Assembly: GCF_003634105.1 (NCBI RefSeq)
Contig: NZ_RBIQ01000007.1
Location: forward strand, 558,001-622,000
DNA from: Maribacter vaceletii
GTDB taxonomy: Bacteria; Bacteroidota; Bacteroidia; Flavobacteriales; Flavobacteriaceae
Reading direction: 5' to 3'
DNA: 64,000 nucleotides
How positions within the stretch are numbered: position 1 is the first letter of the stretch; the number at the start of each line of letters is the position of its first letter. Positions 1 through 64,000 of the stretch are shown piece after piece. Under the pieces are notes generated by a model. The model saw only the letters and a program-made list of their open reading frames with translations. It was not told the DNA's origin and searched no databases. The position numbers and the translations under genes are program-made.

Positions 1-1
1 A

Positions 2-427
2 ACAACCTATAATAACCCAATCTCAACTTTAGATTTATTACCAACTTTTGTTTCTGCAGCAAGCGGAGATGTTAGTACTATTAAAGACATAGATGGTGTT
101 AATATATTACCGTATTTAGAGAAAGGTAATGAAGAAAAACCACATGAAACTTTATACTGGAAAAAAGAAAATAGAGGAGCTATACGTCATGGAGATTATA
201 AGTTAATTAGATTTCCTGACAGACCTGCTGAATTATACAATATTGAGAAAGATATATCAGAAATAAACGATTTAGCTTCCAAAAATCCTGAAAAAGTAAA
301 AGAAATGTATAAGATGTTATTTCAATGGGAACTAACATTAGAAAGACCTCTTTGGCAACTCGAAAGAAAATTTGAAGGTAAGGCCGCTACGAGAATGGAT
401 AACTTCAGAAAAGAAAAAATAAAATAA
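2..427 (+). CDS. Sulfatase, C-terminal part (5' end outside window)
   Basis: The frame is open from the first bases of the window to a TAA at 425-427, so only about 141 C-terminal residues are visible. They contain the typical end of a type I (S1) formylglycine sulfatase: a 'TLDLLPTF' segment followed by the '[11 protein letters not shown]' strand and '[16 protein letters not shown]', the usual substrate-pocket and C-terminal subdomain of arylsulfatases. The catalytic C-x-P-x-R motif and metal ligands would lie upstream and cannot be checked. It ends 11 bp before the aldehyde dehydrogenase, so the two are probably cotranscribed. This ties desulfation to the sugar-acid pathway that follows. 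The S1 subfamily and exact substrate cannot be given. Confidence 0.85.
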
Positions 428-438
428 AAACTATCAAC

Positions 439-1893
439 ATGTCACAAATTAAAGAGTACAAATTATTCATCAATGGAGAGTGGGTAAAATCTACCTCTGG
501 AGAAACTATTGATATTATTAGCCCATCTACAGAAGAAGTAGTGGCGAGAGTACAAAATGGTACAGCAGAAGAAGCAATACAAACTTTAGAAGCGGCCGAT
601 AAAGCTCAAAAAGAATGGAAAAAATTACCTGCAAGAACTCGTGCAGATTTATTGTACAAACTAGCAGACGAAATAGATGCTAACAATGAGGAATTAGCGC
701 AATTATTAGTAAAGGAGCAAGGAAAGCTTTTAAAAGTAGCTCGTTTTGAGGTAGCTGTAGGAGCATCTTTCATAAGATATGCTTGTGAAGGAGCAAGAAG
801 AATCGAGGGAGATATTATTCCTTCAGATAATCCTAATGAACAAATTTGGATACAAAAAGTACCAAGAGGAGTTGTTGTTGCAATTACAGCATGGAACTTC
901 CCTTTTGCATTGGCCGGTCGTAAATTAGGTCCCGCTTTGGTTGCTGGTAACTCTATTGTAATTAAACCTACATCTGAAACACCTTTAGCAACTCTAGAGT
1001 TAGGAAACTTGGCTAACAAAGTTGGAATACCAGCAGGAGTTATTAATATCTTAACAGGCCCTGGTAGAGCTATGGGTAATGCATTAGTAGAAAGCCCAAT
1101 TTGTAAAATGGTAACAATGACAGGTTCTACTCCTGTAGGGCAACAAATTGCTCGCAATGCTGCTCAAAATTTAACACACGTACAATTAGAATTAGGAGGT
1201 AAAGCTCCTTTTATTGTTTTTGAAGATGCAGATATTGATGCTGCTGTAGATGCAGCTTTACATTCTCGTTTTGATAACTGTGGACAAGTTTGTACTTGTA
1301 ACGAACGTATGTACATTCACGAAGGTATTTATGATACTTTCATGAAAAAATTTCTTGCTAAAGTAGCCGAAATAAAAGTTGGAGATCCAATGTTAGAAGA
1401 AACTGATATGGGACCTAAAGTAAACGGTTCGGAGTTAAAACATATGGAACATTTAGTAGAAGTTTCTGTAAAAGAAGGAGCTACAGTTGCTGCAGGTGGT
1501 AAACGCCCAGAAGGAGCTGGATTTGAAAAAGGTTTCTGGTTTGAACCTACTGTTCTAACGAATGTTACACAAGACATGACTATAGTTCATGAAGAATCTT
1601 TTGGTCCTATATTACCTGTTCTAAAATTCAAAACATTTGAAGAAGTAATTGGTTTCGCTAATGATTGTGAATATGGTTTGGCTGCAATGGTATTTACAAA
1701 TGATATGAATACCATCATGAAATGTAATGACGAATTAGAGTACGGAGAAATATATGTAAACCGTGGACATGGAGAGCAACACCAAGGTTTCCATAATGGT
1801 TATAAACTTTCTGGTTCTGGCGGAGAAGATGGTAAATATGGTTTTGAACAATATATGGAAAAGAAGACTTTCTACGTAAGACATAAAGCATAA
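439..1893 (+). CDS. NAD(P)-dependent aldehyde dehydrogenase, probable 3,6-anhydrogalactose dehydrogenase
   Basis: A complete 484-residue ALDH-superfamily enzyme with N153 in 'AWNFPF', K176 in 'VIKPTSE', the general base E251 in 'LELGGKAP' and the nucleophile C285 in 'CGQVCTC'. The C-terminal 'NRGHGEQHQGFHNGYKLSG' stretch belongs to the lactaldehyde/AldA-like branch. From memory, it strongly resembles the Vibrio 3,6-anhydro-L-galactose dehydrogenase. The next gene resembles the cycloisomerase that consumes that enzyme's product, so oxidation of anhydrogalactose to anhydrogalactonate is the favoured role. L-lactaldehyde or glycolaldehyde oxidation (AldA) is the alternative. No signal peptide is seen, so it is cytoplasmic. 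A strong hairpin terminator follows it, separating it from the cycloisomerase. Confidence 0.85.
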   Translation: MSQIKEYKLFINGEWVKSTSGETIDIISPSTEEVVARVQNGTAEEAIQTLEAADKAQKEWKKLPARTRADLLYKLADEIDANNEELAQLLVKEQGKLLKVARFEVAVGASFIRYACEGARRIEGDIIPSDNPNEQIWIQKVPRGVVVAITAWNFPFALAGRKLGPALVAGNSIVIKPTSETPLATLELGNLANKVGIPAGVINILTGPGRAMGNALVESPICKMVTMTGSTPVGQQIARNAAQNLTHVQLELGGKAPFIVFEDADIDAAVDAALHSRFDNCGQVCTCNERMYIHEGIYDTFMKKFLAKVAEIKVGDPMLEETDMGPKVNGSELKHMEHLVEVSVKEGATVAAGGKRPEGAGFEKGFWFEPTVLTNVTQDMTIVHEESFGPILPVLKFKTFEEVIGFANDCEYGLAAMVFTNDMNTIMKCNDELEYGEIYVNRGHGEQHQGFHNGYKLSGSGGEDGKYGFEQYMEKKTFYVRHKA

Positions 1894-1901
1894 TACAATG
1901 C

Positions 1902-1940
1902 AAAAGCAGCTTATAAATAATACCATAAGCTGCTTTTTTA
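1902..1940 (+). terminator. Intrinsic terminator between the dehydrogenase and the cycloisomerase
   Basis: A 12-bp perfect stem (1902-1913 with 1926-1937) with a 12-nt loop runs into a T-tract. It lies 9 bp after the dehydrogenase stop and 20 bp before the next ATG. Confidence 0.75.
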
Positions 1941-1959
1941 CATTTTATAACTAAAGAAG

Positions 1960-3054
1960 ATGAGTACAAAAATTTCAAACATTAAAACAAGATTGTTTAC
2001 CGTTCCATTACCTGAGGTAATGTCTGATGCAAAACATGGAGACCACTATCATTTTGAGCTAGTTACTGTAACTATTACCCTAGAAGATGGTAGCGAAGGA
2101 ACTGGTTATACGTATACTGGTGGCAAAGGAGGTTTTTCTATAAAAGCAATGATAGAACACGATTTTAGCGATGTTTTAATAGGCAAAGACGGCACCGATG
2201 TTGAAGGTATTTACGATTTTTTAGAATGGCACGTACACTACGTTGGGCGTGGAGGTATAGCATCTTTTGCAACTTCTGCAGTAGATATTGCACTTTGGGA
2301 TATTCGTTGTAAAAAATTAGGACAGCCATTATGGAAAGTTGCAGGAGGCAAAGACAATACTTGTAAAGCCTATTGTGGCGGAATAGATTTAATGTTCCCA
2401 ATAGAAAAGCTTTTAAATAACATGAAAGGTTATTTAGCAAGTGGTTTTAACGCTGTAAAAATAAAAATAGGAAGAGAAAACCTAGAAGAAGATTTAGAAC
2501 GTATAAAAGCTGTTAGAGAATACATTGGGCCAGATGTTACTTTTATGGTCGATGCTAATTATTCTATGACCGTTGAAAAAGCCATTAAAGCTATAGAAGG
2601 TTTTAAAAAATATGACATTACTTGGTTTGAAGAGCCAATAATACCAGACAACTATAAAGGTTTTGGAGAAATAGCTGAAAAAACAGGCTTCCCATTAGCT
2701 ATGGGAGAAAATTTACATACGATTCATGAATTTGAATATGCAATGGATCAAGCCAAATTATCATTTATACAACCAGATGCATCTAACTGCGGAGGAGTTA
2801 CAGGGTGGTTAGCTGCAGCAAAGCTAGCCGCAAAACATGACATACCGGCTTGTTCCCATGGTATGCAAGAGCTACACGTAAGTTTAGTGTCTTCACAACC
2901 AAATTCTGGCTGGCTAGAAGTTCATAGTTTTCCTATAGACCAATATACAACTAGACCTTTAGTAGTAGAAAATCATAGAGCAGTTGCCCCAGATTATCCT
3001 GGTACAGGTGTAATTTTTAATTGGGAGAAATTAAGTCCTTTTGAAGAAAAGTAA
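1960..3054 (+). CDS. Enolase-superfamily cycloisomerase, probable 3,6-anhydrogalactonate cycloisomerase
   Basis: A 364-residue enzyme of the mandelate racemase/muconate lactonizing group. Visible residues are the K-x-K base pair at K167/K169 ('VKIKIG'), metal ligands D198, E224 and E250, and H300 in 'CSHGMQELH'. The N-terminal '[12 protein letters not shown]' and '[12 protein letters not shown]' segments and the overall length match, from memory, the 3,6-anhydro-L-galactonate cycloisomerase of Vibrio sp. EJY3. That enzyme opens the anhydro ring and yields a 2-keto-3-deoxy-galactonate. The upstream aldehyde dehydrogenase would supply its substrate. Whether it prefers the L (agar/porphyran) or D (carrageenan) anhydro-acid cannot be told from sequence. 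Other family activities, such as galactarate or talarate dehydratase, are possible but less likely. Confidence 0.8.
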
Positions 3055-3058
3055 ACTA

Positions 3059-3145
3059 CCTCGGGGCAAGTCCACGAGGCATTTATTAGGAAACTAATTT
3101 TGATTTTGAGGCAAGCCTCGAAGCATTTAAATCTCGATTATCGAG
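3059..3145. repeat. Three consecutive CTCG/GAGG palindromes
   Basis: Three short inverted repeats lie in a row between the cycloisomerase and the mutarotase: 3059-3063 with 3075-3079, 3108-3112 with 3115-3119, and 3133-3137 with 3141-3145. The first two are each followed by a GCATTTA-like tail and contain the shared word GGCAAG or GGCAAGCC, so they look like diverged copies of one unit. None is followed by a T-tract. They resemble small dispersed palindromic elements rather than terminators; copy number elsewhere in the genome is unknown. Confidence 0.5.
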
Positions 3146-3172
3146 TAAAATCTATAATTAAATAACAATCTT

Positions 3173-4210
3173 ATGAGTATTAAAAAAACAGAATTTGGTG
3201 TTTTCAATTCTAATAAAATAGATTTGTTTACACTAAAAAACAATAATGGTATTGAAGTACAAATTACAAATTACGGTGCTACAATTACTTCTTTAAAAGT
3301 TCCTAATTCTAAAGGTCTTATAGAAAATATTGCTTGTGGTTTTGATACTCTAGATGGTTATTTTGACAAAACTTATGTAGAAAATTCTCCATATTTTGGT
3401 AGTACTGTTGGTCGTTATTGCTCTCAAATTAAAGATTCTAAATTTTCTCTAAACGGGAAAAATTATCAATTAAAAGCAAATTGCGGTGACAATAACCTTC
3501 ATGGTGGTGTAACTGGATTTGATAAAAAAATATGGACAGCAGAAGAAGCGCATGATAACGCTTTAAAAATGACGCTCTATAGTAAAGATTTAGAAGAGGG
3601 TTTTCCTGGAAATGTTGAAGTTTCTGTAACATTTACTTTAACTGAAGATAACACTTTAAAAATTGATTATTCTGCAACACCTGATCAAGACACACCAATA
3701 GCCTTAACCAATCATACATACTTTAATTTAGATGCGTTTTCTTCTAATATAGAGAATCATATTGCTCAAGTTCATACAAGTAAAAGACAAGTTATGGATG
3801 ACACAGGAGCAGGTACAGGTGAAATTGCAAATATATCTGGTAATACGGATGATTTAAGAAAAGGTAAAAAAATTGGAGATGTACATAATGCTATGGGAGA
3901 TGGCTTTGAGCATTTTTATATTTTCGATAATCCTAATTTTAATTTACAAGAAGTCGCTACAATAAAATCTGAAACATCTGGAAGAAAATTAACTGTTTCA
4001 AGTTCAGAACCGTGTATGCTACTTTATACAGGAAAATATACTTCGGATGAAATAAAAAGAGAAAACGGAGAGCAATATGGTAAATATAAAGGGTTTTGTT
4101 GCGAAACACACCGCTACCAAAATGGTCCGAATATAGAAAACTCCCCAGGTACTATCACTAAAGCTGGAGAGGAATTTAAAAGTACTACCGTTTTTAAATT
4201 TGAATGGTAA
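3173..4210 (+). CDS. galM: Aldose 1-epimerase (galactose mutarotase family)
   Basis: A 345-residue mutarotase, the usual family size. It carries H110 in 'NNLHGG', the general acid H181 in 'TNHTYFNL' and the general base E311 in 'CCETHRY', with the 'GDGFEHFYIF' segment before the last strands. It interconverts alpha and beta anomers of galactose- or glucose-like aldoses. No signal peptide is apparent, so it should act in the cytoplasm. It is followed 31 bp later by a sugar permease gene, so import and anomer interconversion are probably coupled. The actual sugar is not fixed by sequence; D-galactose would fit the neighbouring galactan-type enzymes. The galM symbol is by family only. Confidence 0.85.
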   Translation: MSIKKTEFGVFNSNKIDLFTLKNNNGIEVQITNYGATITSLKVPNSKGLIENIACGFDTLDGYFDKTYVENSPYFGSTVGRYCSQIKDSKFSLNGKNYQLKANCGDNNLHGGVTGFDKKIWTAEEAHDNALKMTLYSKDLEEGFPGNVEVSVTFTLTEDNTLKIDYSATPDQDTPIALTNHTYFNLDAFSSNIENHIAQVHTSKRQVMDDTGAGTGEIANISGNTDDLRKGKKIGDVHNAMGDGFEHFYIFDNPNFNLQEVATIKSETSGRKLTVSSSEPCMLLYTGKYTSDEIKRENGEQYGKYKGFCCETHRYQNGPNIENSPGTITKAGEEFKSTTVFKFEW

Positions 4211-4241
4211 CAAACCAAATAATAACTAAAACTAAATAATT

Positions 4242-5261
4242 ATGATAATAGGTGTTTTATTAGCAATACTTGCAGGGTTACTGTTAGGGCTTTATGCTTT
4301 ACCAGAAAAATTTACTAAAGATTTTGAATTTGAAAATACGTGGAGTATGTTCTTTGCGATTAATACGTTTGTAGTTCCTAATGTTGCTGCATTTTTATTA
4401 ATTGATGGTTTTTCAGATGTCTTAGCTGCAATTCCTAGCAGCGCTTTAATAACCATGATTATTTGTAGTATTCTTTGGGGTATTGGTGCTATGATGTGGG
4501 GAAAAGCTATTAATCATATAGGTTTATCCTTAGGATTTTCCATTTTTATTGGAACCATAATATTAGTAGGATCACTATTGCCTTTTATACAAGTAGGCTT
4601 ACCAAAAACTAGTGTACTACAAACTATTTTAGCAGGCTTAGCAGTTGTTCTTGTTGGGGTTATGGCTAATGGTAGAGCTGGTATATTACGACAGAAAGAC
4701 GAAGAAGATGCTAATGATACTGAAACAAACAAAAATGGATCTATGGTTACTGGAATTTTAATTGCAGTTATTGGAGGTTTATTAGCTACTGGTTTTAGTT
4801 ATGCATATGCTGCCGGAGGAGAAATAATTGATTCCGCTTCGCAAGCGCAAGGTAATGCTCCATGGAAAAGTGCTATCGCAGTTATGTATGTTATCTATAT
4901 GGCTGGCGGAGTTGCTATTGCCATATATTTTGCCCAACAATTGAGTGCTAAAAAATTATGGGGTAAATTTAAAACACCTCATTTAAGTAAAAACATAATG
5001 CTTACCACCATAATGGGGATTTTTAACTTTGCAGCATCTGTAGTATTCGCTTACGCAGGGTTTAAACTAGGAAAAGAATTAGGAGGCAGTGTAGGTTATG
5101 CTATTTTTAACACAGCTTGTGTTGTAACAGCAATTGTTAGTGGCCTAATTACAAAAGAATGGGTAAAAGCATCTTCAAAAGCTAAAAACTTTTTATACCT
5201 AGGGTTAACTTGTATGGTAATAGGTATCATAATTATTGCTTATAGTAATACGATAGGGTAA
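4242..5261 (+). CDS. RhaT-type sugar:proton symporter (drug/metabolite transporter superfamily)
   Basis: A 339-residue, very hydrophobic protein with about ten predicted membrane helices. It follows the pattern of the L-rhamnose-proton symporter family: a first helix ending in 'LGLYALPEKF', a conserved W-x-x-F segment, 'WGIGAMMWGKAINHIGLSLG' in the third/fourth helix region, and 'KEW' before the last helix. The spacing of 'WGIG..G....G.S.G' matches E. coli RhaT as remembered. It probably imports a monosaccharide released in the periplasm. Because it sits with a mutarotase and anhydrogalactose-type enzymes, the sugar may be galactose, anhydrogalactose or rhamnose; the family does not decide. 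A strong terminator follows. Confidence 0.7.
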   Translation: MIIGVLLAILAGLLLGLYALPEKFTKDFEFENTWSMFFAINTFVVPNVAAFLLIDGFSDVLAAIPSSALITMIICSILWGIGAMMWGKAINHIGLSLGFSIFIGTIILVGSLLPFIQVGLPKTSVLQTILAGLAVVLVGVMANGRAGILRQKDEEDANDTETNKNGSMVTGILIAVIGGLLATGFSYAYAAGGEIIDSASQAQGNAPWKSAIAVMYVIYMAGGVAIAIYFAQQLSAKKLWGKFKTPHLSKNIMLTTIMGIFNFAASVVFAYAGFKLGKELGGSVGYAIFNTACVVTAIVSGLITKEWVKASSKAKNFLYLGLTCMVIGIIIIAYSNTIG

Positions 5262-5341
5262 TATACTCATTAGAAAAAACATTTGTTATGTGTAATAAAT
5301 CATTCGTCGTTTATAAACCAATAACAATATTATAATTTGCA

Positions 5342-5376
5342 AGCACTTTATAAAATAATTTATAAAGTGCTTTTTT
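5342..5376 (+). terminator. Intrinsic terminator ending 8 nt before the next start codon
   Basis: A 13-bp perfect stem (5342-5354 with 5359-5371) with a 4-nt loop is followed by T residues. It should terminate the permease transcript, but it also forms almost the whole leader of the next gene, whose ATG is at 5385. Confidence 0.7.
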
Positions 5377-5384
5377 AATATAAC

Positions 5385-7601
5385 ATGCTACACAAACCAA
5401 CTATTTTTATCGTCTTAATATCTCTTCTTACATTATGCAGTAGTTGTAATGAAGATAAGATTTATACGGATTTAATTTATAAAAAACCAAAAATTGTAAA
5501 GGATCCCTCTGTACAATTTCTTTCTCCCGAAGAGAGCATGAAAAGGATGCATTTACCAGAAGGGTATCATGTAGAACTTGTAGCAAGTGAGCCCATGATA
5601 AATGAACCTGTTGCTACTGCTTGGGATGCTAACGGAAAATTATATGTTGCAGAAATGCTAACGTATATGCAAGACATAGATGGGACAAACCAACAAGAAC
5701 CATGGAGCAGAATATCGGTATTAGAAGATATAGATGGAGATGGAAAGATGGACAAAAGCACTGTATTTATTGACAGTTTAATACTCCCAAGGATTATATT
5801 ACCTCTTGATGATAGAGTAATTGTTGGAGAAACCTACAATCGTAATATATGGAGTTATAGAGATACCGATGGAGATTTAAAAGCGGATGAAAAAATTCTA
5901 TTATTAGAAAACAAAAAAAGAGATAACTCTAATCTAGAGCACCAGTCTGCCAGTATGATTTGGAGTATAGATAATTGGCTGTATTTATCAAAAAACTCTT
6001 TGCGATACAGATTTACTCATGGTAAAATAGAAATAGATACTCTTGCTGATGCTCCTAACGGACAATGGGGTTTAACCCAAGACGAAAATGGTCAATTATT
6101 TTACTCTAGCGCAGGTGGAGAAACACCTGCATTAGGCTACCAGCAACATCCTGTCTATGGAAATTTAGAAGTAGAAAATAATTGGGAAGAAGGTTTTGAA
6201 AAGGTATGGCCTGTTATTGGAACACCAGATGTACAGGGTGGATTAAAAAGATTACGTGAAGATGGAACACTTAACCATTTTACAGCAAGTTGCGGACAAT
6301 CCATATTTCTAGGAGATAAACTACCTGCTTATGGAGATTTATTTATTCCGGAACCTGTTGGAAGGCTAATACGTAGAGCAACTGTCCAAAATATAAATGG
6401 AAAAAACGTGTTAAAAAACACCTATAAAGAAACTGAATTCCTGGCTTCTACTGATTCAAATTTTAGACCAGTACACACGAATACCGGTCCAGATGGCTGC
6501 TTATATGTAGTAGATATGTACCGAGGCATAATACAAGAAGGTAATTGGGTAAGAAAAGGTAGCTTTTTAAGACCTGTTGTAGAGCAAAAAAAATTAGATA
6601 AAAATATAGGAAAAGGAAGAATTTACAGAATAGTGCATGATGAAATAGAACCTGCAAAAACTGAAAAATTATTACAAAAATCTCCTGAAGAATTAATTGC
6701 TTATTTAGGTCACCCAAATGGTTGGTATAGAATTAATGCTCAAAAATTAATTATTCTCAAAAATGATAAATCTATAATTTCTAAACTTAAAGAAATAGCA
6801 ACTGATAATGAGTCATTTTTTAATTCTAAAGATTCTAATTCATACGCATTAGAAAGATTACATGCATTATGGACTCTAGATGGGTTAGATGCTATTACCC
6901 AAGATTTAGTTATAAAAAAACTAAAAGATAAAGACTCAAGAATAAGGCGCGCAGCTTTACGAATTAGCGAAGCTTTTTTGAAAAAAGGAAATAGTGAAAT
7001 TGAAGAAGCATTATTTAGCATGAAAAATGATGCAGACAAAAATGTTGTTATTCAACTATTGTTATCTCTAAGGCTTAGTCCTTCAAAAAAGGCAAAAGAA
7101 GCTATAAAAGAGATAATGAGTATACACCAAACAAACGAAGTAATAACCATTGTTGGTACAGAAGGCATTAAAGAAGTTCCTAAAGAAATTGAATTAATTA
7201 AGAAAAAACACATTTTAGAAAATTCTAAAGTAAGAAATAATATAGTTAATGGTTATACATATTTTAAAAATACATGCGTAGCATGCCACGGCCCAAATGG
7301 AGAAGGTAAAGAAGGCTTAGCACCTTCATTAATAGGCTCGCCGAGAGTAACAGGGCATAGAGATATTACTACAAAAATCTTACTAAATGGTTTAACAGGC
7401 CCTCTAGATGGCAAAGAATATGCTGGTGTTATGGTTGGCATGAAACACCAAGATGATGAATGGATTGCTGGTGTACTAACATACATAAGAAAACATTTAA
7501 ATAATGCTACACCTGTTGGTGCTTGGCAAGTAACAAATGTTAGAAATAAAATTAAAGACAGAGAAGAGTATTGGACATTAGAAGAACTCTATAAAAAATA
7601 A
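5385..7601 (+). CDS. Lipoprotein with sorbosone-dehydrogenase-like propeller, HEAT repeats and cytochrome c domain
   Basis: A 738-residue protein with a lipoprotein signal (LCSSC, lipid Cys at 21). Residues about 50-415 form a beta-propeller of the membrane-bound dehydrogenase domain common in Planctomycetes and distantly like L-sorbosone dehydrogenase ('PEGYHVELVASEP', 'LYVAEMLTY', 'GPDGCLYVVDMYRG'). Residues about 420-600 look like HEAT/ARM helices. A class I cytochrome c domain follows with C631-x-x-C634-H635 and a likely distal Met in 'VMVGMKHQ'. It may oxidise a sugar or sugar derivative at the periplasmic side and pass electrons to the respiratory chain. Substrate and cofactor are unknown. 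Its own promoter must overlap the preceding terminator region, or it is expressed by read-through. Confidence 0.8.
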   Translation: MLHKPTIFIVLISLLTLCSSCNEDKIYTDLIYKKPKIVKDPSVQFLSPEESMKRMHLPEGYHVELVASEPMINEPVATAWDANGKLYVAEMLTYMQDIDGTNQQEPWSRISVLEDIDGDGKMDKSTVFIDSLILPRIILPLDDRVIVGETYNRNIWSYRDTDGDLKADEKILLLENKKRDNSNLEHQSASMIWSIDNWLYLSKNSLRYRFTHGKIEIDTLADAPNGQWGLTQDENGQLFYSSAGGETPALGYQQHPVYGNLEVENNWEEGFEKVWPVIGTPDVQGGLKRLREDGTLNHFTASCGQSIFLGDKLPAYGDLFIPEPVGRLIRRATVQNINGKNVLKNTYKETEFLASTDSNFRPVHTNTGPDGCLYVVDMYRGIIQEGNWVRKGSFLRPVVEQKKLDKNIGKGRIYRIVHDEIEPAKTEKLLQKSPEELIAYLGHPNGWYRINAQKLIILKNDKSIISKLKEIATDNESFFNSKDSNSYALERLHALWTLDGLDAITQDLVIKKLKDKDSRIRRAALRISEAFLKKGNSEIEEALFSMKNDADKNVVIQLLLSLRLSPSKKAKEAIKEIMSIHQTNEVITIVGTEGIKEVPKEIELIKKKHILENSKVRNNIVNGYTYFKNTCVACHGPNGEGKEGLAPSLIGSPRVTGHRDITTKILLNGLTGPLDGKEYAGVMVGMKHQDDEWIAGVLTYIRKHLNNATPVGAWQVTNVRNKIKDREEYWTLEELYKK

Positions 7602-7659
7602 AACTTAGTAGAGAACGTATTTCTTTGCTAAACATAAGTGATAAATGGTTAGTAAGTTT

Positions 7660-9519
7660 CTAATTTAAAAGAAGCTTTCCTGACCATTTTTTATTTGCCA
7701 AACTTACTTTATAAACATATAATCCAGAAGTTAATTTAACTCCATTATTACTCTCTCCATTCCATTGTAAAATCCAATCGTGAGTAGCGTTTACTTCTTG
7801 CTCTAAACTAAATACTTTTGCTCCTATTATTGTGTATATACTAAGACGCAAAACTCCAGTCTCTTTGTTTAAAAAATTAAATGTTATGTATTCCTTAAAG
7901 GGATTTGGGTGTACTATTAAATCTTTCTCTAAAAGTTTATCATTAGGTATTTCATCAAATATTGGAGAATCTATTTCTGGAGTACCTTCCTCCTCCTCTT
8001 CTAAATTAAAAAACTCTCCTTTTTGCATACCTTGTTGCTCTACAATTTTTATTTTTTGATTTATTGCTATATCATATATTTTTTCTGGAATAGAATTAGG
8101 CCATTGAATAAACAAACTATCTATTTTATTTACATCGCCTAATCCAAAATGTGCTGGTTTAACACTTTGTCCCATAATAGTAGCTCCGTGTAATAGTCTG
8201 TGTATAGAATCTCCTTCTACATATGCAATTAGTTTAGCTCCAAAAGCATTTTTATTAGAAGTTATCCCTTCTAAACTAACTTGTAACCATGCATCCGAAA
8301 TTGCAGTTGTATTTTTATATAGATAAGGTGCATTATTAGTATTACTCACAAGAATATCCAAATCGCCATCTTGATCATAATCAAAAACCTCTGCTCCCAT
8401 TCCATTATTTAATCCATTTGCAGCAGATTCATTTGTCCAATCATCAAATTTTTTTTCTCCTTCTTTTCTTAAGTTTTTAAAAAAAACATTTTCATAATGT
8501 AAATCTGCTTCTCCATTTACAACATATAAATCTTGATCACCATCATTATCTGCATCTAAAAATCTAGTTCCCCAACCATAATGGCCATTACCTACCCCTT
8601 CTTGATTAGTTACATTTACAAAAGGTCCTTCTGCTGTACCCATAAACAAAGGGTTTTTTTTTGTTTCTGCAATATTAGTAACATAAATATCATAATAACC
8701 ATCGTTATTAAAATCTCCAATTGTAGAACCCATTCCACAACCTGTATTTCTTAAATTATAGATATCTGTAGCATTTATAAAGGATTCACCTTCTTGACTT
8801 AGATAAAAGTTACTCAATCCAAAATCATTCACCACATACAAATCTAACCACCCGTCATGGTTCGCATCAATAGGTAAAGAAGACCATGTTCTATTACCGT
8901 CATTTATATTTAAAGCCCCTATGATTTCTTTAAAAGTACCGTCTGCCTGGTTATTAAATAATCTATTTTCATCTTCTAAATAAAAGAGGTATAAATCTAA
9001 ATCGCCATCATTATCATAATCCCACCATAAACTACCTGAATTATTACAACTTAAACAAGGCTCTATTTTTGCAGTTCGGGTTACATCTTTAAAAGTTTTA
9101 TTACCCATATTCTTGTATAGTTGTGTTCCATTTTGATGTGATAATAAAATATCTGGATACCCATCATTATCATAATCTCCCCAAGAAGCACCTAACTTTA
9201 AGTCTTGCTTTTGTGCATTAGAATGTTGTATTCCAAAACCCGCATCTTTAGTAACATCTTCTAACCTTCCGTTTATATTTTCTAAAAGACGACTCCAGGT
9301 AGTTTGATCATTGGCATCAAAAGAATTATAAGCAACTATAAAAACATCTAAATCTCCATCCAAATCATAATCGGCAACAGCATTACCATAATTAATTTTC
9401 ATTTCGGATAATGGCCTAGACTCTACTTCTGTAAACTGTTGTGAATACGAAAAAAAAGATATAAGAAAAAAAAGCACTGCTAAGGGGGCTCTGCAAAGTT
9501 TAAACTTTTTAAAATTCAT
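7660..9519 (-). CDS. Secreted FG-GAP/VCBS repeat protein with ASPIC/UnbV domain and T9SS tail
   Basis: Start chosen at the ATG at 9519, because translation from there begins with a clean signal peptide ('MNFKKFKLCRAPLAVLFFL...SQQ'). The longer frame to 9600 adds 27 residues with no signal character. The mature 619-residue protein has repeated Ca-binding 'D.DNDGD.D' blades of an FG-GAP/VCBS propeller and an ASPIC/UnbV domain near residues 430-505 ('FGLGDVNKIDSLFIQWPN'). The last 80 residues are a type IX secretion sorting domain ending in 'SGKLLLN', so it is exported to the cell surface or medium. Such proteins are common in marine Bacteroidota PULs, but their function is mostly unknown; a role in carbohydrate or metal binding is only a guess. 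It pairs with the next gene upstream on the same strand. Confidence 0.85.
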   Translation of the reverse strand: MNFKKFKLCRAPLAVLFFLISFFSYSQQFTEVESRPLSEMKINYGNAVADYDLDGDLDVFIVAYNSFDANDQTTWSRLLENINGRLEDVTKDAGFGIQHSNAQKQDLKLGASWGDYDNDGYPDILLSHQNGTQLYKNMGNKTFKDVTRTAKIEPCLSCNNSGSLWWDYDNDGDLDLYLFYLEDENRLFNNQADGTFKEIIGALNINDGNRTWSSLPIDANHDGWLDLYVVNDFGLSNFYLSQEGESFINATDIYNLRNTGCGMGSTIGDFNNDGYYDIYVTNIAETKKNPLFMGTAEGPFVNVTNQEGVGNGHYGWGTRFLDADNDGDQDLYVVNGEADLHYENVFFKNLRKEGEKKFDDWTNESAANGLNNGMGAEVFDYDQDGDLDILVSNTNNAPYLYKNTTAISDAWLQVSLEGITSNKNAFGAKLIAYVEGDSIHRLLHGATIMGQSVKPAHFGLGDVNKIDSLFIQWPNSIPEKIYDIAINQKIKIVEQQGMQKGEFFNLEEEEEGTPEIDSPIFDEIPNDKLLEKDLIVHPNPFKEYITFNFLNKETGVLRLSIYTIIGAKVFSLEQEVNATHDWILQWNGESNNGVKLTSGLYVYKVSLANKKWSGKLLLN

Positions 9520-9645
9520 GATTACCAATCTAGTTTTATAAATTCTATAGTTTATAAAACTACTTAAGTAATTCTTTTTACCTAAAGAGCTATTGTTCAA
9601 TTAAGGGTTGTTATAGGTCAGGATATAGATAATTTTTTAACAATC

Positions 9646-12600
9646 CTATTTTAAAGACGAATACTTATATGCCTGTAAATAGTAATTATTATTTGCTACT
9701 AACACTACATTCTTAGCTCCTATCTTAATTTTAACCATATCCTTGACATCATTAGGTGTATAAAATCCACTTTCAAGAACATTTATTGGCTTAAATTTTC
9801 CTTTTCCATTTCCTTGAAGATAAAGTCCTATTCCCGAATCGTTTCTTGGAGTTTCTATTTCTGAAGTAAATAAATTCCCCGCCAACAGAATATCTTTATT
9901 ACCATCTTTATTAAAATCTTCTAACACTATTGCATTAACACTTGCTATTTGTGCTAGCATAGGCAATTGGGTTATGGCAAAATTTTCTCCATTTATATTT
10001 TCTGCATATATAGATGCAAAGTTTTTTGCTTTTAAATGAAGTGCTTTACTCAAGTTATCTCCATAAATACCTTCTAAATTAGATTCTCCAAAAGACTCAA
10101 AAGTTGGAAATTTTTCTCCTAAAGAAGGAATTTGTTCAATGGAACAAGACCTACCCCTTATAGGGTAAACATTCCCTTCTTCAAAATAACTTAAAACAAT
10201 ATCTGTGGAATTATTTTTATCAAAATCATAACTATGGACTTGAAAAGGCTTTTTTTTGGAAGCTTTATATTTATAATTTAGACCCAAGTTTCCAAAAACC
10301 AAATCTTCATCTCCATCATTATCCATATCTGCAGCAGTAACTTTATAATACCACCCCTCTAAATCTTTAAAAGCTTCATATTTTTTTTGTATAAATTCTC
10401 CTCTAGCATTTTGAATTAAAGTTACAATTGGCATCCACTCCCCTACTACTACCAAGTCTAATTTTTTATCATTGTTTATATCTACCCAAGTACTAGAAGT
10501 TACCATCCCTATTTTATTTAAAACTTTTGCTTTGGTAATAGTTACATCTTTTAAATAACCATTTACATTTTCTAAAAGAATGCTATTTGGTGGATAAGGG
10601 TATTTCCCAGGCACTAACCTACCGCCTATAAATAAATCTATATCTCCATCATTATCATAATCTGCTTTGGAGACAACAGAACCACTTATTAAATTTAAAG
10701 GAACTCTTTTAGCATCTTTTTTAAAATTTCCTTTACCATCATTAATATAAATACGGTCTTGCAATTTTTTACTATTTACTTCAAATTCATTACCTCCACT
10801 GACTACAAATAAATCCATATCTGCATCATTATCAACATCAAAAAAAACACAACCCATATCTTCTGATGCTTTATCTACACTCCATGGTTTAGAAGTGCTT
10901 CTTTTAAACGTTCCATTTGTATTTTGAATGTATAAAGTACCTTCACCCTCTGCAGCACCACCTATATAAAAATCTTCTAAGCTATCATTATTCACATCGG
11001 CAACTGCTATAGATGGCCCAAATTGAGACATTTTATGTGGCAGTAAAACTTGCTTATCATAATCATTGTATACATTTTCTTGATGTTTATGCTCAATTCC
11101 ATGTTCTTTTGCTATACTATTAAAAGTGAGTTCTTTTATTGGTTCTTTTATAGCCTCAGTAATGATTTTAGCACTTTTGCTTTGTTCAATTTCTAATTGT
11201 TGATTTACATCTATATTTTCTAAAATAGTTTTTTCCCAGTTTGGCCATTCAATTATTATTTTTTCTATTTCTTTATTTTTTCCAACACCAAAATGAGCTA
11301 TATCTTGGCTTTTAGACATATACCCTCTTGTATTACTCATTTCTATTATTTGCCAAACTTTAGAATCTTTATATAATTTTACCCGTGTACCGTATAAATT
11401 AGTATTCTTTTTGGGCTTTAATTTTAGTTGTAAAAAATTATATAAACTCTTTTCCATTGTCGTATTTCTATAAACAAATGCTTTTTGGTTTATATTACTT
11501 ACTACTAAATCTAAATCACCATCATTATCTAAATCTGCATAAGCAGCTCCATTAGACAAACTTGGTATACTAATACCCCAATCTTTGGTTTTTTTTGAAA
11601 ATGTGAAATCTCCATTATTTTTATAAATAAAATTATCAATTTTATCTTCAGGAGCCATTTGTGCTAACTCTAAAACATTAACAAGTTCTTGGAATTTTTT
11701 ACCCTGTTTTTTTGCTTCAACTTCTATACTATCTAAAATAACTTTGCACCTTAAATTTACATCGCTATTACGCATATTTCTTTTAATTCCGTTAGTTACA
11801 AATATGTCTTTATATCCATCATTATCATAATCTGCAATTAGTGGCCCCCAACTCCAATCTGTATTAGAAACCCCTGCCATTTGTGCCAAATCACTAAAAG
11901 TTCCATTACCATTATTTCTTTGTAATGTATTAAACATGTATTGGTAATGGCCACCCTCTTTTACAATTTTCCAAAAATTTTCTGGACGCATACCTCCCAT
12001 ATTGGTTTTAATTCTTTTATGGTTTTCTGCTACCATATCTAAAACCATAATATCTAGATTACCATCATTGTCGTAATCTGCAATATCACTCCCCATACTA
12101 AAATTAGAAATATGTTTAAATGATGTTTTTAATATCTCTTGGAAAGTACCATTTTGATTATTTAAATACATGTAATCTGGCGCATCATAATCATTTGCCA
12201 CATAAATATCTGGCCAACCATCATTATTAATATCACCAATAGCGGCAGATAAACCATGAGCCGTATTTTCTATCCCTGCTTCTACAGAAACCTCAACATA
12301 GCCTTTTGTTTTTCCTAGATTTTTATAAAGTTTATCGCTATATCTAGAGTCTCTATATTTATTTTTTCCTCCTATTCTATTTCCTATACCTGGAGGCTGA
12401 TTTACTAAATAAATATCTACATAACCATCTTTGTTGTAGTCAAAAAAATTAGCTTGTTTAGAATAACCCGTATTATCAACCTTGTAGGCCTTTGCACTTT
12501 CTGTAAAAGTTGCATCTCCGTTATTAATATAAAGATAATTTGTACTAAGGTTTTTACTTCCTTGTGTATTTTTACAAACATAAATATCTAAATAACCATC

Positions 12601-12996
12601 AGAATTAACATCTCCAAAGGTTACTCCGGTAGACCATGTTTTATTCTCTATAAGTCCTGCTTTTTGGGAAATGTTTACAAATACAAAATTTCCTTTATTC
12701 AGATACAGCTCATCGTTTACTTGATTACCGCTAAAGTAAATATCTGGCAATCCGTCATTATTAATATCACCAATTGCAACACCAGCACCCGTAACAAAAT
12801 CCTCGTTTGTTAGGTGGTTATCCTCACTAGTTTCTACAAGAGTGTTTTTAAAAGATATATTCGTATACTCTTTATCTAATAAAACAAATAATTTATCATC
12901 ATCTTTTATACTTAGAAGTTTATTTTCTTCACAGGAATTTAATGGTATTATTAACCCTAGTACAAAGCTTAATTTTAGTAATTCTATTTTAAACAA
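9646..12996 (-). CDS. Large FG-GAP/VCBS repeat lipoprotein with ASPIC/UnbV domain
   Basis: A 1116-residue protein with a lipoprotein signal (lipobox LNSC, Cys at about 22). It has two runs of FG-GAP/VCBS blades marked by 'D.NNDG.PDIY' and 'DYDNDGD.D' motifs, at about residues 60-510 and 650-1050. Between them, at about residues 530-605, lies an ASPIC/UnbV domain ('DIAHFGVGKNKEIEKIIIEWPN'). The many acidic loops should bind calcium. It lies 46 bp upstream of the T9SS-tailed FG-GAP gene in the same direction, so the two probably form an operon. This architecture is frequent next to SusC/SusD systems, but no activity can be assigned. The divergent neighbour is the sensorless HTCS. Confidence 0.85.
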   Translation of the reverse strand: MFKIELLKLSFVLGLIIPLNSCEENKLLSIKDDDKLFVLLDKEYTNISFKNTLVETSEDNHLTNEDFVTGAGVAIGDINNDGLPDIYFSGNQVNDELYLNKGNFVFVNISQKAGLIENKTWSTGVTFGDVNSDGYLDIYVCKNTQGSKNLSTNYLYINNGDATFTESAKAYKVDNTGYSKQANFFDYNKDGYVDIYLVNQPPGIGNRIGGKNKYRDSRYSDKLYKNLGKTKGYVEVSVEAGIENTAHGLSAAIGDINNDGWPDIYVANDYDAPDYMYLNNQNGTFQEILKTSFKHISNFSMGSDIADYDNDGNLDIMVLDMVAENHKRIKTNMGGMRPENFWKIVKEGGHYQYMFNTLQRNNGNGTFSDLAQMAGVSNTDWSWGPLIADYDNDGYKDIFVTNGIKRNMRNSDVNLRCKVILDSIEVEAKKQGKKFQELVNVLELAQMAPEDKIDNFIYKNNGDFTFSKKTKDWGISIPSLSNGAAYADLDNDGDLDLVVSNINQKAFVYRNTTMEKSLYNFLQLKLKPKKNTNLYGTRVKLYKDSKVWQIIEMSNTRGYMSKSQDIAHFGVGKNKEIEKIIIEWPNWEKTILENIDVNQQLEIEQSKSAKIITEAIKEPIKELTFNSIAKEHGIEHKHQENVYNDYDKQVLLPHKMSQFGPSIAVADVNNDSLEDFYIGGAAEGEGTLYIQNTNGTFKRSTSKPWSVDKASEDMGCVFFDVDNDADMDLFVVSGGNEFEVNSKKLQDRIYINDGKGNFKKDAKRVPLNLISGSVVSKADYDNDGDIDLFIGGRLVPGKYPYPPNSILLENVNGYLKDVTITKAKVLNKIGMVTSSTWVDINNDKKLDLVVVGEWMPIVTLIQNARGEFIQKKYEAFKDLEGWYYKVTAADMDNDGDEDLVFGNLGLNYKYKASKKKPFQVHSYDFDKNNSTDIVLSYFEEGNVYPIRGRSCSIEQIPSLGEKFPTFESFGESNLEGIYGDNLSKALHLKAKNFASIYAENINGENFAITQLPMLAQIASVNAIVLEDFNKDGNKDILLAGNLFTSEIETPRNDSGIGLYLQGNGKGKFKPINVLESGFYTPNDVKDMVKIKIGAKNVVLVANNNYYLQAYKYSSLK

Positions 12997-13179
12997 ATCT
13001 TATTTTTTACTTTATTAGTTGGACTAAAAATAAAGAACGCATATAAAATTCATAGTAAATGGTAATAATTGATCAAAACCAAATACATACTAATCAAACA
13101 ATAGTGAAAAAAACTAAAAAAACAATAGATTTTATCTCTACATCCCCCTAATTATTACTATATTAGTGTGGGTAGGGCT

Positions 13180-13187
13180 TATTTTTG
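13180..13187 (+). promoter_or_regulatory. Possible -7 box (TAnnTTTG) upstream of the sensorless HTCS
   Basis: TATTTTTG matches the Bacteroidota sigma-ABfA -7 consensus TAnnTTTG and lies 50 bp before the ATG at 13237. No convincing -33 TTG was found, so this is weak. A CCCCCTAA word at 13144-13151 lies just upstream and may be a regulatory half-site. Confidence 0.3.
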
Positions 13188-13236
13188 TGCTATAAATTTT
13201 AAATTTTTGTTTTTGTAAAAAAACTTAAGTAAATCA

Positions 13237-15279
13237 ATGAGAAATTTAAACAAGAAATACAGTTGTTTTTACAAACAAACAATAGCTTTTTTAGCTTTTG
13301 TTATGTTATGCCAAACTTCTATTTTACATGCTCAACAACAACAAATTTTAAATAATAAAGAATTTAGCAATACAAACTTACTAGTTACTAATAACCCTCT
13401 TAAAGGGAAATTAAATTCCTCTTTTAATACAAACAAGTCATCCTTTTTTACTTACAAAAAAAGCAATATAAACTTTACTTCTTTAACCGCTAAAAAAACA
13501 AATAAAGACCCTTTAGAAAGTTCCAAAAATATTTGGTACGCAGTACCAAAACCTATTTCTTTTAGCACCTATTCTCCTTATGGTAAAAAAGCATGGCCTC
13601 TTTTATTTGTTGGAACATTTTTTATAAGCATCTTATTAATATCATGGTATTACAAACAGTTGCGAATTAATGAAAAAAATATATTTAAAGTCCAAGAGGC
13701 AACTAATGAAATTAACCGATTAAAATTACATTTTTTCACGACCATTAATCATGATTTCAAGTCGCCACTCACAAACATTCTAAATCCTTTAGATGAACTT
13801 TTAGCATTGAAAACGAATGATGCATTTATTGAAACTAAACTAAAGTCTATTGAATCTAATGTAAAACAACTTATTGGCGTTGTTAATGAATTAACAGATT
13901 ACAGGAAAATTGAAATTGGAAAATCTGAACTTATTTTAAAAAAAGAAAATATAATAGATTTTATAAAAAACAACATAGAGTCTCAAAAGTTAATAGCACA
14001 AAACAAAAACATTTTATTATTATTTAAAAGTAAATTATTAGTTTCTGATGTTTGGTTTGATGCAGATAAATTTGAAAAAGTAATTAATGATATTACTTAT
14101 GAATTAATACAAACTGCGCAAGAGGAAAGTACTATCACAATTTCTACAGAAATACCTACAGACTTACTTAAAATAAACCGGAAATCTAGAGAAATAGAAT
14201 GTAAATATATTCTAATAAAATATGAAGCAGATAACGATACTCCAGGCTTAGATACTTTTAACCCCTCAGAAGATTTTCTAAACACAAAATATAAAGTTAT
14301 AGAAAAAATAATGCAGTTACATTATGGTACTATTTCTTCTATTAAAAAAAATAGTTATTTATTAAAAATCCCTTTAGGAAATGTACATTTAGTATCCGGA
14401 GAAATCCCTAATACTACTGCGGAAACTAACAGCAATACCATAAAAAATAATAGTGAAAATAATCCTAGTTTAGTTTTAGAAAAAACAAAACCAACGGTAT
14501 TAATTTATGACAACTCTCAAAAAACAAGAAACCTAATAAAAAAAGGGCTTCACAATAAATATTCCATTCTAGAAGCCAAAAACAGCAAAGAAGCCTTAAA
14601 CCTTGCGTTAAAAAAAATTCCAAAACTTATAATTGGAGACGTTTCTACAGAACAATCTGGCGGTATAGCTTTATGTTATCAACTTAAGAATAATGCTAAA
14701 ACCAGTCATATTCCCATTATACTTTTATCCCCCTTAAATACTGAAGAGAATAGAATGGAAGGGTTTGAATCTGGTGCAGATGCTTATATTTCTAAACCTA
14801 TTAAAATGGAACTTTTAAGTTTAAGAGTAGATAAATTAGTAGAATCTAGAGCATCTATTGGCAGGTATTTAAAAACACAAGAACTGTTAACTATAGAAGA
14901 TGTTAGTATAAATTCTAACGAACAAGCATTTTTAAATAAAATTATGTCTTTTTTAGAAAAGCACATGCAGAATGAATCCTATGGTGTTGATCAATTAGCA
15001 GAAGACATGAGCCTAAGTAGATCTACATTATTTAGGAAACTAAAGAATTTAACTGGCCATGCTCCAAATGAATTTATAAGAATGATTAAACTAAAACGTG
15101 CTTCCCAGTTGTTAGCAAAAAACCAATACACAATTTCTGAAATTAGTTATTTAGTTGGGTTCAACGACCCCAATTATTTTGGTAAGTGTTTTAGAAAAAT
15201 GTTTGGGCAATCCCCTTCATCATATGTTTCTAAATACAAAAAAAATAGTGATGATAACATGGATTTCAAACCAAATTAA
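13237..15279 (+). CDS. Sensorless, kinase-degenerate hybrid two-component / AraC-type regulator
   Basis: A 680-residue protein with a signal peptide and a short periplasmic stretch (about 33-120). One membrane helix ('PLLFVGTFFISILLISWYY') follows, then a HisKA-like region with H172 in 'TINHDFKSPL', a HATPase-like region, a receiver with D468 in 'IIGDVSTE', and a C-terminal AraC-type helix-turn-helix. Normal HTCS proteins are about 1300-1400 residues; here the reg_prop/Y_Y_Y sensor is absent. The ATPase region lacks the N-box asparagine (it reads 'DITYELIQTA') and the DTGxG and GTGxGL glycine motifs, so ATP binding is doubtful. The receiver keeps its Asp and the KP lysine. It most likely regulates the adjacent susC-susD and catabolic genes, by dimerisation or a partner kinase. 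Confidence 0.85.
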   Translation: MRNLNKKYSCFYKQTIAFLAFVMLCQTSILHAQQQQILNNKEFSNTNLLVTNNPLKGKLNSSFNTNKSSFFTYKKSNINFTSLTAKKTNKDPLESSKNIWYAVPKPISFSTYSPYGKKAWPLLFVGTFFISILLISWYYKQLRINEKNIFKVQEATNEINRLKLHFFTTINHDFKSPLTNILNPLDELLALKTNDAFIETKLKSIESNVKQLIGVVNELTDYRKIEIGKSELILKKENIIDFIKNNIESQKLIAQNKNILLLFKSKLLVSDVWFDADKFEKVINDITYELIQTAQEESTITISTEIPTDLLKINRKSREIECKYILIKYEADNDTPGLDTFNPSEDFLNTKYKVIEKIMQLHYGTISSIKKNSYLLKIPLGNVHLVSGEIPNTTAETNSNTIKNNSENNPSLVLEKTKPTVLIYDNSQKTRNLIKKGLHNKYSILEAKNSKEALNLALKKIPKLIIGDVSTEQSGGIALCYQLKNNAKTSHIPIILLSPLNTEENRMEGFESGADAYISKPIKMELLSLRVDKLVESRASIGRYLKTQELLTIEDVSINSNEQAFLNKIMSFLEKHMQNESYGVDQLAEDMSLSRSTLFRKLKNLTGHAPNEFIRMIKLKRASQLLAKNQYTISEISYLVGFNDPNYFGKCFRKMFGQSPSSYVSKYKKNSDDNMDFKPN

Positions 15280-15341
15280 ACTAACATCTAACTAAAAATT
15301 TACTTTCATATCTTAACTTTACTAAAAAGTTATTTAAGGCA

Positions 15342-16631
15342 ATGAATACTAAAAAACCAACAGGTAGTATTAGAAAACGTTTTAATGTATTAACCCTAGT
15401 ATTTATTTCTGTTGTTGTAAATTATATAGACAGGAGTAACATTTCTGTAGCAGCATTTGCTTTAAGCCAAGATTTAAGTTTAAGTTCTATACAAATGGGG
15501 TATATTTTTTCTGCATTTGCATGGACATATGCCATTTTTCAAATTCCAGGAGGCATACTTGTAGATAATATAAAAGCAAGAATTCTATATCCAGTAATGC
15601 TAATATTATGGTCCATTTCTAGCTTACTGCAGGGGTTTGTAAATTCTTTTACTGTATTAACAGGTTTAAGAGCTAGTAGCGGTATTTTTCAGGCTCCATC
15701 ATTCCCAACAAATAACGCCATAGCAAGCAAATGGTTTCCAGAAAAAGAAAGAGGATCCGCTATAGCTATATATACTTCTGGACAATATGTTGGGCTAGCT
15801 TTTTTAACTCCTCTTTTAGTTTCTATACAATATTATTTAGGGTGGAGGGGTTTATTTATTTTTTCAGGAGTTATAGGACTAATACTTAGCTATATATGGC
15901 ATAAATTTTATAGAGACCCAAAAGAACACAAAAGCATTAGTAAAACTGAATTGGAATATATTTGTCAAGACGAGCCAAATACTAGTAATAATCACGACAG
16001 TGAAAACACTATAAAATTCTCTTGGAAAGACATTAAACATGCTTTTGTACACAAAAAACTTTGGGGTCTTTATATTGGACAATTTTGTATTGGATCTCTT
16101 ATAATATTCTTCTTAACTTGGTTCCCTACATATTTAGTACAATATAGAGGCATTGACTTTCTGGAATCTGGTTTTTTGGCTTCTATTCCTTTTTTAGCAG
16201 CATTTGTGGGTGTAATACTATCTGGGTTTACATCAGACTTTTTAATCCGTAAAGGCTACAAGAAAGAAGTAGCAAGAAAACTACCTATTATATGCGGCAT
16301 GCTACTCTCAACATGTATCATTGGAGTAAATTATACGGACAATACAAATTTTATAATTCTATTTTTAACCATTGCTTTTTTTGGAAATGGATTTGCTAGT
16401 ACAACATGGGTTTTTGTTTCCCTAATGGCTCCAAAGAGACTCATTGGTCTTGTGGGAGGTACATTTAACTTTATTGGCTCTTCTTCTGCAGTAATTACTC
16501 CAATTGCTATAGGTTATCTTGCTAAAAACGGAGACTTTAGACCTGCTATTTTCTTTATAACTTGCCTTACTGTTGTTGGCCTTTTATCCTTTATCTTCTT
16601 AATTGGAAAAATTAAAAAAATAAATATTTAA
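15342..16631 (+). CDS. MFS permease, anion:cation symporter family (hexuronate/sugar acid type)
   Basis: A 429-residue protein with about 12 membrane helices. It carries the family's first-helix signature 'NYIDRSNISVA' and the loop 2-3 'GGILVDNIKAR' motif. The 'FYRDPKEHKSIS' loop between helices 6 and 7 is typical of ExuT-like hexuronate, galactonate and glucarate transporters. It should import a sugar acid or sugar by proton symport at the inner membrane. It has the same length and pattern as the permease at 22241, so the two are paralogs flanking susC-susD. It starts 62 bp after the sensorless HTCS and may share its transcript. The exact substrate is not decided by sequence. Confidence 0.85.
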   Translation: MNTKKPTGSIRKRFNVLTLVFISVVVNYIDRSNISVAAFALSQDLSLSSIQMGYIFSAFAWTYAIFQIPGGILVDNIKARILYPVMLILWSISSLLQGFVNSFTVLTGLRASSGIFQAPSFPTNNAIASKWFPEKERGSAIAIYTSGQYVGLAFLTPLLVSIQYYLGWRGLFIFSGVIGLILSYIWHKFYRDPKEHKSISKTELEYICQDEPNTSNNHDSENTIKFSWKDIKHAFVHKKLWGLYIGQFCIGSLIIFFLTWFPTYLVQYRGIDFLESGFLASIPFLAAFVGVILSGFTSDFLIRKGYKKEVARKLPIICGMLLSTCIIGVNYTDNTNFIILFLTIAFFGNGFASTTWVFVSLMAPKRLIGLVGGTFNFIGSSSAVITPIAIGYLAKNGDFRPAIFFITCLTVVGLLSFIFLIGKIKKINI

Positions 16632-16809
16632 GAGTTTTATTCAAAAAAATAACGACTATTATTTTTGCTTAAAAACATTTACTTTCAAAAAAAATACAAG
16701 GCATCTGTATCTTCTTTAAAATTTTACAACATATTACCCAAAACATCCTACATCTTTTATATAGCAAACTAGATAATACCTTAACATATAGCATTACAAA
16801 GGTAATTAA

Positions 16810-16909
16810 TGGTCACATAAAGGTAGTAAAAGACCAAAGTAGTAGAAATTCCCACGCTAAACAGGATTTGACCATATGTTAAAAAATCCTTAACAATGAC
16901 CACATTTTA
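16810..16909 (+). promoter_or_regulatory. Cluster of TGACC/GGTCA boxes upstream of susC (candidate operator)
   Basis: Within the 426-bp gap before susC there are GGTC at 16811-16814 and GACC at 16832-16835, facing each other. Two direct copies of TGACCAnAT follow at 16869-16881 and 16897-16909; they match at 10 of 13 positions and are 28 bp apart. A GTTAA/TTAAC inverted repeat lies between the copies (16878-16894). This arrangement fits binding of an AraC-type regulator, possibly the HTCS at 13237. Confidence 0.4.
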
Positions 16910-16913
16910 CCGA

Positions 16914-16942
16914 GCAAAAATTAACAAAAAAGCAATTTTTGC
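16914..16942. repeat. Inverted repeat in the susC leader region
   Basis: A 9-bp perfect inverted repeat, GCAAAAATT (16914-16922) with AATTTTTGC (16934-16942), has an 11-nt spacer and no T-tract. It could be an operator or an RNA hairpin. Apart from this and the TGACC cluster, nothing else was recognised in 16632-17057. Confidence 0.45.
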
Positions 16943-17057
16943 ATAAGGAAAATGAGGATTTGATATTTATTAAGAATTTGCTTTTACTCAGAGCTCTTAA
17001 AAAATTCACTTCTTCATTACCTAACTACTAAACAAATTAACTCATTAAATCAATTTT

Positions 17058-20000
17058 ATGAAAAAACGATTAACTACTCGATTTAAACCACGCAACCTTT
17101 TGTTTGGTTTAGCAATTATGCTTTTCTGCGTTACTTCTGCAGAAGCGCAGTCTACCCAAATAACAGGTAATGTAACAGACCAACTAAACGAAGTTCTTAT
17201 TGGAGCTAACATAGTTGTAAAAGGAACTACAAACGGTGTGGTTTCAGACTTTGACGGTAATTATACACTCAAAGCAAACAAAGGAGACGTATTAGTTGTA
17301 AGCTATACTGGTTTTACTACTAAAGAAGTAACAATAGGTGATAACACAACCATTAACGTGCAATTATCCGAAAGTGCTGAAGCACTTGAAGAGGTAGTAC
17401 TTATTGGATACGGTTCTAGAAAAAAGACCGATGTAGTAACAGCTGTGAGTACTGTGGACAATGATTTTCTTGACCAACAACCATCTGCAGATGCTACAAG
17501 AGCATTACAAGGTAGTGCTTCTGGTGTAACTGTGGTAGCATCCGCAAGACCAGGACAACAAGCGCAAGTAAGGATTCGTGGTCTAGGTAGTATAAATGGC
17601 AACAACCCATTGTATATTATTGATGGTTCTATTGGAGGTTCTATACCACCACCAGACCAAATAAAAACCATTCAAGTATTAAAAGATGCTTCATCTACTG
17701 CTATTTATGGTTCTAGAGGTGCAAATGGTGTAATATTAGTTACTACAAAATCAGGAAGAAAAAACCAAAAAGCAAAACTTCAATTAAATGTAAAAACTGG
17801 CGTTGGAAAAAGTAATGCCAAAATGGATTTAGTTACTGATCCTAATTTAATAGGGCAAATGATTTGGTTAGAACAAACTAATGATGGTATTACTCCGAAT
17901 CATGCACATTTTCAGTTTGATCCAAACGACATAATGGCAACAAGAGTTAACGATTATTTATTCCCTAATGGGGCATCAAACGGAGACCCTTCTACAGATC
18001 CTTCTTTATACGAGGAAAGAAACTATCCAATTACACGTACTAACCAAAATGGTACAGATTGGTTAGAAGAAATGTATGACAGTACTGCAATGTTACAAGA
18101 ATACGGCCTTTCTGTTACTGGAGGTTCAGAAAAAACAACTTATGCTTTAAATGCTAGTTTCTTTGATGAAGAAGGGGTGTTTAAATACAATTCTTTTAAC
18201 AGGTATGCTTTTAGATCTAATATAGATTCAGAAATAACTGATTGGTTAACAATTGGACAAAGATTAGGAGCAACATTTACAGAAAGTAAAGGTAACACTA
18301 TAGGTTTTAACGCTATTGCTGAAACAAGTCCTTTAATTCCTTTATATGATGAAGGCGGAAATTATGCAGGTGGTATTGTTGGTGGTAACTTAAATGATGG
18401 CCCTAACCCAGTAGGAAGTAATTTTCGCAACAGAAGAGATTTAAGAAAAACATTAAATCTAACAGGTAATTTTTATATGCAAATAGAGCCCTTAAAAGAT
18501 TTAAAATTCAAATCTTTATTTGGTTATAATATGAATTGGTTTAGTAACCATGACCCAAGATTTGGTGATCCAGAAAACACCAACGGTTCTTTTGCTAATA
18601 CCTTAAGTGAAACAAGAAATAATAGATTAACTTGGAACTTTTCTAACACACTTACCTATGCAAAAACATTTTCAGAAGTTCACAATCTAGATATTCTTTT
18701 AGGTATGGAATCCTACAAAAGTAGTTTTGATGAAATACAAGCCGGTAGAGCAGGTTATATATCTACTAATCCAGATTTTTACTATTTAACTGCCGGAGCA
18801 GATGGAATAACTAATGATTCCAATGCTAGTGCAGGGTCTTTATTTTCTTTGTTTTCTAGATTGTACTATTCTTATGATAATAAATACATGATAGAAGGGA
18901 CCGTTAGACGAGATGCTTCTTCCATATTCACATCAGATAAAAGAGTTGGTTATTTTCCAGCAGTATCTGCAGGTTGGGTAGTTTCTAGAGAAAACTTCAT
19001 GGAAGGCACTAGTGGTTGGTTAAACCAATTAAAATTTAGAGTTGGTTGGGGTCAATCTGGTAATGATCAAATAGGTAGTAGTAGTAATATTTATAGCACA
19101 TATGGTTCTGGTTTAGGAAACTCATACTATGGTTTAGGTGGTAATGACAATACTATTGCTTTAGGCTACCAGTCTATTGCATACGGAAACCCTGATGCTG
19201 TATGGGAAACTACAGAATCTACAAACTTTGGTTTAGACGCTACAATAGTAGGTGGCTTAAATTTAAGTGTAGATGTTTGGAGAAAGAAAACAAGCGATAT
19301 GCTATTTCCTATAGAATTACCTGCTGTTGTAGGGCAAGCACAATACCCAGCTGTAAATATTGGAACTATGGATAATAATGGTGTTGATATAGAACTTAAT
19401 TATAACGGCAGCGTAGGAGCAGATTTCACTTATAGTATAGGCGCAAATATTTCTACTTATAAAAATGAAGTTACACAATTATCAGGTGGAGAAAATGATT
19501 TTGTAACAGGTAGAAGTGAAAGAGGACAAACCTATACTAGAGCAGAAAATGGGCATTCTTTCCCTGAATTTTATGGTTATGTTGTAGAAGGCATCTTCCA
19601 AACACAACCAGAAGCAGATGCACACGCTACAAATGGAACATATAACCAACCTGGTAATCTTAAAATAAAAGATATTAGCGGTCCAGATGGCGTACCAGAT
19701 GGAGAAATTACTCCAGACGATAGAACCTCTATTGGAAATCCACATCCAGATTTTACAGCAGGTTTAAATATTGGGATGCAATATAAAAACTTTGACCTAA
19801 CCGCTATCTGGTATGCAAGTGTTGGTAATGATCTAATTAATTACTATAACAGATTTACAAGATATGGTTTATTTCAAGGGCCAAAAGCATCAGACCGTTT
19901 ATATAAGTCTTGGGGAAGTCCATATCTAGAAAATAATGAAGATGCTGTATTACCTAAAGCATCTAGCACAACAAGTTTTGAGCAAAACACAAATTCAGAT

Positions 20001-20276
20001 ATGGTTGAAGATGGTACATTCTTACGTCTTAAATCATTACAAATAGGATACAACTTACCAAGTAATGTTTTAGATAAAATAGGTGTTTCTAATATGCGTA
20101 TTTATTTAATGGGAACAAATTTAATTACCCTTTTTGATGATTATTCTGGTTTAGATGTTGAAGTATTTCCTGCTTTTGATGCTAATAATCAAAACAGTGA
20201 AATAAATAAAGGTTTCGACTTTGGAACATGGCCACAGCCGAAACAATTTGTCCTTGGTTTAAATATTAGTTTATAA
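17058..20276 (+). CDS. susC: SusC-like TonB-dependent outer-membrane glycan transporter
   Basis: A 1072-residue protein with a signal peptide (about 1-31, ending 'AEAQ'). A CarboxypepD_reg-like domain follows ('GANIVVKGTTNGVVSDFDG', about 35-115), then the TonB box region 'EEVVLIGYGSRKK' and the plug with 'VRIRGLGSINGNNPLYIIDG' and 'IKTIQVLKDASSTAIYGSRGANG'. The rest is a beta-barrel of about 800 residues ending in 'FVLGLNISL'. It imports oligosaccharides across the outer membrane together with the SusD protein encoded 5 bp downstream. The 426-bp upstream region with repeated boxes suggests this is the main regulated promoter of the first PUL. The glycan is unknown; anhydrogalactose and galactonate-type genes around it suggest a red-algal galactan. 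Confidence 0.95.
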   Translation: MKKRLTTRFKPRNLLFGLAIMLFCVTSAEAQSTQITGNVTDQLNEVLIGANIVVKGTTNGVVSDFDGNYTLKANKGDVLVVSYTGFTTKEVTIGDNTTINVQLSESAEALEEVVLIGYGSRKKTDVVTAVSTVDNDFLDQQPSADATRALQGSASGVTVVASARPGQQAQVRIRGLGSINGNNPLYIIDGSIGGSIPPPDQIKTIQVLKDASSTAIYGSRGANGVILVTTKSGRKNQKAKLQLNVKTGVGKSNAKMDLVTDPNLIGQMIWLEQTNDGITPNHAHFQFDPNDIMATRVNDYLFPNGASNGDPSTDPSLYEERNYPITRTNQNGTDWLEEMYDSTAMLQEYGLSVTGGSEKTTYALNASFFDEEGVFKYNSFNRYAFRSNIDSEITDWLTIGQRLGATFTESKGNTIGFNAIAETSPLIPLYDEGGNYAGGIVGGNLNDGPNPVGSNFRNRRDLRKTLNLTGNFYMQIEPLKDLKFKSLFGYNMNWFSNHDPRFGDPENTNGSFANTLSETRNNRLTWNFSNTLTYAKTFSEVHNLDILLGMESYKSSFDEIQAGRAGYISTNPDFYYLTAGADGITNDSNASAGSLFSLFSRLYYSYDNKYMIEGTVRRDASSIFTSDKRVGYFPAVSAGWVVSRENFMEGTSGWLNQLKFRVGWGQSGNDQIGSSSNIYSTYGSGLGNSYYGLGGNDNTIALGYQSIAYGNPDAVWETTESTNFGLDATIVGGLNLSVDVWRKKTSDMLFPIELPAVVGQAQYPAVNIGTMDNNGVDIELNYNGSVGADFTYSIGANISTYKNEVTQLSGGENDFVTGRSERGQTYTRAENGHSFPEFYGYVVEGIFQTQPEADAHATNGTYNQPGNLKIKDISGPDGVPDGEITPDDRTSIGNPHPDFTAGLNIGMQYKNFDLTAIWYASVGNDLINYYNRFTRYGLFQGPKASDRLYKSWGSPYLENNEDAVLPKASSTTSFEQNTNSDMVEDGTFLRLKSLQIGYNLPSNVLDKIGVSNMRIYLMGTNLITLFDDYSGLDVEVFPAFDANNQNSEINKGFDFGTWPQPKQFVLGLNISL

Positions 20277-20281
20277 AAAAA

Positions 20282-22039
20282 ATGAAAATGAAGAAAATAT
20301 ATAAAAAAATAAGCCTATTGGTAATTCTAGGAATTGCTGTTAGTGCTTGTAAAGATGAATTTTTAGAAGAATTCCCAAGAGGTGTTGTAACTATTGATAC
20401 ACTTTCTGATGAACCTGGCGCTAATTTATTATTAGTAGGAGCATATTCTGTTATTGATGGTTACTCACAAGGTGGCCCTGGTGGAGCTGGTGAAGCTTCA
20501 GCTACAAACTGGGTTTGGGGAGATGTACCTTCTGATGATATGCACCGTGGAGACCAAACTGGTGGATGGAGTGCAATAAATTTAATAGAAAGATATGAAG
20601 TAGACCCTACTAACCCATGGGTAGAAGGTTTATGGAAAGCAAATTACGATGGTATTGCAAGAGCTAATGATGTTATTAGAGTTCTTAGAAATGCAGGAGA
20701 TAATATTCCTGCGGAGGCTGCATCACAAATTGAAGCAGAGGCTAGATGGTTAAGAGCGTGGTTTCATTTTCAATTAAGAACAAAAATTGAAAAAATACCT
20801 TATGTAACAGAAGACGTGAACCCTGCAGAAGTTTCTAACGAAACTGAAGTTTGGGATAATATTGAAGCAGATATTCAATGGGGTATAGACAATGGTATGT
20901 CTGAAACTCCAGAAATTGGTCGTGCTTCTCGTTGGGCAGCTAAAGCTTTTAAAGCTCGTGTTCATATGTTTCAAAATGAGTTTAATTTAGCTAAACCGTT
21001 ATTAGACGATATTATAGATAATGGCCCATTTGTATTAATGGATCACTTTTATGACAATCATGACGAAGAAAAGCAAAACAATGCAGAAAGTATTTTTGAA
21101 ATACAATATACTGTAAATGATGGCGATGCCGGAGGACATAATGCTGGTTCTGACCATAGAACATTATTCCCAAGAGGTGCAGATATTGGTTTATGTTGTG
21201 CATATAGCGCTCCTTCTTTTGATCTTTTTAATGCTTTTAAAGTAGATGCAGATGGACTTCCTTTATTAGATACATTCCAAGATAATTTATTATTAGAAGA
21301 TTATGGAAAATTAGATACTGATGATTTTACACCAACTAATGAACTGCTTGACCCTAGAGTAGATTGGACAATTGCAAGACGTGGAATACCATTTTTTGAT
21401 TGGGGACCAATGTCTGGTGGAGACTGGATGTTAGATCAAGCTGGTATGGGACCATTCCTAAACAAAAAAATCATGTTCTATAAAAGAAATTTTCAGACTA
21501 TATCTATTAACACACCTACATGGTCTGCAGGTTTAAATGGTAATAACTGGAGACTATTTAGATTAGGACATATATTATTATGGAGAGCAGAAGTTGCAGT
21601 AGAAGAAAATGATTTAGAAACTGCTAAAGACCTAGTTAATGAAATTCGTCTTAGAGCACAAGATGATATTGTTATGGGAAGAATTAGTAATACAACCTTT
21701 GGAGCTGATGACCCAATAGTAATTGATGAATCACAACCTGCGGCAAATTATTTATTAGGATTGTACCCTTCTTTTCCTGATCAAGATTATGCAAGAAAGG
21801 CAGTGCGTCACGAAACAAGATTAGAGTTCGCATTAGAAGGTATGCGTTTTCAAGATCTAGTTCGTTGGGGAATTGATGCTGAAACAATGAATGCTTACTT
21901 GACTTCAGAATTATCTACTGATAAACTTCCATGGATTCAAGGAGCTACATATACAGCAGGACAGGATGATCATTTCCCTGTACCACAAACACAACTAGAT
22001 TTACAATCTGGTGTATTAACACAAGACCCTGCGTATTAA
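20282..22039 (+). CDS. susD: SusD-like glycan-binding surface lipoprotein
   Basis: A 585-residue lipoprotein with lipobox AVSAC near residue 22. It has the SusD/RagB pattern: an N-terminal 'DEFLEEFPRG' start, TPR-type helices ('ARANDVIRVLRNAGD', 'EARWLRAWFHFQL'), and the C-terminal block 'RLEFALEGMRFQDLVRWGI' followed by 'HFPVPQTQLDLQSG'. It caps the SusC barrel and binds the incoming oligosaccharide on the cell surface. It starts 5 bp after susC and is followed by a terminator, so susC-susD form a transcript of their own. A second in-frame start (the Met at codon 3) would give an almost identical protein. Confidence 0.95.
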   Translation: MKMKKIYKKISLLVILGIAVSACKDEFLEEFPRGVVTIDTLSDEPGANLLLVGAYSVIDGYSQGGPGGAGEASATNWVWGDVPSDDMHRGDQTGGWSAINLIERYEVDPTNPWVEGLWKANYDGIARANDVIRVLRNAGDNIPAEAASQIEAEARWLRAWFHFQLRTKIEKIPYVTEDVNPAEVSNETEVWDNIEADIQWGIDNGMSETPEIGRASRWAAKAFKARVHMFQNEFNLAKPLLDDIIDNGPFVLMDHFYDNHDEEKQNNAESIFEIQYTVNDGDAGGHNAGSDHRTLFPRGADIGLCCAYSAPSFDLFNAFKVDADGLPLLDTFQDNLLLEDYGKLDTDDFTPTNELLDPRVDWTIARRGIPFFDWGPMSGGDWMLDQAGMGPFLNKKIMFYKRNFQTISINTPTWSAGLNGNNWRLFRLGHILLWRAEVAVEENDLETAKDLVNEIRLRAQDDIVMGRISNTTFGADDPIVIDESQPAANYLLGLYPSFPDQDYARKAVRHETRLEFALEGMRFQDLVRWGIDAETMNAYLTSELSTDKLPWIQGATYTAGQDDHFPVPQTQLDLQSGVLTQDPAY

Positions 22040-22067
22040 AAATTTTGTTTGAGTTGAGTTTTGAGCT

Positions 22068-22112
22068 AAGAACGGCAAGTAACTTTTTTAAGTAAACTAC
22101 CGTTCTTTTTTT
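22068..22112 (+). terminator. Intrinsic terminator after susC-susD
   Basis: An 8-bp outer stem (22068-22075 with 22100-22107) encloses a second AGT-rich pairing and is followed by an eight-T tract. Confidence 0.7.
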
Positions 22113-22240
22113 ACCTTTAAATGACTACCAACATTACATTTTATTTATAAAAAAAACATTAGTTACTTCATATTAATCATTCGTGCTATAAATACAATTT
22201 ATATCCACATATTTTCGTAAGGACTTTAAAAAGAAAGAAA

Positions 22241-23530
22241 ATGACTGAAAAACCAACCACAAGAAAACGATTTAATATCCTTGCTATGATTTTTATAACC
22301 GTAGTAATAAATTATTTGGATCGTAGTAATATCTCTATTGCAGCATCTGCCTTACAAGAAGACTTAGGTATAGATTCTATTAAAATGGGATATGTATTTT
22401 CTGCTTTTGCTTGGACCTATGCATTATTACAAATTCCTGGAGGTGCTATTGCAGATAGAATAAAATCTAGAGTATTATATACTTTTATAATGGTTTTCTG
22501 GTCTATTGCAACATTAATTCAAGGAATGGTAAATTCTTTTACCGCATTAATAGGTTTAAGAGCAAGTATAGGCTTCTTTGAAGCTCCTTCATATCCAATA
22601 AATAATTTAGTAGTTACACGCTGGTTTCCAGAAAACGAAAGAGCTACAGCTATTGGCATCTACACATCTGGACAATTTTTAGGAATGGCTTTTTTACTAC
22701 CTATTTTAACTTTAATACAAGATGCATTTGGCTGGAGAGGGCTTTTTATAATCTCAGGAATTATAGGGCTTGTATGGGCTGCAATTTGGTATTTCTTTTA
22801 TAGAGACCCAAAAGACCATAAATCTATTAGCGAATCGGAATTAAATTATATTCAAGAAGGTGGTGGCCTTATAGAAACAAAAAAACAGACAGAAGTTAAA
22901 GAAAAATTTAACTGGGAAGATATTAAAGAAGTATTTAGTTACCGTAAACTATGGGGACTTTATATAGGTCAATTTTGCTTAGGAGCAACATTAATATTTT
23001 TTCTTACCTGGTTTCCAACATATTTAGTAAAATATAGAGGGTTAGACTTTCTTAAATCTGGATTCTTAGCATCTATTCCATATTTAGCAGCTTTTGTTGG
23101 AGTTTTACTCTCTGGATTTACATCAGATTATCTAACAAAAAAAGGATACTCTGTAGAAACTTCAAGAAAATTACCAATAATTATTGGTATGTTACTTTCT
23201 ATTGGTGTTATTGGAGCTAATTATACCGATGATACTTTCTTTATAATACTGTTTTTATCTATTTCCTTTTTTGGCAATGGTCTTGCAAGTATAGCATGGG
23301 TATTTATATCATTAATAGCACCTACAAGACTTATTGGATTAACTGGTGGAGCCTTTAATTTTATTGGAGGATTAGCTGGTATAGTTGTTCCTATTGTAAT
23401 AGGTTATTTAGTAAAAGATGGGGATTTTAGTCCTGCCCTATTTTTTATTGGAGGAATAGCATTGTTAGGCTTTGTTTCCTATACTTTTATTGTTGGTAAA
23501 GTAGAACGTATTGTACCAAAAAACAAATAA
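22241..23530 (+). CDS. MFS permease, sugar-acid (ExuT-like) type, paralog of the one at 15342
   Basis: A 429-residue protein of about 12 membrane helices with 'NYLDRSNISIA', 'GGAIADRIKSR' and 'FYRDPKDHKSIS'. Long segments match the permease at 15342 nearly residue for residue, for example 'MGYVFSAFAWTYA' and 'LTWFPTYLVKYRGLDFLKSGFLASIP', so one arose by duplication of the other. It is the first gene of the operon with the dehydratase, kinase and aldolase (gap to the dehydratase 38 bp), so its substrate is probably the galactonate-like acid they degrade. The 201-bp upstream gap holds the susCD terminator and an AATCATTCGT word also found before the cytochrome-c lipoprotein gene. Confidence 0.85.
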   Translation: MTEKPTTRKRFNILAMIFITVVINYLDRSNISIAASALQEDLGIDSIKMGYVFSAFAWTYALLQIPGGAIADRIKSRVLYTFIMVFWSIATLIQGMVNSFTALIGLRASIGFFEAPSYPINNLVVTRWFPENERATAIGIYTSGQFLGMAFLLPILTLIQDAFGWRGLFIISGIIGLVWAAIWYFFYRDPKDHKSISESELNYIQEGGGLIETKKQTEVKEKFNWEDIKEVFSYRKLWGLYIGQFCLGATLIFFLTWFPTYLVKYRGLDFLKSGFLASIPYLAAFVGVLLSGFTSDYLTKKGYSVETSRKLPIIIGMLLSIGVIGANYTDDTFFIILFLSISFFGNGLASIAWVFISLIAPTRLIGLTGGAFNFIGGLAGIVVPIVIGYLVKDGDFSPALFFIGGIALLGFVSYTFIVGKVERIVPKNK

Positions 23531-23568
23531 AGACAGTAGTATTACTAATAGTAATTTAGAATATAAAA

Positions 23569-24726
23569 ATGAAAATCACCGATATAAAAACATATCCAAT
23601 AAATGTTGGAAGTGGAAGTCAATTAGTAATTAAGATAGAGACAGATAGTGGTATCTATGGTTGGGGAGCTTCCGGCCTTTCCGGAAGGGAACTTGCCGTA
23701 GTTGGCGCTATAAAGCATTACAAACCATTACTTATTGGGAGAAACCCAATGCAAATTGGTGCCATTTGGCAAGATTTATATAGAGGGCAGTATTTTGAAG
23801 GCGGAAGAGTTTTAACCGCCGCAATATCTGCAATAGACATAGCATTATATGATATAAAAGGGAAAACATTAGGGGTTCCTGTTTATGAGCTTTTAGGAGG
23901 TAAACAACGTAACTTTGTAGAATGTTTTGCTTCGGTACGTTTTTCTACGCTAGAAGAACTTATCAGACTTTCTAAAGGACTTGTAGCAGAAGGATGGAAT
24001 ATGCTTCGCTTAGCTCCTGCTGAATTTGAAGCACAAGAAAACCAAAGCCAATTTGAACCAAGAGAATCTATCTCAATAATTTCAGAATGGTTAATTGCTT
24101 TAAGAAAAGAAGTAGGAACAAAAATAACTATTGGTATAGATTACCACACAAGGTTAACACAAGCAGAAACATACACTTTTATACAAAGAATGCCAAAAGG
24201 TACTATAGATTTTATAGAAGAGCCTATACGTGATGAAAATCCAGAAGCATATGAAAATCTACGTAAAATGATAGATATTCCTTTTGCCATAGGAGAAGAG
24301 TTTTCTAGCAAATGGCAATTTATGCCTTTCATAGAAAAGAACATAACACAATACGCAAGAATAGACGTTTGTAATGTTGGTGGTATTACCGAAGCTAAAA
24401 AGGTTGCTGCTATGGCAGAAACACACTATATAGATTTAATGCCACATAATCCTTTAGGGCCAATATGCACCGCTGCAACTATACACTTAGCTGCATCATG
24501 CCCTAATTTTAGTTGGTTAGAAGAAGTAAATACTGGTGCACATGTTATAACAAATGACCCAAAATTTTACCCTGAGCAACATAAATTAGCTGGTCCAAGA
24601 TATCCGGTTACGGATACTCCTGGTTTAGGAATAGATTTTAACGAAGAATACGCTAAAACATTAAAATTTAAACCTGTAGAAATCCCTCGTCTTTATAGAA
24701 AAGACGGTTCACTTACTAATTGGTAA
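23569..24726 (+). CDS. Enolase-superfamily sugar-acid dehydratase, galactonate dehydratase (DgoD) type
   Basis: A 385-residue mandelate-racemase-family enzyme. Its catalytic set lines up with E. coli DgoD at a constant offset of 8: D191 and H193 in 'GIDYHTR', E217 in 'FIEEP', E243 in 'AIGEEF' and H293 in 'MPHNPLGP'. The C-terminal 'LYRKDGSLTNW' is also DgoD-like. It should abstract the C2 proton of D-galactonate or a close relative and eliminate water to give 2-keto-3-deoxygalactonate. The kinase and aldolase genes that follow would process this. It is cytoplasmic. It clearly differs from the cycloisomerase at 1960, so the locus has two entry enzymes to keto-deoxy acids. A role on an anhydro-acid or on another aldonate remains possible. 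Confidence 0.85.
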   Translation: MKITDIKTYPINVGSGSQLVIKIETDSGIYGWGASGLSGRELAVVGAIKHYKPLLIGRNPMQIGAIWQDLYRGQYFEGGRVLTAAISAIDIALYDIKGKTLGVPVYELLGGKQRNFVECFASVRFSTLEELIRLSKGLVAEGWNMLRLAPAEFEAQENQSQFEPRESISIISEWLIALRKEVGTKITIGIDYHTRLTQAETYTFIQRMPKGTIDFIEEPIRDENPEAYENLRKMIDIPFAIGEEFSSKWQFMPFIEKNITQYARIDVCNVGGITEAKKVAAMAETHYIDLMPHNPLGPICTAATIHLAASCPNFSWLEEVNTGAHVITNDPKFYPEQHKLAGPRYPVTDTPGLGIDFNEEYAKTLKFKPVEIPRLYRKDGSLTNW

Positions 24727-24731
24727 ACATT

Positions 24732-25739
24732 ATGAGTTTTACAACTTTTGGAGAAATAATGCTTAGACTAACTCCTAACGATTACGCTGCTAAAATAAAT
24801 AGCGCAAAAAATTTTGGAGTACACTTTGCAGGCTCAGAATCTAATGTAGCTAGCTCCTTAGCATATTTAGGCAATAAAACACAGTTTGTTACTAAACTTC
24901 CAAAAAATCAGCTAGGAGACGCTGCTGTAAACTCCTTAAGGTTCTATGGTATAAATACGAATAACATATTAAGAGGAGGAAATAGGGTTGGAACTTATTT
25001 TATAGAAATTGGTTCCTCTATAAGACCTTCTAGTGTAATTTATGATAGAGAAAATTCTGCTATTGCTAGTATAAAAAACAATGAATTTGATTGGGAAAAA
25101 ATACTAGAAGGACAAAAACATCTTTTTATATCTGGAATTACACCTGCATTATCTAAACATTGTGCTGATGAAGTAATTTCTTTAGCTAAAGTTGCAAGAA
25201 AATTAAATGTTAAGGTTAGCTTTGATATGAATTATAGAAGAACTCTTTGGAGTGATGTATCAAATGCTAGAAAAATATTTGATGCCATTTTAGAAAACAC
25301 AGATATTTTGTTTGGAAATATGGGCGTATTAAATGATGTTTATGGTATGACAGGTGAGGGCTCTAATAGTATAGATAAAACAGTTGATATTATTACTAAA
25401 GCTAAGAACGAATTTTGTTTAAATGAACTAGCTTTTACCGTACGTGATCATTACTCTGCTAATGAAAATGGACTATCTGGTATTTATATAGGTGCTAATG
25501 ACCCTATTGTCTCTGACACCTATAAAGTACAGATTTTAGACCGCTTTGGTACAGGAGATGCTTTTGCAGCAGGATGTTTACACGGATTAAATAAAAAGTG
25601 GGATAAAGAAAAGGTAATTGGTTTTGCAACTGCTGCCTTTGCTCTAAAACATACTATAAAAGGAGATCAACATACAAGTAACGAAGAGGAAATTAACTCC
25701 ATAAGAAATGGAAATATAACAGGACACGTATTACGATGA
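24732..25739 (+). CDS. kdgK: 2-Keto-3-deoxygluconate/galactonate kinase (PfkB family)
   Basis: Start chosen at the ATG at 24732, giving 335 residues. The upstream in-frame TTG at 24720 would overlap the dehydratase stop and adds only 'MVNI'. The protein begins with the PfkB-type 'TFGEIMLRLTP', has the substrate loop 'HFAGSESNVASSLAYLG', and the anion-hole/catalytic motif 'DRFGTGDAFAAG' with base D276. It should phosphorylate 2-keto-3-deoxygluconate or -galactonate at O6 with ATP. It follows the dehydratase by 5 bp and overlaps the aldolase start by 4 bp (ATGA), so translation is probably coupled. The stereochemistry of its substrate cannot be read from the sequence. Confidence 0.9.
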   Translation: MSFTTFGEIMLRLTPNDYAAKINSAKNFGVHFAGSESNVASSLAYLGNKTQFVTKLPKNQLGDAAVNSLRFYGINTNNILRGGNRVGTYFIEIGSSIRPSSVIYDRENSAIASIKNNEFDWEKILEGQKHLFISGITPALSKHCADEVISLAKVARKLNVKVSFDMNYRRTLWSDVSNARKIFDAILENTDILFGNMGVLNDVYGMTGEGSNSIDKTVDIITKAKNEFCLNELAFTVRDHYSANENGLSGIYIGANDPIVSDTYKVQILDRFGTGDAFAAGCLHGLNKKWDKEKVIGFATAAFALKHTIKGDQHTSNEEEINSIRNGNITGHVLR

Positions 25740-26368
25740 AAAGAGAAGAAATTTTAGAGATAATTAAAGACAGTAAGATAGTTGTTGTTATAAGAATGAA
25801 AGAACAACAACAAGTTGCAAAAGTTATAGATGCCTTGGTTAAAGGAGGAATTAAAACGTTAGAGGTAACTTCTAATACTCCTGGCTACTTAGAAGAAATT
25901 TCTAAAGCTAGAACAAAATACCCTAATACGCTTATTGGTGCCGGTACAGTCACTAATGCAAATAAAGCCAAGGACTCTGTAAATGCTGGCGCACAATTTT
26001 TAGTTACGCCAAATACAAACATAGAAACTATTAAAGTTGCTCATGAAAACAACATCCCGGTTTTAATGGGGGCTATTACCCCATCAGAAATTAGCATGGC
26101 TGCTGAAGCTGGTGCAGATATTGTTAAAATATTCCCTGCTGGTGCCATGGGAATAAAATACTTTAAAGCAGTAAAAGCACCTTTAAGTGACATTCCATTA
26201 TTTGCTGTAGGTGGTATTGATGAAAATAGTGCTGCTGATTGGATTACTGCTGGAGCTGAAGGACTTGGTATTGGTGGTGGATTAACGAAAGTTGTTAATT
26301 CCGAATCTGATTTTAATGACATTGTGACTTTATCAAAAAAATATTTATCTATTCTTAACGAAAAATAG
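25736..26368 (+). CDS. eda: KDPG / KDPGal aldolase
   Basis: A 210-residue class I aldolase of the usual size, with E43 in 'KTLEVTSNTPG', the Schiff-base lysine K131 in 'DIVKIFPAGAMG', and the phosphate-binding 'FAVGGIDENSA' and 'LGIGGGLT' loops. It cleaves 2-keto-3-deoxy-6-phosphogluconate (or -galactonate) to pyruvate and glyceraldehyde 3-phosphate. It overlaps the kinase stop codon and closes the operon permease - dehydratase - kinase - aldolase. A strong bidirectional terminator follows. It could also serve the uronate route of the second PUL, since unsaturated uronates end in KDG. Confidence 0.93.
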   Translation: MKREEILEIIKDSKIVVVIRMKEQQQVAKVIDALVKGGIKTLEVTSNTPGYLEEISKARTKYPNTLIGAGTVTNANKAKDSVNAGAQFLVTPNTNIETIKVAHENNIPVLMGAITPSEISMAAEAGADIVKIFPAGAMGIKYFKAVKAPLSDIPLFAVGGIDENSAADWITAGAEGLGIGGGLTKVVNSESDFNDIVTLSKKYLSILNEK

Positions 26369-26391
26369 TAAGTTTTTAAAAATTAACAAAC

Positions 26392-26435
26392 AAAAAAAGA
26401 GCCTGTGATTGTATACATCACAGGCTCTTTTTTTT
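26392..26435. terminator. Bidirectional intrinsic terminator between convergent aldolase and sulfatase genes
   Basis: An 11-bp perfect GC-containing stem (26399-26409 with 26417-26427) is flanked by an A-tract on the left and a T-tract on the right. It can therefore terminate the plus-strand aldolase operon and the minus-strand sulfatase. Confidence 0.85.
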
Positions 26436-26447
26436 AGACTCCTTTTA

Positions 26448-28019
26448 CTACTTAAGAATTATCTTTTGTGTTTTTTTATAATTCTCTCCTCTAATACCTA
26501 TAAAAACATCCATCATTTCTTTTAGCTTTTCAGGGTTTTCTTCAGCAACATTCTTTTGTTGTCCTAAATCCTCCTTCAAATTAAAAAGCATTGGCACATC
26601 AGAATTTCCTGGCTCAATATTAACTTGATCCATAACAGCTACACCACTATATGCTGGTATCATAGCCCAATCTCCTTGTCTTAATGCTGTTCTAGAACCT
26701 GCTTCAAGAACTAAGTTATCTCTTCCCTGCTTACTTTTTCCTAGGAAAGCATTTAAAAGGTTCTCACTATCCTCTACTTTAGCATCACTACCAACTAAAG
26801 TAGCTAAAGAAGAAAGTAAATCCATTTGACATACTAATGCATCAGAAACTCCTGGTGTTATAGTACCTTTCCAATAGGTAAAGAAAGGAACACGTGTACC
26901 CGCTTCAAACAAACTATATTTCCCACCTCTAAGTCCACCTGCTGGTGTATGTTCTCCTAATTTTTCAACAGACTCATCAAAATATCCATCGTTTAATACA
27001 GGGCCATTATCACTAGAGAAAACTATAATTGTATTCTCTAATAAACCTTCTTCTTCTAATGTCTTTACAAACTCTCCTACACACCAATCTGCCTCCATAA
27101 TAACATCTCCACGAGCTCCTAAACCAGACTTACCTACAAATCTTGGATGTGGTGTACGCGGCACATGAGGCTGCTGCATTGCATAGTATAAAAAGAATGG
27201 TTCCTCTTTATGTTTTTTAACATAATCTTGCGCACCTTTTAAAAAGTGATCCGCCATGTCTTCATCTACCCATTTAGCAGATTCCCCACCTTTCATATAT
27301 CCAATTCTTGGTATACCATTAACTATACTATTATTATGCCCGTGATGCCATTTTAATTTTAATAATTCTGGATTATCTACTCCCGTTGGCTCTCCTTCAA
27401 AATTTTCTTTATAATTAATTTCAATAGGATCATTAGGATCTAAATTAACAACATCTCCATTTTCTATGTATACCGTTGGCACTCTATCTTGCGTTGCCGC
27501 CATAATATAAGAATAGTCAAAACCAACTTCATTAGGACTTGGTTTAACTTTCTCATTCCAGTTTACATGTCCGCTTCCTAATCCTAAATGCCATTTACCT
27601 ACAACACCTGTGTAATAGCCTTCTTGATTAAGCATTTTTGGTACTGTCATTTGGTCTTCACTAATAAGCAGCGGAGCCGTTCCTGGTAATATTTTAGCGT
27701 TTTTATTTCTCCAAGGGTAAGAACCCGTTAATAAAGCATATCTACTTGGAGTACACGTAGCTGATGATGCATAACCGTTTGTAAAACGCAAACCATTATT
27801 TGCTAAGTTATCCATATTTGGAGTTTTCAATACTGTAGAACCGTTAAACCCTACGTCTCCATACCCTAAATCGTCCATGTAAATAAAAACAATATTAGGT
27901 TTTTTCTGAACCTCTTCTTTTACAGCTGTTTCTGCTTTCTTTTCTTTACAACTAGAAAAAAACGCAAAACAGACTGCTAGAAAAAGTAAAAAGCTACTTT
28001 TTTTAATTTTGTTTGTCAT
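26448..28019 (-). CDS. Sulfatase, S1 formylglycine type, lipoprotein
   Basis: A 523-residue lipoprotein (lipobox FFSSC, Cys 24). It has the metal-binding 'YMDDLGYGD' (D49, D50) and the maturation motif C89-T-P-S-R93; the Cys needs conversion to formylglycine by a maturase that is not in this window. Also present are 'GVVGKWHLG', the 'FSSDNGP' metal site and a C-terminal subdomain with 'LFNLKEDLGQQKNVAEENPEK'. It removes sulfate esters from a carbohydrate in the periplasm or at the surface. It lies 111 bp after the Gfo/Idh gene with a palindrome in the gap, so it may be the last member of that operon or have its own promoter. The S1 subfamily was not determined. Confidence 0.92.
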   Translation of the reverse strand: MTNKIKKSSFLLFLAVCFAFFSSCKEKKAETAVKEEVQKKPNIVFIYMDDLGYGDVGFNGSTVLKTPNMDNLANNGLRFTNGYASSATCTPSRYALLTGSYPWRNKNAKILPGTAPLLISEDQMTVPKMLNQEGYYTGVVGKWHLGLGSGHVNWNEKVKPSPNEVGFDYSYIMAATQDRVPTVYIENGDVVNLDPNDPIEINYKENFEGEPTGVDNPELLKLKWHHGHNNSIVNGIPRIGYMKGGESAKWVDEDMADHFLKGAQDYVKKHKEEPFFLYYAMQQPHVPRTPHPRFVGKSGLGARGDVIMEADWCVGEFVKTLEEEGLLENTIIVFSSDNGPVLNDGYFDESVEKLGEHTPAGGLRGGKYSLFEAGTRVPFFTYWKGTITPGVSDALVCQMDLLSSLATLVGSDAKVEDSENLLNAFLGKSKQGRDNLVLEAGSRTALRQGDWAMIPAYSGVAVMDQVNIEPGNSDVPMLFNLKEDLGQQKNVAEENPEKLKEMMDVFIGIRGENYKKTQKIILK

Positions 28020-28069
28020 AATATAAATTGTTGAGTTATTGAATTAAGTTAGCGAAATATAAGAATTTT

Positions 28070-28084
28070 ACGTTTATAAAACGT
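28070..28084. promoter_or_regulatory. Perfect palindrome upstream of the sulfatase gene (candidate operator)
   Basis: ACGTTT-ATA-AAACGT is a perfect 6-bp-arm palindrome, 50 bp before the sulfatase ATG at 28019. It has no T-tract, so it is more like a repressor site than a terminator. No matching site was seen elsewhere in the window. Confidence 0.35.
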
Positions 28085-28130
28085 ATAAATTACAATTAAT
28101 AACCTTCTTCTTAATTGGACTATTATATTT

Positions 28131-29156
28131 TTATATAGAAATCTCTTTTCCTAATTTACTAGACTCATATATTTTGTCTTGCACTACTATATTTTTTAGG
28201 TACAAAGAAACATCCGTCTCAAAAGGTTTACCAGAACTAAGCTGGTCTATAAAATGTTTTTGGGTATTAAAAACACAGTCTCCTGCAAAATTTATTTTCT
28301 CAAATTTATAGCTGTGCTCTTTTTCTTTTTCTCCTAATAATTGGATGGTTATTCTCCCATCTTCATATAATCTAATACTACCTTTATTACCTTCAATTAG
28401 CACTTTTCCAAAAGTGAATCTAGGATTGTCTGATGTACTTTCGTTATACCTATTTGCATCTAAAAAACCTACAGCACCATTAATAAAATCAAAATTTACC
28501 CAAGCAAAATCTTCTCCTTTTATATTAGTATTTAAGGTTTTTAATTTTGCATAAACCTTTGTTATTTCTCCTCCTAAATAACGAAAAACATCTATAAAAT
28601 GGATACCTGTTTCATAAATTAACAGCTTTTCCATTTCTCTAAAATAGGGTTGTCTATTCATATATGCATCAGGTTGCCAACCATCTCCCATTCGCATACA
28701 AAGGTTAATAGTGTGCAACTTATTCCCAATACTATTTTGTACTAGTAATTTTTTGATTTCTCTATGCCACGGTTGAAAACGAAAATTCTCATGCACCATC
28801 ATTCTTACATTAGATTCTTCTATTATTTTAGCGAGCTGTATAGACTCTTTATATGTTGGAGCAAGAGGTTTTTGGCAAATAATATGAATACTATTAGATG
28901 CTGCAATTTTACATATCTCTAAATGTGTATTTGGCGGTGTTATAACGTCCACAAAATCTGGCTTTTCTTGCTTAAGCATTTCTTCAAAATTCTCATACGC
29001 TTTTGCAAAACCATAGGTATCACATATTGTTTGCGCTTTTTCTATAGAAATATCGCAAACTGCTACTATTTCTAAGTTTTCTAAACGCGCCCATGCCTCG
29101 TAATGAAATTGGCTAAAATACCCTGCGCCTATACAAACTCCTTTATAAATTTTCAT
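28131..29156 (-). CDS. Gfo/Idh/MocA-family NAD(P)-dependent oxidoreductase
   Basis: A 341-residue cytoplasmic enzyme. The N-terminal Rossmann fold has 'GVCIGAGYFSQFHYEAW' and an acidic 'VAVCDISIEKA' turn. The family's E-K-P motif appears as 'ICQKPLAP', with Gln replacing Glu but the catalytic Lys kept. The C-terminal half has the usual alpha/beta sheet with 'YETGIHFIDVFRYLGG', containing the conserved H and D of the family. Such enzymes oxidise or reduce a sugar, inositol or sugar-acid hydroxyl. It starts 2 bp after the permease gene and belongs to the acid-sugar operon, where it could oxidise the substrate before phosphorylation or make a 3-keto intermediate. The specific reaction is unknown. 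Confidence 0.85.
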   Translation of the reverse strand: MKIYKGVCIGAGYFSQFHYEAWARLENLEIVAVCDISIEKAQTICDTYGFAKAYENFEEMLKQEKPDFVDVITPPNTHLEICKIAASNSIHIICQKPLAPTYKESIQLAKIIEESNVRMMVHENFRFQPWHREIKKLLVQNSIGNKLHTINLCMRMGDGWQPDAYMNRQPYFREMEKLLIYETGIHFIDVFRYLGGEITKVYAKLKTLNTNIKGEDFAWVNFDFINGAVGFLDANRYNESTSDNPRFTFGKVLIEGNKGSIRLYEDGRITIQLLGEKEKEHSYKFEKINFAGDCVFNTQKHFIDQLSSGKPFETDVSLYLKNIVVQDKIYESSKLGKEISI

Positions 29157-29158
29157 TC

Positions 29159-30427
29159 TTAATATTCTGAAAAGTGTTTATGAGGTTTCATATTAAACCA
29201 TATCAAAACAGCTATAATATTTAATATTGCTCCTACAACAAAAAACAACGTTGTACTTCCTGTCCAAGATAATAAATATGGAAACAATAAAGCTGTTATA
29301 AAGGCTCCAATATTACCAGCCATATTCATTGTACCAGAAACTGTTCCCGCATGTTTTTTACCTATATCTACACAAAAGGCCCAAGACGGTGGCAATGTCA
29401 TATCTGCACCAAAAATTGCAATGCTTAAAAATACTATTGCTCCAACTGCAGAGCTCATGTATACACTACCAAGCAAACCTATTGCTGCTAAGGCAAATCC
29501 TAAAGAAGCCGGAAATATTCTAGATGCATCCCATTTTCCTTTTTTATATATTTTATCTATTAACCAACCAGAAAACCAATTGCCAAAGGCACCAAAAACT
29601 AAAGGAATTGCGGTATACAAACCTGCCTCCACAGTATCTAGTTGATATTCGCTTTTAATATGAGGAAACAACCAAGTAAGTGCAAAGAAAAAGGTAAAAT
29701 TACTACAGAAATACTGACCCATTGCAAGCCACATATTTTTTGATTTTAGCAAAGTTCCAAAGTGTATTTTTTTGGTGGTAGCATTTGTGTTTTTTTCTTG
29801 TCTTTGCGATATTATAAAATCTTTTTCTTCTTGACTAATACTCTTCAACTCTTCTGGTGTATCTCTGAAAAATATATACCAACAAATAGCCCATACTCCT
29901 CCTAACACTCCTAATAGTACAAAAGTGTTACGCCAACCAAAATCTGTTATTGCCCATGCTACTGCAGGCACTGCAAACGCAGCTCCTAAACGGGAGCCAG
30001 AAAAATTAATACCTGTAACTATTCCTCTTTCTTTTAAAGGTATCCAACTATAAATTGCTCTAGACATACCAGGAAAGGCACCAGCTTCTCCTGCTCCGAA
30101 TAAAAAACGAATTATTAAGAGAGAAATAAAATTCCAAGCTGCTCCTGTAATTGCCGTAAAAGAAGACCATAAAACAACTATAATAGTCAATATTTTTCTA
30201 GGTCCAAAACGATCTACCATTATCCCAGATGGAGTTTGAAAAAAAGCATATCCAAGAGAAAAAGCAGCTAAAACCCATCCCATTTGTTTATCACTTAAAC
30301 TAAGAGCCTCTGCTATTGGCTCTTTAGCTACACTAATACAAATACGGTCTACATATAATAATAAGGCTAAAAGAAAAGTGCCTACTATCATAAAATAACG
30401 CTTAGGGAAAAAGCTGTTTTTTTTCAT
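29159..30427 (-). CDS. MFS permease, anion:cation symporter (sugar acid) type
   Basis: A 422-residue protein with about 12 helices: 'LLYVDRICISVA' in helix 1, 'GIMVDRFGPRK' in loop 2-3 and 'FFRDTPEELKSIS' in the central loop. It is in the same superfamily as the two permeases near susCD but clearly more distant, so it probably takes a different acid. Its start codon overlaps the kinase stop by 4 bp (ATGA) and it ends 2 bp before the oxidoreductase start, so it is firmly part of this operon. The likely role is uptake of the C4 or related acid sugar that the kinase and dehydrogenase use. Confidence 0.88.
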   Translation of the reverse strand: MKKNSFFPKRYFMIVGTFLLALLLYVDRICISVAKEPIAEALSLSDKQMGWVLAAFSLGYAFFQTPSGIMVDRFGPRKILTIIVVLWSSFTAITGAAWNFISLLIIRFLFGAGEAGAFPGMSRAIYSWIPLKERGIVTGINFSGSRLGAAFAVPAVAWAITDFGWRNTFVLLGVLGGVWAICWYIFFRDTPEELKSISQEEKDFIISQRQEKNTNATTKKIHFGTLLKSKNMWLAMGQYFCSNFTFFFALTWLFPHIKSEYQLDTVEAGLYTAIPLVFGAFGNWFSGWLIDKIYKKGKWDASRIFPASLGFALAAIGLLGSVYMSSAVGAIVFLSIAIFGADMTLPPSWAFCVDIGKKHAGTVSGTMNMAGNIGAFITALLFPYLLSWTGSTTLFFVVGAILNIIAVLIWFNMKPHKHFSEY

Positions 30428-31809
30428 TTTAAAATTTTTAATAATTCATACAAAGCCTTTTCATCACCAACATTTCCTGGAAAAATAATATATGGCATTT
30501 TAGGAAATTTACTTTCCTTCCCTAATTGCCAAACAGGAACACCTTTTAATGCTTGCCCCATTACAAAGGCTCTTTTAACTCTCAGAGCTTTTGTTGCCAC
30601 ATCACTAGAGGTAATACCTCCTTTAGCGATAATATATTTGGGAGTACATGACAATTCTTTAACTATACGAATAAGGCCATTAGATACTAAGTTTACAATC
30701 TCAAGACTTTTAACTTGAGAAACTCCTTTAATAATAGTTCTGCTAGTAAAAAGAACAACGTCTTCTCCTTTTTCTAAATTACTATTTACTCTAGAAATTA
30801 ATTTTTCTATTTCCTTTTTAAAAACAGCAGTATTTAATACGTTTGTAACGTCTAATTCTAAGAAAATAGCTTTTGTGTTTTCTTTTAAATAATTTAATTG
30901 CAATGTTGTTTTTGGAACATAAGACCCTATTACTAATAAAGAACCTCCTTTAGAGTCTTCCCCTAATATTTCTTTTTTTGTTAAACAGTTTTTAGGTGTT
31001 ATCCCTGTAATAGCATTTACAAAAGATGCAGCTGTTCTATATATTATAGTCTCTTTACTTTGCAAACCTATTAAAGCTAATTTCTCTAAATCTGCATAAG
31101 ATGTTGCATTAGCTATTATATGCGATATACTCGGTTTTTTGAGAATGCTTTGTAAACTTTCCTCTGAATCTTCTCTTAATTCCTTAATTGATAAACTTCC
31201 AATGTTTTTAGGATCTACTATAGCACTCGTTTTTTCTAATATCCAATCTATTAGGTTAGATGATAAGTAGCCAAAAGTATTATCCTTTGCAAAGGGTGTT
31301 TTTGCTGCAGGAATAAATTCTTGACCTTCTTTTACATAATGGATATTCTTATAGGTATACCTACCTCCTTCAAAAAAAGCAGGAGCTAGTACATGTTTAG
31401 CTTTTGGTATTTGTAATCCCTCTGCAAGAGCATTTACTTCATTAGGATAATGACCTCTTAAAGTAGAATCTCCTCTACTAATTAAAACTAGCTCTTTTTT
31501 ATGTTTTTTAGATAACTTATTAAGTCTAGAACCAATTAATGCTGCTAATACATTCGCATTTTGTATTTGTAAACTTCTAGAATTAGTTAAAATAAAAAAA
31601 ACAGAACTACTAAGTATTTCTTTTTCAAGAACCTCATCTGTCCATTCTGTAATTACAGGTACATTATACACTGTTTGTGTTCCTGTAGGGTCATCATCTA
31701 AAACTATAATAGTTTTTGGGTTTTTATTTAGCTCTTTACGTATAGCATGTACAGAACCTTGTAACAGTTTCCCTTCTTCAATAGATTTTAATATTCCTTC
31801 TTTTAGCAT
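30424..31809 (-). CDS. DUF1537-family four-carbon acid-sugar kinase
   Basis: A 461-residue protein of the DUF1537 family. The N-terminal substrate-binding domain has 'VLDDDPTGTQTVYNVPV' and 'ISRGDSTLRGHYPNE' (about residues 37-120). The C-terminal nucleotide-binding domain has 'KYIIAKGGITSSDVATKALR' and the closing 'IIFPGNVGDEKALYELLK'. Characterised members phosphorylate D-threonate, L-threonate, D-erythronate or 3-oxo-tetronate at O4 with ATP. It is flanked by the cyclase-family gene (3 bp) and the permease (4-bp overlap). The usual partner PdxA2 is absent; a tartrate/D-malate-type dehydrogenase takes its place in the operon. The 'DDPTGT' variant, rather than DDFTGA, belongs to a less-studied branch, so the true substrate is open. 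Confidence 0.88.
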   Translation of the reverse strand: MLKEGILKSIEEGKLLQGSVHAIRKELNKNPKTIIVLDDDPTGTQTVYNVPVITEWTDEVLEKEILSSSVFFILTNSRSLQIQNANVLAALIGSRLNKLSKKHKKELVLISRGDSTLRGHYPNEVNALAEGLQIPKAKHVLAPAFFEGGRYTYKNIHYVKEGQEFIPAAKTPFAKDNTFGYLSSNLIDWILEKTSAIVDPKNIGSLSIKELREDSEESLQSILKKPSISHIIANATSYADLEKLALIGLQSKETIIYRTAASFVNAITGITPKNCLTKKEILGEDSKGGSLLVIGSYVPKTTLQLNYLKENTKAIFLELDVTNVLNTAVFKKEIEKLISRVNSNLEKGEDVVLFTSRTIIKGVSQVKSLEIVNLVSNGLIRIVKELSCTPKYIIAKGGITSSDVATKALRVKRAFVMGQALKGVPVWQLGKESKFPKMPYIIFPGNVGDEKALYELLKILK

Positions 31810-31812
31810 TAT

Positions 31813-32451
31813 TTATTTCTCTATTGCTATTACTCTTGCTGGCGCACCATCGCCGTTTTCTACCTTTATAGGAAGTGCAACCAGTGTAAATTCTGAAGAG
31901 GGAAGAGATTCTAAATTGGTAAGCCCTTCAATTATTATAATATCATTCTTCATTAAAATATTATGAATTTCCGTTACTTCCTCAATGTTGTTTACATCTG
32001 CAACAGATGGTGGCTCTACACCTATAATGTTCACCTTTTTTTCTCCAAGCCATAAAGCCAATTCTTTACTTATTCTTGGTAATGCATTACGATACTCTTC
32101 TGACCCTATTTTTTTACTCCAACCTGTTTGCAATAAAATACTATCTCCAGGACTAATTTTATCAGCAACAGCTTGCAGATGTCTTATAGTAATTAATTCT
32201 TTAGGTTTTATTTTTGTTACATCTACTTTCCATGCATTAGAAACAAACCTATTAGCAGGTATTACATCTATAGTTTGGGGGGTTACTCCAAAATGAATGG
32301 GCGCATCCATGTGGGTGCCACTATGAGAGTATAAATTTAAAGTTGTTGCATTCCAACCATCTTTAGCGAGAGAACGAGCAGGTTCTATAGTAACCCCGCT
32401 CATAGTATTATTTATGGGCAGGGTTAAATCTATAATTTTTTTGTTGCTCAT
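31813..32451 (-). CDS. Cyclase-family (kynurenine formamidase-like) metal hydrolase
   Basis: Start taken at the ATG at 32451 (212 residues). The longer frame begins with TTG at 32463 inside the preceding gene. The protein has the family signature 'YSHSGTHMDAPIHFG' (HxGTHxDxPxH), which binds the metal, and a C-terminal 'LPIKVENGDGAPARVIAIEK' close to the family's 'PLK..G..GSPAR' ending. Members hydrolyse formamides, lactones or related bonds. Between an acid-sugar kinase and a hydroxyacid dehydrogenase it could open a lactone to the free aldonate. It is 4 bp after the dehydrogenase and 3 bp before the kinase. There are no tryptophan-catabolism genes here to support a kynurenine role. Confidence 0.85.
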   Translation of the reverse strand: MSNKKIIDLTLPINNTMSGVTIEPARSLAKDGWNATTLNLYSHSGTHMDAPIHFGVTPQTIDVIPANRFVSNAWKVDVTKIKPKELITIRHLQAVADKISPGDSILLQTGWSKKIGSEEYRNALPRISKELALWLGEKKVNIIGVEPPSVADVNNIEEVTEIHNILMKNDIIIIEGLTNLESLPSSEFTLVALPIKVENGDGAPARVIAIEK

Positions 32452-32455
32452 TTTC

Positions 32456-33535
32456 TTATGCAACTACTAGTTCTGAAGTCTCTATATAATTTACCACACT
32501 ATTTGCTACATCAGAGGTAGATGCATTTCCTTTAAGGTCTTTCGTTAAATTTCCTTTAGAAGTAGTATGCTCTATACCTTTCATAATATCTTTTGCAGCT
32601 TCTGTTTCTCCTAAATGATCTAACATTATAGCAGCCGACCAAATTTGACCTATTGGATTTGCTATGTTTTGCCCAGCAATATCTGGAGCAGAACCATGTA
32701 TAGGTTCAAACATAGAAGGAAAATCCTTTTCCGGATTAATGTTTCCACTTCCACCAAGGCCAAGACTACCCATAATAGCGCCTCCTAAATCTGACAATAT
32801 ATCTCCAAAAAGATTCGTAGTTAAAATAACATCAAAAACTTCTGGGCGAAGTACAAAACTTGCAGATGCATTATCTATATACATCGTATTGTACTCTACA
32901 TCTGGATACTGTTCTGCAACCTCTGCAATAACTCTATCCCAATAAGCAAGACTATGTATTAAGGTGTTAGATTTTGTTACGTTCGTTACCTTACTTCTTC
33001 TTTTTCTTGCTAATTTAAAAGAGTAGTGTGCAATACGCTCTATTCCAAATCTAGTAAATACACTAGTATCTGTAGCAACTCCACCAGCTTCTTCTGCATG
33101 CATTATTTGTCCATTTTGTACAAACTCTCCCTCATTATTCTCACGAACAACTACAAAATCTATATCTTTTTGCGTTTTATCTCTTAACGGACTATCTATT
33201 CCTGGAAATAATTTTACAGGTCTGTAATTTACATACTGCTTAAGTTTTCCTCTTACTTTAAAAGTATAATCTCTAGCTGGCAAAGTATCGTCTACTTCTG
33301 GCAAACCTACAGCTCCAAAATAAATTGCATCATACGTTTTCATTTGCTCTATACCATCTTCTGGCATAAATTCTCCATGTTTTAAATAATGACCTGCTCC
33401 CCAAGACAATTCATTTAAATCTAAATTAAAACCATGCTTTTTTGCAACAGCTTTTAATACAGAAACACCTGCTGGCACAATTTCTGCTCCAATTCCGTCT
33501 CCGTTTACAACGGCTATTTTATATACTTTTCCCAT
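32456..33535 (-). CDS. Isocitrate/isopropylmalate-family dehydrogenase, D-malate/tartrate dehydrogenase type
   Basis: Start chosen at the ATG at 33535 (359 residues). The frame extends to a TTG at 33559, but that codon is part of a repressor operator. The protein has 'VVNGDGIGAE', 'NYRPVKLFPGI', 'VVVRENNEGEF', K188 in 'VTKSN', and metal ligands D221 ('YIDNA'), D245 and D249 ('GDILSD'), plus 'EPIHGSAPDIAG' for NAD. It follows D-malate/tartrate dehydrogenase (DmlA/TtuC) better than IDH or LeuB. The residue after 'EGE' is F138 where this superfamily normally has the catalytic Tyr. It probably oxidises, and perhaps decarboxylates, a C4 hydroxyacid or its phosphate. It is the first gene of the operon. 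Confidence 0.87.
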   Translation of the reverse strand: MGKVYKIAVVNGDGIGAEIVPAGVSVLKAVAKKHGFNLDLNELSWGAGHYLKHGEFMPEDGIEQMKTYDAIYFGAVGLPEVDDTLPARDYTFKVRGKLKQYVNYRPVKLFPGIDSPLRDKTQKDIDFVVVRENNEGEFVQNGQIMHAEEAGGVATDTSVFTRFGIERIAHYSFKLARKRRSKVTNVTKSNTLIHSLAYWDRVIAEVAEQYPDVEYNTMYIDNASASFVLRPEVFDVILTTNLFGDILSDLGGAIMGSLGLGGSGNINPEKDFPSMFEPIHGSAPDIAGQNIANPIGQIWSAAIMLDHLGETEAAKDIMKGIEHTTSKGNLTKDLKGNASTSDVANSVVNYIETSELVVA

Positions 33536-33551
33536 TTTAAGTGAATTATTT

Positions 33552-33569
33552 TTGCGCAATTTTGCACAA
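33552..33569 (-). promoter_or_regulatory. LacI-type operator pair in front of the acid-sugar operon
   Basis: TTGCGCAA (33552-33559, a perfect palindrome) and TTGCACAA (33562-33569) are separated by 2 bp. They lie between the likely -7 box at 33611-33618 and the ATG at 33535. The same two words recur in the same order in front of the lacI-type gene. Confidence 0.65.
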
Positions 33570-33610
33570 CTACAAAATGTTTATTTAATAATTTTTATAT
33601 CTATTTAATA

Positions 33611-33618
33611 CAAAAATA
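33611..33618 (-). promoter_or_regulatory. Likely -7 box of the acid-sugar operon
   Basis: On the minus strand this reads TATTTTTG, an exact match to the Bacteroidota TAnnTTTG -7 consensus. It lies 75 bp before the ATG at 33535 with the operator pair downstream of it, so repressor binding would block the polymerase. Confidence 0.5.
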
Positions 33619-33630
33619 TATAATTTTAAC

Positions 33631-33638
33631 TACATTTG
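33631..33638 (+). promoter_or_regulatory. Likely -7 box of the LacI-type regulator gene
   Basis: TACATTTG matches TAnnTTTG exactly, 48 bp before the regulator ATG and 19 bp before its operator pair. No clear -33 element was seen. Confidence 0.45.
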
Positions 33639-33657
33639 ATTGAATATATACTATTAT

Positions 33658-33677
33658 TTGCGCAATAAATTGCACAA
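33658..33677 (+). promoter_or_regulatory. LacI-type operator pair in front of the regulator gene (autoregulation)
   Basis: TTGCGCAA (33658-33665) and TTGCACAA (33670-33677) have a 4-bp spacer and lie 9 bp before the regulator ATG. This is the second copy of the pair found at 33552-33569, supporting control of both divergent promoters by the same repressor. Confidence 0.65.
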
Positions 33678-33686
33678 AATGTAATT

Positions 33687-34733
33687 ATGACAAAAAAAGA
33701 AAGAGAGAAAGAAACCCCTACTTTAAAAGATATTGCAGAAACGCTAAACATTTCTATATCTACTGCCTCTAGAGCATTAAAAAGCAATCCTAGAATTAGT
33801 AGAAAAACACAAGAAATGGTAAAAAATACCGCAAAAAGAATGGGGTATTTATCTATAGATATGCTTAGTGAAGAAAAAAAGAAAGCATCTAATCTTATAG
33901 GAGTAATAGTACCTAAAATTAGTTATCACTTATATGCCATGGCAATAAGTGGGATAGAGCATATTGCAGAACAAAACGGTATGCACATTATAGTATGCCA
34001 ATCTAATGAATCTTATGAAAGGGAAAAAAGCTTAGTAAAAGAGCTTATACAAGCTGGGGTAAATGGCATAATAGCTTCTTTGGCAAGTGAAACCAAAGAA
34101 TTTTCACATTTTCTAGAGTTAAAAAAATTAGGTGTTCCTTTAGTTTTTTTTAATAGAGAATGTAATGATGTAATTACACATAAGGTAACTATAGACAATA
34201 AAAGAGCCGCATATGAAGCTGTAATGCATTTAATTTCTGTTGGATGTAAAAAAATAGCATATATAGGAGGTCCAGAGGTACTACAAATAAACAAAGAAAG
34301 AGCTCAGGGTTTTAAAGATGCTTTAGCGGATAATAAAATAGATATTGATGATAATCATATAATGTATAGCAGGTTTGATAGAGAAAGTACATTAACTGCG
34401 GCAAGAACTTTATTATATTCTCCTGATTACCCAGACGGAATTTTAACCTTTAGTGATCAAATAGCAATTAGTGTAATGTTAGCTGCAAAGGAAAGAGGAA
34501 TTGCTATACCTGAAAAATTATCTCTAATTGGTTTTAACAACGAACCTATAGATGAACTTTTAGAACCCTCATTAACCAGTATAGATCAGCCAGGTTATAG
34601 AATGGGAGAAGAATCTGCGCAACTACTATTAAAACAGCTCAACAATTTCAATAAAGTTTATGAAAAAAGAATTCTTAAATCTTTTTTAGTTGTGCGAAAC
34701 TCCACAAATAAAAATAGAAACTCAAAACCATAA
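33687..34733 (+). CDS. LacI/GalR-family transcriptional repressor
   Basis: A 348-residue regulator with the N-terminal LacI helix-turn-helix 'TLKDIAETLNISISTASRALKSNPRISRKT' (about residues 10-40). The hinge-helix region and a periplasmic-binding-protein-like effector domain follow ('IGVIVPKISYHLYAMAISGIE' to 'TSIDQPGYRMGEESAQLLL'). It is divergent from the dehydrogenase-cyclase-kinase-permease-oxidoreductase operon, and both promoters carry the same TTGCGCAA/TTGCACAA pair. It probably represses the operon and itself until an acid sugar or its derivative binds. The DUF5060 gene starts 28 bp after it in the same direction and may be cotranscribed. Confidence 0.93.
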   Translation: MTKKEREKETPTLKDIAETLNISISTASRALKSNPRISRKTQEMVKNTAKRMGYLSIDMLSEEKKKASNLIGVIVPKISYHLYAMAISGIEHIAEQNGMHIIVCQSNESYEREKSLVKELIQAGVNGIIASLASETKEFSHFLELKKLGVPLVFFNRECNDVITHKVTIDNKRAAYEAVMHLISVGCKKIAYIGGPEVLQINKERAQGFKDALADNKIDIDDNHIMYSRFDRESTLTAARTLLYSPDYPDGILTFSDQIAISVMLAAKERGIAIPEKLSLIGFNNEPIDELLEPSLTSIDQPGYRMGEESAQLLLKQLNNFNKVYEKRILKSFLVVRNSTNKNRNSKP

Positions 34734-34761
34734 TTAATTAACATTTAAATTAAATTTTACA

Positions 34762-37677
34762 ATGAAATATTTAAAACATAAAATAAAAATAACACTAGGA
34801 ACTACACTAGCTGTTTTTCTATTTGGTGCTACATTAAAAGCTCAGAACCAAAAAGTTCTAGAAGAAAAAAATGGTCTTTTAGTTGTTGAGGCAGAAGATT
34901 TTCAAAATCAAACAAAAACAGAGATACGCAAATGGCATATTATTTCTGATAAAAATAATCTAGAAGCCAAAACTGCTAGTCACAACAGTTACATTAAAAT
35001 ATTACCAGATACTAGAACCAACCACAAAGATAAACTTATTCCTAAAGTAAATTTTAGTAATGAAGCTGGGAAAATGGCAATTGTGCACTACAAGGTAAAA
35101 GTAAACACTCCAGGCCGTTATTACATATGGGCAAGCGCTTATAGCTCAAATTCTGAAGACAACGGGGTACATGTTGGTATCAATGGAGAATGGCCAGAAA
35201 GCGGACAAAGAATGCAATGGTGCGATGGTAAAAATTCATGGACTTTGGGTAGTAGCCAAAGAACCTTAGAAGTTCATTGCGGGGTACCTGGTTTAATTTA
35301 TTTGGATATTGATAAAGCAGGCGAATATGATATTCAATTTAGTATGCGAGAAGATGGCTTTGCCATGGACCAGTGGATAATGACAACTGATAAACATTTT
35401 TCTTTAGACAAACTTAAAGAAGAAGAAAATACCATTTCTTTAATGGATGCTGTTAAAGAAAAATATCCTGACTATGCAACTATAAAGGCAACCGAATTTG
35501 ATATTCAAAATAATACTTTTTATGTAGACAAAAATTGGCTAGCAATAAACCCAAATAAAAATGAAACCGCCAAAGCTACTTATAAATATACTGGAGCTTC
35601 TGGTTTATTTGACATCGTGGTACATGGCGTTGGCGAAAATGACGGAAGGTCTTCTTTTACACTTACTGTAAATAAGTACCCACAAGGAACATTTAGACCA
35701 GAATTAAGTACAGACCCTTTTGAAGAAGGACCAGACTATGGTAAAACGTTTTTAGATGTACAATTAAACACAAATGACATTATTACTATTGATGGAAAAA
35801 TAGGAAGTAGAGATCAAAAAGAATTTAGTAGAGGCCGATGGAGCGGTATAAATATTACCCCAATAGGAAAAGGAGACAAACTACTTAAAGGTCTAAAAGG
35901 AGGCAATGAAAATACAAGTGTTGTTGTAGATGGTGAATTAAAAAAATGGCATAAAGTAACCCTTACTTTTGATGGGCCACTTACCTCTGAAACTAAAAAG
36001 AATAATCCTTTTATGAATTTCCGTTTTAACACTACGTTTACACACACTAAAACTGGTAAAAAATATCTTATCCCAGGTTATTTTGCTGCAGATGGCTATG
36101 CCGGAGAATCTTCTGCTACTGAAGGGAATAAATGGCGTGTGCATTTTGCTCCAGATGAAATAGGAGAATGGACCTATGAAGTAGATTTTAGAAAAGGTAA
36201 TTGGGTGGCTGTAAGCGATAAAATAAATTCTGGATTAAGTGGTGGTTACATGGATGGTGCTACTGGTAAATTTACCATAGAAAATACTAATAAAAAAGGA
36301 AAAGATTTTAGAGCAAAAGGAAGACTCCAATATGTTGGGGAACGTTATTTAAAATTTGCAGAAACAGGAGAGTACTTCCTAAAACAAGGACCAGATGCTC
36401 CTGAGAATTTTTTATCTTATATAGATTTTGATGGTACGTTTCATAATGACGGACACAAAGATAATTTAGTAAAGACATGGGAAGCACATGAAAAAGATTG
36501 GAAAAAAGGAGATTTAACTTGGAAAAATGGTAAAGGAAAAGCTATCGTAGGCGCATTAAATTATTTAGCTTCTAAAGATTTAAATTCTGTTTCTTTTTTA
36601 ACAAATAATATTGCTGGTGATGATCAAAATGTATTCCCTTATATAGATTATGACACCTATGACCGTATTGATGTTTCTAAAATGGACCAGTGGGAATCTC
36701 TTTTTGAGTATGCACAAAAACTAGGTCTTTTTCTTCATTTTAAAACCTTAGAAGTAGAAAATCAAGGACTATTAGATAACGGTGGTGTTGGCGCAAACAG
36801 CAAGCTATATTATAGGGAATTAATGGCCAGATTTGGTCACCATTTAGCCTTAAACTGGAATTTATGTGAAGAAAATGGAGAATGGATTAAAGACCACCCA
36901 ACACCTCCACAAAGCACAGAAGAAAGGTTAGCAATGACCCATTACTTTAAAAACCATGACCCATACCATCATCATTTAGTAATACATAATGGTGTAAAGT
37001 ATGATGATTTATTAGGTCCTGATAGTGGATTAACTGGCCCATCTATACAAACTCACAAATCTGATTTTAGCACCATTCATAAAGAGGTCTTGCATTTATT
37101 AAAAATATCAAAAGAAGCTGGTTTTCAATGGGCAGCTGCAGTAGATGAACCAGGAGATGCGCAACATTCTTTATTACCAGACGATGAAAATCCTGGACAT
37201 GATACAGCTAGAAGAAATGCACTTTGGGGTACTTTCATGGCCGGTGGCTGGGGTAACGAATGGTACTTTGGTTACAAGCATGCTAATTCCGATCTTACTT
37301 GTCAAGATTACCGTTCTAGAGATTTGTTTTGGGACCAAACCGTACACGCTATTAATTTCTTTAAAGACAACAATGTTTCCTTCTGGGAAATGGAAAACAA
37401 TAATAGCTTAGTAGGTAATCCAGAAAACAAGAATACAGTGTATTGCCTTGCAAAAGAAAATGATACTTATGTTGTTTATTTAAATTCTAAAACAACCTCA
37501 ACTTTAGATTTATCAAATGCTACAGGAGAATATAAAGTTCTTTGGTATAATCCTAAACAAGGTGGTTCATTAAAGAAGTCTAAAGTAAAAAAAGTTAAAG
37601 GAGGAACCGTAGTAGAATTAGGAAAATCCCCAGACAAAAAACAATTAGACTGGGTTATTCTTGTTACAAAAGAATAA
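34762..37677 (+). CDS. DUF5060-type glycoside hydrolase candidate, multidomain, secreted
   Basis: A 971-residue protein with a signal peptide (about 1-27, 'ATLKAQ'). An N-terminal malectin/GH115-C-like carbohydrate-binding module follows ('GLLVVEAEDFQNQ', about 35-215), then a second module. Next is a DUF5060 Ig-like domain (about 395-505, 'HKVTLTFDGP...RVHFAPDEIGEWTYEV') and a TIM-barrel-like catalytic region (about 530-880). A small beta domain close to the collagen-binding-like C-terminal type completes it. Candidate acid/base and nucleophile are E703 or E704 in 'NWNLCEENGEW' and E796 in 'AAVDEPGD', in the order expected for clan GH-A. It probably cleaves a polysaccharide or oligosaccharide outside the cytoplasm. 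No characterised GH family can be named with confidence. Confidence 0.7.
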   Translation: MKYLKHKIKITLGTTLAVFLFGATLKAQNQKVLEEKNGLLVVEAEDFQNQTKTEIRKWHIISDKNNLEAKTASHNSYIKILPDTRTNHKDKLIPKVNFSNEAGKMAIVHYKVKVNTPGRYYIWASAYSSNSEDNGVHVGINGEWPESGQRMQWCDGKNSWTLGSSQRTLEVHCGVPGLIYLDIDKAGEYDIQFSMREDGFAMDQWIMTTDKHFSLDKLKEEENTISLMDAVKEKYPDYATIKATEFDIQNNTFYVDKNWLAINPNKNETAKATYKYTGASGLFDIVVHGVGENDGRSSFTLTVNKYPQGTFRPELSTDPFEEGPDYGKTFLDVQLNTNDIITIDGKIGSRDQKEFSRGRWSGINITPIGKGDKLLKGLKGGNENTSVVVDGELKKWHKVTLTFDGPLTSETKKNNPFMNFRFNTTFTHTKTGKKYLIPGYFAADGYAGESSATEGNKWRVHFAPDEIGEWTYEVDFRKGNWVAVSDKINSGLSGGYMDGATGKFTIENTNKKGKDFRAKGRLQYVGERYLKFAETGEYFLKQGPDAPENFLSYIDFDGTFHNDGHKDNLVKTWEAHEKDWKKGDLTWKNGKGKAIVGALNYLASKDLNSVSFLTNNIAGDDQNVFPYIDYDTYDRIDVSKMDQWESLFEYAQKLGLFLHFKTLEVENQGLLDNGGVGANSKLYYRELMARFGHHLALNWNLCEENGEWIKDHPTPPQSTEERLAMTHYFKNHDPYHHHLVIHNGVKYDDLLGPDSGLTGPSIQTHKSDFSTIHKEVLHLLKISKEAGFQWAAAVDEPGDAQHSLLPDDENPGHDTARRNALWGTFMAGGWGNEWYFGYKHANSDLTCQDYRSRDLFWDQTVHAINFFKDNNVSFWEMENNNSLVGNPENKNTVYCLAKENDTYVVYLNSKTTSTLDLSNATGEYKVLWYNPKQGGSLKKSKVKKVKGGTVVELGKSPDKKQLDWVILVTKE

Positions 37678-37689
37678 TAGATAAAACTA

Positions 37690-37714
37690 AAGGTAGGTTT
37701 TTACAACCTACCTT
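37690..37714 (+). terminator. Hairpin after the DUF5060 gene
   Basis: A 10-bp perfect stem (37690-37699 with 37705-37714) has a 5-nt loop. The following T-run is short, so this is a weaker terminator than the one at 37732. Confidence 0.5.
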
Positions 37715-37731
37715 CTAGTGTGTGTTAATTA

Positions 37732-37768
37732 AAGTTGCGAGAAAATATTTCCTCGCAACTTTTTATTT
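37732..37768. terminator. Terminator between convergent DUF5060 and sulfatase genes
   Basis: A 10-bp perfect stem (37732-37741 with 37752-37761) has a 10-nt loop and a T-rich tract on the plus strand. Confidence 0.75.
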
Positions 37769-37782
37769 TTAAAATGTAATTT

Positions 37783-39357
37783 TTAATAAATTATAGTATC
37801 TGCATATAGATTTTCTTGATACCAAGGGTCATTTGTATTTTTTAACATTACACCCAAGTCTTTTAGCAATACTTTAGATATTTCTGGCAGTTCTTTTATT
37901 GGAATTTTTTTTAATTGGTAAGGATCGTTTAAATTATCATACAAAAAAGATTGCGCCAACTTAGTTCCTTTCTTTTTATCCCATGGTAATTTATCTTCTT
38001 CTAACCAAAGAGTATATTGCTTTGTTAAAACCCCTCTAGAATTCCCTAACATAAGTAGTACAGACTCTGGTTCTTTCACATTATAAGTATTCGGGTTTAG
38101 TAAATTATTGGCAAAATTTATTCCTTCTACCTTCTCCTCAATATTAGCAGACATACCAGCCAACCCCATAAGCGTAGGCAAAACATCTGGAACACTAAAT
38201 AATGTTTCATTTACCCCTTTCTTTAAACCCTTTGGCCAATGTACAATAAAAGGTATTGCCATAGCCTCTGTTAAAAATTGATTTTTACCTGTTCGCCCAT
38301 GACTACCTAACATTTCGCCATGATCAGAACTATAAATAACTATCGTATTGTCTAATTCTCCCATTTTTCTTAACTCTTCTAATACTCTACCTACATGCGT
38401 ATCTACACTAGTAACATTAGCATAATAATGGCGTGCATAATCTGCCACTTTTAAATCTGCATTTTCGCGAACTACTAAAGAAGTATCAATTACAGGGTAT
38501 TTATCTTCTCCATAATGAGATTTAAGAGCTTCCATATCTGTGTTATCATCTCCCCATGGGTTATGTGGTGGGTTAATAGACCAAATCATACAAAAAGGTT
38601 TCTTCTCCTCTCTCTGACTCCTTTTGTTCTTTAAATAATCTAGAATTTTATCGGCCTCATTTTTGGTAGAAAATATTTTAGGTAAATGCAATTCACCATC
38701 TTTCTTTCCATTTATAGTAGCTGGATCATTAGAATATATATGTGGGTCATAATGTGAATCTTTCATTGACTGATAAAAATATTCTATACTATGTCTTGAT
38801 GGCCCTGGCGGAACATAGGTATCATAGTTATTTACATGATGCCCTCCTGGAGCTTCAGTTGTACCAATATAATTTCCTTTTTCATCAAATAAAGCATCAT
38901 TTTTTAACCAATGACATTTACCAAAATAAGAAGTATTGTAACCAGCTTCATAAAAAACATCTGTAATTGTTTTTGCATCATCTTTTAAACTTTCTTCTCT
39001 ACCTACCTTGCAATTATTCCAAATTCCGTTTTGCTCAGGGTACATTCCTGTTAAAAGCATTCCTCTAGCAGGACTACAAAGAGGGTAATTACTTATGGCA
39101 TTTGTAAAAACAATACCATTAGTTGCAAGTTTATCTATGTTAGGAGTTATTACTGGGTCTGGCTTACCTACTACATAGCTAGCATATTCTTTTTTAGACC
39201 AAAAACCAGCACTATATCTTCGTAATTGGTCTGGGTATATAATTAAAACATTAGGTTTATTTACTACCTTTTTTTTAATAGATGATTCCTTTTTAGTTTT
39301 ATCCTCACAATTTGTGAAAGCAAGTAGAATTAAAAACAGTGTTAGTACATTTTTCAT
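37783..39357 (-). CDS. Sulfatase, S1 formylglycine type, lipoprotein
   Basis: A 524-residue lipoprotein (lipobox FTNC, Cys 17) with the maturation motif C94-S-P-A-R98 in 'NYPLCSPARGMLLTGMYP', 'YFGKCHWLK' and the 'IYSSDHGEMLGSHGR' metal site. The first metal motif is 'IYPDQLRR' (D43, Q44), as in a sub-branch of S1 sulfatases that has DQ rather than DD. It starts 1 bp after the beta-helix protein's stop codon and is the last gene of the GH88 - beta-helix - sulfatase operon. It should remove sulfate from oligosaccharides made by those enzymes in the periplasm. S1 subfamily and target carbon were not determined. Confidence 0.92.
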   Translation of the reverse strand: MKNVLTLFLILLAFTNCEDKTKKESSIKKKVVNKPNVLIIYPDQLRRYSAGFWSKKEYASYVVGKPDPVITPNIDKLATNGIVFTNAISNYPLCSPARGMLLTGMYPEQNGIWNNCKVGREESLKDDAKTITDVFYEAGYNTSYFGKCHWLKNDALFDEKGNYIGTTEAPGGHHVNNYDTYVPPGPSRHSIEYFYQSMKDSHYDPHIYSNDPATINGKKDGELHLPKIFSTKNEADKILDYLKNKRSQREEKKPFCMIWSINPPHNPWGDDNTDMEALKSHYGEDKYPVIDTSLVVRENADLKVADYARHYYANVTSVDTHVGRVLEELRKMGELDNTIVIYSSDHGEMLGSHGRTGKNQFLTEAMAIPFIVHWPKGLKKGVNETLFSVPDVLPTLMGLAGMSANIEEKVEGINFANNLLNPNTYNVKEPESVLLMLGNSRGVLTKQYTLWLEEDKLPWDKKKGTKLAQSFLYDNLNDPYQLKKIPIKELPEISKVLLKDLGVMLKNTNDPWYQENLYADTIIY

Positions 39358-39358
39358 C

Positions 39359-40909
39359 TTATTTTTTTTCTTTTAATACCCATTCTGGAAGGTGCCCAAG
39401 GCGTAATTTTAATTGTTCTTCAAACAAAGATTCTGGTTTTACAGGCGCGCCTAAACTCTCTAATATTTGCACCTCATCTTCTTTAAAAGTGGTTCCTGAA
39501 CCATGAAAACCAACTATTATTGGAGGTACTATTCTCCAATACCAACTGTCTATTGCTACAAATCTAAAATCTTCTTCTGCTTCATCAATCTCTTTGTAAT
39601 TCCACAATACTAAATACCTCCCATGATTTGGTAAATTAAAACGTGCACCTCCTCCTCTACCCGCAAAAAAACCTCCTTCAACTTTATCAAATAAAGTACA
39701 ACGCGGTTGCGAAGCATGGCTCTCGAAACAAGTATGGGCTGGGAATTTACATCTCCATATAACATTTGCAGAGGAACTCCCACCTGCTACTCCTACGGCA
39801 TGGTGCATACCTGCCATGTCATTTACTTTTGCAATTAAAATTCCAGTTGAGCCGCCTGCAGCATGTACAGAACTATGTCCTATTTTCCCTGAAATAGTAA
39901 TATTTAAAGCTGTACTGGCAGCAGCTCCAGAAAAGCTTAAAGGAGCATTAACATTTTTAAATGTACAATCTTTAGCCCAGGAATCTACGACATTACTAAT
40001 ACTTAAAATTGTCCAACCTCCATCGTCTTGCGCAGAACGATGATGCACAAAATCTTTAGTCCAATTACCCTCAAAAGTAATCTCCTCAAAACCCACATGA
40101 TTTAGATGTGGAAAACTCTTAATCTTCCATTTATGCTTTGCAGTAACATCATAATGTATTGGCTCCACAAAAGTTATTGTATTACCAATAACACTCTCCA
40201 CTTTATGCCGCTCATTTACTTGAACACCATCGTTTAAAAGTGCTGTCCATTCTGGGTCTGGAATTAATGGTTGCACATCGTAAGCAACTAAATCTTTACT
40301 ATTATTTTCTACCTGTAATATTACCCAATCCCCTTTTTTTATGGCAGAACTATTGTCCACTTCTATACTATGCGTTTCTCTAGTTACATTCCCTGTAACA
40401 TTTGCTAATACTTTAGATTTCTCATCCACTGAAACTTTTATAGCAGCGGGTACTGTCCATAATTTTTCTGGATCCGCTGGTGACAAATCTTTATCAAAAA
40501 ACAAAATAGTATTTGCCTGGCTTTCTCCTCTAAAGACAATATGAGAAGATTGTACTTTTATACTACTTTCATCATCATTACCGGTATTTATCATATACCT
40601 TCCATTAGGAAAATAAATAATGCCTTTTCCTTTTTTCGACGCTGCTTTTATTGCTTTATTTAATGCGTCTTTATCTGATAAATTGTCATTTGGGATTGCT
40701 CCAAAATCCACAACATTAAAAACGGGATAATTAACTCTAGGGATTGGTTGTTCCGAATATTTATAACCTGCAAAAGAGAAATTAGGAAGTATAGCCTCCT
40801 GCCCTTTTTTTGAGGCATTTACATAATTATCCCAAACAGATTCTTTTTGGGCTTTACATCCGAACACAGCAAATAAAGCGACTAAAACTACAAAATTATT
40901 AATTCTCAT
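39359..40909 (-). CDS. Right-handed beta-helix lipoprotein (DUF4955-like), putative uronate-polymer-acting enzyme
   Basis: Start chosen at the ATG at 40909, 1 bp after the GH88 stop; it gives a lipobox (VFGC, Cys 18) and 516 residues. The frame to 40936 would overlap GH88. The N-terminus has a DUF4955-like 'LPNFSFAGYKYSEQPIP' motif. It is followed by the pectate-lyase-3 start 'FNVVDFGAIPNDNLSDKDALNKAI', beta-helix rungs, and a C-terminal 'VVGFHGSGTTF...PESLFEEQLKLRLG'. It is clearly paralogous to the protein at 54721. Next to GH88, which needs unsaturated uronates, a lyase or dehydratase role is plausible. No characterised PL family can be named. Confidence 0.75.
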   Translation of the reverse strand: MRINNFVVLVALFAVFGCKAQKESVWDNYVNASKKGQEAILPNFSFAGYKYSEQPIPRVNYPVFNVVDFGAIPNDNLSDKDALNKAIKAASKKGKGIIYFPNGRYMINTGNDDESSIKVQSSHIVFRGESQANTILFFDKDLSPADPEKLWTVPAAIKVSVDEKSKVLANVTGNVTRETHSIEVDNSSAIKKGDWVILQVENNSKDLVAYDVQPLIPDPEWTALLNDGVQVNERHKVESVIGNTITFVEPIHYDVTAKHKWKIKSFPHLNHVGFEEITFEGNWTKDFVHHRSAQDDGGWTILSISNVVDSWAKDCTFKNVNAPLSFSGAAASTALNITISGKIGHSSVHAAGGSTGILIAKVNDMAGMHHAVGVAGGSSSANVIWRCKFPAHTCFESHASQPRCTLFDKVEGGFFAGRGGGARFNLPNHGRYLVLWNYKEIDEAEEDFRFVAIDSWYWRIVPPIIVGFHGSGTTFKEDEVQILESLGAPVKPESLFEEQLKLRLGHLPEWVLKEKK

Positions 40910-40910
40910 T

Positions 40911-42113
40911 TTATTTGGTATTATATTGATTTTCATATCTTAATAAAGCCTCCAAATAATAATAGTCTGCATAATTTAATGGCACATCAATTTCATTATT
41001 ATGGGGAATACTACCTACACTATGTTTTAATATAAAATTATGATTTTTTCCTAATGCAGCTGTATATTCATTAGTTGCTAATGAACCTAAAACTTTATCA
41101 ATTGCAGCTTTATAGTTCACTTTAGAATACTCATCTAGCTCTATTAAAGCAGAAACCGTAATTGCTGCTGCCGAAACATCTCTAGGCTCATTTGGAATAT
41201 TCTCTGCATTATAGTCCCAATAAGGAATACCATCTTCTGGTGTCCCTTTATAACTTAGAATATAATCTGCAATTTTCTGAGCTTGGTCCAAATATTTTTT
41301 ATCCTTAGTATATCTGTAACACACCGTATAACCATAAAGCCCCCATGCTTGCCCTCTTGCCCATGAGCTATCATCAGAAAAACCCTGTGCGGTTTGTTTG
41401 TTTCTTACCTCTCCCGTTTTGGGATCATAATCTACTACGTGAAAAGAGCTATTGTTATCTCTAAAATGATTTTTCATTGTAGTGTTTGCATGTATTATTG
41501 CTGCTTTTTTATATTTAGAATCTCCTGTTAATTTGCTTGTTTCAAATAACAATTCTAAATTCATCATGTTATCCACTATAACAGGGAACATCCACCCTCT
41601 TTCTTTTTGCCAACCTCCAGTTACATCCCAACTTTTAATACAACCAACATTTGGATTAAAACGTGTAAGTAAGGAATTTGAAGCCGTAATCATAACATCT
41701 TTAAAAGCCTCATTATTAGTTAATCTAAAGCCATTACCGTATGAGCAATTAAAAACAAAGCCAAGATCATGATTAGTTGTTAAATATTTATGATTTTCAA
41801 ATTGTCCTTGAAATTTTTCTGCAGCGGTCTTCCATTTTTTATCTCCTGTAGCTTCAAAAAGATACCAACAAGAACCAGGAAAAAACCCTTCTGTCCAGTC
41901 AAAATCTTCTCTTGCCCAATGCATTTCTCCTTCTTTATTTAATGTTCTAGGAATACGATTTACAGTTTCTGCTTCTTTAACTAACAGGTTTAATTGTATC
42001 TCAGCATTTTTTAACTCCCTTTCTACAGTTACTTTAGATAAGTTAGGTTTTGTATCTAAGCAAGCTATTTGCAAACAAACCAACAATACCATTGTAATTT
42101 TTACTATTCTCAT
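40911..42113 (-). CDS. Unsaturated glucuronyl hydrolase (GH88), lipoprotein
   Basis: A 400-residue lipoprotein (lipobox QIAC, Cys 18) with an alpha6/alpha6 barrel pattern. The two aspartates of GH88 are visible, D116 in 'TNHDLGF' and D181 in 'VDNMMNLELLF', with 'DWTEGFFPGSCWYL', 'SSWARGQAWGLYGY' and 'IDVPLNYADYYYLEAL'. It removes the 4,5-unsaturated uronate from the non-reducing end of lyase products by hydration. The released sugar rearranges to a keto acid that can enter the KDG kinase/aldolase route. It is the first gene of a three-gene operon whose promoter region has a 22-bp-spaced direct repeat. GH105 is related but has different motifs. Confidence 0.9.
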   Translation of the reverse strand: MRIVKITMVLLVCLQIACLDTKPNLSKVTVERELKNAEIQLNLLVKEAETVNRIPRTLNKEGEMHWAREDFDWTEGFFPGSCWYLFEATGDKKWKTAAEKFQGQFENHKYLTTNHDLGFVFNCSYGNGFRLTNNEAFKDVMITASNSLLTRFNPNVGCIKSWDVTGGWQKERGWMFPVIVDNMMNLELLFETSKLTGDSKYKKAAIIHANTTMKNHFRDNNSSFHVVDYDPKTGEVRNKQTAQGFSDDSSWARGQAWGLYGYTVCYRYTKDKKYLDQAQKIADYILSYKGTPEDGIPYWDYNAENIPNEPRDVSAAAITVSALIELDEYSKVNYKAAIDKVLGSLATNEYTAALGKNHNFILKHSVGSIPHNNEIDVPLNYADYYYLEALLRYENQYNTK

Positions 42114-42164
42114 TATTTAATATTTAGTTAGCTATACAAATATCTTCTAAAATGCTACTATTCT

Positions 42165-42194
42165 AGGGGCACTTTTAGTGATAATAAGGGGTGC
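42165..42194 (-). promoter_or_regulatory. 22-bp-spaced direct repeat upstream of GH88 (candidate HTCS operator)
   Basis: On the minus strand GCACCCCT (42187-42194) and GTGCCCCT (42165-42172) are direct copies exactly 22 bp apart, about 51 bp before the GH88 ATG. The same core with the same spacing is found upstream of the GH29 operon at 51431-51460. Confidence 0.55.
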
Positions 42195-42239
42195 AATGCG
42201 TTTAAAATACCTGCCATAAGGAAAATAACCACAAAGTAT

Positions 42240-45200
42240 TTAAATATCTATTGAGGAACTTTGTATGGACTTAGTTTTTCTATATTCAGATGGGGTAGCA
42301 TTAAATACTTTTTTAAAACACCTCCTAAAATATTTAAGATCATTAAAACCTACATCATACGCTATTTCTGCAACTCCTCTATTAGATTGCAATAATAATT
42401 GACTAGCACGTTTTAGTCTGATGGTTCTTATAAACTCTGATATAGATTGCCCCGTTAGGGCTTTTAATTTTCTATATAAGACAGATTGACTCATATGAAC
42501 TTTTTCAGTTAATGTAGCAGCCATAAAACTAGAATCTGATAAGTTTTCTTCTACAATACTCATTACTTTTTTTAGTAGTTCTTCATCTGGTGATTCTAAT
42601 TGTAATTCTTTAGGTTCTAAAAGTATATTTTTTTTAAACTTTTTTATCAAGCTTTTCCTTGACTTTAATACATTCTGCACTTGCATTTTTAAGACTTCAG
42701 CATCAAAGGGCTTTGTTACATAGGCATCTGCTCCTCTATTAAAACCGCTTTTTTGAGCTTTTGAAGAAGATCTAGCAGTTAATAAAAGAACAGGAATATG
42801 ACTGGTAGATACATTTGATTTTATAGCATTACAAAACTCTAAACCATCCATCTTAGGCATCATTACATCGCTAATTATTATATCTATTTTATTAGTTTGT
42901 GCAATACTTAAGCCTATATCTCCATTTTGTGCTTCCAGAATATTATACTCTTCCTTAAAAATATCTTTAACAAATATCCTTACTTCTTTATTATCTTCTA
43001 CATGTAAAATAGTTGGCAAATCCTCATCAATAATTACTTCTTGTATTTCATCTTTTTCATTTACCCAACCAATATTAACTACAGATGGATTATAAGGTAA
43101 TGAAATATCTAAATTGTTTTTAAACTCTGTTGTAGTTAAGTTTAATTGATCATCTGTAAAATGAGAATTCCCCTTTGGCAATAAAATTGTAAATGTTGTG
43201 CCTTTGCCAAGAACACTTTCTGCCAATACTTCTCCATGGTGTAATAAAACAATATCTTTTGCTAGTGCCAAACCAACACCAGTACCTGATCGAAGTTCAT
43301 GATGCTGTCCAAGCTGAAAATACCTATCAAAAACATGTGGAAGATCCTCTTCTCTTATCCCCTTCCCCGTATCTGAAATGACAATTTTTAAAGTTTTAAG
43401 TTCACAAGAAATAGAAATTATAATTTTACCATTGGATGGCGTAAATTTAAATGCGTTTGACAAAATATTTAAAATTACTTTTTTCATTTCAATTTCATCA
43501 AACCACATATTATAATTATCATTTTTTGATGTAAATTGATAATTAATATTTCTTTCTTGAGCCAACTCCTCAAAAGATAATTTTATATTTTCCAGAAAAG
43601 GAACAATATTTCTTTTCTTAACAGATAGTTTTAATTTACCCGATTCACTTTTTCTAAAATCTAAAAGTTGATTTATTAATTGTAGTAATATATTAGCATT
43701 ACGGTACATTCCTGCCAATTGATTTTGCAAAACTCCATCCCCAGTATTTTTATCTAATAAACGTTTTAAAGGGCCAATAATTAATGTTAAAGGGGTTCTA
43801 AAATCATGAGAAATATTTGTAAAAAGTTGCAGTTTTAAACCATTTAACTCTTCTACTTTTTCTCTATTTTCTCTTTCTTGTTGTAATTGATTTTTATCTT
43901 TTATTCTTAATAATGTATATTTTCTAATTATTAATGTTAAGGTGGTAACAATTAATATATATCCCAAATATGCCCACCACGTTTTCCAATAAGGGTTTTT
44001 TATATTTATTGCTATCTTTTTAGGGGTTTTATTCCACTCCCCATACCCATTAGATGCTTTTAAATAAAAAACATATTTCCCAGGGTTTAAATTAGTATAT
44101 GTAGCGGTTCTTTTATTACCTATAAAATTCCAACTAGCATCAAAGCCTTCTAATTTATAAGCAAATTGATGCTTTTTTGGATGCGCAAAACCAAGTGCAA
44201 CAAAATCAATACTAAAATCGTTTTGATCATAGGTTAAATTAATTACTTCAGACTCATCTACACTTTTTAAAAAAGGTTTATTCCTAACTTTAAATCCCGT
44301 AAATTCTATTGGAGCTACATAGGTGTCTTTTTCAATTATCTTACTTGGATCAAATATGGTAAACCCAGTTGTACCACCAAAAACTAAATTTCCTTTTTTT
44401 GTTTTTAAACAAGCGCCATAATTAAACTCGTTACCCTGTAAGCCATCAGTTTCATCAAAATTTCTAACCTCTTTAGTATGTATATTTATTCTGCTTATTC
44501 CTTTATTAGTACTTACCCATATATTTTGCATATTATCTTGCAATATTCCATATATTACTTCATTTAATAAGCCATCTTTAATACCATAATTATTACTTTC
44601 TTGTGTTTTTAAATTGTAACTATAAAGACCATCTCCCTCTGTACCAATCCATAAAACATTAGTATTACTTTCATAAATACTAATTACTTGGTTAACCGAA
44701 AATGATGTATTTTTCTGAGCCCCCTTATAATTAATTTTCACCAGTTCTTTAGTGGCAATATTTACTTTTGACAATCCATTTTGACTACCAATGTATAACG
44801 TGTTACTTTTTTTAGCTTTTGTAATTGTATAAATAGAGCTACCTACTATTTGGTTTGCATCTTTAATTTTTTCAAAAGTTTTTAATTTTGTGTTAAAAAA
44901 ATTTAACCCGCCTTTATTAGTTCCTATCCAAATATTACTATTTTCATCTTCTACTAAACTTGTAATTTTATTATCCTCAATACTATTAGATTTTTCTTTA
45001 AGATTTTCAAAATGTGTAAATTTATTATTCCTTGTATTATAATAACTTAGCCCTTTGCCATGGGTTCCAATCCAAAAGTTTTGATTATTACTATATATTA
45101 AAGCTTTAATATTATTAGTAATTATACTACTATTCTTATTAGGGTCATGAGTATAAAATTTAAATTCTTGACTTTTTGTGTCGTATAAATTTATCCCCCC

Positions 45201-46397
45201 TCCCTCTGTAGCTATCCAAAGGTTTTCATTTTTATCCTCTACAATAGCACTAACAACTTTATAGTTTAAATTTTTATTTGTGGATCCAACATTAAAGGTC
45301 ATAAAATTGTTGGAGTTTTTGTCTATATAATTTATACCTCCTGCCCAAGTACCAACCCATAAATCTCCCCTATCATCTTCAATAATACTATAAACAGAAT
45401 TTTGACTAAGACTTTTAGGGTTATTTACCTCGTTTTGATATTTATTAATAGTTTTATTCTCAAGGTTTAGTTGGTAAAGACCATCATAACAGCCAATCCA
45501 TAAATAACCTTGTTTATCTTGGCATATTTCTCTAACAGAAGTAGTGAAAATCTTTTTATCATTAATAGTATAATCTTCAAAGGTTTTTGTTGCATTATTA
45601 AAGAAAGCTAAACCATTATTATAACCTAACCATATATTATTTTCATAATCTTTAAATAAGTTGGTGGTATAATTTTTTGTGACATTTGGGCTATTATCAC
45701 TAGGGTAGTCATATGTTTTTAGAGTATTATTTTTAGCATTGAAAAATTGAATTTTCTCTGTAGTACAAATCCATAAATTTTCTTTTTTCTCTTGAAGGAT
45801 AGAAGTAATATCATTAGAAAGTAAGCCGCCTTTTACGAAACTACTAAAACTAATAGATTCCTTAGTTTGTATATTATATTTATCTAACCCCTTATTTGTT
45901 GCAATCCACAAATATGTAGTATCTAATGCTACAACCTCTCTAATACTACTAGTATAATATGTATTTAATTTTTTAGATTTTTTTATTCTAGTAAAATTAT
46001 CTTTTTGGGGATTATATAAATTTAGTCCCGTTTCTGTACCAACCCATATATTCCCTTTTTTATCTAGTGTTAAAGATGTAATTCTATTATGACTTAAGCT
46101 TGTACTATCCTTTGAACTATAGTTATATACTTTAAATTCTGTTCCATTAAATTTATTTAACCCATACCTAGTCCCAAACCAAATAAAACCTTGATTATCT
46201 TGAAGAATTTTTACAACTGATCTTTGTGATAATCCATTTTTTGTAGTAATATTTTTAAAATTTAGTTTCGCAGAATAAAATTTACTTTCTTGACAATAAA
46301 TTTTAGAAAAGAAAAAAATAAATACAACCAGTATTCCTAATCTATATTTAGTAGGTTTTAATAAAACACGAAAGTTCCTGTTTTTATTTTTTTTCAT
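42240..46397 (-). CDS. Hybrid two-component system regulator (HTCS), full length
   Basis: A 1385-residue one-protein sensor-regulator. A signal anchor precedes two seven-bladed reg_prop propellers (about 45-740, many 'NIWIGT..GL' blades), and then a Y_Y_Y domain ('KYVFYLKASNGYGEW') and a membrane helix (about 820-840). The cytoplasmic part has HisKA with H864 in 'NISHDFRTPL' and HATPase with intact N-box ('NILSNAFKFT'), 'DTGKGI' and 'GTGVGLALAK'. A receiver with D1177 in 'SDVMMPKMDG' and a C-terminal AraC helix-turn-helix follow. It senses an oligosaccharide in the periplasm and activates PUL genes. It lies between susD and GH88; repeated CCCCT elements near the GH88 and GH29 operons are its probable sites. 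Confidence 0.95.
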   Translation of the reverse strand: MKKNKNRNFRVLLKPTKYRLGILVVFIFFFSKIYCQESKFYSAKLNFKNITTKNGLSQRSVVKILQDNQGFIWFGTRYGLNKFNGTEFKVYNYSSKDSTSLSHNRITSLTLDKKGNIWVGTETGLNLYNPQKDNFTRIKKSKKLNTYYTSSIREVVALDTTYLWIATNKGLDKYNIQTKESISFSSFVKGGLLSNDITSILQEKKENLWICTTEKIQFFNAKNNTLKTYDYPSDNSPNVTKNYTTNLFKDYENNIWLGYNNGLAFFNNATKTFEDYTINDKKIFTTSVREICQDKQGYLWIGCYDGLYQLNLENKTINKYQNEVNNPKSLSQNSVYSIIEDDRGDLWVGTWAGGINYIDKNSNNFMTFNVGSTNKNLNYKVVSAIVEDKNENLWIATEGGGINLYDTKSQEFKFYTHDPNKNSSIITNNIKALIYSNNQNFWIGTHGKGLSYYNTRNNKFTHFENLKEKSNSIEDNKITSLVEDENSNIWIGTNKGGLNFFNTKLKTFEKIKDANQIVGSSIYTITKAKKSNTLYIGSQNGLSKVNIATKELVKINYKGAQKNTSFSVNQVISIYESNTNVLWIGTEGDGLYSYNLKTQESNNYGIKDGLLNEVIYGILQDNMQNIWVSTNKGISRINIHTKEVRNFDETDGLQGNEFNYGACLKTKKGNLVFGGTTGFTIFDPSKIIEKDTYVAPIEFTGFKVRNKPFLKSVDESEVINLTYDQNDFSIDFVALGFAHPKKHQFAYKLEGFDASWNFIGNKRTATYTNLNPGKYVFYLKASNGYGEWNKTPKKIAINIKNPYWKTWWAYLGYILIVTTLTLIIRKYTLLRIKDKNQLQQERENREKVEELNGLKLQLFTNISHDFRTPLTLIIGPLKRLLDKNTGDGVLQNQLAGMYRNANILLQLINQLLDFRKSESGKLKLSVKKRNIVPFLENIKLSFEELAQERNINYQFTSKNDNYNMWFDEIEMKKVILNILSNAFKFTPSNGKIIISISCELKTLKIVISDTGKGIREEDLPHVFDRYFQLGQHHELRSGTGVGLALAKDIVLLHHGEVLAESVLGKGTTFTILLPKGNSHFTDDQLNLTTTEFKNNLDISLPYNPSVVNIGWVNEKDEIQEVIIDEDLPTILHVEDNKEVRIFVKDIFKEEYNILEAQNGDIGLSIAQTNKIDIIISDVMMPKMDGLEFCNAIKSNVSTSHIPVLLLTARSSSKAQKSGFNRGADAYVTKPFDAEVLKMQVQNVLKSRKSLIKKFKKNILLEPKELQLESPDEELLKKVMSIVEENLSDSSFMAATLTEKVHMSQSVLYRKLKALTGQSISEFIRTIRLKRASQLLLQSNRGVAEIAYDVGFNDLKYFRRCFKKVFNATPSEYRKTKSIQSSSIDI

Positions 46398-46463
46398 TTT
46401 TATGTCTGCGTATTTTTAAAAGATATATACTTTTTTTTAAAAGAACAGTATAAATTTAAGAGG

Positions 46464-46505
46464 ATAAGAAAAATAAGCCCTATTCAAAATATGAAAAGGG
46501 CTTAT
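46464..46505 (-). terminator. Intrinsic terminator after susD of the second PUL
   Basis: A 9-bp perfect stem, 46497-46505 with 46473-46481, is followed on the minus strand by a T-rich stretch. It lies 24 bp beyond the susD stop and separates susC-susD from the HTCS gene. Confidence 0.75.
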
Positions 46506-46528
46506 GAAATTAAAAAACTAACTCTATA

Positions 46529-48178
46529 TTAATACCCTGGATTTTGAGTAAGGTTAGGGTTTTTTTCTATTTCGCTTTGCGGTATAGGAAACAAGTTAAA
46601 CCTCTCAAAATATACTGTAGTGGGTCTATTGTCTACAGGGAAACGTTCTAACTCCATTTCTCCAGAAACATCATCAACACTTAAAACTTTCATTCCAGTA
46701 AATATTTTATCATTTAAAATTTCTACACCCATATTCCAACGTTTTAAATCCCAAAACCTATGGCCTTCTAATGCTAATTCTATTTTACGTTCATGAACTA
46801 TTTTATCAAACATTTCAGATTGAGAAAGTCCTGCAGCTAAATCTGGCTGCCCAGCCCTATTACGTACTTGATTAATAGCATTATAAACAGAAGCGTCTGG
46901 ACCTACAGCTTCATTCTGAGCTTCAGCATAGTTTAGTAAAACCTCAGCTAGTCGCATTTCCATCCAACTCTGTTTACTTTCTCCAAAATTAACACCAAAA
47001 GGAGCGCTTTGATCCATAAACTTTCTAATATAATACCCAGTAATAGAGTGCAATCCAGTTCTTAATGGAGCATCTATACCATCAGGAAAGATTACATCCA
47101 TAGGTCTTCCTATAAATTCAGCTCCTTGGTATAAAACTGTTGCATGAAATCTTGAGTCTCTATTTTCATATGGCCTTAATGGATCATAGCCAGAAGCAGC
47201 GTCTGAAATTGATAATCCATTAGTCATCTCATAACTATCTACAAATTCTTGGGTTGGATTACATTGCGCCCCCCAGTCTGATCTATAACTAAAAGGAAGC
47301 ATAATTCTATCCATACCGTGTCCTTTATTTACGCCATCAAACAAAACTTCAAAAATTGCTTCAGAATCTCCTCCGTGACTTTGAAATAGTGCTTCATAAT
47401 CTACAGCTAATGTATGATTTCCAGAGTCCATTACCATCTTAGATAATTCAGCAGAACGGGCATAATTTTTAGCAAATAATTGAGCTCTACCATTAAATGC
47501 CCATGCAGCTTCTTTGGTTGCTCTACCAACTTCGCTATCTGGTAAATTTGCCTTTGAAGGTAAATCTGTTGCTGCTGCAGTAAACAATTCATCAACATAT
47601 GTATAAACTTCACTTACTGGGTCTCTAGACACAAGTAAATCCTCTTCTAAAGATTGAATTTCTCTAATTATTGGAGCATCTCCGTAACGTCTTGCTAAAT
47701 CAAAATATTGAAATGCTTTTACAAAATTTACTTCAGCAATAATTCTTGTTTTAAAATTTGCATCTAAATCGGCCTCTACTAAATTGGATAATATTAGATT
47801 AGCTAGATAAATCCCCTCATAACATTCTTTCCAATTATCTAAAGGATTATTTGTAGGAGTTATGTTGCCTGGTCTAATATGTCTCCAAGACTCAATCCAT
47901 CCACTTTTAGTTAATGCAATATCCGTATTGTTGTCTAAGATAGATGTAAACCCATTAGAATCTCTCCCTGGTTGCTGGTTAGATTGCCCTCTACCAGGAA
48001 ACCCAATAGGCATATAATTATATAATCTAAACAATGTAGCTTCTACATATCCTTCATCATTGTAAACAGCAGAATCACTAATTTTATCTAGAGGTTCTCT
48101 TTCTAAAAAATCTTCATCGCAAGAAATTGTAATCACAAAAACAGCAATTAATGCTAATAATATTTTAGTCCTTTTCAT
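46529..48178 (-). CDS. susD: SusD-like glycan-binding surface lipoprotein (second PUL)
   Basis: Start chosen at the ATG at 48178 (549 residues), which gives 'MKRTKILLALIAVFVITISCDED' with a lipoprotein Cys near 20. The frame to 48214 adds 12 residues that overlap the susC tail. The SusD/RagB pattern is clear: 'DEDFLEREPLDKISD', helical 'NFVKAFQYFDLARRYGDAPI', 'LAEVLLNYAEAQNEA', 'ERKIELALEGHRFWDLKRW' and the terminal 'LFPIPQSEIEKNPNLTQNPGY'. It binds glycan at the surface with the SusC protein encoded 13 bp upstream. It is only distantly like the first SusD, so the two PULs probably take different glycans. Confidence 0.95.
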   Translation of the reverse strand: MKRTKILLALIAVFVITISCDEDFLEREPLDKISDSAVYNDEGYVEATLFRLYNYMPIGFPGRGQSNQQPGRDSNGFTSILDNNTDIALTKSGWIESWRHIRPGNITPTNNPLDNWKECYEGIYLANLILSNLVEADLDANFKTRIIAEVNFVKAFQYFDLARRYGDAPIIREIQSLEEDLLVSRDPVSEVYTYVDELFTAAATDLPSKANLPDSEVGRATKEAAWAFNGRAQLFAKNYARSAELSKMVMDSGNHTLAVDYEALFQSHGGDSEAIFEVLFDGVNKGHGMDRIMLPFSYRSDWGAQCNPTQEFVDSYEMTNGLSISDAASGYDPLRPYENRDSRFHATVLYQGAEFIGRPMDVIFPDGIDAPLRTGLHSITGYYIRKFMDQSAPFGVNFGESKQSWMEMRLAEVLLNYAEAQNEAVGPDASVYNAINQVRNRAGQPDLAAGLSQSEMFDKIVHERKIELALEGHRFWDLKRWNMGVEILNDKIFTGMKVLSVDDVSGEMELERFPVDNRPTTVYFERFNLFPIPQSEIEKNPNLTQNPGY

Positions 48179-48191
48179 TTTCTTATTTTTT

Positions 48192-51100
48192 TTAAAAGTT
48201 AACATTAAACCCAAAATTTATTCTACTTAATTGTGGATAGTAAAGTACATTGTTATTACCCTGAGATGGTCTTTCTGGGTCAAAGAAATCATATTTTGAA
48301 AATGTTAAAAGATTATTACCCGAAACAAAGAATCTACAAGTAGAAATACCCAATTTATTAAGCACTATTTTGGGTAAAGTATACCCTAATTCAACATTTC
48401 TTAGTTTTACATAAGATCCGTCTATCATCCAAAATGTAGAGGTTTTAGTATTATTTGGTGGGTCATTAAAATAAGTTCTTGGAAAGGCTGCATTTTCATT
48501 CCCTTCTCTAAAAGCATTAACTACACGTTCTTCTATGGCGTTACTACCTAGGTTAAAGGCACCAAGTTCTGCGTAGGAATTAAATCCTGTTGCTCCTTGA
48601 AAACTGGCACTAAAATCAAAATCTTTATAATTCATAGAAAGGTTTAAACCAAATATAATTTCGGGAATAGTACTCTTTCCTATTTGGCTTATATCTTCTC
48701 CGTCTATAACATCATCATTATTTAAATCTACATATTTAATATCGCCAGTGTTTAAAGATGCATTACCTTGCCCATCTTGATCTGGCCAATTATTAATTTC
48801 TTCCTGTGTTTTAAAAAGTCCTGCATCTGTATAACCATATATTTGATTAAATGGTCTACCTGTTCTTCTAATTCTATCTGGCACATCTTCTGGTTCTGCT
48901 TGAAAAATAACCTCATTAGTTGCTTTTGTAATATTAGGAGAAATTGTAAAACTAAAATCTTCCCCTATTTTACTCTTATAGTTTAGCGCAAATTCATAAC
49001 CTTTATTTTCAGTTATTGCTTGGTTAGTATCTGGTAAAGAACCTCCAAATGTATCTGGAACATCTCCTACAGGTCTTAAAATATCTTCCGTTCGTTTATT
49101 AAATACATTGAATTCTCCTGTTAATTTGCCAGTAAATAAACTAAAATCTATTCCTAAATTTTTATCTGTTGCTGTTTCCCATGTAATATTTGGGTTTGGC
49201 ACACCAGTATCCCTAATACCAGGGTTGTAAGCTCCTCCAATTACAGAACCTTGCCTAAATTCATAAGCCGATAAATACTGGAAAGAAGAAACCCTATCAT
49301 TACCAAATTGCCCCCAAGAAGCTCTAATTTTTAAAGATTGAATAAAGTTAATATCTTTTAGGAAATTTTCTTCTGAAATTTTCCATGCAGCAGAAAATGC
49401 TGGAAATGTACCCCACCTTCCTTCTTTTGGAAAAATGTTTGATCCATCATGGCGAATATTTGCTTGAAATAAATACTTATCCGCATAACTATAAGTAAAC
49501 CTCCCTATGTATCCTTGCCTAGCCTCTTCAAAAGCACTACCATTAGATGTTTGCCCCTCAGCTCCACCAGCAAGTAATTGATCTAAAGCCGGAGATATAA
49601 ATCCTTGTCTTCCTGCCTCAATTTCATTTCTTTTAAAATCTACTTGCTCATATACAAATAAACCTCCTATTTTATGTTTCCCAAAATCTTTGTTATATCT
49701 TAAAAAGAACTGCGTAGTTTGTCTAATAGGCTTACGATACCCTTCTTCTAACTTAATATTTGTTATACTTGGAAAGGGATTATATATATCATTAACAGGA
49801 TCAAAAACATAAAACGTATATGGTCTTTCAAAGTTTTTAGTAGTTCTAAAAGAGTGATCATAACTATATTTAAAACTAGCAGACAACCCATTTACTGGAA
49901 TATCATAATCTAACTTTAAATTACCTTGAAAAACTGCCCAATCTGTTCTATTATAACCAGAACGTATAGCTTCACCAATAGGGCTAATATTAACTCCATT
50001 GTATCCTAATCCACCTGGCTCAATACTGTCTGGAACATATGCAGGAGATGTAGGTTGTGCATTTAATAATGCATTAAATGGAGAATTACTAGAATCACTA
50101 ATGTTTTCTTTTCTCCCTGCTAAATCAATAGAAAATTTAAACCTATTAGTTAATTCAACATCTATATTTGCTCTTACATTATATCTTTTAAATGATGATG
50201 TTTCATAAAGCCCTTCTTGATCTAACATACCTAAACTAGTAAAGTATTTTACTTTTTCACCTCCGCCACTTACCGTAAGTCCATATTGTTGGATTGGGGA
50301 TGATTTACGAATAACTTCATCCCACCAATTAGTACTAGGCAATGTACCATCTTGGTATTGTCTCACTTGCTCATCTGTAAATAAAGGATCATCGCCAACA
50401 TTTACTCTCGCTTCATTAAAAAACTCAGCAAATTGTCCTGCATCTAACATCTCAGGAACATTAGTTGCAGATTGAAAACCAATAGAACTATTAAAAGAAA
50501 CACTTGGTGCTCCTGATGCACCACGTTTTGTAGTTACTAAAACAACGCCATTTGCTGCCCTTGCTCCATATATTGCGGCAGAAGCGGCATCTTTTAATAT
50601 TGTAATACTTTCAATTGCATTAGGGTCTAATCTATCAATACTTCGTTCAATACCATCTACTAAGACTAAGGCACTATTATTACCAAATGTACTTTGTCCA
50701 CGAATTAAAAATTCATTATTGTTATCCCCTGCAGGGTTACCAGAAACTTGTCTAGAAATTACCCCTGTTAACTTACCAGATAAATTTTGAGTAAGGTTTG
50801 GTGTTGGTGCTACAGTAACTGCTTTTCCTTTTAACACAGAAACCGCGCCTGTTAAATCACTCTTTTTTTGAGTTCCATAGCCTACTACTATCACTTCGTC
50901 TAGAGACTCTGAATCTTCTAATAACGTAATGTTAATATTTGCTTGGGATCCAACCTCTACTTCTTGGCTTTTAAAGCCAATATAGCTAAAGATTAATGTT
51001 GCCCCTTGATCAACATTATTTAAAATAAATTTACCATCAAAATCTGTTTGCGTACCATTAGCTGTACCTTTTACAATTACGTTTGCTCCTGGTAAAGGCC

Positions 51101-51224
51101 CTTGACTATCAGAAACTATCCCTTGTAATGTTGTTTGTCCAAAAGAGGATAAGCAACAAAAAATTCCTAATAAGCACAGTAAAGTCTTACTGTGTTTTAA
51201 AATTTTAAATTTGGTTTTCTTCAT
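48192..51224 (-). CDS. susC: SusC-like TonB-dependent glycan transporter (second PUL)
   Basis: Start chosen at the ATG at 51224 (1010 residues), giving a normal signal peptide ending 'SFGQ'. The longer frame to 51263 prepends residues without signal character. Domains are CarboxypepD_reg-like ('GANVIVKGTANGTQTDFDG'), TonB box 'DEVIVVGYGTQKKSDLTG', plug with 'FLIRGQSTFGNNSALVLVDG' and 'IESITILKDAASAAIYGARAANG', and a barrel ending 'RINFGFNVNF'. It imports oligosaccharides with the adjacent SusD. The 305-bp divergent region to the GH29 gene contains the 22-bp-spaced repeat and, closer to susC, a CCCCCT word on the minus strand. Confidence 0.95.
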   Translation of the reverse strand: MKKTKFKILKHSKTLLCLLGIFCCLSSFGQTTLQGIVSDSQGPLPGANVIVKGTANGTQTDFDGKFILNNVDQGATLIFSYIGFKSQEVEVGSQANINITLLEDSESLDEVIVVGYGTQKKSDLTGAVSVLKGKAVTVAPTPNLTQNLSGKLTGVISRQVSGNPAGDNNNEFLIRGQSTFGNNSALVLVDGIERSIDRLDPNAIESITILKDAASAAIYGARAANGVVLVTTKRGASGAPSVSFNSSIGFQSATNVPEMLDAGQFAEFFNEARVNVGDDPLFTDEQVRQYQDGTLPSTNWWDEVIRKSSPIQQYGLTVSGGGEKVKYFTSLGMLDQEGLYETSSFKRYNVRANIDVELTNRFKFSIDLAGRKENISDSSNSPFNALLNAQPTSPAYVPDSIEPGGLGYNGVNISPIGEAIRSGYNRTDWAVFQGNLKLDYDIPVNGLSASFKYSYDHSFRTTKNFERPYTFYVFDPVNDIYNPFPSITNIKLEEGYRKPIRQTTQFFLRYNKDFGKHKIGGLFVYEQVDFKRNEIEAGRQGFISPALDQLLAGGAEGQTSNGSAFEEARQGYIGRFTYSYADKYLFQANIRHDGSNIFPKEGRWGTFPAFSAAWKISEENFLKDINFIQSLKIRASWGQFGNDRVSSFQYLSAYEFRQGSVIGGAYNPGIRDTGVPNPNITWETATDKNLGIDFSLFTGKLTGEFNVFNKRTEDILRPVGDVPDTFGGSLPDTNQAITENKGYEFALNYKSKIGEDFSFTISPNITKATNEVIFQAEPEDVPDRIRRTGRPFNQIYGYTDAGLFKTQEEINNWPDQDGQGNASLNTGDIKYVDLNNDDVIDGEDISQIGKSTIPEIIFGLNLSMNYKDFDFSASFQGATGFNSYAELGAFNLGSNAIEERVVNAFREGNENAAFPRTYFNDPPNNTKTSTFWMIDGSYVKLRNVELGYTLPKIVLNKLGISTCRFFVSGNNLLTFSKYDFFDPERPSQGNNNVLYYPQLSRINFGFNVNF

Positions 51225-51430
51225 AATTATATGAGTTAATTTAGTTATACCCCAAATGAACAAAAGAAACCTAAAAAACCAGATTAAAATTAAGTTTATG
51301 AAAGGGGGTAAATCATTCTATGACAAAAAGTATTTTAGAACGATAGGGAAATCAAAAAGCACCACACTCAGTGAATTAAAAGGCCTATAAGAAGTTTTAA
51401 AATGTATTAATATTTTATGACGAATTAAAT

Positions 51431-51460
51431 ACACCCCTAACCATCCCGCAAAACACCCCT
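51431..51460 (+). promoter_or_regulatory. 22-bp-spaced direct repeat upstream of the GH29 operon (candidate HTCS operator)
   Basis: ACACCCCT occurs at 51431-51438 and again at 51453-51460, exactly 22 bp apart (two helical turns), 69 bp before the GH29 ATG. Together with the pair near GH88, the common word is RYRCCCCTnA. Elsewhere in the 51225-51529 gap only a CCCCCT word on the minus strand (51304-51309) stands out. Confidence 0.6.
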
Positions 51461-51529
51461 GATAATTTTTAAAATAATTAGATCTTGCAATAACAAAAAT
51501 TAAATAACAAGTATTAATACTGTTCCAAA

Positions 51530-53092
51530 ATGATAAGTTCAAAAATTAAAATAGTTTTTTTGGTTGGTTTATTCTATTCCTGTTCTAATAAAGATGGACA
51601 AAAAAAAGATAAAATATATCTATCTAATTGGAAGTCACTGAGTACTTATGAATGTCCAGATTGGTTTGCAGATGCCAAATTTGGAATATGGGCTCATAGT
51701 TCTCCTCAGGATGTTCCAATGGAAGGTGATTGGTATGCTCATAATATGTATAAAGAAGGACATCCTAATTACGAGTATCATGTTCAAAACTTTGGACACC
51801 CATCAAAAATTGGATACAAAGATCTATTGCCAAAATGGACATTAGACAAATGGAAACCAGACAGTTTAATGAATCTTTATAAACGAGCAGGTGCTAAATA
51901 CTTTGTAGCATTAGCGAATCATCATTGTAATTTTGATACTTGGAATTCAAAACACCAAAAGTGGAATTCTATAAATATTGGCCCTAAAAGAGATGTTGTA
52001 GGAGAGTGGAAAAATGCAGCAGATAAAAACGGCTTAAAGTTTGGCGTAAGTGTGCATAACATAAACACATGGGGTTGGTTCTTAAATGCTTTTGGTTCAG
52101 ATAAAAAAGGACCTTTAAAAGATGTTTTGTATGATGGTAGATTAACACTTAAAGATGGTAAAGGAAAATGGTGGGAAGGTTATGACCCTGCCATGTTATA
52201 CAGTCCTTATGAACGTGAAAATGACTCCATACCAACTAGAGAATGGATGCAAAACTGGTATGATCGTTGTGTAGATTTGGTAGATAGCTACCAACCAGAT
52301 TTACTGTATTTTGATTCTTATATTGTGGAACAGGTTTGGCGACAGTTTACTTATCATGGAGATGACACATACGAAGGTGTACCAGATGAAACCAGAAAAA
52401 TAGCAGAACGAACACCTTTTAAGGAAGCTGGTATTGATATTATCTCTTATTTCTACAACCAAAACCGTAAGTGGCATGGCAAAGAGAATGGTGTAATGAA
52501 TATTAAAGTTCATGATTTAAACGAGTCCGTTCCCGAAATATATAAAAAAGGTATGGTCATAGACCGTGAGAAAGGCGGTTTTGGAGGAGGAGAACAAGAA
52601 ATTCAGAAATACCCTTGGCAAAAAGACAGGCCATTTGGAGCTTGGCATTATAATAAGAAAGCAGATTTCCCAACAACTGTAAGTGTTATATGGAACTTGG
52701 TAGATGTGGTAAGCAAAAATGGAAACTTACTTTTAGGTATACCAATGAAACCAGATGGTACTCTACATGAAAAAGAATACAAGTTTCTAGAAGAAATGGG
52801 AGATTGGATGGATATTAATTCTGAAGGAATTTATGAATCTAAAGTCTATACGGTTTATGGAAATAAAAACGTACGGTATACTCAAAAAGGAGAGAATATC
52901 TATGCCTTTTGTAAAGTAATTAATGAAGATACTATTGATTTAAAAAACATCCACCAAAATGTGACAGCTATCTATCAACTAGGAAACAATGAAACACCAA
53001 AGTATTCGATTACTAATGGAACAATAAAATTAGAATTTAATAATCCAGATGTAAAAGAAAAGGTCATCACATTTAAAATCGTTACAAAATGA
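51530..53092 (+). CDS. GH29-family alpha-L-fucosidase-like lipoprotein
   Basis: A 520-residue lipoprotein (lipobox FYSC, Cys 18). GH29 features are 'WFADAKFGIWAHS', the 'LANHHCNFDTWNS' strand with H131/H132, the probable nucleophile D262 in 'PDLLYFDSYI', and the family's closing 'NLLLGIPMKPDGTLHEKEYKFLEEMGDWM'. It removes terminal alpha-L-fucose, or the closely related alpha-L-galactose, with retention. The acid/base is not certain; E in 'IDREKGG' is a candidate. It is the first gene of the operon GH29 - sulfatase - beta-helix protein, with a 4-bp ATGA overlap to the sulfatase. Its operator-like repeat is shared with the GH88 operon, so fucose-like and uronate residues may occur in the same glycan. 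Confidence 0.88.
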   Translation: MISSKIKIVFLVGLFYSCSNKDGQKKDKIYLSNWKSLSTYECPDWFADAKFGIWAHSSPQDVPMEGDWYAHNMYKEGHPNYEYHVQNFGHPSKIGYKDLLPKWTLDKWKPDSLMNLYKRAGAKYFVALANHHCNFDTWNSKHQKWNSINIGPKRDVVGEWKNAADKNGLKFGVSVHNINTWGWFLNAFGSDKKGPLKDVLYDGRLTLKDGKGKWWEGYDPAMLYSPYERENDSIPTREWMQNWYDRCVDLVDSYQPDLLYFDSYIVEQVWRQFTYHGDDTYEGVPDETRKIAERTPFKEAGIDIISYFYNQNRKWHGKENGVMNIKVHDLNESVPEIYKKGMVIDREKGGFGGGEQEIQKYPWQKDRPFGAWHYNKKADFPTTVSVIWNLVDVVSKNGNLLLGIPMKPDGTLHEKEYKFLEEMGDWMDINSEGIYESKVYTVYGNKNVRYTQKGENIYAFCKVINEDTIDLKNIHQNVTAIYQLGNNETPKYSITNGTIKLEFNNPDVKEKVITFKIVTK

Positions 53093-54699
53093 GAAAACAT
53101 TATTGGTTAAGGCTGGCTATTCTTAAGTTAGTAATAACTTTTCTTATTAGCTGTAACACAAAAGATAAAATAGAAAATAAAAAGCCAAACATATTATTTG
53201 TAATGTCAGATGATCACACTTGGCAAGCAATAGGTGCTTATAAATCAATTTTGAGTGATTTAAATCCCTCTCCTAATATTGATGCTTTAGCAAAGGAAGG
53301 GATGGTATTTGATAATTGTTATGTAACCAATGCTATTTGTACTCCAAGCAGAGCAAGTATTATGACTGGCCAGTATAATCAAGTAAATAAAATTTATGAT
53401 CTTCATTGCCGATTGCCTGTTAAAAAGCAATACTTAGCAAAAGAGATGAACAATCTTGGTTACCAAACTGCAGTTGTAGGTAAATGGCACTTGCATGAAC
53501 CTCCTGAAGAGTTTAATTATTATAGTGTACTGCATGGACAGGGCAATTATTTTGACCCAATACTTTACGAGAAAAATGAAACAGATTCGGCTACCCGTAT
53601 TCATTATCGCAAAAAACAAACACTACCTGGTAAAAAATATAAAGGGCATAGTTCTGATGTTATTACAAATAAAACACTTGAATGGTTAAAAAATCATAGA
53701 AATAAAGACAAACCTTTCTTTTTAATGCATCATTTTAAAGCGCCTCATGATGATTTTGAAAATGCTCCACGTTATAACAGTTACTTAGAAGATGTTAAAA
53801 TTCCAGAACCAAAAAGTCTTTATAAAAGAGGAACAGGAAGTGAAGCTACACGCGGTATTAATGATTCTTTAATACATTATATAGGAACATCCGTTTCTAA
53901 ACGTCATCATAGAAGAAATCAAGGAAAAACATTAGGAGTGGATCAATCACTTAAAGGTAATGCATATACTAGTGCCAGCTACCAATTGTATCTAAAGAAA
54001 TATTTACGTTGTGTAAAAGGAGTTGATGATAACCTAAAACGGATAGTAGATTACCTTAAAGAAGAAGGTTTATATGATAATACAATTATTGTATATACAG
54101 GAGATCAAGGCTTTTTTTTGGGAGAACAAGATTATATTGATAAACGGTGGATCTACGACCCAAGTATGCGTATGCCATTTATTGTACGGTACCCTAAAAA
54201 AATAAAACCAGGAAGCCGTAGTGATGCCATGATTAATAACACTTATTTTGCACCAACATTGATTGAATTAGCAGGAGGAAAAGTACCTGAATACATGCAA
54301 GGTAAAAGTTTTAAAACCATTCTAGAAACAGGTCTAGAACCAGAAGAATTTCCTCAGCATACCTATTACCGTTACTGGATGCATATGCATCATCATGAAG
54401 TTCCTGCTCATTTTGGAATAAGAACCAAAGAATACAAACTTATTTTCTTTTATGGTAGACCCTATAAATCATATCCTAAAGAAAAAGAAATTGAAAACGG
54501 GCATACTCCTGTTGCATGGGAGCTTTATGATTTAAAAAAAGACCCTGATGAGATGGTTAATCAATACAAAAACCCTGAATATGCTCCAGTTGTAAAATCT
54601 TTAAAGAACAAATTAAAAGAAGTACGTAAAGAAATTAGAGAAGACGATACACAATATGAAGAGATTCAAAAAGTAATAGAAGAATATTGGGATAAATAA
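53089..54699 (+). CDS. Sulfatase, S1 formylglycine type, lipoprotein
   Basis: A 536-residue lipoprotein (lipobox LISC, Cys 22) with 'VMSDDHTW' (D41, D42), the maturation motif C84-T-P-S-R88 in 'NAICTPSRASIMTGQ', 'AVVGKWHLHEPPEEF' and 'YTGDQGFFLGEQDYIDKRW'. The 'DQGFFLGEHG..DKRW'-like block resembles the heparan/N-sulfoglucosamine and related carbohydrate sulfatase group. It overlaps the GH29 stop by 4 bp and precedes the beta-helix gene by 21 bp, so all three are translated from one transcript. It should remove sulfate from oligosaccharides in the periplasm. The S1 subfamily cannot be fixed by eye. Confidence 0.92.
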   Translation: MRKHYWLRLAILKLVITFLISCNTKDKIENKKPNILFVMSDDHTWQAIGAYKSILSDLNPSPNIDALAKEGMVFDNCYVTNAICTPSRASIMTGQYNQVNKIYDLHCRLPVKKQYLAKEMNNLGYQTAVVGKWHLHEPPEEFNYYSVLHGQGNYFDPILYEKNETDSATRIHYRKKQTLPGKKYKGHSSDVITNKTLEWLKNHRNKDKPFFLMHHFKAPHDDFENAPRYNSYLEDVKIPEPKSLYKRGTGSEATRGINDSLIHYIGTSVSKRHHRRNQGKTLGVDQSLKGNAYTSASYQLYLKKYLRCVKGVDDNLKRIVDYLKEEGLYDNTIIVYTGDQGFFLGEQDYIDKRWIYDPSMRMPFIVRYPKKIKPGSRSDAMINNTYFAPTLIELAGGKVPEYMQGKSFKTILETGLEPEEFPQHTYYRYWMHMHHHEVPAHFGIRTKEYKLIFFYGRPYKSYPKEKEIENGHTPVAWELYDLKKDPDEMVNQYKNPEYAPVVKSLKNKLKEVRKEIREDDTQYEEIQKVIEEYWDK

Positions 54700-54720
54700 A
54701 AGATTCTAAAAAATAAAAAT

Positions 54721-56388
54721 ATGCATAACAAATTATTTTATTTACTTCTTATATGTGGCAGTGTTTCATTATCTGCAATAGCACAAGAAGCAAAAATTTG
54801 GAAAGATTATAAGGTTAAATATAAAAAGAATAAAGCAAATCCTGTTTTAGTAGATTATTCTCATGCTGGGTATGCTTATGGTGAAGTACCCATACCAAAA
54901 ATATCTAAACAAACATCTACCTATTTTAATATTTTAGATTACGGAGCTGTTCCAAATGATACTATAGCTGATGATGCAGCAATACACACAGCAATTAGAG
55001 CGGCAGAAAATTCTAAAGGCGGTGTAGTTTTTATCCCTAAAGGGAGATATGTAGTTTGCAAAGGAGAGTATTATAAAGGGTTTGAAATAAACCATTCTAA
55101 TATTATTATTAAAGGAGAAGGAGCTGGCCCGGGAGGCACAGAGATTTTTATGCAAGATTATATGCGTCATGACAAATCCATTTTTAAATGGATTGGTCCA
55201 CATATGTTTACTTTTCGCCCCAAAGAATTAGATTATGACAGCTATTGCTCAACCAATATATCTGCAAGACCTTATCATGTGAAAAGTAACATAACAAAAT
55301 TTGCAGCAGAAGGAAGTTATATGATAAAAGTAAAAGACGCTAGTAGATTTAAAAACCAATCGCACATTATATTAGTAATGCCCTATAATAAAGAGTGTAT
55401 GGTAGATTTTCTAGGAGAGATTTCTACCCGTCCGCAGTGGGAACGTATTAATGAGAAGGGTATTACAGCGAATGAAATTCATAAAATAAAAAAAATAAAG
55501 GGCGATAAAATTATTTTAGAACGTCCTTTATTAACAGATATTAAACCAGAATATAAATGGTATGTAGCACCACATGAAGTAATATCAGAATGTGGTTTTG
55601 AAGATATTCATGTGATTGGTAATTTTCAAGAGAAATTTAAACACCATAAAAACAAAATTCACGATAGTGGTTGGAAAGGTGTAAATATGGCACATGTAGC
55701 TAATAGTTGGATTCGTAGATGTGTATTTACAAATGTGAATAGTGCAATTAGAGTTTCTGGAAGTATTTCGAGTTCTGTAATTATGAATATTATTGATGGT
55801 AAGCAAGGGCATGGATCAGTAGAGATGACATTTGGAACTAGAAATCTTACTGGTTTATGGTTAGATAAAACTGATTTAGGACAATGGCATGGAATTGATG
55901 CTTCTCACATGGCAGCTGGTAATGTAGCATGGAGAATATCTGCTCCACAAGGGAGAGGTTTTGATTTACACTCTGGATATACTAGGTCTACGCTATACGA
56001 TTGTTATGAAGCTTATAATATGTCTGGAAACGGAGGAAACTATAAAGTAGAGCCACACCATATGAAGGGGTTTACTTTATGGAATTTTAATCAGACTGGG
56101 CCAGCTATTAAAAATTATGATTATTGGTCTATGCAACCAAATAAAGAGAATCCTAAAAGCCTATATTGGGGTTTTGCTATAGTTAGCCCAACTGTTGTAG
56201 GGTTTCATGGCTCTGAGACTACATTTGTAAAATCTAGTCTTGGGTATTCAGAGAGTTTAGGTAAAAAAGTTTATCCAGAATCCTTATACGAAGAGCAACT
56301 TACTTATAGACTTGGCAAAAGACCTATTTGGTTAGATCATGTATTAGTCGAATGGGAAAACTGGAAACAAAAAGTTTTAGCAGAATAA
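54721..56388 (+). CDS. Secreted right-handed beta-helix protein (DUF4955-like), paralog of the one at 39359
   Basis: A 555-residue protein with a type I signal peptide (ends 'SAIAQ', about residue 22), unlike its lipoprotein paralog. It has the same N-terminal 'YSHAGYAYGEVPIP' element, the pectate-lyase-3 entry 'FNILDYGAVPNDTIADDAAIHTAI' and beta-helix body ('GWKGVNMAHVANSWIRRC'). It also shares the C-terminal block 'VVGFHGSETTF...YPESLYEEQLTYRLGKRP'. No known polysaccharide lyase catalytic set was recognised. Since the locus contains GH88, this protein and its paralog are the only visible candidates in the window for making unsaturated uronate ends. It is last in the GH29 operon. Confidence 0.75.
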   Translation: MHNKLFYLLLICGSVSLSAIAQEAKIWKDYKVKYKKNKANPVLVDYSHAGYAYGEVPIPKISKQTSTYFNILDYGAVPNDTIADDAAIHTAIRAAENSKGGVVFIPKGRYVVCKGEYYKGFEINHSNIIIKGEGAGPGGTEIFMQDYMRHDKSIFKWIGPHMFTFRPKELDYDSYCSTNISARPYHVKSNITKFAAEGSYMIKVKDASRFKNQSHIILVMPYNKECMVDFLGEISTRPQWERINEKGITANEIHKIKKIKGDKIILERPLLTDIKPEYKWYVAPHEVISECGFEDIHVIGNFQEKFKHHKNKIHDSGWKGVNMAHVANSWIRRCVFTNVNSAIRVSGSISSSVIMNIIDGKQGHGSVEMTFGTRNLTGLWLDKTDLGQWHGIDASHMAAGNVAWRISAPQGRGFDLHSGYTRSTLYDCYEAYNMSGNGGNYKVEPHHMKGFTLWNFNQTGPAIKNYDYWSMQPNKENPKSLYWGFAIVSPTVVGFHGSETTFVKSSLGYSESLGKKVYPESLYEEQLTYRLGKRPIWLDHVLVEWENWKQKVLAE

Positions 56389-56454
56389 ATTAAACAAAAA
56401 ACAAGAAGGGTCTAAAATAATATGCTTTAATCATAATGATGTTTTTTAAATAAA

Positions 56455-57225
56455 TTACTCTACAAACTGCATGAAGCCAAAATCTGTGGGTTGATGTACA
56501 TTTTTTGAAAAATCTGCTATAGGAAATTGTGTTGAGGTTGACCTTCGGTTACCCTCGGAATCATTTCTATCTTGTCTTAAGGCTAAAAATGTCCAAATAT
56601 TTCCTTTTTCAACAGGGACAACTTCCCCTAAAAACCCAAAAACAGATAACGGAATTTCTAATTCCATAGTCCAACCTTTATCAATATCAGAATTATCATT
56701 TATAGTACCATTGTAAGTAACCTCTGCTTTAAAATTTGGATTAAAACTTTTTAAAGCTACATTCTTATTATTATAATAATTATTGAAATACACAAAATCG
56801 TTAGAAGCCTTATTCAAATTTAATTCAAACCCAAAATGTGTATCCAAAGCTTCAGGTGCTGGAATAATAAAAATTTCGGCGCAATCATCAAAATATGGAG
56901 CACCATCTCTTTGAGTTTCCCTAACCGTTAAATACTTATCTTCAAATTCAAAAAACACATACAGACTATTTTCTCCCCATAACATTCTAAATGTACTTTT
57001 TTGTTTATCATTAGGTTCTGGTGCGGCATAAAAATTATCAAAAGTTCCAACTTCTGTTTTTTTCCATATAATTTCATCCATTTTTCCATCTACAACAACA
57101 GAACTAGTTGCTTTACTTACCTTAAAAATGGGCTGCTCGCCTAATGATAATTTCTTTTTATCCTGAGCATTACAGGTTAAACTTATCAATAAAGACAAAA
57201 AAATTATTCCTTTTATTTTAAGCAT
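56455..57225 (-). CDS. Secreted CBM9-like carbohydrate-binding protein
   Basis: A 256-residue protein with a signal peptide ('SLLISLTCNAQ'; cleavage after AQ is more likely than a lipobox). The whole mature part matches the carbohydrate-binding family 9-like fold: 'VVDGKMDEIIWKKTEVGTFDNF', 'RMLWGENSLYVFFEFEDKYL', 'FDDCAEIFIIP', 'FGFELNLNKASNDFVYF' and 'GWTMELEIPLSVFGF'. It binds a carbohydrate and has no catalytic domain. It is the last gene of the five-gene minus-strand operon, 22 bp after the sulfatase, and may help hold sulfated glycan at the surface. The ligand is unknown. Confidence 0.8.
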   Translation of the reverse strand: MLKIKGIIFLSLLISLTCNAQDKKKLSLGEQPIFKVSKATSSVVVDGKMDEIIWKKTEVGTFDNFYAAPEPNDKQKSTFRMLWGENSLYVFFEFEDKYLTVRETQRDGAPYFDDCAEIFIIPAPEALDTHFGFELNLNKASNDFVYFNNYYNNKNVALKSFNPNFKAEVTYNGTINDNSDIDKGWTMELEIPLSVFGFLGEVVPVEKGNIWTFLALRQDRNDSEGNRRSTSTQFPIADFSKNVHQPTDFGFMQFVE

Positions 57226-57247
57226 TTTTAATTGAATTTAAAATTAG

Positions 57248-58702
57248 TTACTTCTCTCCATTAAATGCTGTCTGTTTAAACTTATAGACTTCTGACGGAG
57301 TTCTACTTTCTTCTAAAATTATTGATAATTCTACCACCTTATCATTTAAACTACCAGCAAGATTATTTGTTTCCCCTGGATCTTCATCTAAATTATATAA
57401 CTCATTAGCACCACCTTTCTTAATATTATACCTTACAAGTTTCCATTTTCCTTTTCTAATTGCCTGCCTTCCTCCTTTTTCATGAAATTCCCAATATAAA
57501 TGACTATGTTGTTCCTGATTTTCTTTACTTTTTAATGTTGGTAAAAATGAAATTCCATCTAAATTTTTATCCATTTCTGTACCAATAATTTCTCCTAAAG
57601 TTGGTAATACATCCCAAAAAGCAGAAATATGATTTGCAGTAGTATTCTCTTTTATAACACCTTTCCATTTAGCAATCATAGGAACATGAATACCTCCTTC
57701 ATATAAGTCTCTTTTATACCCACGGTATATACCATTACTATTAAAATAGTCTGGATCAGCACCTCCTTCTATATGTGGCCCATTATCTGAAGTAAAAATA
57801 ATTAAGGTATTTTCCTCAAGGCCTAACTCCGTAATTTTTTTTACAATCTCACCAACTTGATTATCAAGTAATGTTACCATAGCCGCAAATGCTGCATGTG
57901 TATTTTCCTGAGATTCATAATCTCCATTTCTATATTCCTCTCCACTATCCCTTCCTATAAAAGATTTTTCGGGCTCTAGCTTTCCTAAAAACAAATCCAT
58001 GTATTCCTTAGGTGCAGCAAGTTCTGCATGTGGAATTACACTTGGATAATACATAAAAAAAGGAGCTTCTTTATGCTTCTCCATAAAAGAAATTGCTTTA
58101 TTATGAATTAAATTAGGTGCATATTCTTCTTTTTTATAACCTTGATTACCTTTAAGTATTACTTTGGAAGTGTTGTCCCATAAATGATATGGATAATAAT
58201 GATGCCCTAAACGTTGACAGTTATAGCCATAAAAAGTGTCAAACCCTTGGTTTAAAGGCTCTCCTTCTGAACCTGGATATCCTAAACCCCATTTTCCAAA
58301 AGCGCCAGTAGCGTAGCCTTTTTCTTTTAGCATTTGAGCCAAAGTAAATGTTCCTTTAGGTATTGGCCATTGGCCTTCTGGAAGAACTTCTTTATTCCCT
58401 CTTATTGGTGTATGTCCTGTATGCTGACCTGTTAATAATGCCGACCTTGATGGTGCGCAAACCGTAGCACCAGAATAATGTTGCGTAAAAAACATCCCCT
58501 CACGAGCCAGTTTATCTATATTAGGGGTGTTAAATTTTTCTTGTCCCGTAAAGCTTATATCCCCATAACCCAAATCATCTGCCAAGATGTATACTATATT
58601 GGGCAGCTTTGTTTCTTTTTCTTTAGGCTTATCTTCTTTTGTTTTACAAGAAAAAATAATAAAAAAACAAAATACACCTAATAGAAATTTTGTTGCTTTC
58701 AT
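57248..58702 (-). CDS. Arylsulfatase-like S1 sulfatase, lipoprotein
   Basis: A 484-residue lipoprotein (lipobox IFSC, Cys 19) with 'ILADDLGYGDISF' (D42, D43) and the maturation motif C82-A-P-S-R86 in 'GATVCAPSRSALLTGQHTGHTPIRGN'. Also present are 'ATGAFGKWGLG', 'FTSDNGPHIEGG' and the C-terminal 'RKGKWKLVRYNIKKG'/'ELYNLDEDPGETNNLA'. This is the arylsulfatase A-type branch common in marine Bacteroidota and Planctomycetes. It removes sulfate esters from a glycan outside the cytoplasm. It sits in the operon between the L-domain lipoprotein (31 bp upstream) and the CBM9-like protein (22 bp downstream). Confidence 0.92.
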   Translation of the reverse strand: MKATKFLLGVFCFFIIFSCKTKEDKPKEKETKLPNIVYILADDLGYGDISFTGQEKFNTPNIDKLAREGMFFTQHYSGATVCAPSRSALLTGQHTGHTPIRGNKEVLPEGQWPIPKGTFTLAQMLKEKGYATGAFGKWGLGYPGSEGEPLNQGFDTFYGYNCQRLGHHYYPYHLWDNTSKVILKGNQGYKKEEYAPNLIHNKAISFMEKHKEAPFFMYYPSVIPHAELAAPKEYMDLFLGKLEPEKSFIGRDSGEEYRNGDYESQENTHAAFAAMVTLLDNQVGEIVKKITELGLEENTLIIFTSDNGPHIEGGADPDYFNSNGIYRGYKRDLYEGGIHVPMIAKWKGVIKENTTANHISAFWDVLPTLGEIIGTEMDKNLDGISFLPTLKSKENQEQHSHLYWEFHEKGGRQAIRKGKWKLVRYNIKKGGANELYNLDEDPGETNNLAGSLNDKVVELSIILEESRTPSEVYKFKQTAFNGEK

Positions 58703-58733
58703 AAATACAGGATATTTAAAAATTTATTATCTA

Positions 58734-59540
58734 CTATAGTTTACAATCTTCATCTTTAAGATTTTGTAATGTAGGGTTATACGCATTATCATTAACTAAA
58801 TACTCACCATTGTAATTAGACATAAAGCCTAATTTAAGTCCGCAAAAATTTGAAAGAGCTATATTTCCTATAATTACTAACTCTCCTTTTATAGAAGTTA
58901 AACTAGAAAGGCCATTTAAATTTAAGCAACTATTGTTTCTTTCTATAAAAAAATTCTCTACCTCCTCAAGGCTTTCTAAACCATTTAAATTTTCTATAGC
59001 ATTCCCTACAACATGTAACCATTTGGTGCTTTTTAAAGCAGTAAGGCCATTTAAACTTTTTAAATTATAATTATCTACGACATTTAAACTACTTGATAAA
59101 TTAACTATACCATTTAAACCTTCAAGATTAATAAGAGCAACATTATGTCTTATAGAAATAACTGCGGCTTCAGAAATTTTTTCCAAACCTTTTAAACTAA
59201 CTAAAGCTGGATTATTAGAAATAATTATTTGCCCACTAGCAGTTATATTTCCTAAGCCATTTAAATTTCTTAACTCATTATTATATGTAATATATATACT
59301 CAAAGCACTTTTTAAGTTTTCTAATTTTTTTAACTCTAAAATATCTGTTGTCTCTAATACATTTCCTCCAATAGTTAATATACCATTAATATGAGTAATG
59401 TTTTTATCCCCAAAATCATCTACTTCTCTTTGTGTTGTAAGAGTTACATCTCCTTCAAAAGTTTTATCCGCTACAATAGCATCATCATTAGAGCAATTAA
59501 ACAAAAAAGTTAAAAGAATTATTCCAAATATTTTTTTCAT
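58734..59540 (-). CDS. Leucine-rich / receptor L-domain-like surface lipoprotein
   Basis: A 268-residue lipoprotein (lipobox LFNC, Cys 16). It is built of about eight repeats of roughly 23-25 residues with 'L..L.GL..I' cores, such as 'LRNLNGLGNITASGQIIISNN', 'LVSLKGLEKISEAAVISIRHN' and 'LKSLNGLTALKSTKWLHVVGN'. This is the receptor L-domain/leucine-rich solenoid pattern. It has no catalytic motif. It probably binds a ligand, protein or glycan, at the cell surface. It lies 38 bp after the Kelch gene and 31 bp before the sulfatase in the same operon. The function is not known. Confidence 0.75.
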   Translation of the reverse strand: MKKIFGIILLTFLFNCSNDDAIVADKTFEGDVTLTTQREVDDFGDKNITHINGILTIGGNVLETTDILELKKLENLKSALSIYITYNNELRNLNGLGNITASGQIIISNNPALVSLKGLEKISEAAVISIRHNVALINLEGLNGIVNLSSSLNVVDNYNLKSLNGLTALKSTKWLHVVGNAIENLNGLESLEEVENFFIERNNSCLNLNGLSSLTSIKGELVIIGNIALSNFCGLKLGFMSNYNGEYLVNDNAYNPTLQNLKDEDCKL

Positions 59541-59578
59541 GATATAGGATTCTTAAATGAAAGAATGTTATTAAAAAT

Positions 59579-60574
59579 TTAATTATTTAACTCTAGCTTC
59601 TCCATACTTTTTAGTTCTGGAGAACCTCCTTTATTTCCTGAACCCGAAGCCACATAACATGTATTTTTATATACTACTATTCCTGTTCCATGCCGACCTC
59701 TTTGCAAAGAAGGTTTCTTTTCCCAAGTTTTAGTCATTGTATTTAACACTTCTACCTCGTTATGTGCTACTGGCTGGTTTTCAGATTCCCCACCAATTAC
59801 CCAAATATGCTTATTAATTGCTGTTACCATATTTCCAGCACGTTCTGTTGGTAAATTATTAGCTAATGTTGCCCAACTATTTTTTTCAATATCAAAAACA
59901 TTTACTTCTGCTATTGTATGTTTAAAAGTTTCGTCTGGTGCTTTAGATTGCCTGCCTCCTAAAAGGTATATTTTATTTTCTACCACGGTTGCCTGAAAAT
60001 GGTCTCTTGCTGTAGGCGCATCTGGCAAAACTTTCCATTCTCCTGTTTGCAAATTATAGGTATCTAGCCACTTTTTATGATCTCCAATATGACCATTTTT
60101 TATACCACAAGATATATATACATTATCCTTATAAATAACATTTCCTGTAGAACCTCTTAATCTATCTTTTGGGATTGTATCTCCTTTAGACCAACTATTT
60201 GTAGAAACATTATAGATGTAAATATCTGGAACTGGAACTTCTCCTGGGTACTTCCCTGTCATTGCCCCAATAACGTATACTAAATTCTTATAGACTACTG
60301 GCTGAAAATGGTGCAGCTCTAATGGAGGTTTTGCTCCTTTAGTCCATACGCCTGTTACTGCATTGTAAATACTTACCGGTCTAATTCCTCTTCCGCCTAC
60401 TAAATAAAACTTATCCTTAACACTTACAAATGCTGCCTCATGTCTTCCTATTAACTCTGACTCATTTGTAGAGGTAATATTTTCCCATCTATTCTCTTTT
60501 TCTCTATTTTGTTTTACCCCTGCACAAGAGATTAATAACACCAGTATACCACTAAAAAAAAATCTTCCTAACAT
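59579..60574 (-). CDS. Kelch-repeat beta-propeller lipoprotein
   Basis: A 331-residue lipoprotein (lipobox LISC, Cys 17) of about six Kelch repeats. Typical blades are 'HEAAFVSVKDKFYLVGGRG', 'HFQPVVYKNLVYVIGAM', 'HFQATVVENKIYLLGGRQ', 'AGNMVTAINKHIWVIGGES' and 'HGTGIVVYKNTCYVASGS'. Some Kelch propellers in this phylum act on sugars (galactose oxidase-like or N-acetylneuraminate epimerase-like). The copper ligands of galactose oxidase are not evident here, so a binding role is more likely. It starts 4 bp after the DUF1080 gene. Confidence 0.8.
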   Translation of the reverse strand: MLGRFFFSGILVLLISCAGVKQNREKENRWENITSTNESELIGRHEAAFVSVKDKFYLVGGRGIRPVSIYNAVTGVWTKGAKPPLELHHFQPVVYKNLVYVIGAMTGKYPGEVPVPDIYIYNVSTNSWSKGDTIPKDRLRGSTGNVIYKDNVYISCGIKNGHIGDHKKWLDTYNLQTGEWKVLPDAPTARDHFQATVVENKIYLLGGRQSKAPDETFKHTIAEVNVFDIEKNSWATLANNLPTERAGNMVTAINKHIWVIGGESENQPVAHNEVEVLNTMTKTWEKKPSLQRGRHGTGIVVYKNTCYVASGSGNKGGSPELKSMEKLELNN

Positions 60575-60578
60575 TAAA

Positions 60579-61400
60579 TTAATTATTTAAAAATTGTGAA
60601 ATTGGAATATCTTCAGAAAACTCTTTTATACTAATGTTTTTATAAAAAATTTCTGCGGTTTCTGCCTGTAAACCAACTACCCCTTCTTTATGTTTAATAG
60701 TAGTAATTACATTTACAACTTTACCATTTAATTTAAAAATAGCATACGTATTACCCATAACAATAACCTCACAATGGTTCCACTTTCCATTAAGCGCATT
60801 ATACTCTGCATTTTTAGATGCCCTATGCTCTCCTCCTTTATGAGCTTGCAAAACACCTCCTTCATTTAAAGGTAAATATGTTTTACTTTCTGAAGTGTTA
60901 TTTTTTTCATCTGCATACCAATTAAAACTAGAACCAGAATTCCATATATCTCCAGTATGATTTCTTTTTTCTAAATGATTATAACGCACTTGGTATTCTA
61001 TTCCTTCTGGCCATATTTTAGTGTTAAAAACATGAAAATACATTCCTGCATCATATTGGTAAGTATCATAATTATTAAAAAGCTTATTCCCCCATTTATA
61101 ATCAAATTTAAAAATGTAGCGACTATATTTTTTCTTTGTAAAAATCATACAGTGTGTTTCGTTTTTATTTTCTAACACTCCATAATTCTCTGGAAAATTT
61201 TTAAATACATGTATTTCTCCTTTATTACCAGCAGTAAACACTTTTTTTGGTAATTCGGGATCTTCCCCTTTACAATGGCAATCCCAATTATTTAAATTTT
61301 CTCCGTTGTACAATGGGGTAAAATCTTTAATAGTTTCTGTTCCTTTATTTTTACAACTTAAAGCACAAAGAATTAAAGACAATAAAAAAAGGTTTTTCAT
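60579..61400 (-). CDS. DUF1080 (3-keto-disaccharide hydrolase / LamG-like) lipoprotein
   Basis: A 273-residue lipoprotein (lipobox ALSC, Cys 16) with the DUF1080 beta-sandwich. Visible blocks are 'FTPLYNGENLNNWDC', 'YSRYIFKFDYKWGNK', 'DAGMYFHVFNTKIWPEGIEYQ', 'WNHCEVIVMGNTYAIFKLNGKVVN' and the closing 'KEGVVGLQAETAEIFYKNISIKE'. The family includes enzymes that cleave 3-keto-glycosides and many members of unknown role. It is the first gene of the five-gene minus-strand operon. A Gfo/Idh enzyme and a cytochrome-c sugar dehydrogenase-like protein elsewhere in the window could in principle make keto-sugars for it, but this link is only a guess. Confidence 0.82.
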   Translation of the reverse strand: MKNLFLLSLILCALSCKNKGTETIKDFTPLYNGENLNNWDCHCKGEDPELPKKVFTAGNKGEIHVFKNFPENYGVLENKNETHCMIFTKKKYSRYIFKFDYKWGNKLFNNYDTYQYDAGMYFHVFNTKIWPEGIEYQVRYNHLEKRNHTGDIWNSGSSFNWYADEKNNTSESKTYLPLNEGGVLQAHKGGEHRASKNAEYNALNGKWNHCEVIVMGNTYAIFKLNGKVVNVITTIKHKEGVVGLQAETAEIFYKNISIKEFSEDIPISQFLNN

Positions 61401-61489
61401 TGGTCTATTGGTTTATGTATAATATGAGTAAAAGGGGGCTTACTAAAGTAGAAAAATAAATGGAGTATTAAAAGCCTAAATAGTATATA

Positions 61490-61518
61490 CAAAAAAAGCT
61501 CTCAATTTCTTGAGAGCT
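61490..61518 (-). terminator. Intrinsic terminator after tRNA-Asp
   Basis: A 9-bp perfect stem (61497-61505 with 61510-61518) with a 4-nt loop is followed, read on the minus strand, by a T-tract. It lies 5 bp past the tRNA 3' end. Confidence 0.8.
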
Positions 61519-61523
61519 TTTCG

Positions 61524-61597
61524 CGGTCTGGACGGGACTCGAACCCGCGACCCCCTGCGTGACAGGCAGGTATTCTAACCAACTGAACTACCAGACC
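61524..61597 (-). tRNA. tRNA-Asp (anticodon GTC)
   Basis: A 74-nt cloverleaf on the minus strand. The acceptor stem GGTCTGG (from 61597) pairs with CCAGACC, with discriminator G at 61524. The anticodon stem CCTGC/GCAGG encloses CTGTCAC with anticodon GTC, and the T-arm contains TTCGAGT. CCA is not encoded. A terminator follows immediately. It marks the border between the carbohydrate genes and housekeeping DNA. Confidence 0.97.
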
Positions 61598-61672
61598 GTG
61601 GCGTTTAGCGGTTGCAAATATACGCCGCTTATTTAATTACACAAGAAATTTTAGTAAAAAATTTACTAATAA

Positions 61673-62599
61673 TTAAAATTTGTGCTTTTCTACCAAAAAG
61701 GTATTTAATACTTTCGAGAAATTTGAAGTAACATCCACATCCACATATCTAATTTTATACTGCGCACACTTTAGCTTAAGTTCCTCAATAGTAGTATATA
61801 ATTTATTCTCGTAAGCATTTTTAACCGTATCTGCATACAAATCTATATGCGATCCTGTCTCTACATCTACAAAACGTTTTGGAGTGTTTTCAAAATTAAA
61901 ATTTAATTCCGTTTTTTTATCTAACACATGAAAAAGAACAACTTGGTGTTTATTATGTTTTAAATGACGTAGTGCATTAAACAAAGCTTTATTATCTAAA
62001 GTAGACTGAAACATGTCTGTAAACAAAAAAACAAGGCTTCTGCGCTTTATATTCTCTGCTATCTCATGCAAATAAGTATACGTCTTTGTCTCTTTCTCGG
62101 GTTCCTTTTCTTTACTTATCTCACTAAGCTTTGCTAGTAACATTTGATGGTGCCTTTCACTTCCTTTTTCTGGATAGTAATTTTGATAAGCAGAGGAATA
62201 CACACTTAACCCAACGGCATCTCTTTGTTTTTTTAACACATTCATTAAAGCTGCAATTGCTAAAACCGAAAAACCTATTTTATTTAAATTATCTATACCT
62301 AATTTTTCTATTTCTGGATAATACATAGAAGCAGAATTATCTAATATGAAGTGACACCTTAAGTTAGTTTCTTCTTCATACTTCTTAGTATACAATTTAT
62401 CGGTCTTTGCAAATAACTTCCAGTCTATATGCTTGGTACTTTCGCCGCTATTGTAAATTTTATGTTCCGCAAACTCTGCAGAAAAACCATGAAATGGACT
62501 TTTATGAATCCCGCTAATAAACCCTTCTACTACCTGACTAGCTAGTAACTCTAGATTCTGAAAAAGAGAAGCTTTTTGTAATTGAGATTGCAATTTCAT
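61673..62599 (-). CDS. DUF58-family protein with vWA-like domain
   Basis: A 308-residue cytoplasmic protein. The DUF58 signature 'GFSAEFAEHKIYNSGESTKHIDWKLFAKTD' appears near residues 40-68. A von Willebrand A-type fold follows with the metal site D-N-S-A-S in 'HFILDNSASMYYPE' and 'LVFLFTDMFQS'. Such proteins usually accompany a MoxR-type ATPase and the BatA/BatB (Aerotolerance) proteins, which would lie outside this window. The role is probably in chaperone-like or stress functions. It is transcribed with or just after the thioredoxin gene, from which a hairpin separates it. It belongs to the housekeeping part of the window. Confidence 0.88.
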   Translation of the reverse strand: MKLQSQLQKASLFQNLELLASQVVEGFISGIHKSPFHGFSAEFAEHKIYNSGESTKHIDWKLFAKTDKLYTKKYEEETNLRCHFILDNSASMYYPEIEKLGIDNLNKIGFSVLAIAALMNVLKKQRDAVGLSVYSSAYQNYYPEKGSERHHQMLLAKLSEISKEKEPEKETKTYTYLHEIAENIKRRSLVFLFTDMFQSTLDNKALFNALRHLKHNKHQVVLFHVLDKKTELNFNFENTPKRFVDVETGSHIDLYADTVKNAYENKLYTTIEELKLKCAQYKIRYVDVDVTSNFSKVLNTFLVEKHKF

Positions 62600-62653
62600 A
62601 TTACTAAGATAAAATAAGAAAACTAGAGCATCTCTTATTTTAAGATAAAAGCA

Positions 62654-62681
62654 TAAAAAAAGAGCCTGATTTTCATCAAGC
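62654..62681 (-). terminator. Terminator after trxA
   Basis: A 7-bp stem with one mismatch (62664-62670 with 62675-62681) is followed on the minus strand by a seven-T run (poly-A at 62654-62660). Confidence 0.55.
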
Positions 62682-62708
62682 CCTATATAAATGTATTCTT
62701 ATACTATA

Positions 62709-63026
62709 TTACATTGCTGCATCAATAGCATCTGTGTAAACTTTTTTCGGAGAAACCCCTACTTGTCTACTTACTATCTCTCCATCTTTAAAAACCAATA
62801 CTGTTGGTATGTTACGAACACCATATTTAGCTGCAAATTCCTGATTAGCATCTACATCAACTTTACCTACAACAGCTTTACCATCATATTCTGTACTTAC
62901 CTCATCAATGATAGGACCTACCATTCTACAAGGACCACACCAAGCTGCCCAAAAATCTACTACTACTGGTTTATCACTTTTTAAAACTACCTCATCAAAA
63001 GTAGCGTCTGTTATTTCTAATGCCAT
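62709..63026 (-). CDS. trxA: Thioredoxin
   Basis: A complete 105-residue thioredoxin of standard length with the active site W-C-G-P-C in 'WAAWCGPCRMVGPI' near residues 28-35, the cis-Pro in 'NIPTVLVFKDGE' and the terminal 'ASPKK'-like helix 'VSPKKVYTDAID'. It is a cytoplasmic disulfide reductant kept reduced by thioredoxin reductase. A single gene, with its own terminator and a 108-bp gap to dnaE upstream; unrelated to the PUL genes. Confidence 0.97.
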   Translation of the reverse strand: MALEITDATFDEVVLKSDKPVVVDFWAAWCGPCRMVGPIIDEVSTEYDGKAVVGKVDVDANQEFAAKYGVRNIPTVLVFKDGEIVSRQVGVSPKKVYTDAIDAAM

Positions 63027-63134
63027 GTTTTTTTATTTTTATAAATATTACACAAATTTAGTCAAATTATATTCCATTTCCTTACTAACGCAATATACCT
63101 TTTTCCTATTGTGATATTAGTAAAGTTTATAGTT

Positions 63135-64000
63135 TTAATTAATTTTATACTTTACTTCTTGCTCTTCTAATGCCGCAAGGAGTTCTGGTGTTATTAATAC
63201 TTTTTGCTTTCTGGGTGATAAATTAACCTTAATTTTTTCTTCCATCTCATATACTATAAAATTTAAAGAATTTGTTCCTGTAAAAGAACTAATTGTGTCT
63301 TTAAGTTGAGCCACATTTTCTTCTTTTAATTGCGAGACATCTAATTTAATAGTTAGCTTTTTAGCATACGTTTCCATAACTTCTTGCAATAGCATAAAGC
63401 TATTAAATTGCATTCTTGGATCTCCTTTTTTACCAGTATCCCTATTTGTCCAACCATCTTTTACAAAAATCTTCACATAAGCAAAAGAGTTAATCATTAA
63501 GAAATGTCTAAATTTTAAATACTCTTCTCCAAAAACACGAAACTCAAAAGAATCCATATAATCTTCCATGGTAAACATAGCCCATCCTTTTCCATTTTTA
63601 GAAACCCTATGCTGTACATCTGTTATAACACCTGCAAAAGAAATTTCTCTATTCACATAAGAAGGCAAATCTGTAAAACAAGAAATGGTTCCATTGGTAA
63701 ACGCTTTTATCTCGGACTTAAAGTCGTCCAATGGGTGCCCAGAAATGTAAATACCAACTACTTCTTTTTCTCTTCGAAGTTTTTCCATTGTACCCCATTC
63801 CTCGCAAGGTGGCACAATAGGCTCTGGTATTTGCGCCTCACTAACTCCCCCAAACATATCCATCTGAGAAGAATTTTGATTTTCTTGATATTTAGAACCC
63901 GATTTTATGACCTTTTCCAAAAATGTAACCGCATCTCCTTCGGTATGAAAATATTGTGCTCTATGAGTTTCCCCAAAAGAATCAAAACCACCTGCTACTG
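63135..64000 (-). CDS. dnaE: DNA polymerase III alpha subunit, C-terminal part (5' end outside window)
   Basis: The frame stays open to the right edge of the window, so about 287 C-terminal residues are visible. Residues encoded near the edge read 'AGGFDSFGETHRAQYF', followed by 'LEKVIKSGSKYQENQNSSQMDMFG' in parts, the '(K)EVVGIYISGHPLDDF' block typical of bacterial DnaE, and the OB-fold 'SFAGVITDVQHRVSKNGKGWAMFTMEDYMDSFE'. The rest is the tau-binding C-terminal region. An apparent start at 63920 is a TTG within the gene and not the true start. This is the replicative polymerase, a strong marker of the core chromosome. Confidence 0.95.
   Translation of the reverse strand, partial: VAGGFDSFGETHRAQYFHTEGDAVTFLEKVIKSGSKYQENQNSSQMDMFGGVSEAQIPEPIVPPCEEWGTMEKLRREKEVVGIYISGHPLDDFKSEIKAFTNGTISCFTDLPSYVNREISFAGVITDVQHRVSKNGKGWAMFTMEDYMDSFEFRVFGEEYLKFRHFLMINSFAYVKIFVKDGWTNRDTGKKGDPRMQFNSFMLLQEVMETYAKKLTIKLDVSQLKEENVAQLKDTISSFTGTNSLNFIVYEMEEKIKVNLSPRKQKVLITPELLAALEEQEVKYKIN

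Follow-up and report, generated by a model that had tools for sequence, protein, structure and literature searches.

Apart from the tartrate and D-malate dehydrogenases, treated below, the closest described systems combine a dehydrogenase with a DUF1537 kinase. The OtnK/OtnC and DenD/LtnD tetronate pathways were reportedly described by Zhang et al. in 2016. In the OtnK/OtnC and D-erythronate dehydrogenase pathways, the dehydrogenase precedes the kinase, and in the DtnK/PdxA2 D-threonate pathway PdxA2 follows it. The oxidative D-apiose pathway (ApsD, ApnL, ApnO and OiaK) includes a Gfo/Idh enzyme, a lactone step and a DUF1537 kinase, with a DUF5060 gene in the region. Its enzyme list follows PMC11747546. 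An operon of Maribacter vaceletii (GCF_003634105.1, NZ_RBIQ01000007.1) shares the dehydrogenase–kinase combination with these systems and, with the apiose pathway, also a Gfo/Idh enzyme, a proposed lactone step and a DUF5060 gene nearby. In contrast to the OtnK/OtnC and DenD/LtnD pathways, its dehydrogenase belongs to another family, its kinase is 18–20% identical to OtnK, and the genome has no OtnC-type gene. Relative to the DtnK/PdxA2 pathway, the kinase is 20% identical and PdxA2 is missing from the cassette. Unlike the D-apiose pathway, the operon carries a cyclase in place of a 614-aa protein, an Iso_dh enzyme in place of a PGDH_C protein and no RuBisCO-like protein, and its kinase is 15% identical to the Rhizobium OiaK-like kinase. 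A search by titles, abstract openings and term counts found no publication on the pairing of Iso_dh with a DUF1537 kinase; Zhang 2016 and Carter 2018 lie outside the scope of that search.

The window analyzed spans 64,000 nt (forward-strand positions 558,001–622,000), and all coordinates refer to it. The operon lies on the minus strand and consists, in order, of a dehydrogenase (32456..33535), a cyclase-family hydrolase (31813..32451), a DUF1537 kinase (30424..31809), an MFS permease (29159..30427) and a Gfo/Idh dehydrogenase (28131..29156), all assigned by Pfam. The intergenic distances of 4, 3 and −4 bp given by an earlier sequence-only reading were confirmed, and the last gap is 2 bp. The span 30424–33535 named there covers the first three genes, with the permease and Gfo/Idh genes outside it. 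The dehydrogenase starts at an ATG at 33535, and the open frame extends to a TTG at 33559. A divergent LacI-type regulator gene (33687..34733, plus strand, Pfam) faces the operon, and between the two lie two copies of the palindrome TTGCGCAA (33552..33559 and 33658..33665), both putative LacI operators. These are the only copies in the whole 64 kb. Since at least two copies also arose in 12 of 100 shuffles, their position is informative rather than their number; LacI-linked loci keep the palindrome in front of the cassette. The surroundings are a polysaccharide-utilisation region: four PF00884 sulfatases (26448, 37783, 53089 and 57248), two SusD genes and a GH29-type fucosidase were found among the window genes scanned. 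The earlier description of a sulfatase-rich locus holds for this window, but sulfatase genes are close to the cassette in just 11 of 48 distinct loci, so that this setting is not constant.

The same five genes in identical order are present at all 22 other Flavobacteriaceae loci that carry this kinase type; in one of them, L047, the dehydrogenase gene is fragmented and the cyclase short. Among 299 Flavobacteriaceae genomes, M. vaceletii included, the kinase type is found in 23 and the dehydrogenase in 22, all within those 23, and no genome has the dehydrogenase without this kinase type. The one kinase-only genome (G051) is 88% complete and has its dehydrogenase in two pieces. This co-occurrence gives a Fisher p of 2e-32, which is indicative only, as the Fisher tests throughout count related genomes as independent. 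The shared order and the co-occurrence show that the linkage is not due to chance, uphold the association of families proposed from the sequence, run against that reading's own refuting condition of a gene order kept in no related genome, and make it nearly certain, by conservation, that the five genes form one dedicated catabolic cassette. The gene set, partly reordered, extends to other Bacteroidota and to KSB1, Balneolaceae, Planctomycetes and Verrucomicrobia; ORFs in these cross-phylum loci were called crudely, most poorly in high-GC loci. Because L031/L065, L034/L066 and L037/L068, pairs whose contigs are equal in length, were taken as the same genomes, 51 loci reduce to 48 distinct loci and 53 dehydrogenases to 50. 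The 80 best-scoring of at least 568 kinase loci, which are not a random sample, were searched for partner genes (tblastn, E 1e-12; loci often short). Iso_dh is present in 31 of these 80, the cyclase in all 31 and Gfo/Idh in 26 of the 31, with OtnC, RuBisCO-like and D-erythronate-dehydrogenase-like genes at none of the 31. In one exception to the pattern, the cassette-like locus L130 of Anaerolineaceae, an SDR replaces the Gfo/Idh enzyme. No dehydrogenase match of at least 60% identity was present among the 625 plasmid records hit, and no Gfo/Idh match in phage records at E 1e-20.

The 359-aa dehydrogenase (Iso_dh family, PF00180) is a tartrate/D-malate-dehydrogenase-like NAD enzyme that matches TtuC/DmlA in length and fold family and has the same substrate Arg, Lys and metal Asp residues. 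It scores 472.2 bits against the tartrate dehydrogenase profile TIGR02089, 1.8 bits over the curated cut-off of 470.4, and its nearest solved structure is the tartrate dehydrogenase 3flk. Residues R95, R105, R131, K188, D221, D245 and D249 are invariant across 17 aligned sequences, and the roles of the Arg triad, the Lys and the metal Asp residues are presumably those in IPMDH/IDH. The AlphaFold model (mean pLDDT 54.4) was set aside. At the position of the catalytic Tyr, which protonates the enol in decarboxylating relatives, the alignment places Phe138 (codon TTT, 33122..33124, minus strand). This residue is Tyr in 3flk, 1w0d and 1vlc, in E. coli DmlA and in all four proteins annotated as tartrate dehydrogenase, whereas it is Phe in 52 of the 53 cassette enzymes (50 distinct, with three duplicate loci); the L130 enzyme keeps Tyr. 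That an ordinary tartrate or D-malate dehydrogenase sits in a sugar operon by accident would fit the profile score and the nearest structure, but is hardly credible given this substitution and the constant company of the cassette kinase in Flavobacteriaceae. In the dehydrogenase tree, from which 10 duplicate or near-identical rows were omitted before counting and in which long branches are present, the 42 Phe rows of this enzyme's clade form a separate supported group beside the Tyr-type enzymes. A second, distant Phe clade unites further cassette enzymes with those of Roseobacter and Rhizobium; the tree requires two Tyr/Phe changes and rejects a single Phe clade. Phe-type enzymes also occur in Marinovum and Rhodococcus, each on a plasmid record that itself carries no DUF1537 gene.

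The kinase (SBD_N, 152.3 bits; NBD_C, 123.3 bits) belongs to a clade that we name 'DDDPTG' and is 15–20% identical to the OtnK, OiaK-like and PdxA2-linked kinases compared. It scores 72.4 bits against D-threonate kinase DtnK (NF047819, cut-off 450), and OtnK (NF043035), which falls in a separate clade, is absent from its matches at E 1e-3. The sequence-only reading had the dehydrogenase replace PdxA2 and act after the kinase. Of this, the pairing is conserved and PdxA2 is indeed absent from the 31 Iso_dh loci, as it is from the 49 others among the 80 best of at least 568 kinase loci (tblastn, E 1e-12); PdxA–DUF1537 clusters are present in Flavobacteriaceae (L059, L061–L063). The order fared less well. 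Phe-type Iso_dh genes lie near OtnK (498.4, cut-off 350) and OtnC (299.7, cut-off 250) in Sulfitobacter, and near OtnK (567.6, over the same cut-off of 350) and an annotated otnC in Rhizobium gallicum. In addition, a D-erythronate-dehydrogenase gene adjoins a same-clade kinase in 4 of the 49 loci without Iso_dh among those 80 best (one representative of the four was profile-scored: 447.6, cut-off 325). By analogy, these neighbors suggest that the dehydrogenase works where D-erythronate/L-threonate dehydrogenase does, ahead of the kinase, rather than in the place of PdxA2. They also indicate C4 acids, and a C4-type acid, as first proposed, stays the best guess for the substrate class of the dehydrogenase–kinase pair. 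The genome holds no OtnC-type and no RuBisCO-like gene, and its single PdxA is a distant one, encoded more than 500 kb from the cassette, so that the cassette cannot draw on any of these known decarboxylases. A kinase acting first on a C4 acid, with the dehydrogenase then, like PdxA2, forming dihydroxyacetone phosphate by oxidizing and decarboxylating the 4-phospho acid, has in its favor the PdxA2 missing from the cassette loci and the dispensing with a separate decarboxylase, given that OtnC-type and RuBisCO-like genes are lacking. Such an order is nevertheless doubtful, as the Arg residues that bind the substrate carboxylate in tartrate/isopropylmalate-type enzymes are kept, the Tyr of decarboxylating relatives is gone, and the Sulfitobacter and R. 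gallicum enzymes lie near an oxo-acid kinase and its decarboxylase. With that Tyr replaced by Phe, the possible decarboxylation by this enzyme in the earlier proposal becomes doubtful.

The cyclase-family (PF04199) hydrolase has kynurenine formamidases and metal-dependent hydrolases as its nearest solved structures, and scores 77.1 bits against arylformamidase/kynurenine formamidase (TIGR03035), below the cut-off of 223.05. The metal-binding motif of PF04199 is HxGTHxDxPxH; the cyclase bears it as HSGTHMDAPIHF, in which H, GTHMD, P and HF are invariant in 23 aligned sequences. A role as an aldonolactonase is proposed. The permease (MFS_1) is nearest to sugar-acid (anion:cation symporter) types, its best NCBIfam match being the D-galactonate transporter subfamily TIGR00893 (275.7 bits, below the cut-off of 395). 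The Gfo/Idh enzyme, a proposed sugar 1-dehydrogenase forming a lactone, has 5uhw as its nearest solved structure (E 3.4e-41; next match 3.1e-18) and is 32% identical to the Gfo/Idh of a Rhizobium oiaX cluster. The permease type and a GH88-type gene in the window would suit a hexuronate route, in which Gfo/Idh and the cyclase convert a uronic acid to an aldaric acid, the dehydrogenase decarboxylates this oxidatively to a 4-oxo-pentonate, the kinase forms the 5-phosphate, and a class II aldolase yields dihydroxyacetone phosphate and glyoxylate. Class II fructose-bisphosphate-type aldolase genes are near same-clade kinases in 12 of the 80 best of at least 568 loci, and in Deinococcus. However, just 1 of the 31 Iso_dh loci in that set has one, the closest Gfo/Idh relatives sit in the oiaX (apiose) cluster, and Phe138 argues against decarboxylation, which makes this route improbable.

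Downstream of the regulator gene lies a gene for a glycosidase-like protein with DUF5060 and Collagen_bind_2 domains (34762..37677, plus strand), with a predicted secreted N-terminus. Its model (pLDDT 77.6) contains a clan GH-A-type barrel, with residues before about 448 barely tested, and resembles 4n0r (Z 29.5 over 459 residues), ManDH5 (about 28) and the GH140 apiosidase 5msy (25.5). DUF5060 is present in 23/23 cassette genomes versus 48/276 others, and in 6/7 genomes with a RuBisCO-like/DUF1537 cluster; given the latter two counts, it is not cassette-specific. The protein is a possible supplier of the sugar. The modeled likeness to GH140 apiosidases among others, the Gfo/Idh similarity and a DUF5060 gene about 7 kb from the Rhizobium oiaX cluster, with other transporter genes between, could be explained if the cassette were another route for D-apiose in which the dehydrogenase did the work of apionate oxidoisomerase. 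Against this, none of the 18 cassette DUF5060 proteins tested matches the apiosidase family PF13204 (GH140-type), which scores over cut-off in 6/23 cassette genomes versus 38/276 (p 0.10, not significant) and at E<1e-50 in 2/23 versus 26/276. At that latter threshold, picked after viewing the list, it is found in 7/7 Flavobacteriaceae genomes with RuBisCO-like/DUF1537 clusters versus 21/292 (p 3e-8). Since PF13204 tracks those clusters and not, significantly, the cassette, apiose was marked down: it is itself an unlikely substrate, and this pathway as a whole is very improbable. One genome, G227, holds both the cassette and a RuBisCO-like/DUF1537 cluster.

From these data, we infer the reactions, their order and the substrate size as follows. 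The DUF5060 glycosidase would liberate a sugar, and the permease would take up the sugar or its acid. Modeled on the supposed role of the apiose-cluster enzyme, Gfo/Idh may oxidize furanose carbon 1 of an aldotetrose-like sugar to a lactone, which the cyclase would open to a tetronic acid, perhaps branched. From this free acid, the Phe-type dehydrogenase would then make an oxo-acid, omitting the decarboxylation and protonation that depend on Tyr in its relatives. This product would be phosphorylated by the DUF1537 kinase. The resulting β-oxo-acid phosphate may lose CO2, spontaneously or by a further enzyme, to give dihydroxyacetone phosphate or a close relative. We assign this scheme, with the dehydrogenase before the kinase, a probability of roughly 0.42. 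Several observations run counter to it: the retained malate-core Arg residues fit a diacid better than a tetronate, the kinase is distant from the named DUF1537 kinases, L130 and the two plasmid records depart from the pattern, and DUF5060 occurs beyond cassette genomes. Free tetroses are also not known as a constituent of algal polysaccharides. We tentatively extend the scheme to propose that through two independent Tyr-to-Phe changes a β-decarboxylating dehydrogenase became a sugar-acid dehydrogenase that no longer decarboxylates, or that rearranges, its substrate, serving a new marine algal sugar freed by DUF5060 glycosidases in a further DUF1537-linked pathway outside the PdxA2, OtnC and RuBisCO-like routes.

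The annotation model names the cassette enzyme 'tartrate dehydrogenase', and same-clade kinases are annotated 'four-carbon acid sugar kinase'. Both names conceal a gene set kept across marine Bacteroidota and common to Planctomycetes and Verrucomicrobia. If the proposal is true, the cassette would represent a new route and a new enzyme function in acid-sugar catabolism, and Phe at the Tyr site would serve as a one-residue marker for finding it. The unassigned group of glycosidases that combine DUF5060 with Collagen_bind_2 would then be tied to a monosaccharide, whose identity would be testable with four soluble proteins.

The five genes of the cassette lie in a row on the minus strand: an Iso_dh-family dehydrogenase (33535-32456), a PF04199 cyclase (32451-31813), a DUF1537 kinase (31809-30424), an MFS permease (30427-29159) and a Gfo/Idh-family enzyme (29156-28131). 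Their gaps are 4, 3, -4 and 2 bp. The five genes match the description in the sequence-only reading, whose core observation is strong. A LacI-type gene is divergent from the dehydrogenase gene, and the only two TTGCGCAA palindromes in the 64 kb both fall between these two genes. Because at least two copies were obtained in 12 of 100 shuffles, the placement of the palindromes is informative rather than their number. In the 160 bases upstream of the dehydrogenase gene, cassette loci differ by regulator: TTGCGCAA was found in 15 of the 16 that have a LacI gene nearby (the window counted; two locus pairs represent one contig each), never among the 17 with GntR, and in one of the remaining 19, with ATGCGCAA in two further ones (one contig). 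As the palindrome tracks the LacI-linked loci and is absent with GntR, the operon probably answers to a dedicated repressor in one lineage and to another regulator in a second lineage.

A DUF1537 gene is present in 30 of the 299 Flavobacteriaceae genomes searched, and 23 of these 30 (Maribacter vaceletii counted) carry the window-type kinase, in which a DDDPTG motif is invariant (18 aligned). In all 23, this kinase stands with the other four cassette genes in identical order; at one locus (L047) the dehydrogenase gene is broken. The reverse search recovered the dehydrogenase in 22 of the 299 genomes, every one among the 23 with the kinase. The kinase genome missing from that search, G051, is 88% complete and has its dehydrogenase gene in two pieces. 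Co-occurrence of the two genes gives a Fisher p of 2e-32, a value that relatedness among the genomes makes no more than indicative. The seven remaining DUF1537-bearing genomes hold only other kinds of kinase, in RuBisCO-like or PdxA clusters. In four Flavobacteriaceae loci (L059, L061, L062 and L063), a PdxA-family gene stands directly ahead of a short DUF1537 kinase (L059:5134-10890 by Pfam, as representative), together with dihydrodipicolinate-synthase-family, sodium:solute symporter and iron alcohol dehydrogenase genes; these clusters are of the DtnK/PdxA2 type, which is found in Flavobacteriaceae too.

In a GTDB genome scan, the best 80 of 568 kinase loci were analysed. An Iso_dh gene is present in 31 of these 80, accompanied by the cyclase in 31/31 and by Gfo/Idh in 26/31; PdxA2, OtnC, RuBisCO-like and D-erythronate-dehydrogenase-like genes occur in none of the 31, and PdxA2 in none of the 80. 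Among the hosts are Maribacter, Zobellia, Cellulophaga, Kriegella and Aquimarina, together with other Bacteroidota, KSB1, Balneolaceae, Sedimentisphaerales, Pirellulaceae and Verrucomicrobiales, and gene order is partly altered in Pirellulaceae, a Verrucomicrobial and Balneolaceae loci. Zobellia uliginosa, available as a laboratory isolate, carries the cassette at locus L069. In three Planctomycete loci (L100, L115 and L126) the fetched stretch holds Gfo/Idh, cyclase and kinase genes but no Iso_dh, and each of their genomes encodes elsewhere an Iso_dh with Phe at the catalytic-Tyr position (Phe-type); since L100 stops at a contig edge, its Iso_dh may belong to one operon with the rest of the cassette. 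Separately, DDDPTG-clade kinases of five Desulfobacterota loci (L078, L080, L084, L090 and L096) share their loci with a ketopantoate-hydroxymethyltransferase-family gene (PF02548 by Pfam in L090, one representative).

The window dehydrogenase exceeds the tartrate dehydrogenase model cut-off by 1.8 bits, and its nearest solved structure is 3flk. An alignment of 17 dehydrogenases shows no variation at the Arg, Lys and metal Asp positions. In IDH and IPMDH, the catalytic Tyr protonates the enol after decarboxylation. This position is Phe in 52 of 53 cassette enzymes (49 of 50 after removing duplicates), the sole exception being the Tyr-type enzyme of a Chloroflexi (Anaerolineaceae) locus, L130. 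The Planctomycete and Verrucomicrobial cassettes L086, L095 and L134 carry an enzyme of a separate dehydrogenase clade, 37-38% identical to the window enzyme, that also holds Sulfitobacter, Marinovum, Rhizobium gallicum and Rhodococcus enzymes, all with Phe. Tyr is retained in DmlA and LeuB of E. coli, in four tartrate dehydrogenases, in relatives from Paracoccus and Aminobacter, and in five second copies carried by the same Planctomycete and Verrucomicrobial genomes. A tree of 66 rows (52 of them Phe) requires at least two changes of the residue and rejects a single clade of all Phe rows at a p-AU of 1e-62; it contains long branches. Two independent losses of Tyr, together with like neighbour genes, suggest a shared functional demand; the Phe-type enzymes of Marinovum and Rhodococcus, encoded on plasmid records that lack a DUF1537 gene, count against this. 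On the Aminobacter sp. MSH1 plasmid (L178:6989-10028), a Tyr-type Iso_dh gene precedes a cyclase-family gene and an SDR on a record that lacks DUF1537 genes, so dehydrogenase and cyclase are also paired outside the kinase pathway. The L130 run consists of kinase, SDR-like gene, cyclase, Tyr-type Iso_dh and a class II fructose-bisphosphate-type aldolase, and is possibly a decarboxylating version of the pathway that ends in the aldolase.

The dehydrogenase had been proposed to take the place of PdxA2 and thus to act after the kinase. The dehydrogenase-kinase association itself is conserved, but replacement of PdxA2 is now the second-best order of steps, as the neighbours favour the dehydrogenase first. 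The Sulfitobacter Phe-type gene lies next to a Gfo/Idh gene (39% to that of the window) and is divergent from a cluster that encodes a TRAP transporter, a metallo-beta-lactamase-fold lactonase and, both above curated cut-offs, OtnK and OtnC; in R. gallicum the Phe-type gene lies in one run with otnK (above cut-off) and otnC (by annotation). Window-clade kinases in four other loci (L093, L094, L124 and L125) are adjoined divergently by a D-erythronate-dehydrogenase gene, which scores 447.6 bits against a cut-off of 325 in L124, the one profile-tested; L094 also has a GntP-type permease, and another window-clade kinase comes after a GarR-type reductase gene. D-erythronate dehydrogenase works on the free acid, ahead of the kinase. 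By analogy, these two separate associations point to the dehydrogenase acting before the kinase, with tetronates as the likely acids. The Maribacter vaceletii genome has no Aldolase_II or RuBisCO-like gene, and its single PdxA is >500 kb distant. Because 3-oxo-tetronate 4-phosphate can lose CO2 spontaneously, the cassette need not be missing a further enzyme; this loss, perhaps spontaneous, would close the route.

The window Gfo/Idh is nearest to 5uhw (E 3.4e-41 vs 3.1e-18 for the runner-up). It shares 32% identity with a Rhizobium Gfo/Idh whose cluster also contains oiaX, a PGDH_C protein and a DUF1537 kinase. By elimination, and judging by the enzyme list in PMC11747546, the Rhizobium enzyme is probably D-apiose dehydrogenase, a branched-tetrose enzyme. 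A DUF5060 gene lies ~7 kb from that cluster, with other transporter genes between. DUF5060 is present in 23/23 cassette genomes vs 48/276 others (p 2e-16), and in 19 of the 48 distinct loci it lies at most two genes from the cassette; it also occurs in 6/7 genomes with a RuBisCO-like/DUF1537 cluster (p 9e-4) and is therefore not a specific marker. Apiose is an unlikely substrate of the cassette: the apiosidase family is not significantly enriched in cassette genomes (6/23 vs 38/276), but at E<1e-50 it is found in 7/7 RuBisCO-like-cluster genomes vs 21/292 others. In those seven (L052-L058), the RuBisCO-like and DUF1537 kinase genes are clustered with genes for an Asp/Glu-racemase-family protein and a membrane protein (L052:7165-11716 by Pfam, as representative), and given the apiosidase matches this looks like the apiose route of Flavobacteriaceae. 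Apiose thus seems to be handled by the RuBisCO-like/DUF1537 system, and the cassette probably serves another sugar, perhaps tetrose-like.

Sulfatase-like genes lie near the cassette in 11 of the 48 distinct loci and near none of 11 other DUF1537 loci of Flavobacteriaceae, so a sulfated source of the sugar is possible but not general. A sulfatase/DUF4955 beta-helix/GH88-like block of the window (37783-42113) is conserved at 59-71% identity in L136 (L136:1237-5560), another cassette locus, where a single GntR gene separates it from the cassette. Elsewhere in the window (23569-26368), an enolase-superfamily dehydratase, a PfkB-type sugar-acid kinase and a KDPG-type aldolase form a single run, by predicted function another acid-sugar route encoded in this region.

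As far as the literature search shows (two main papers lay outside its reach), the cassette looks undescribed. It is a real, conserved variant of the DUF1537-linked acid-sugar pathways, whose dehydrogenase carries an unusual active-site change that apparently evolved twice.
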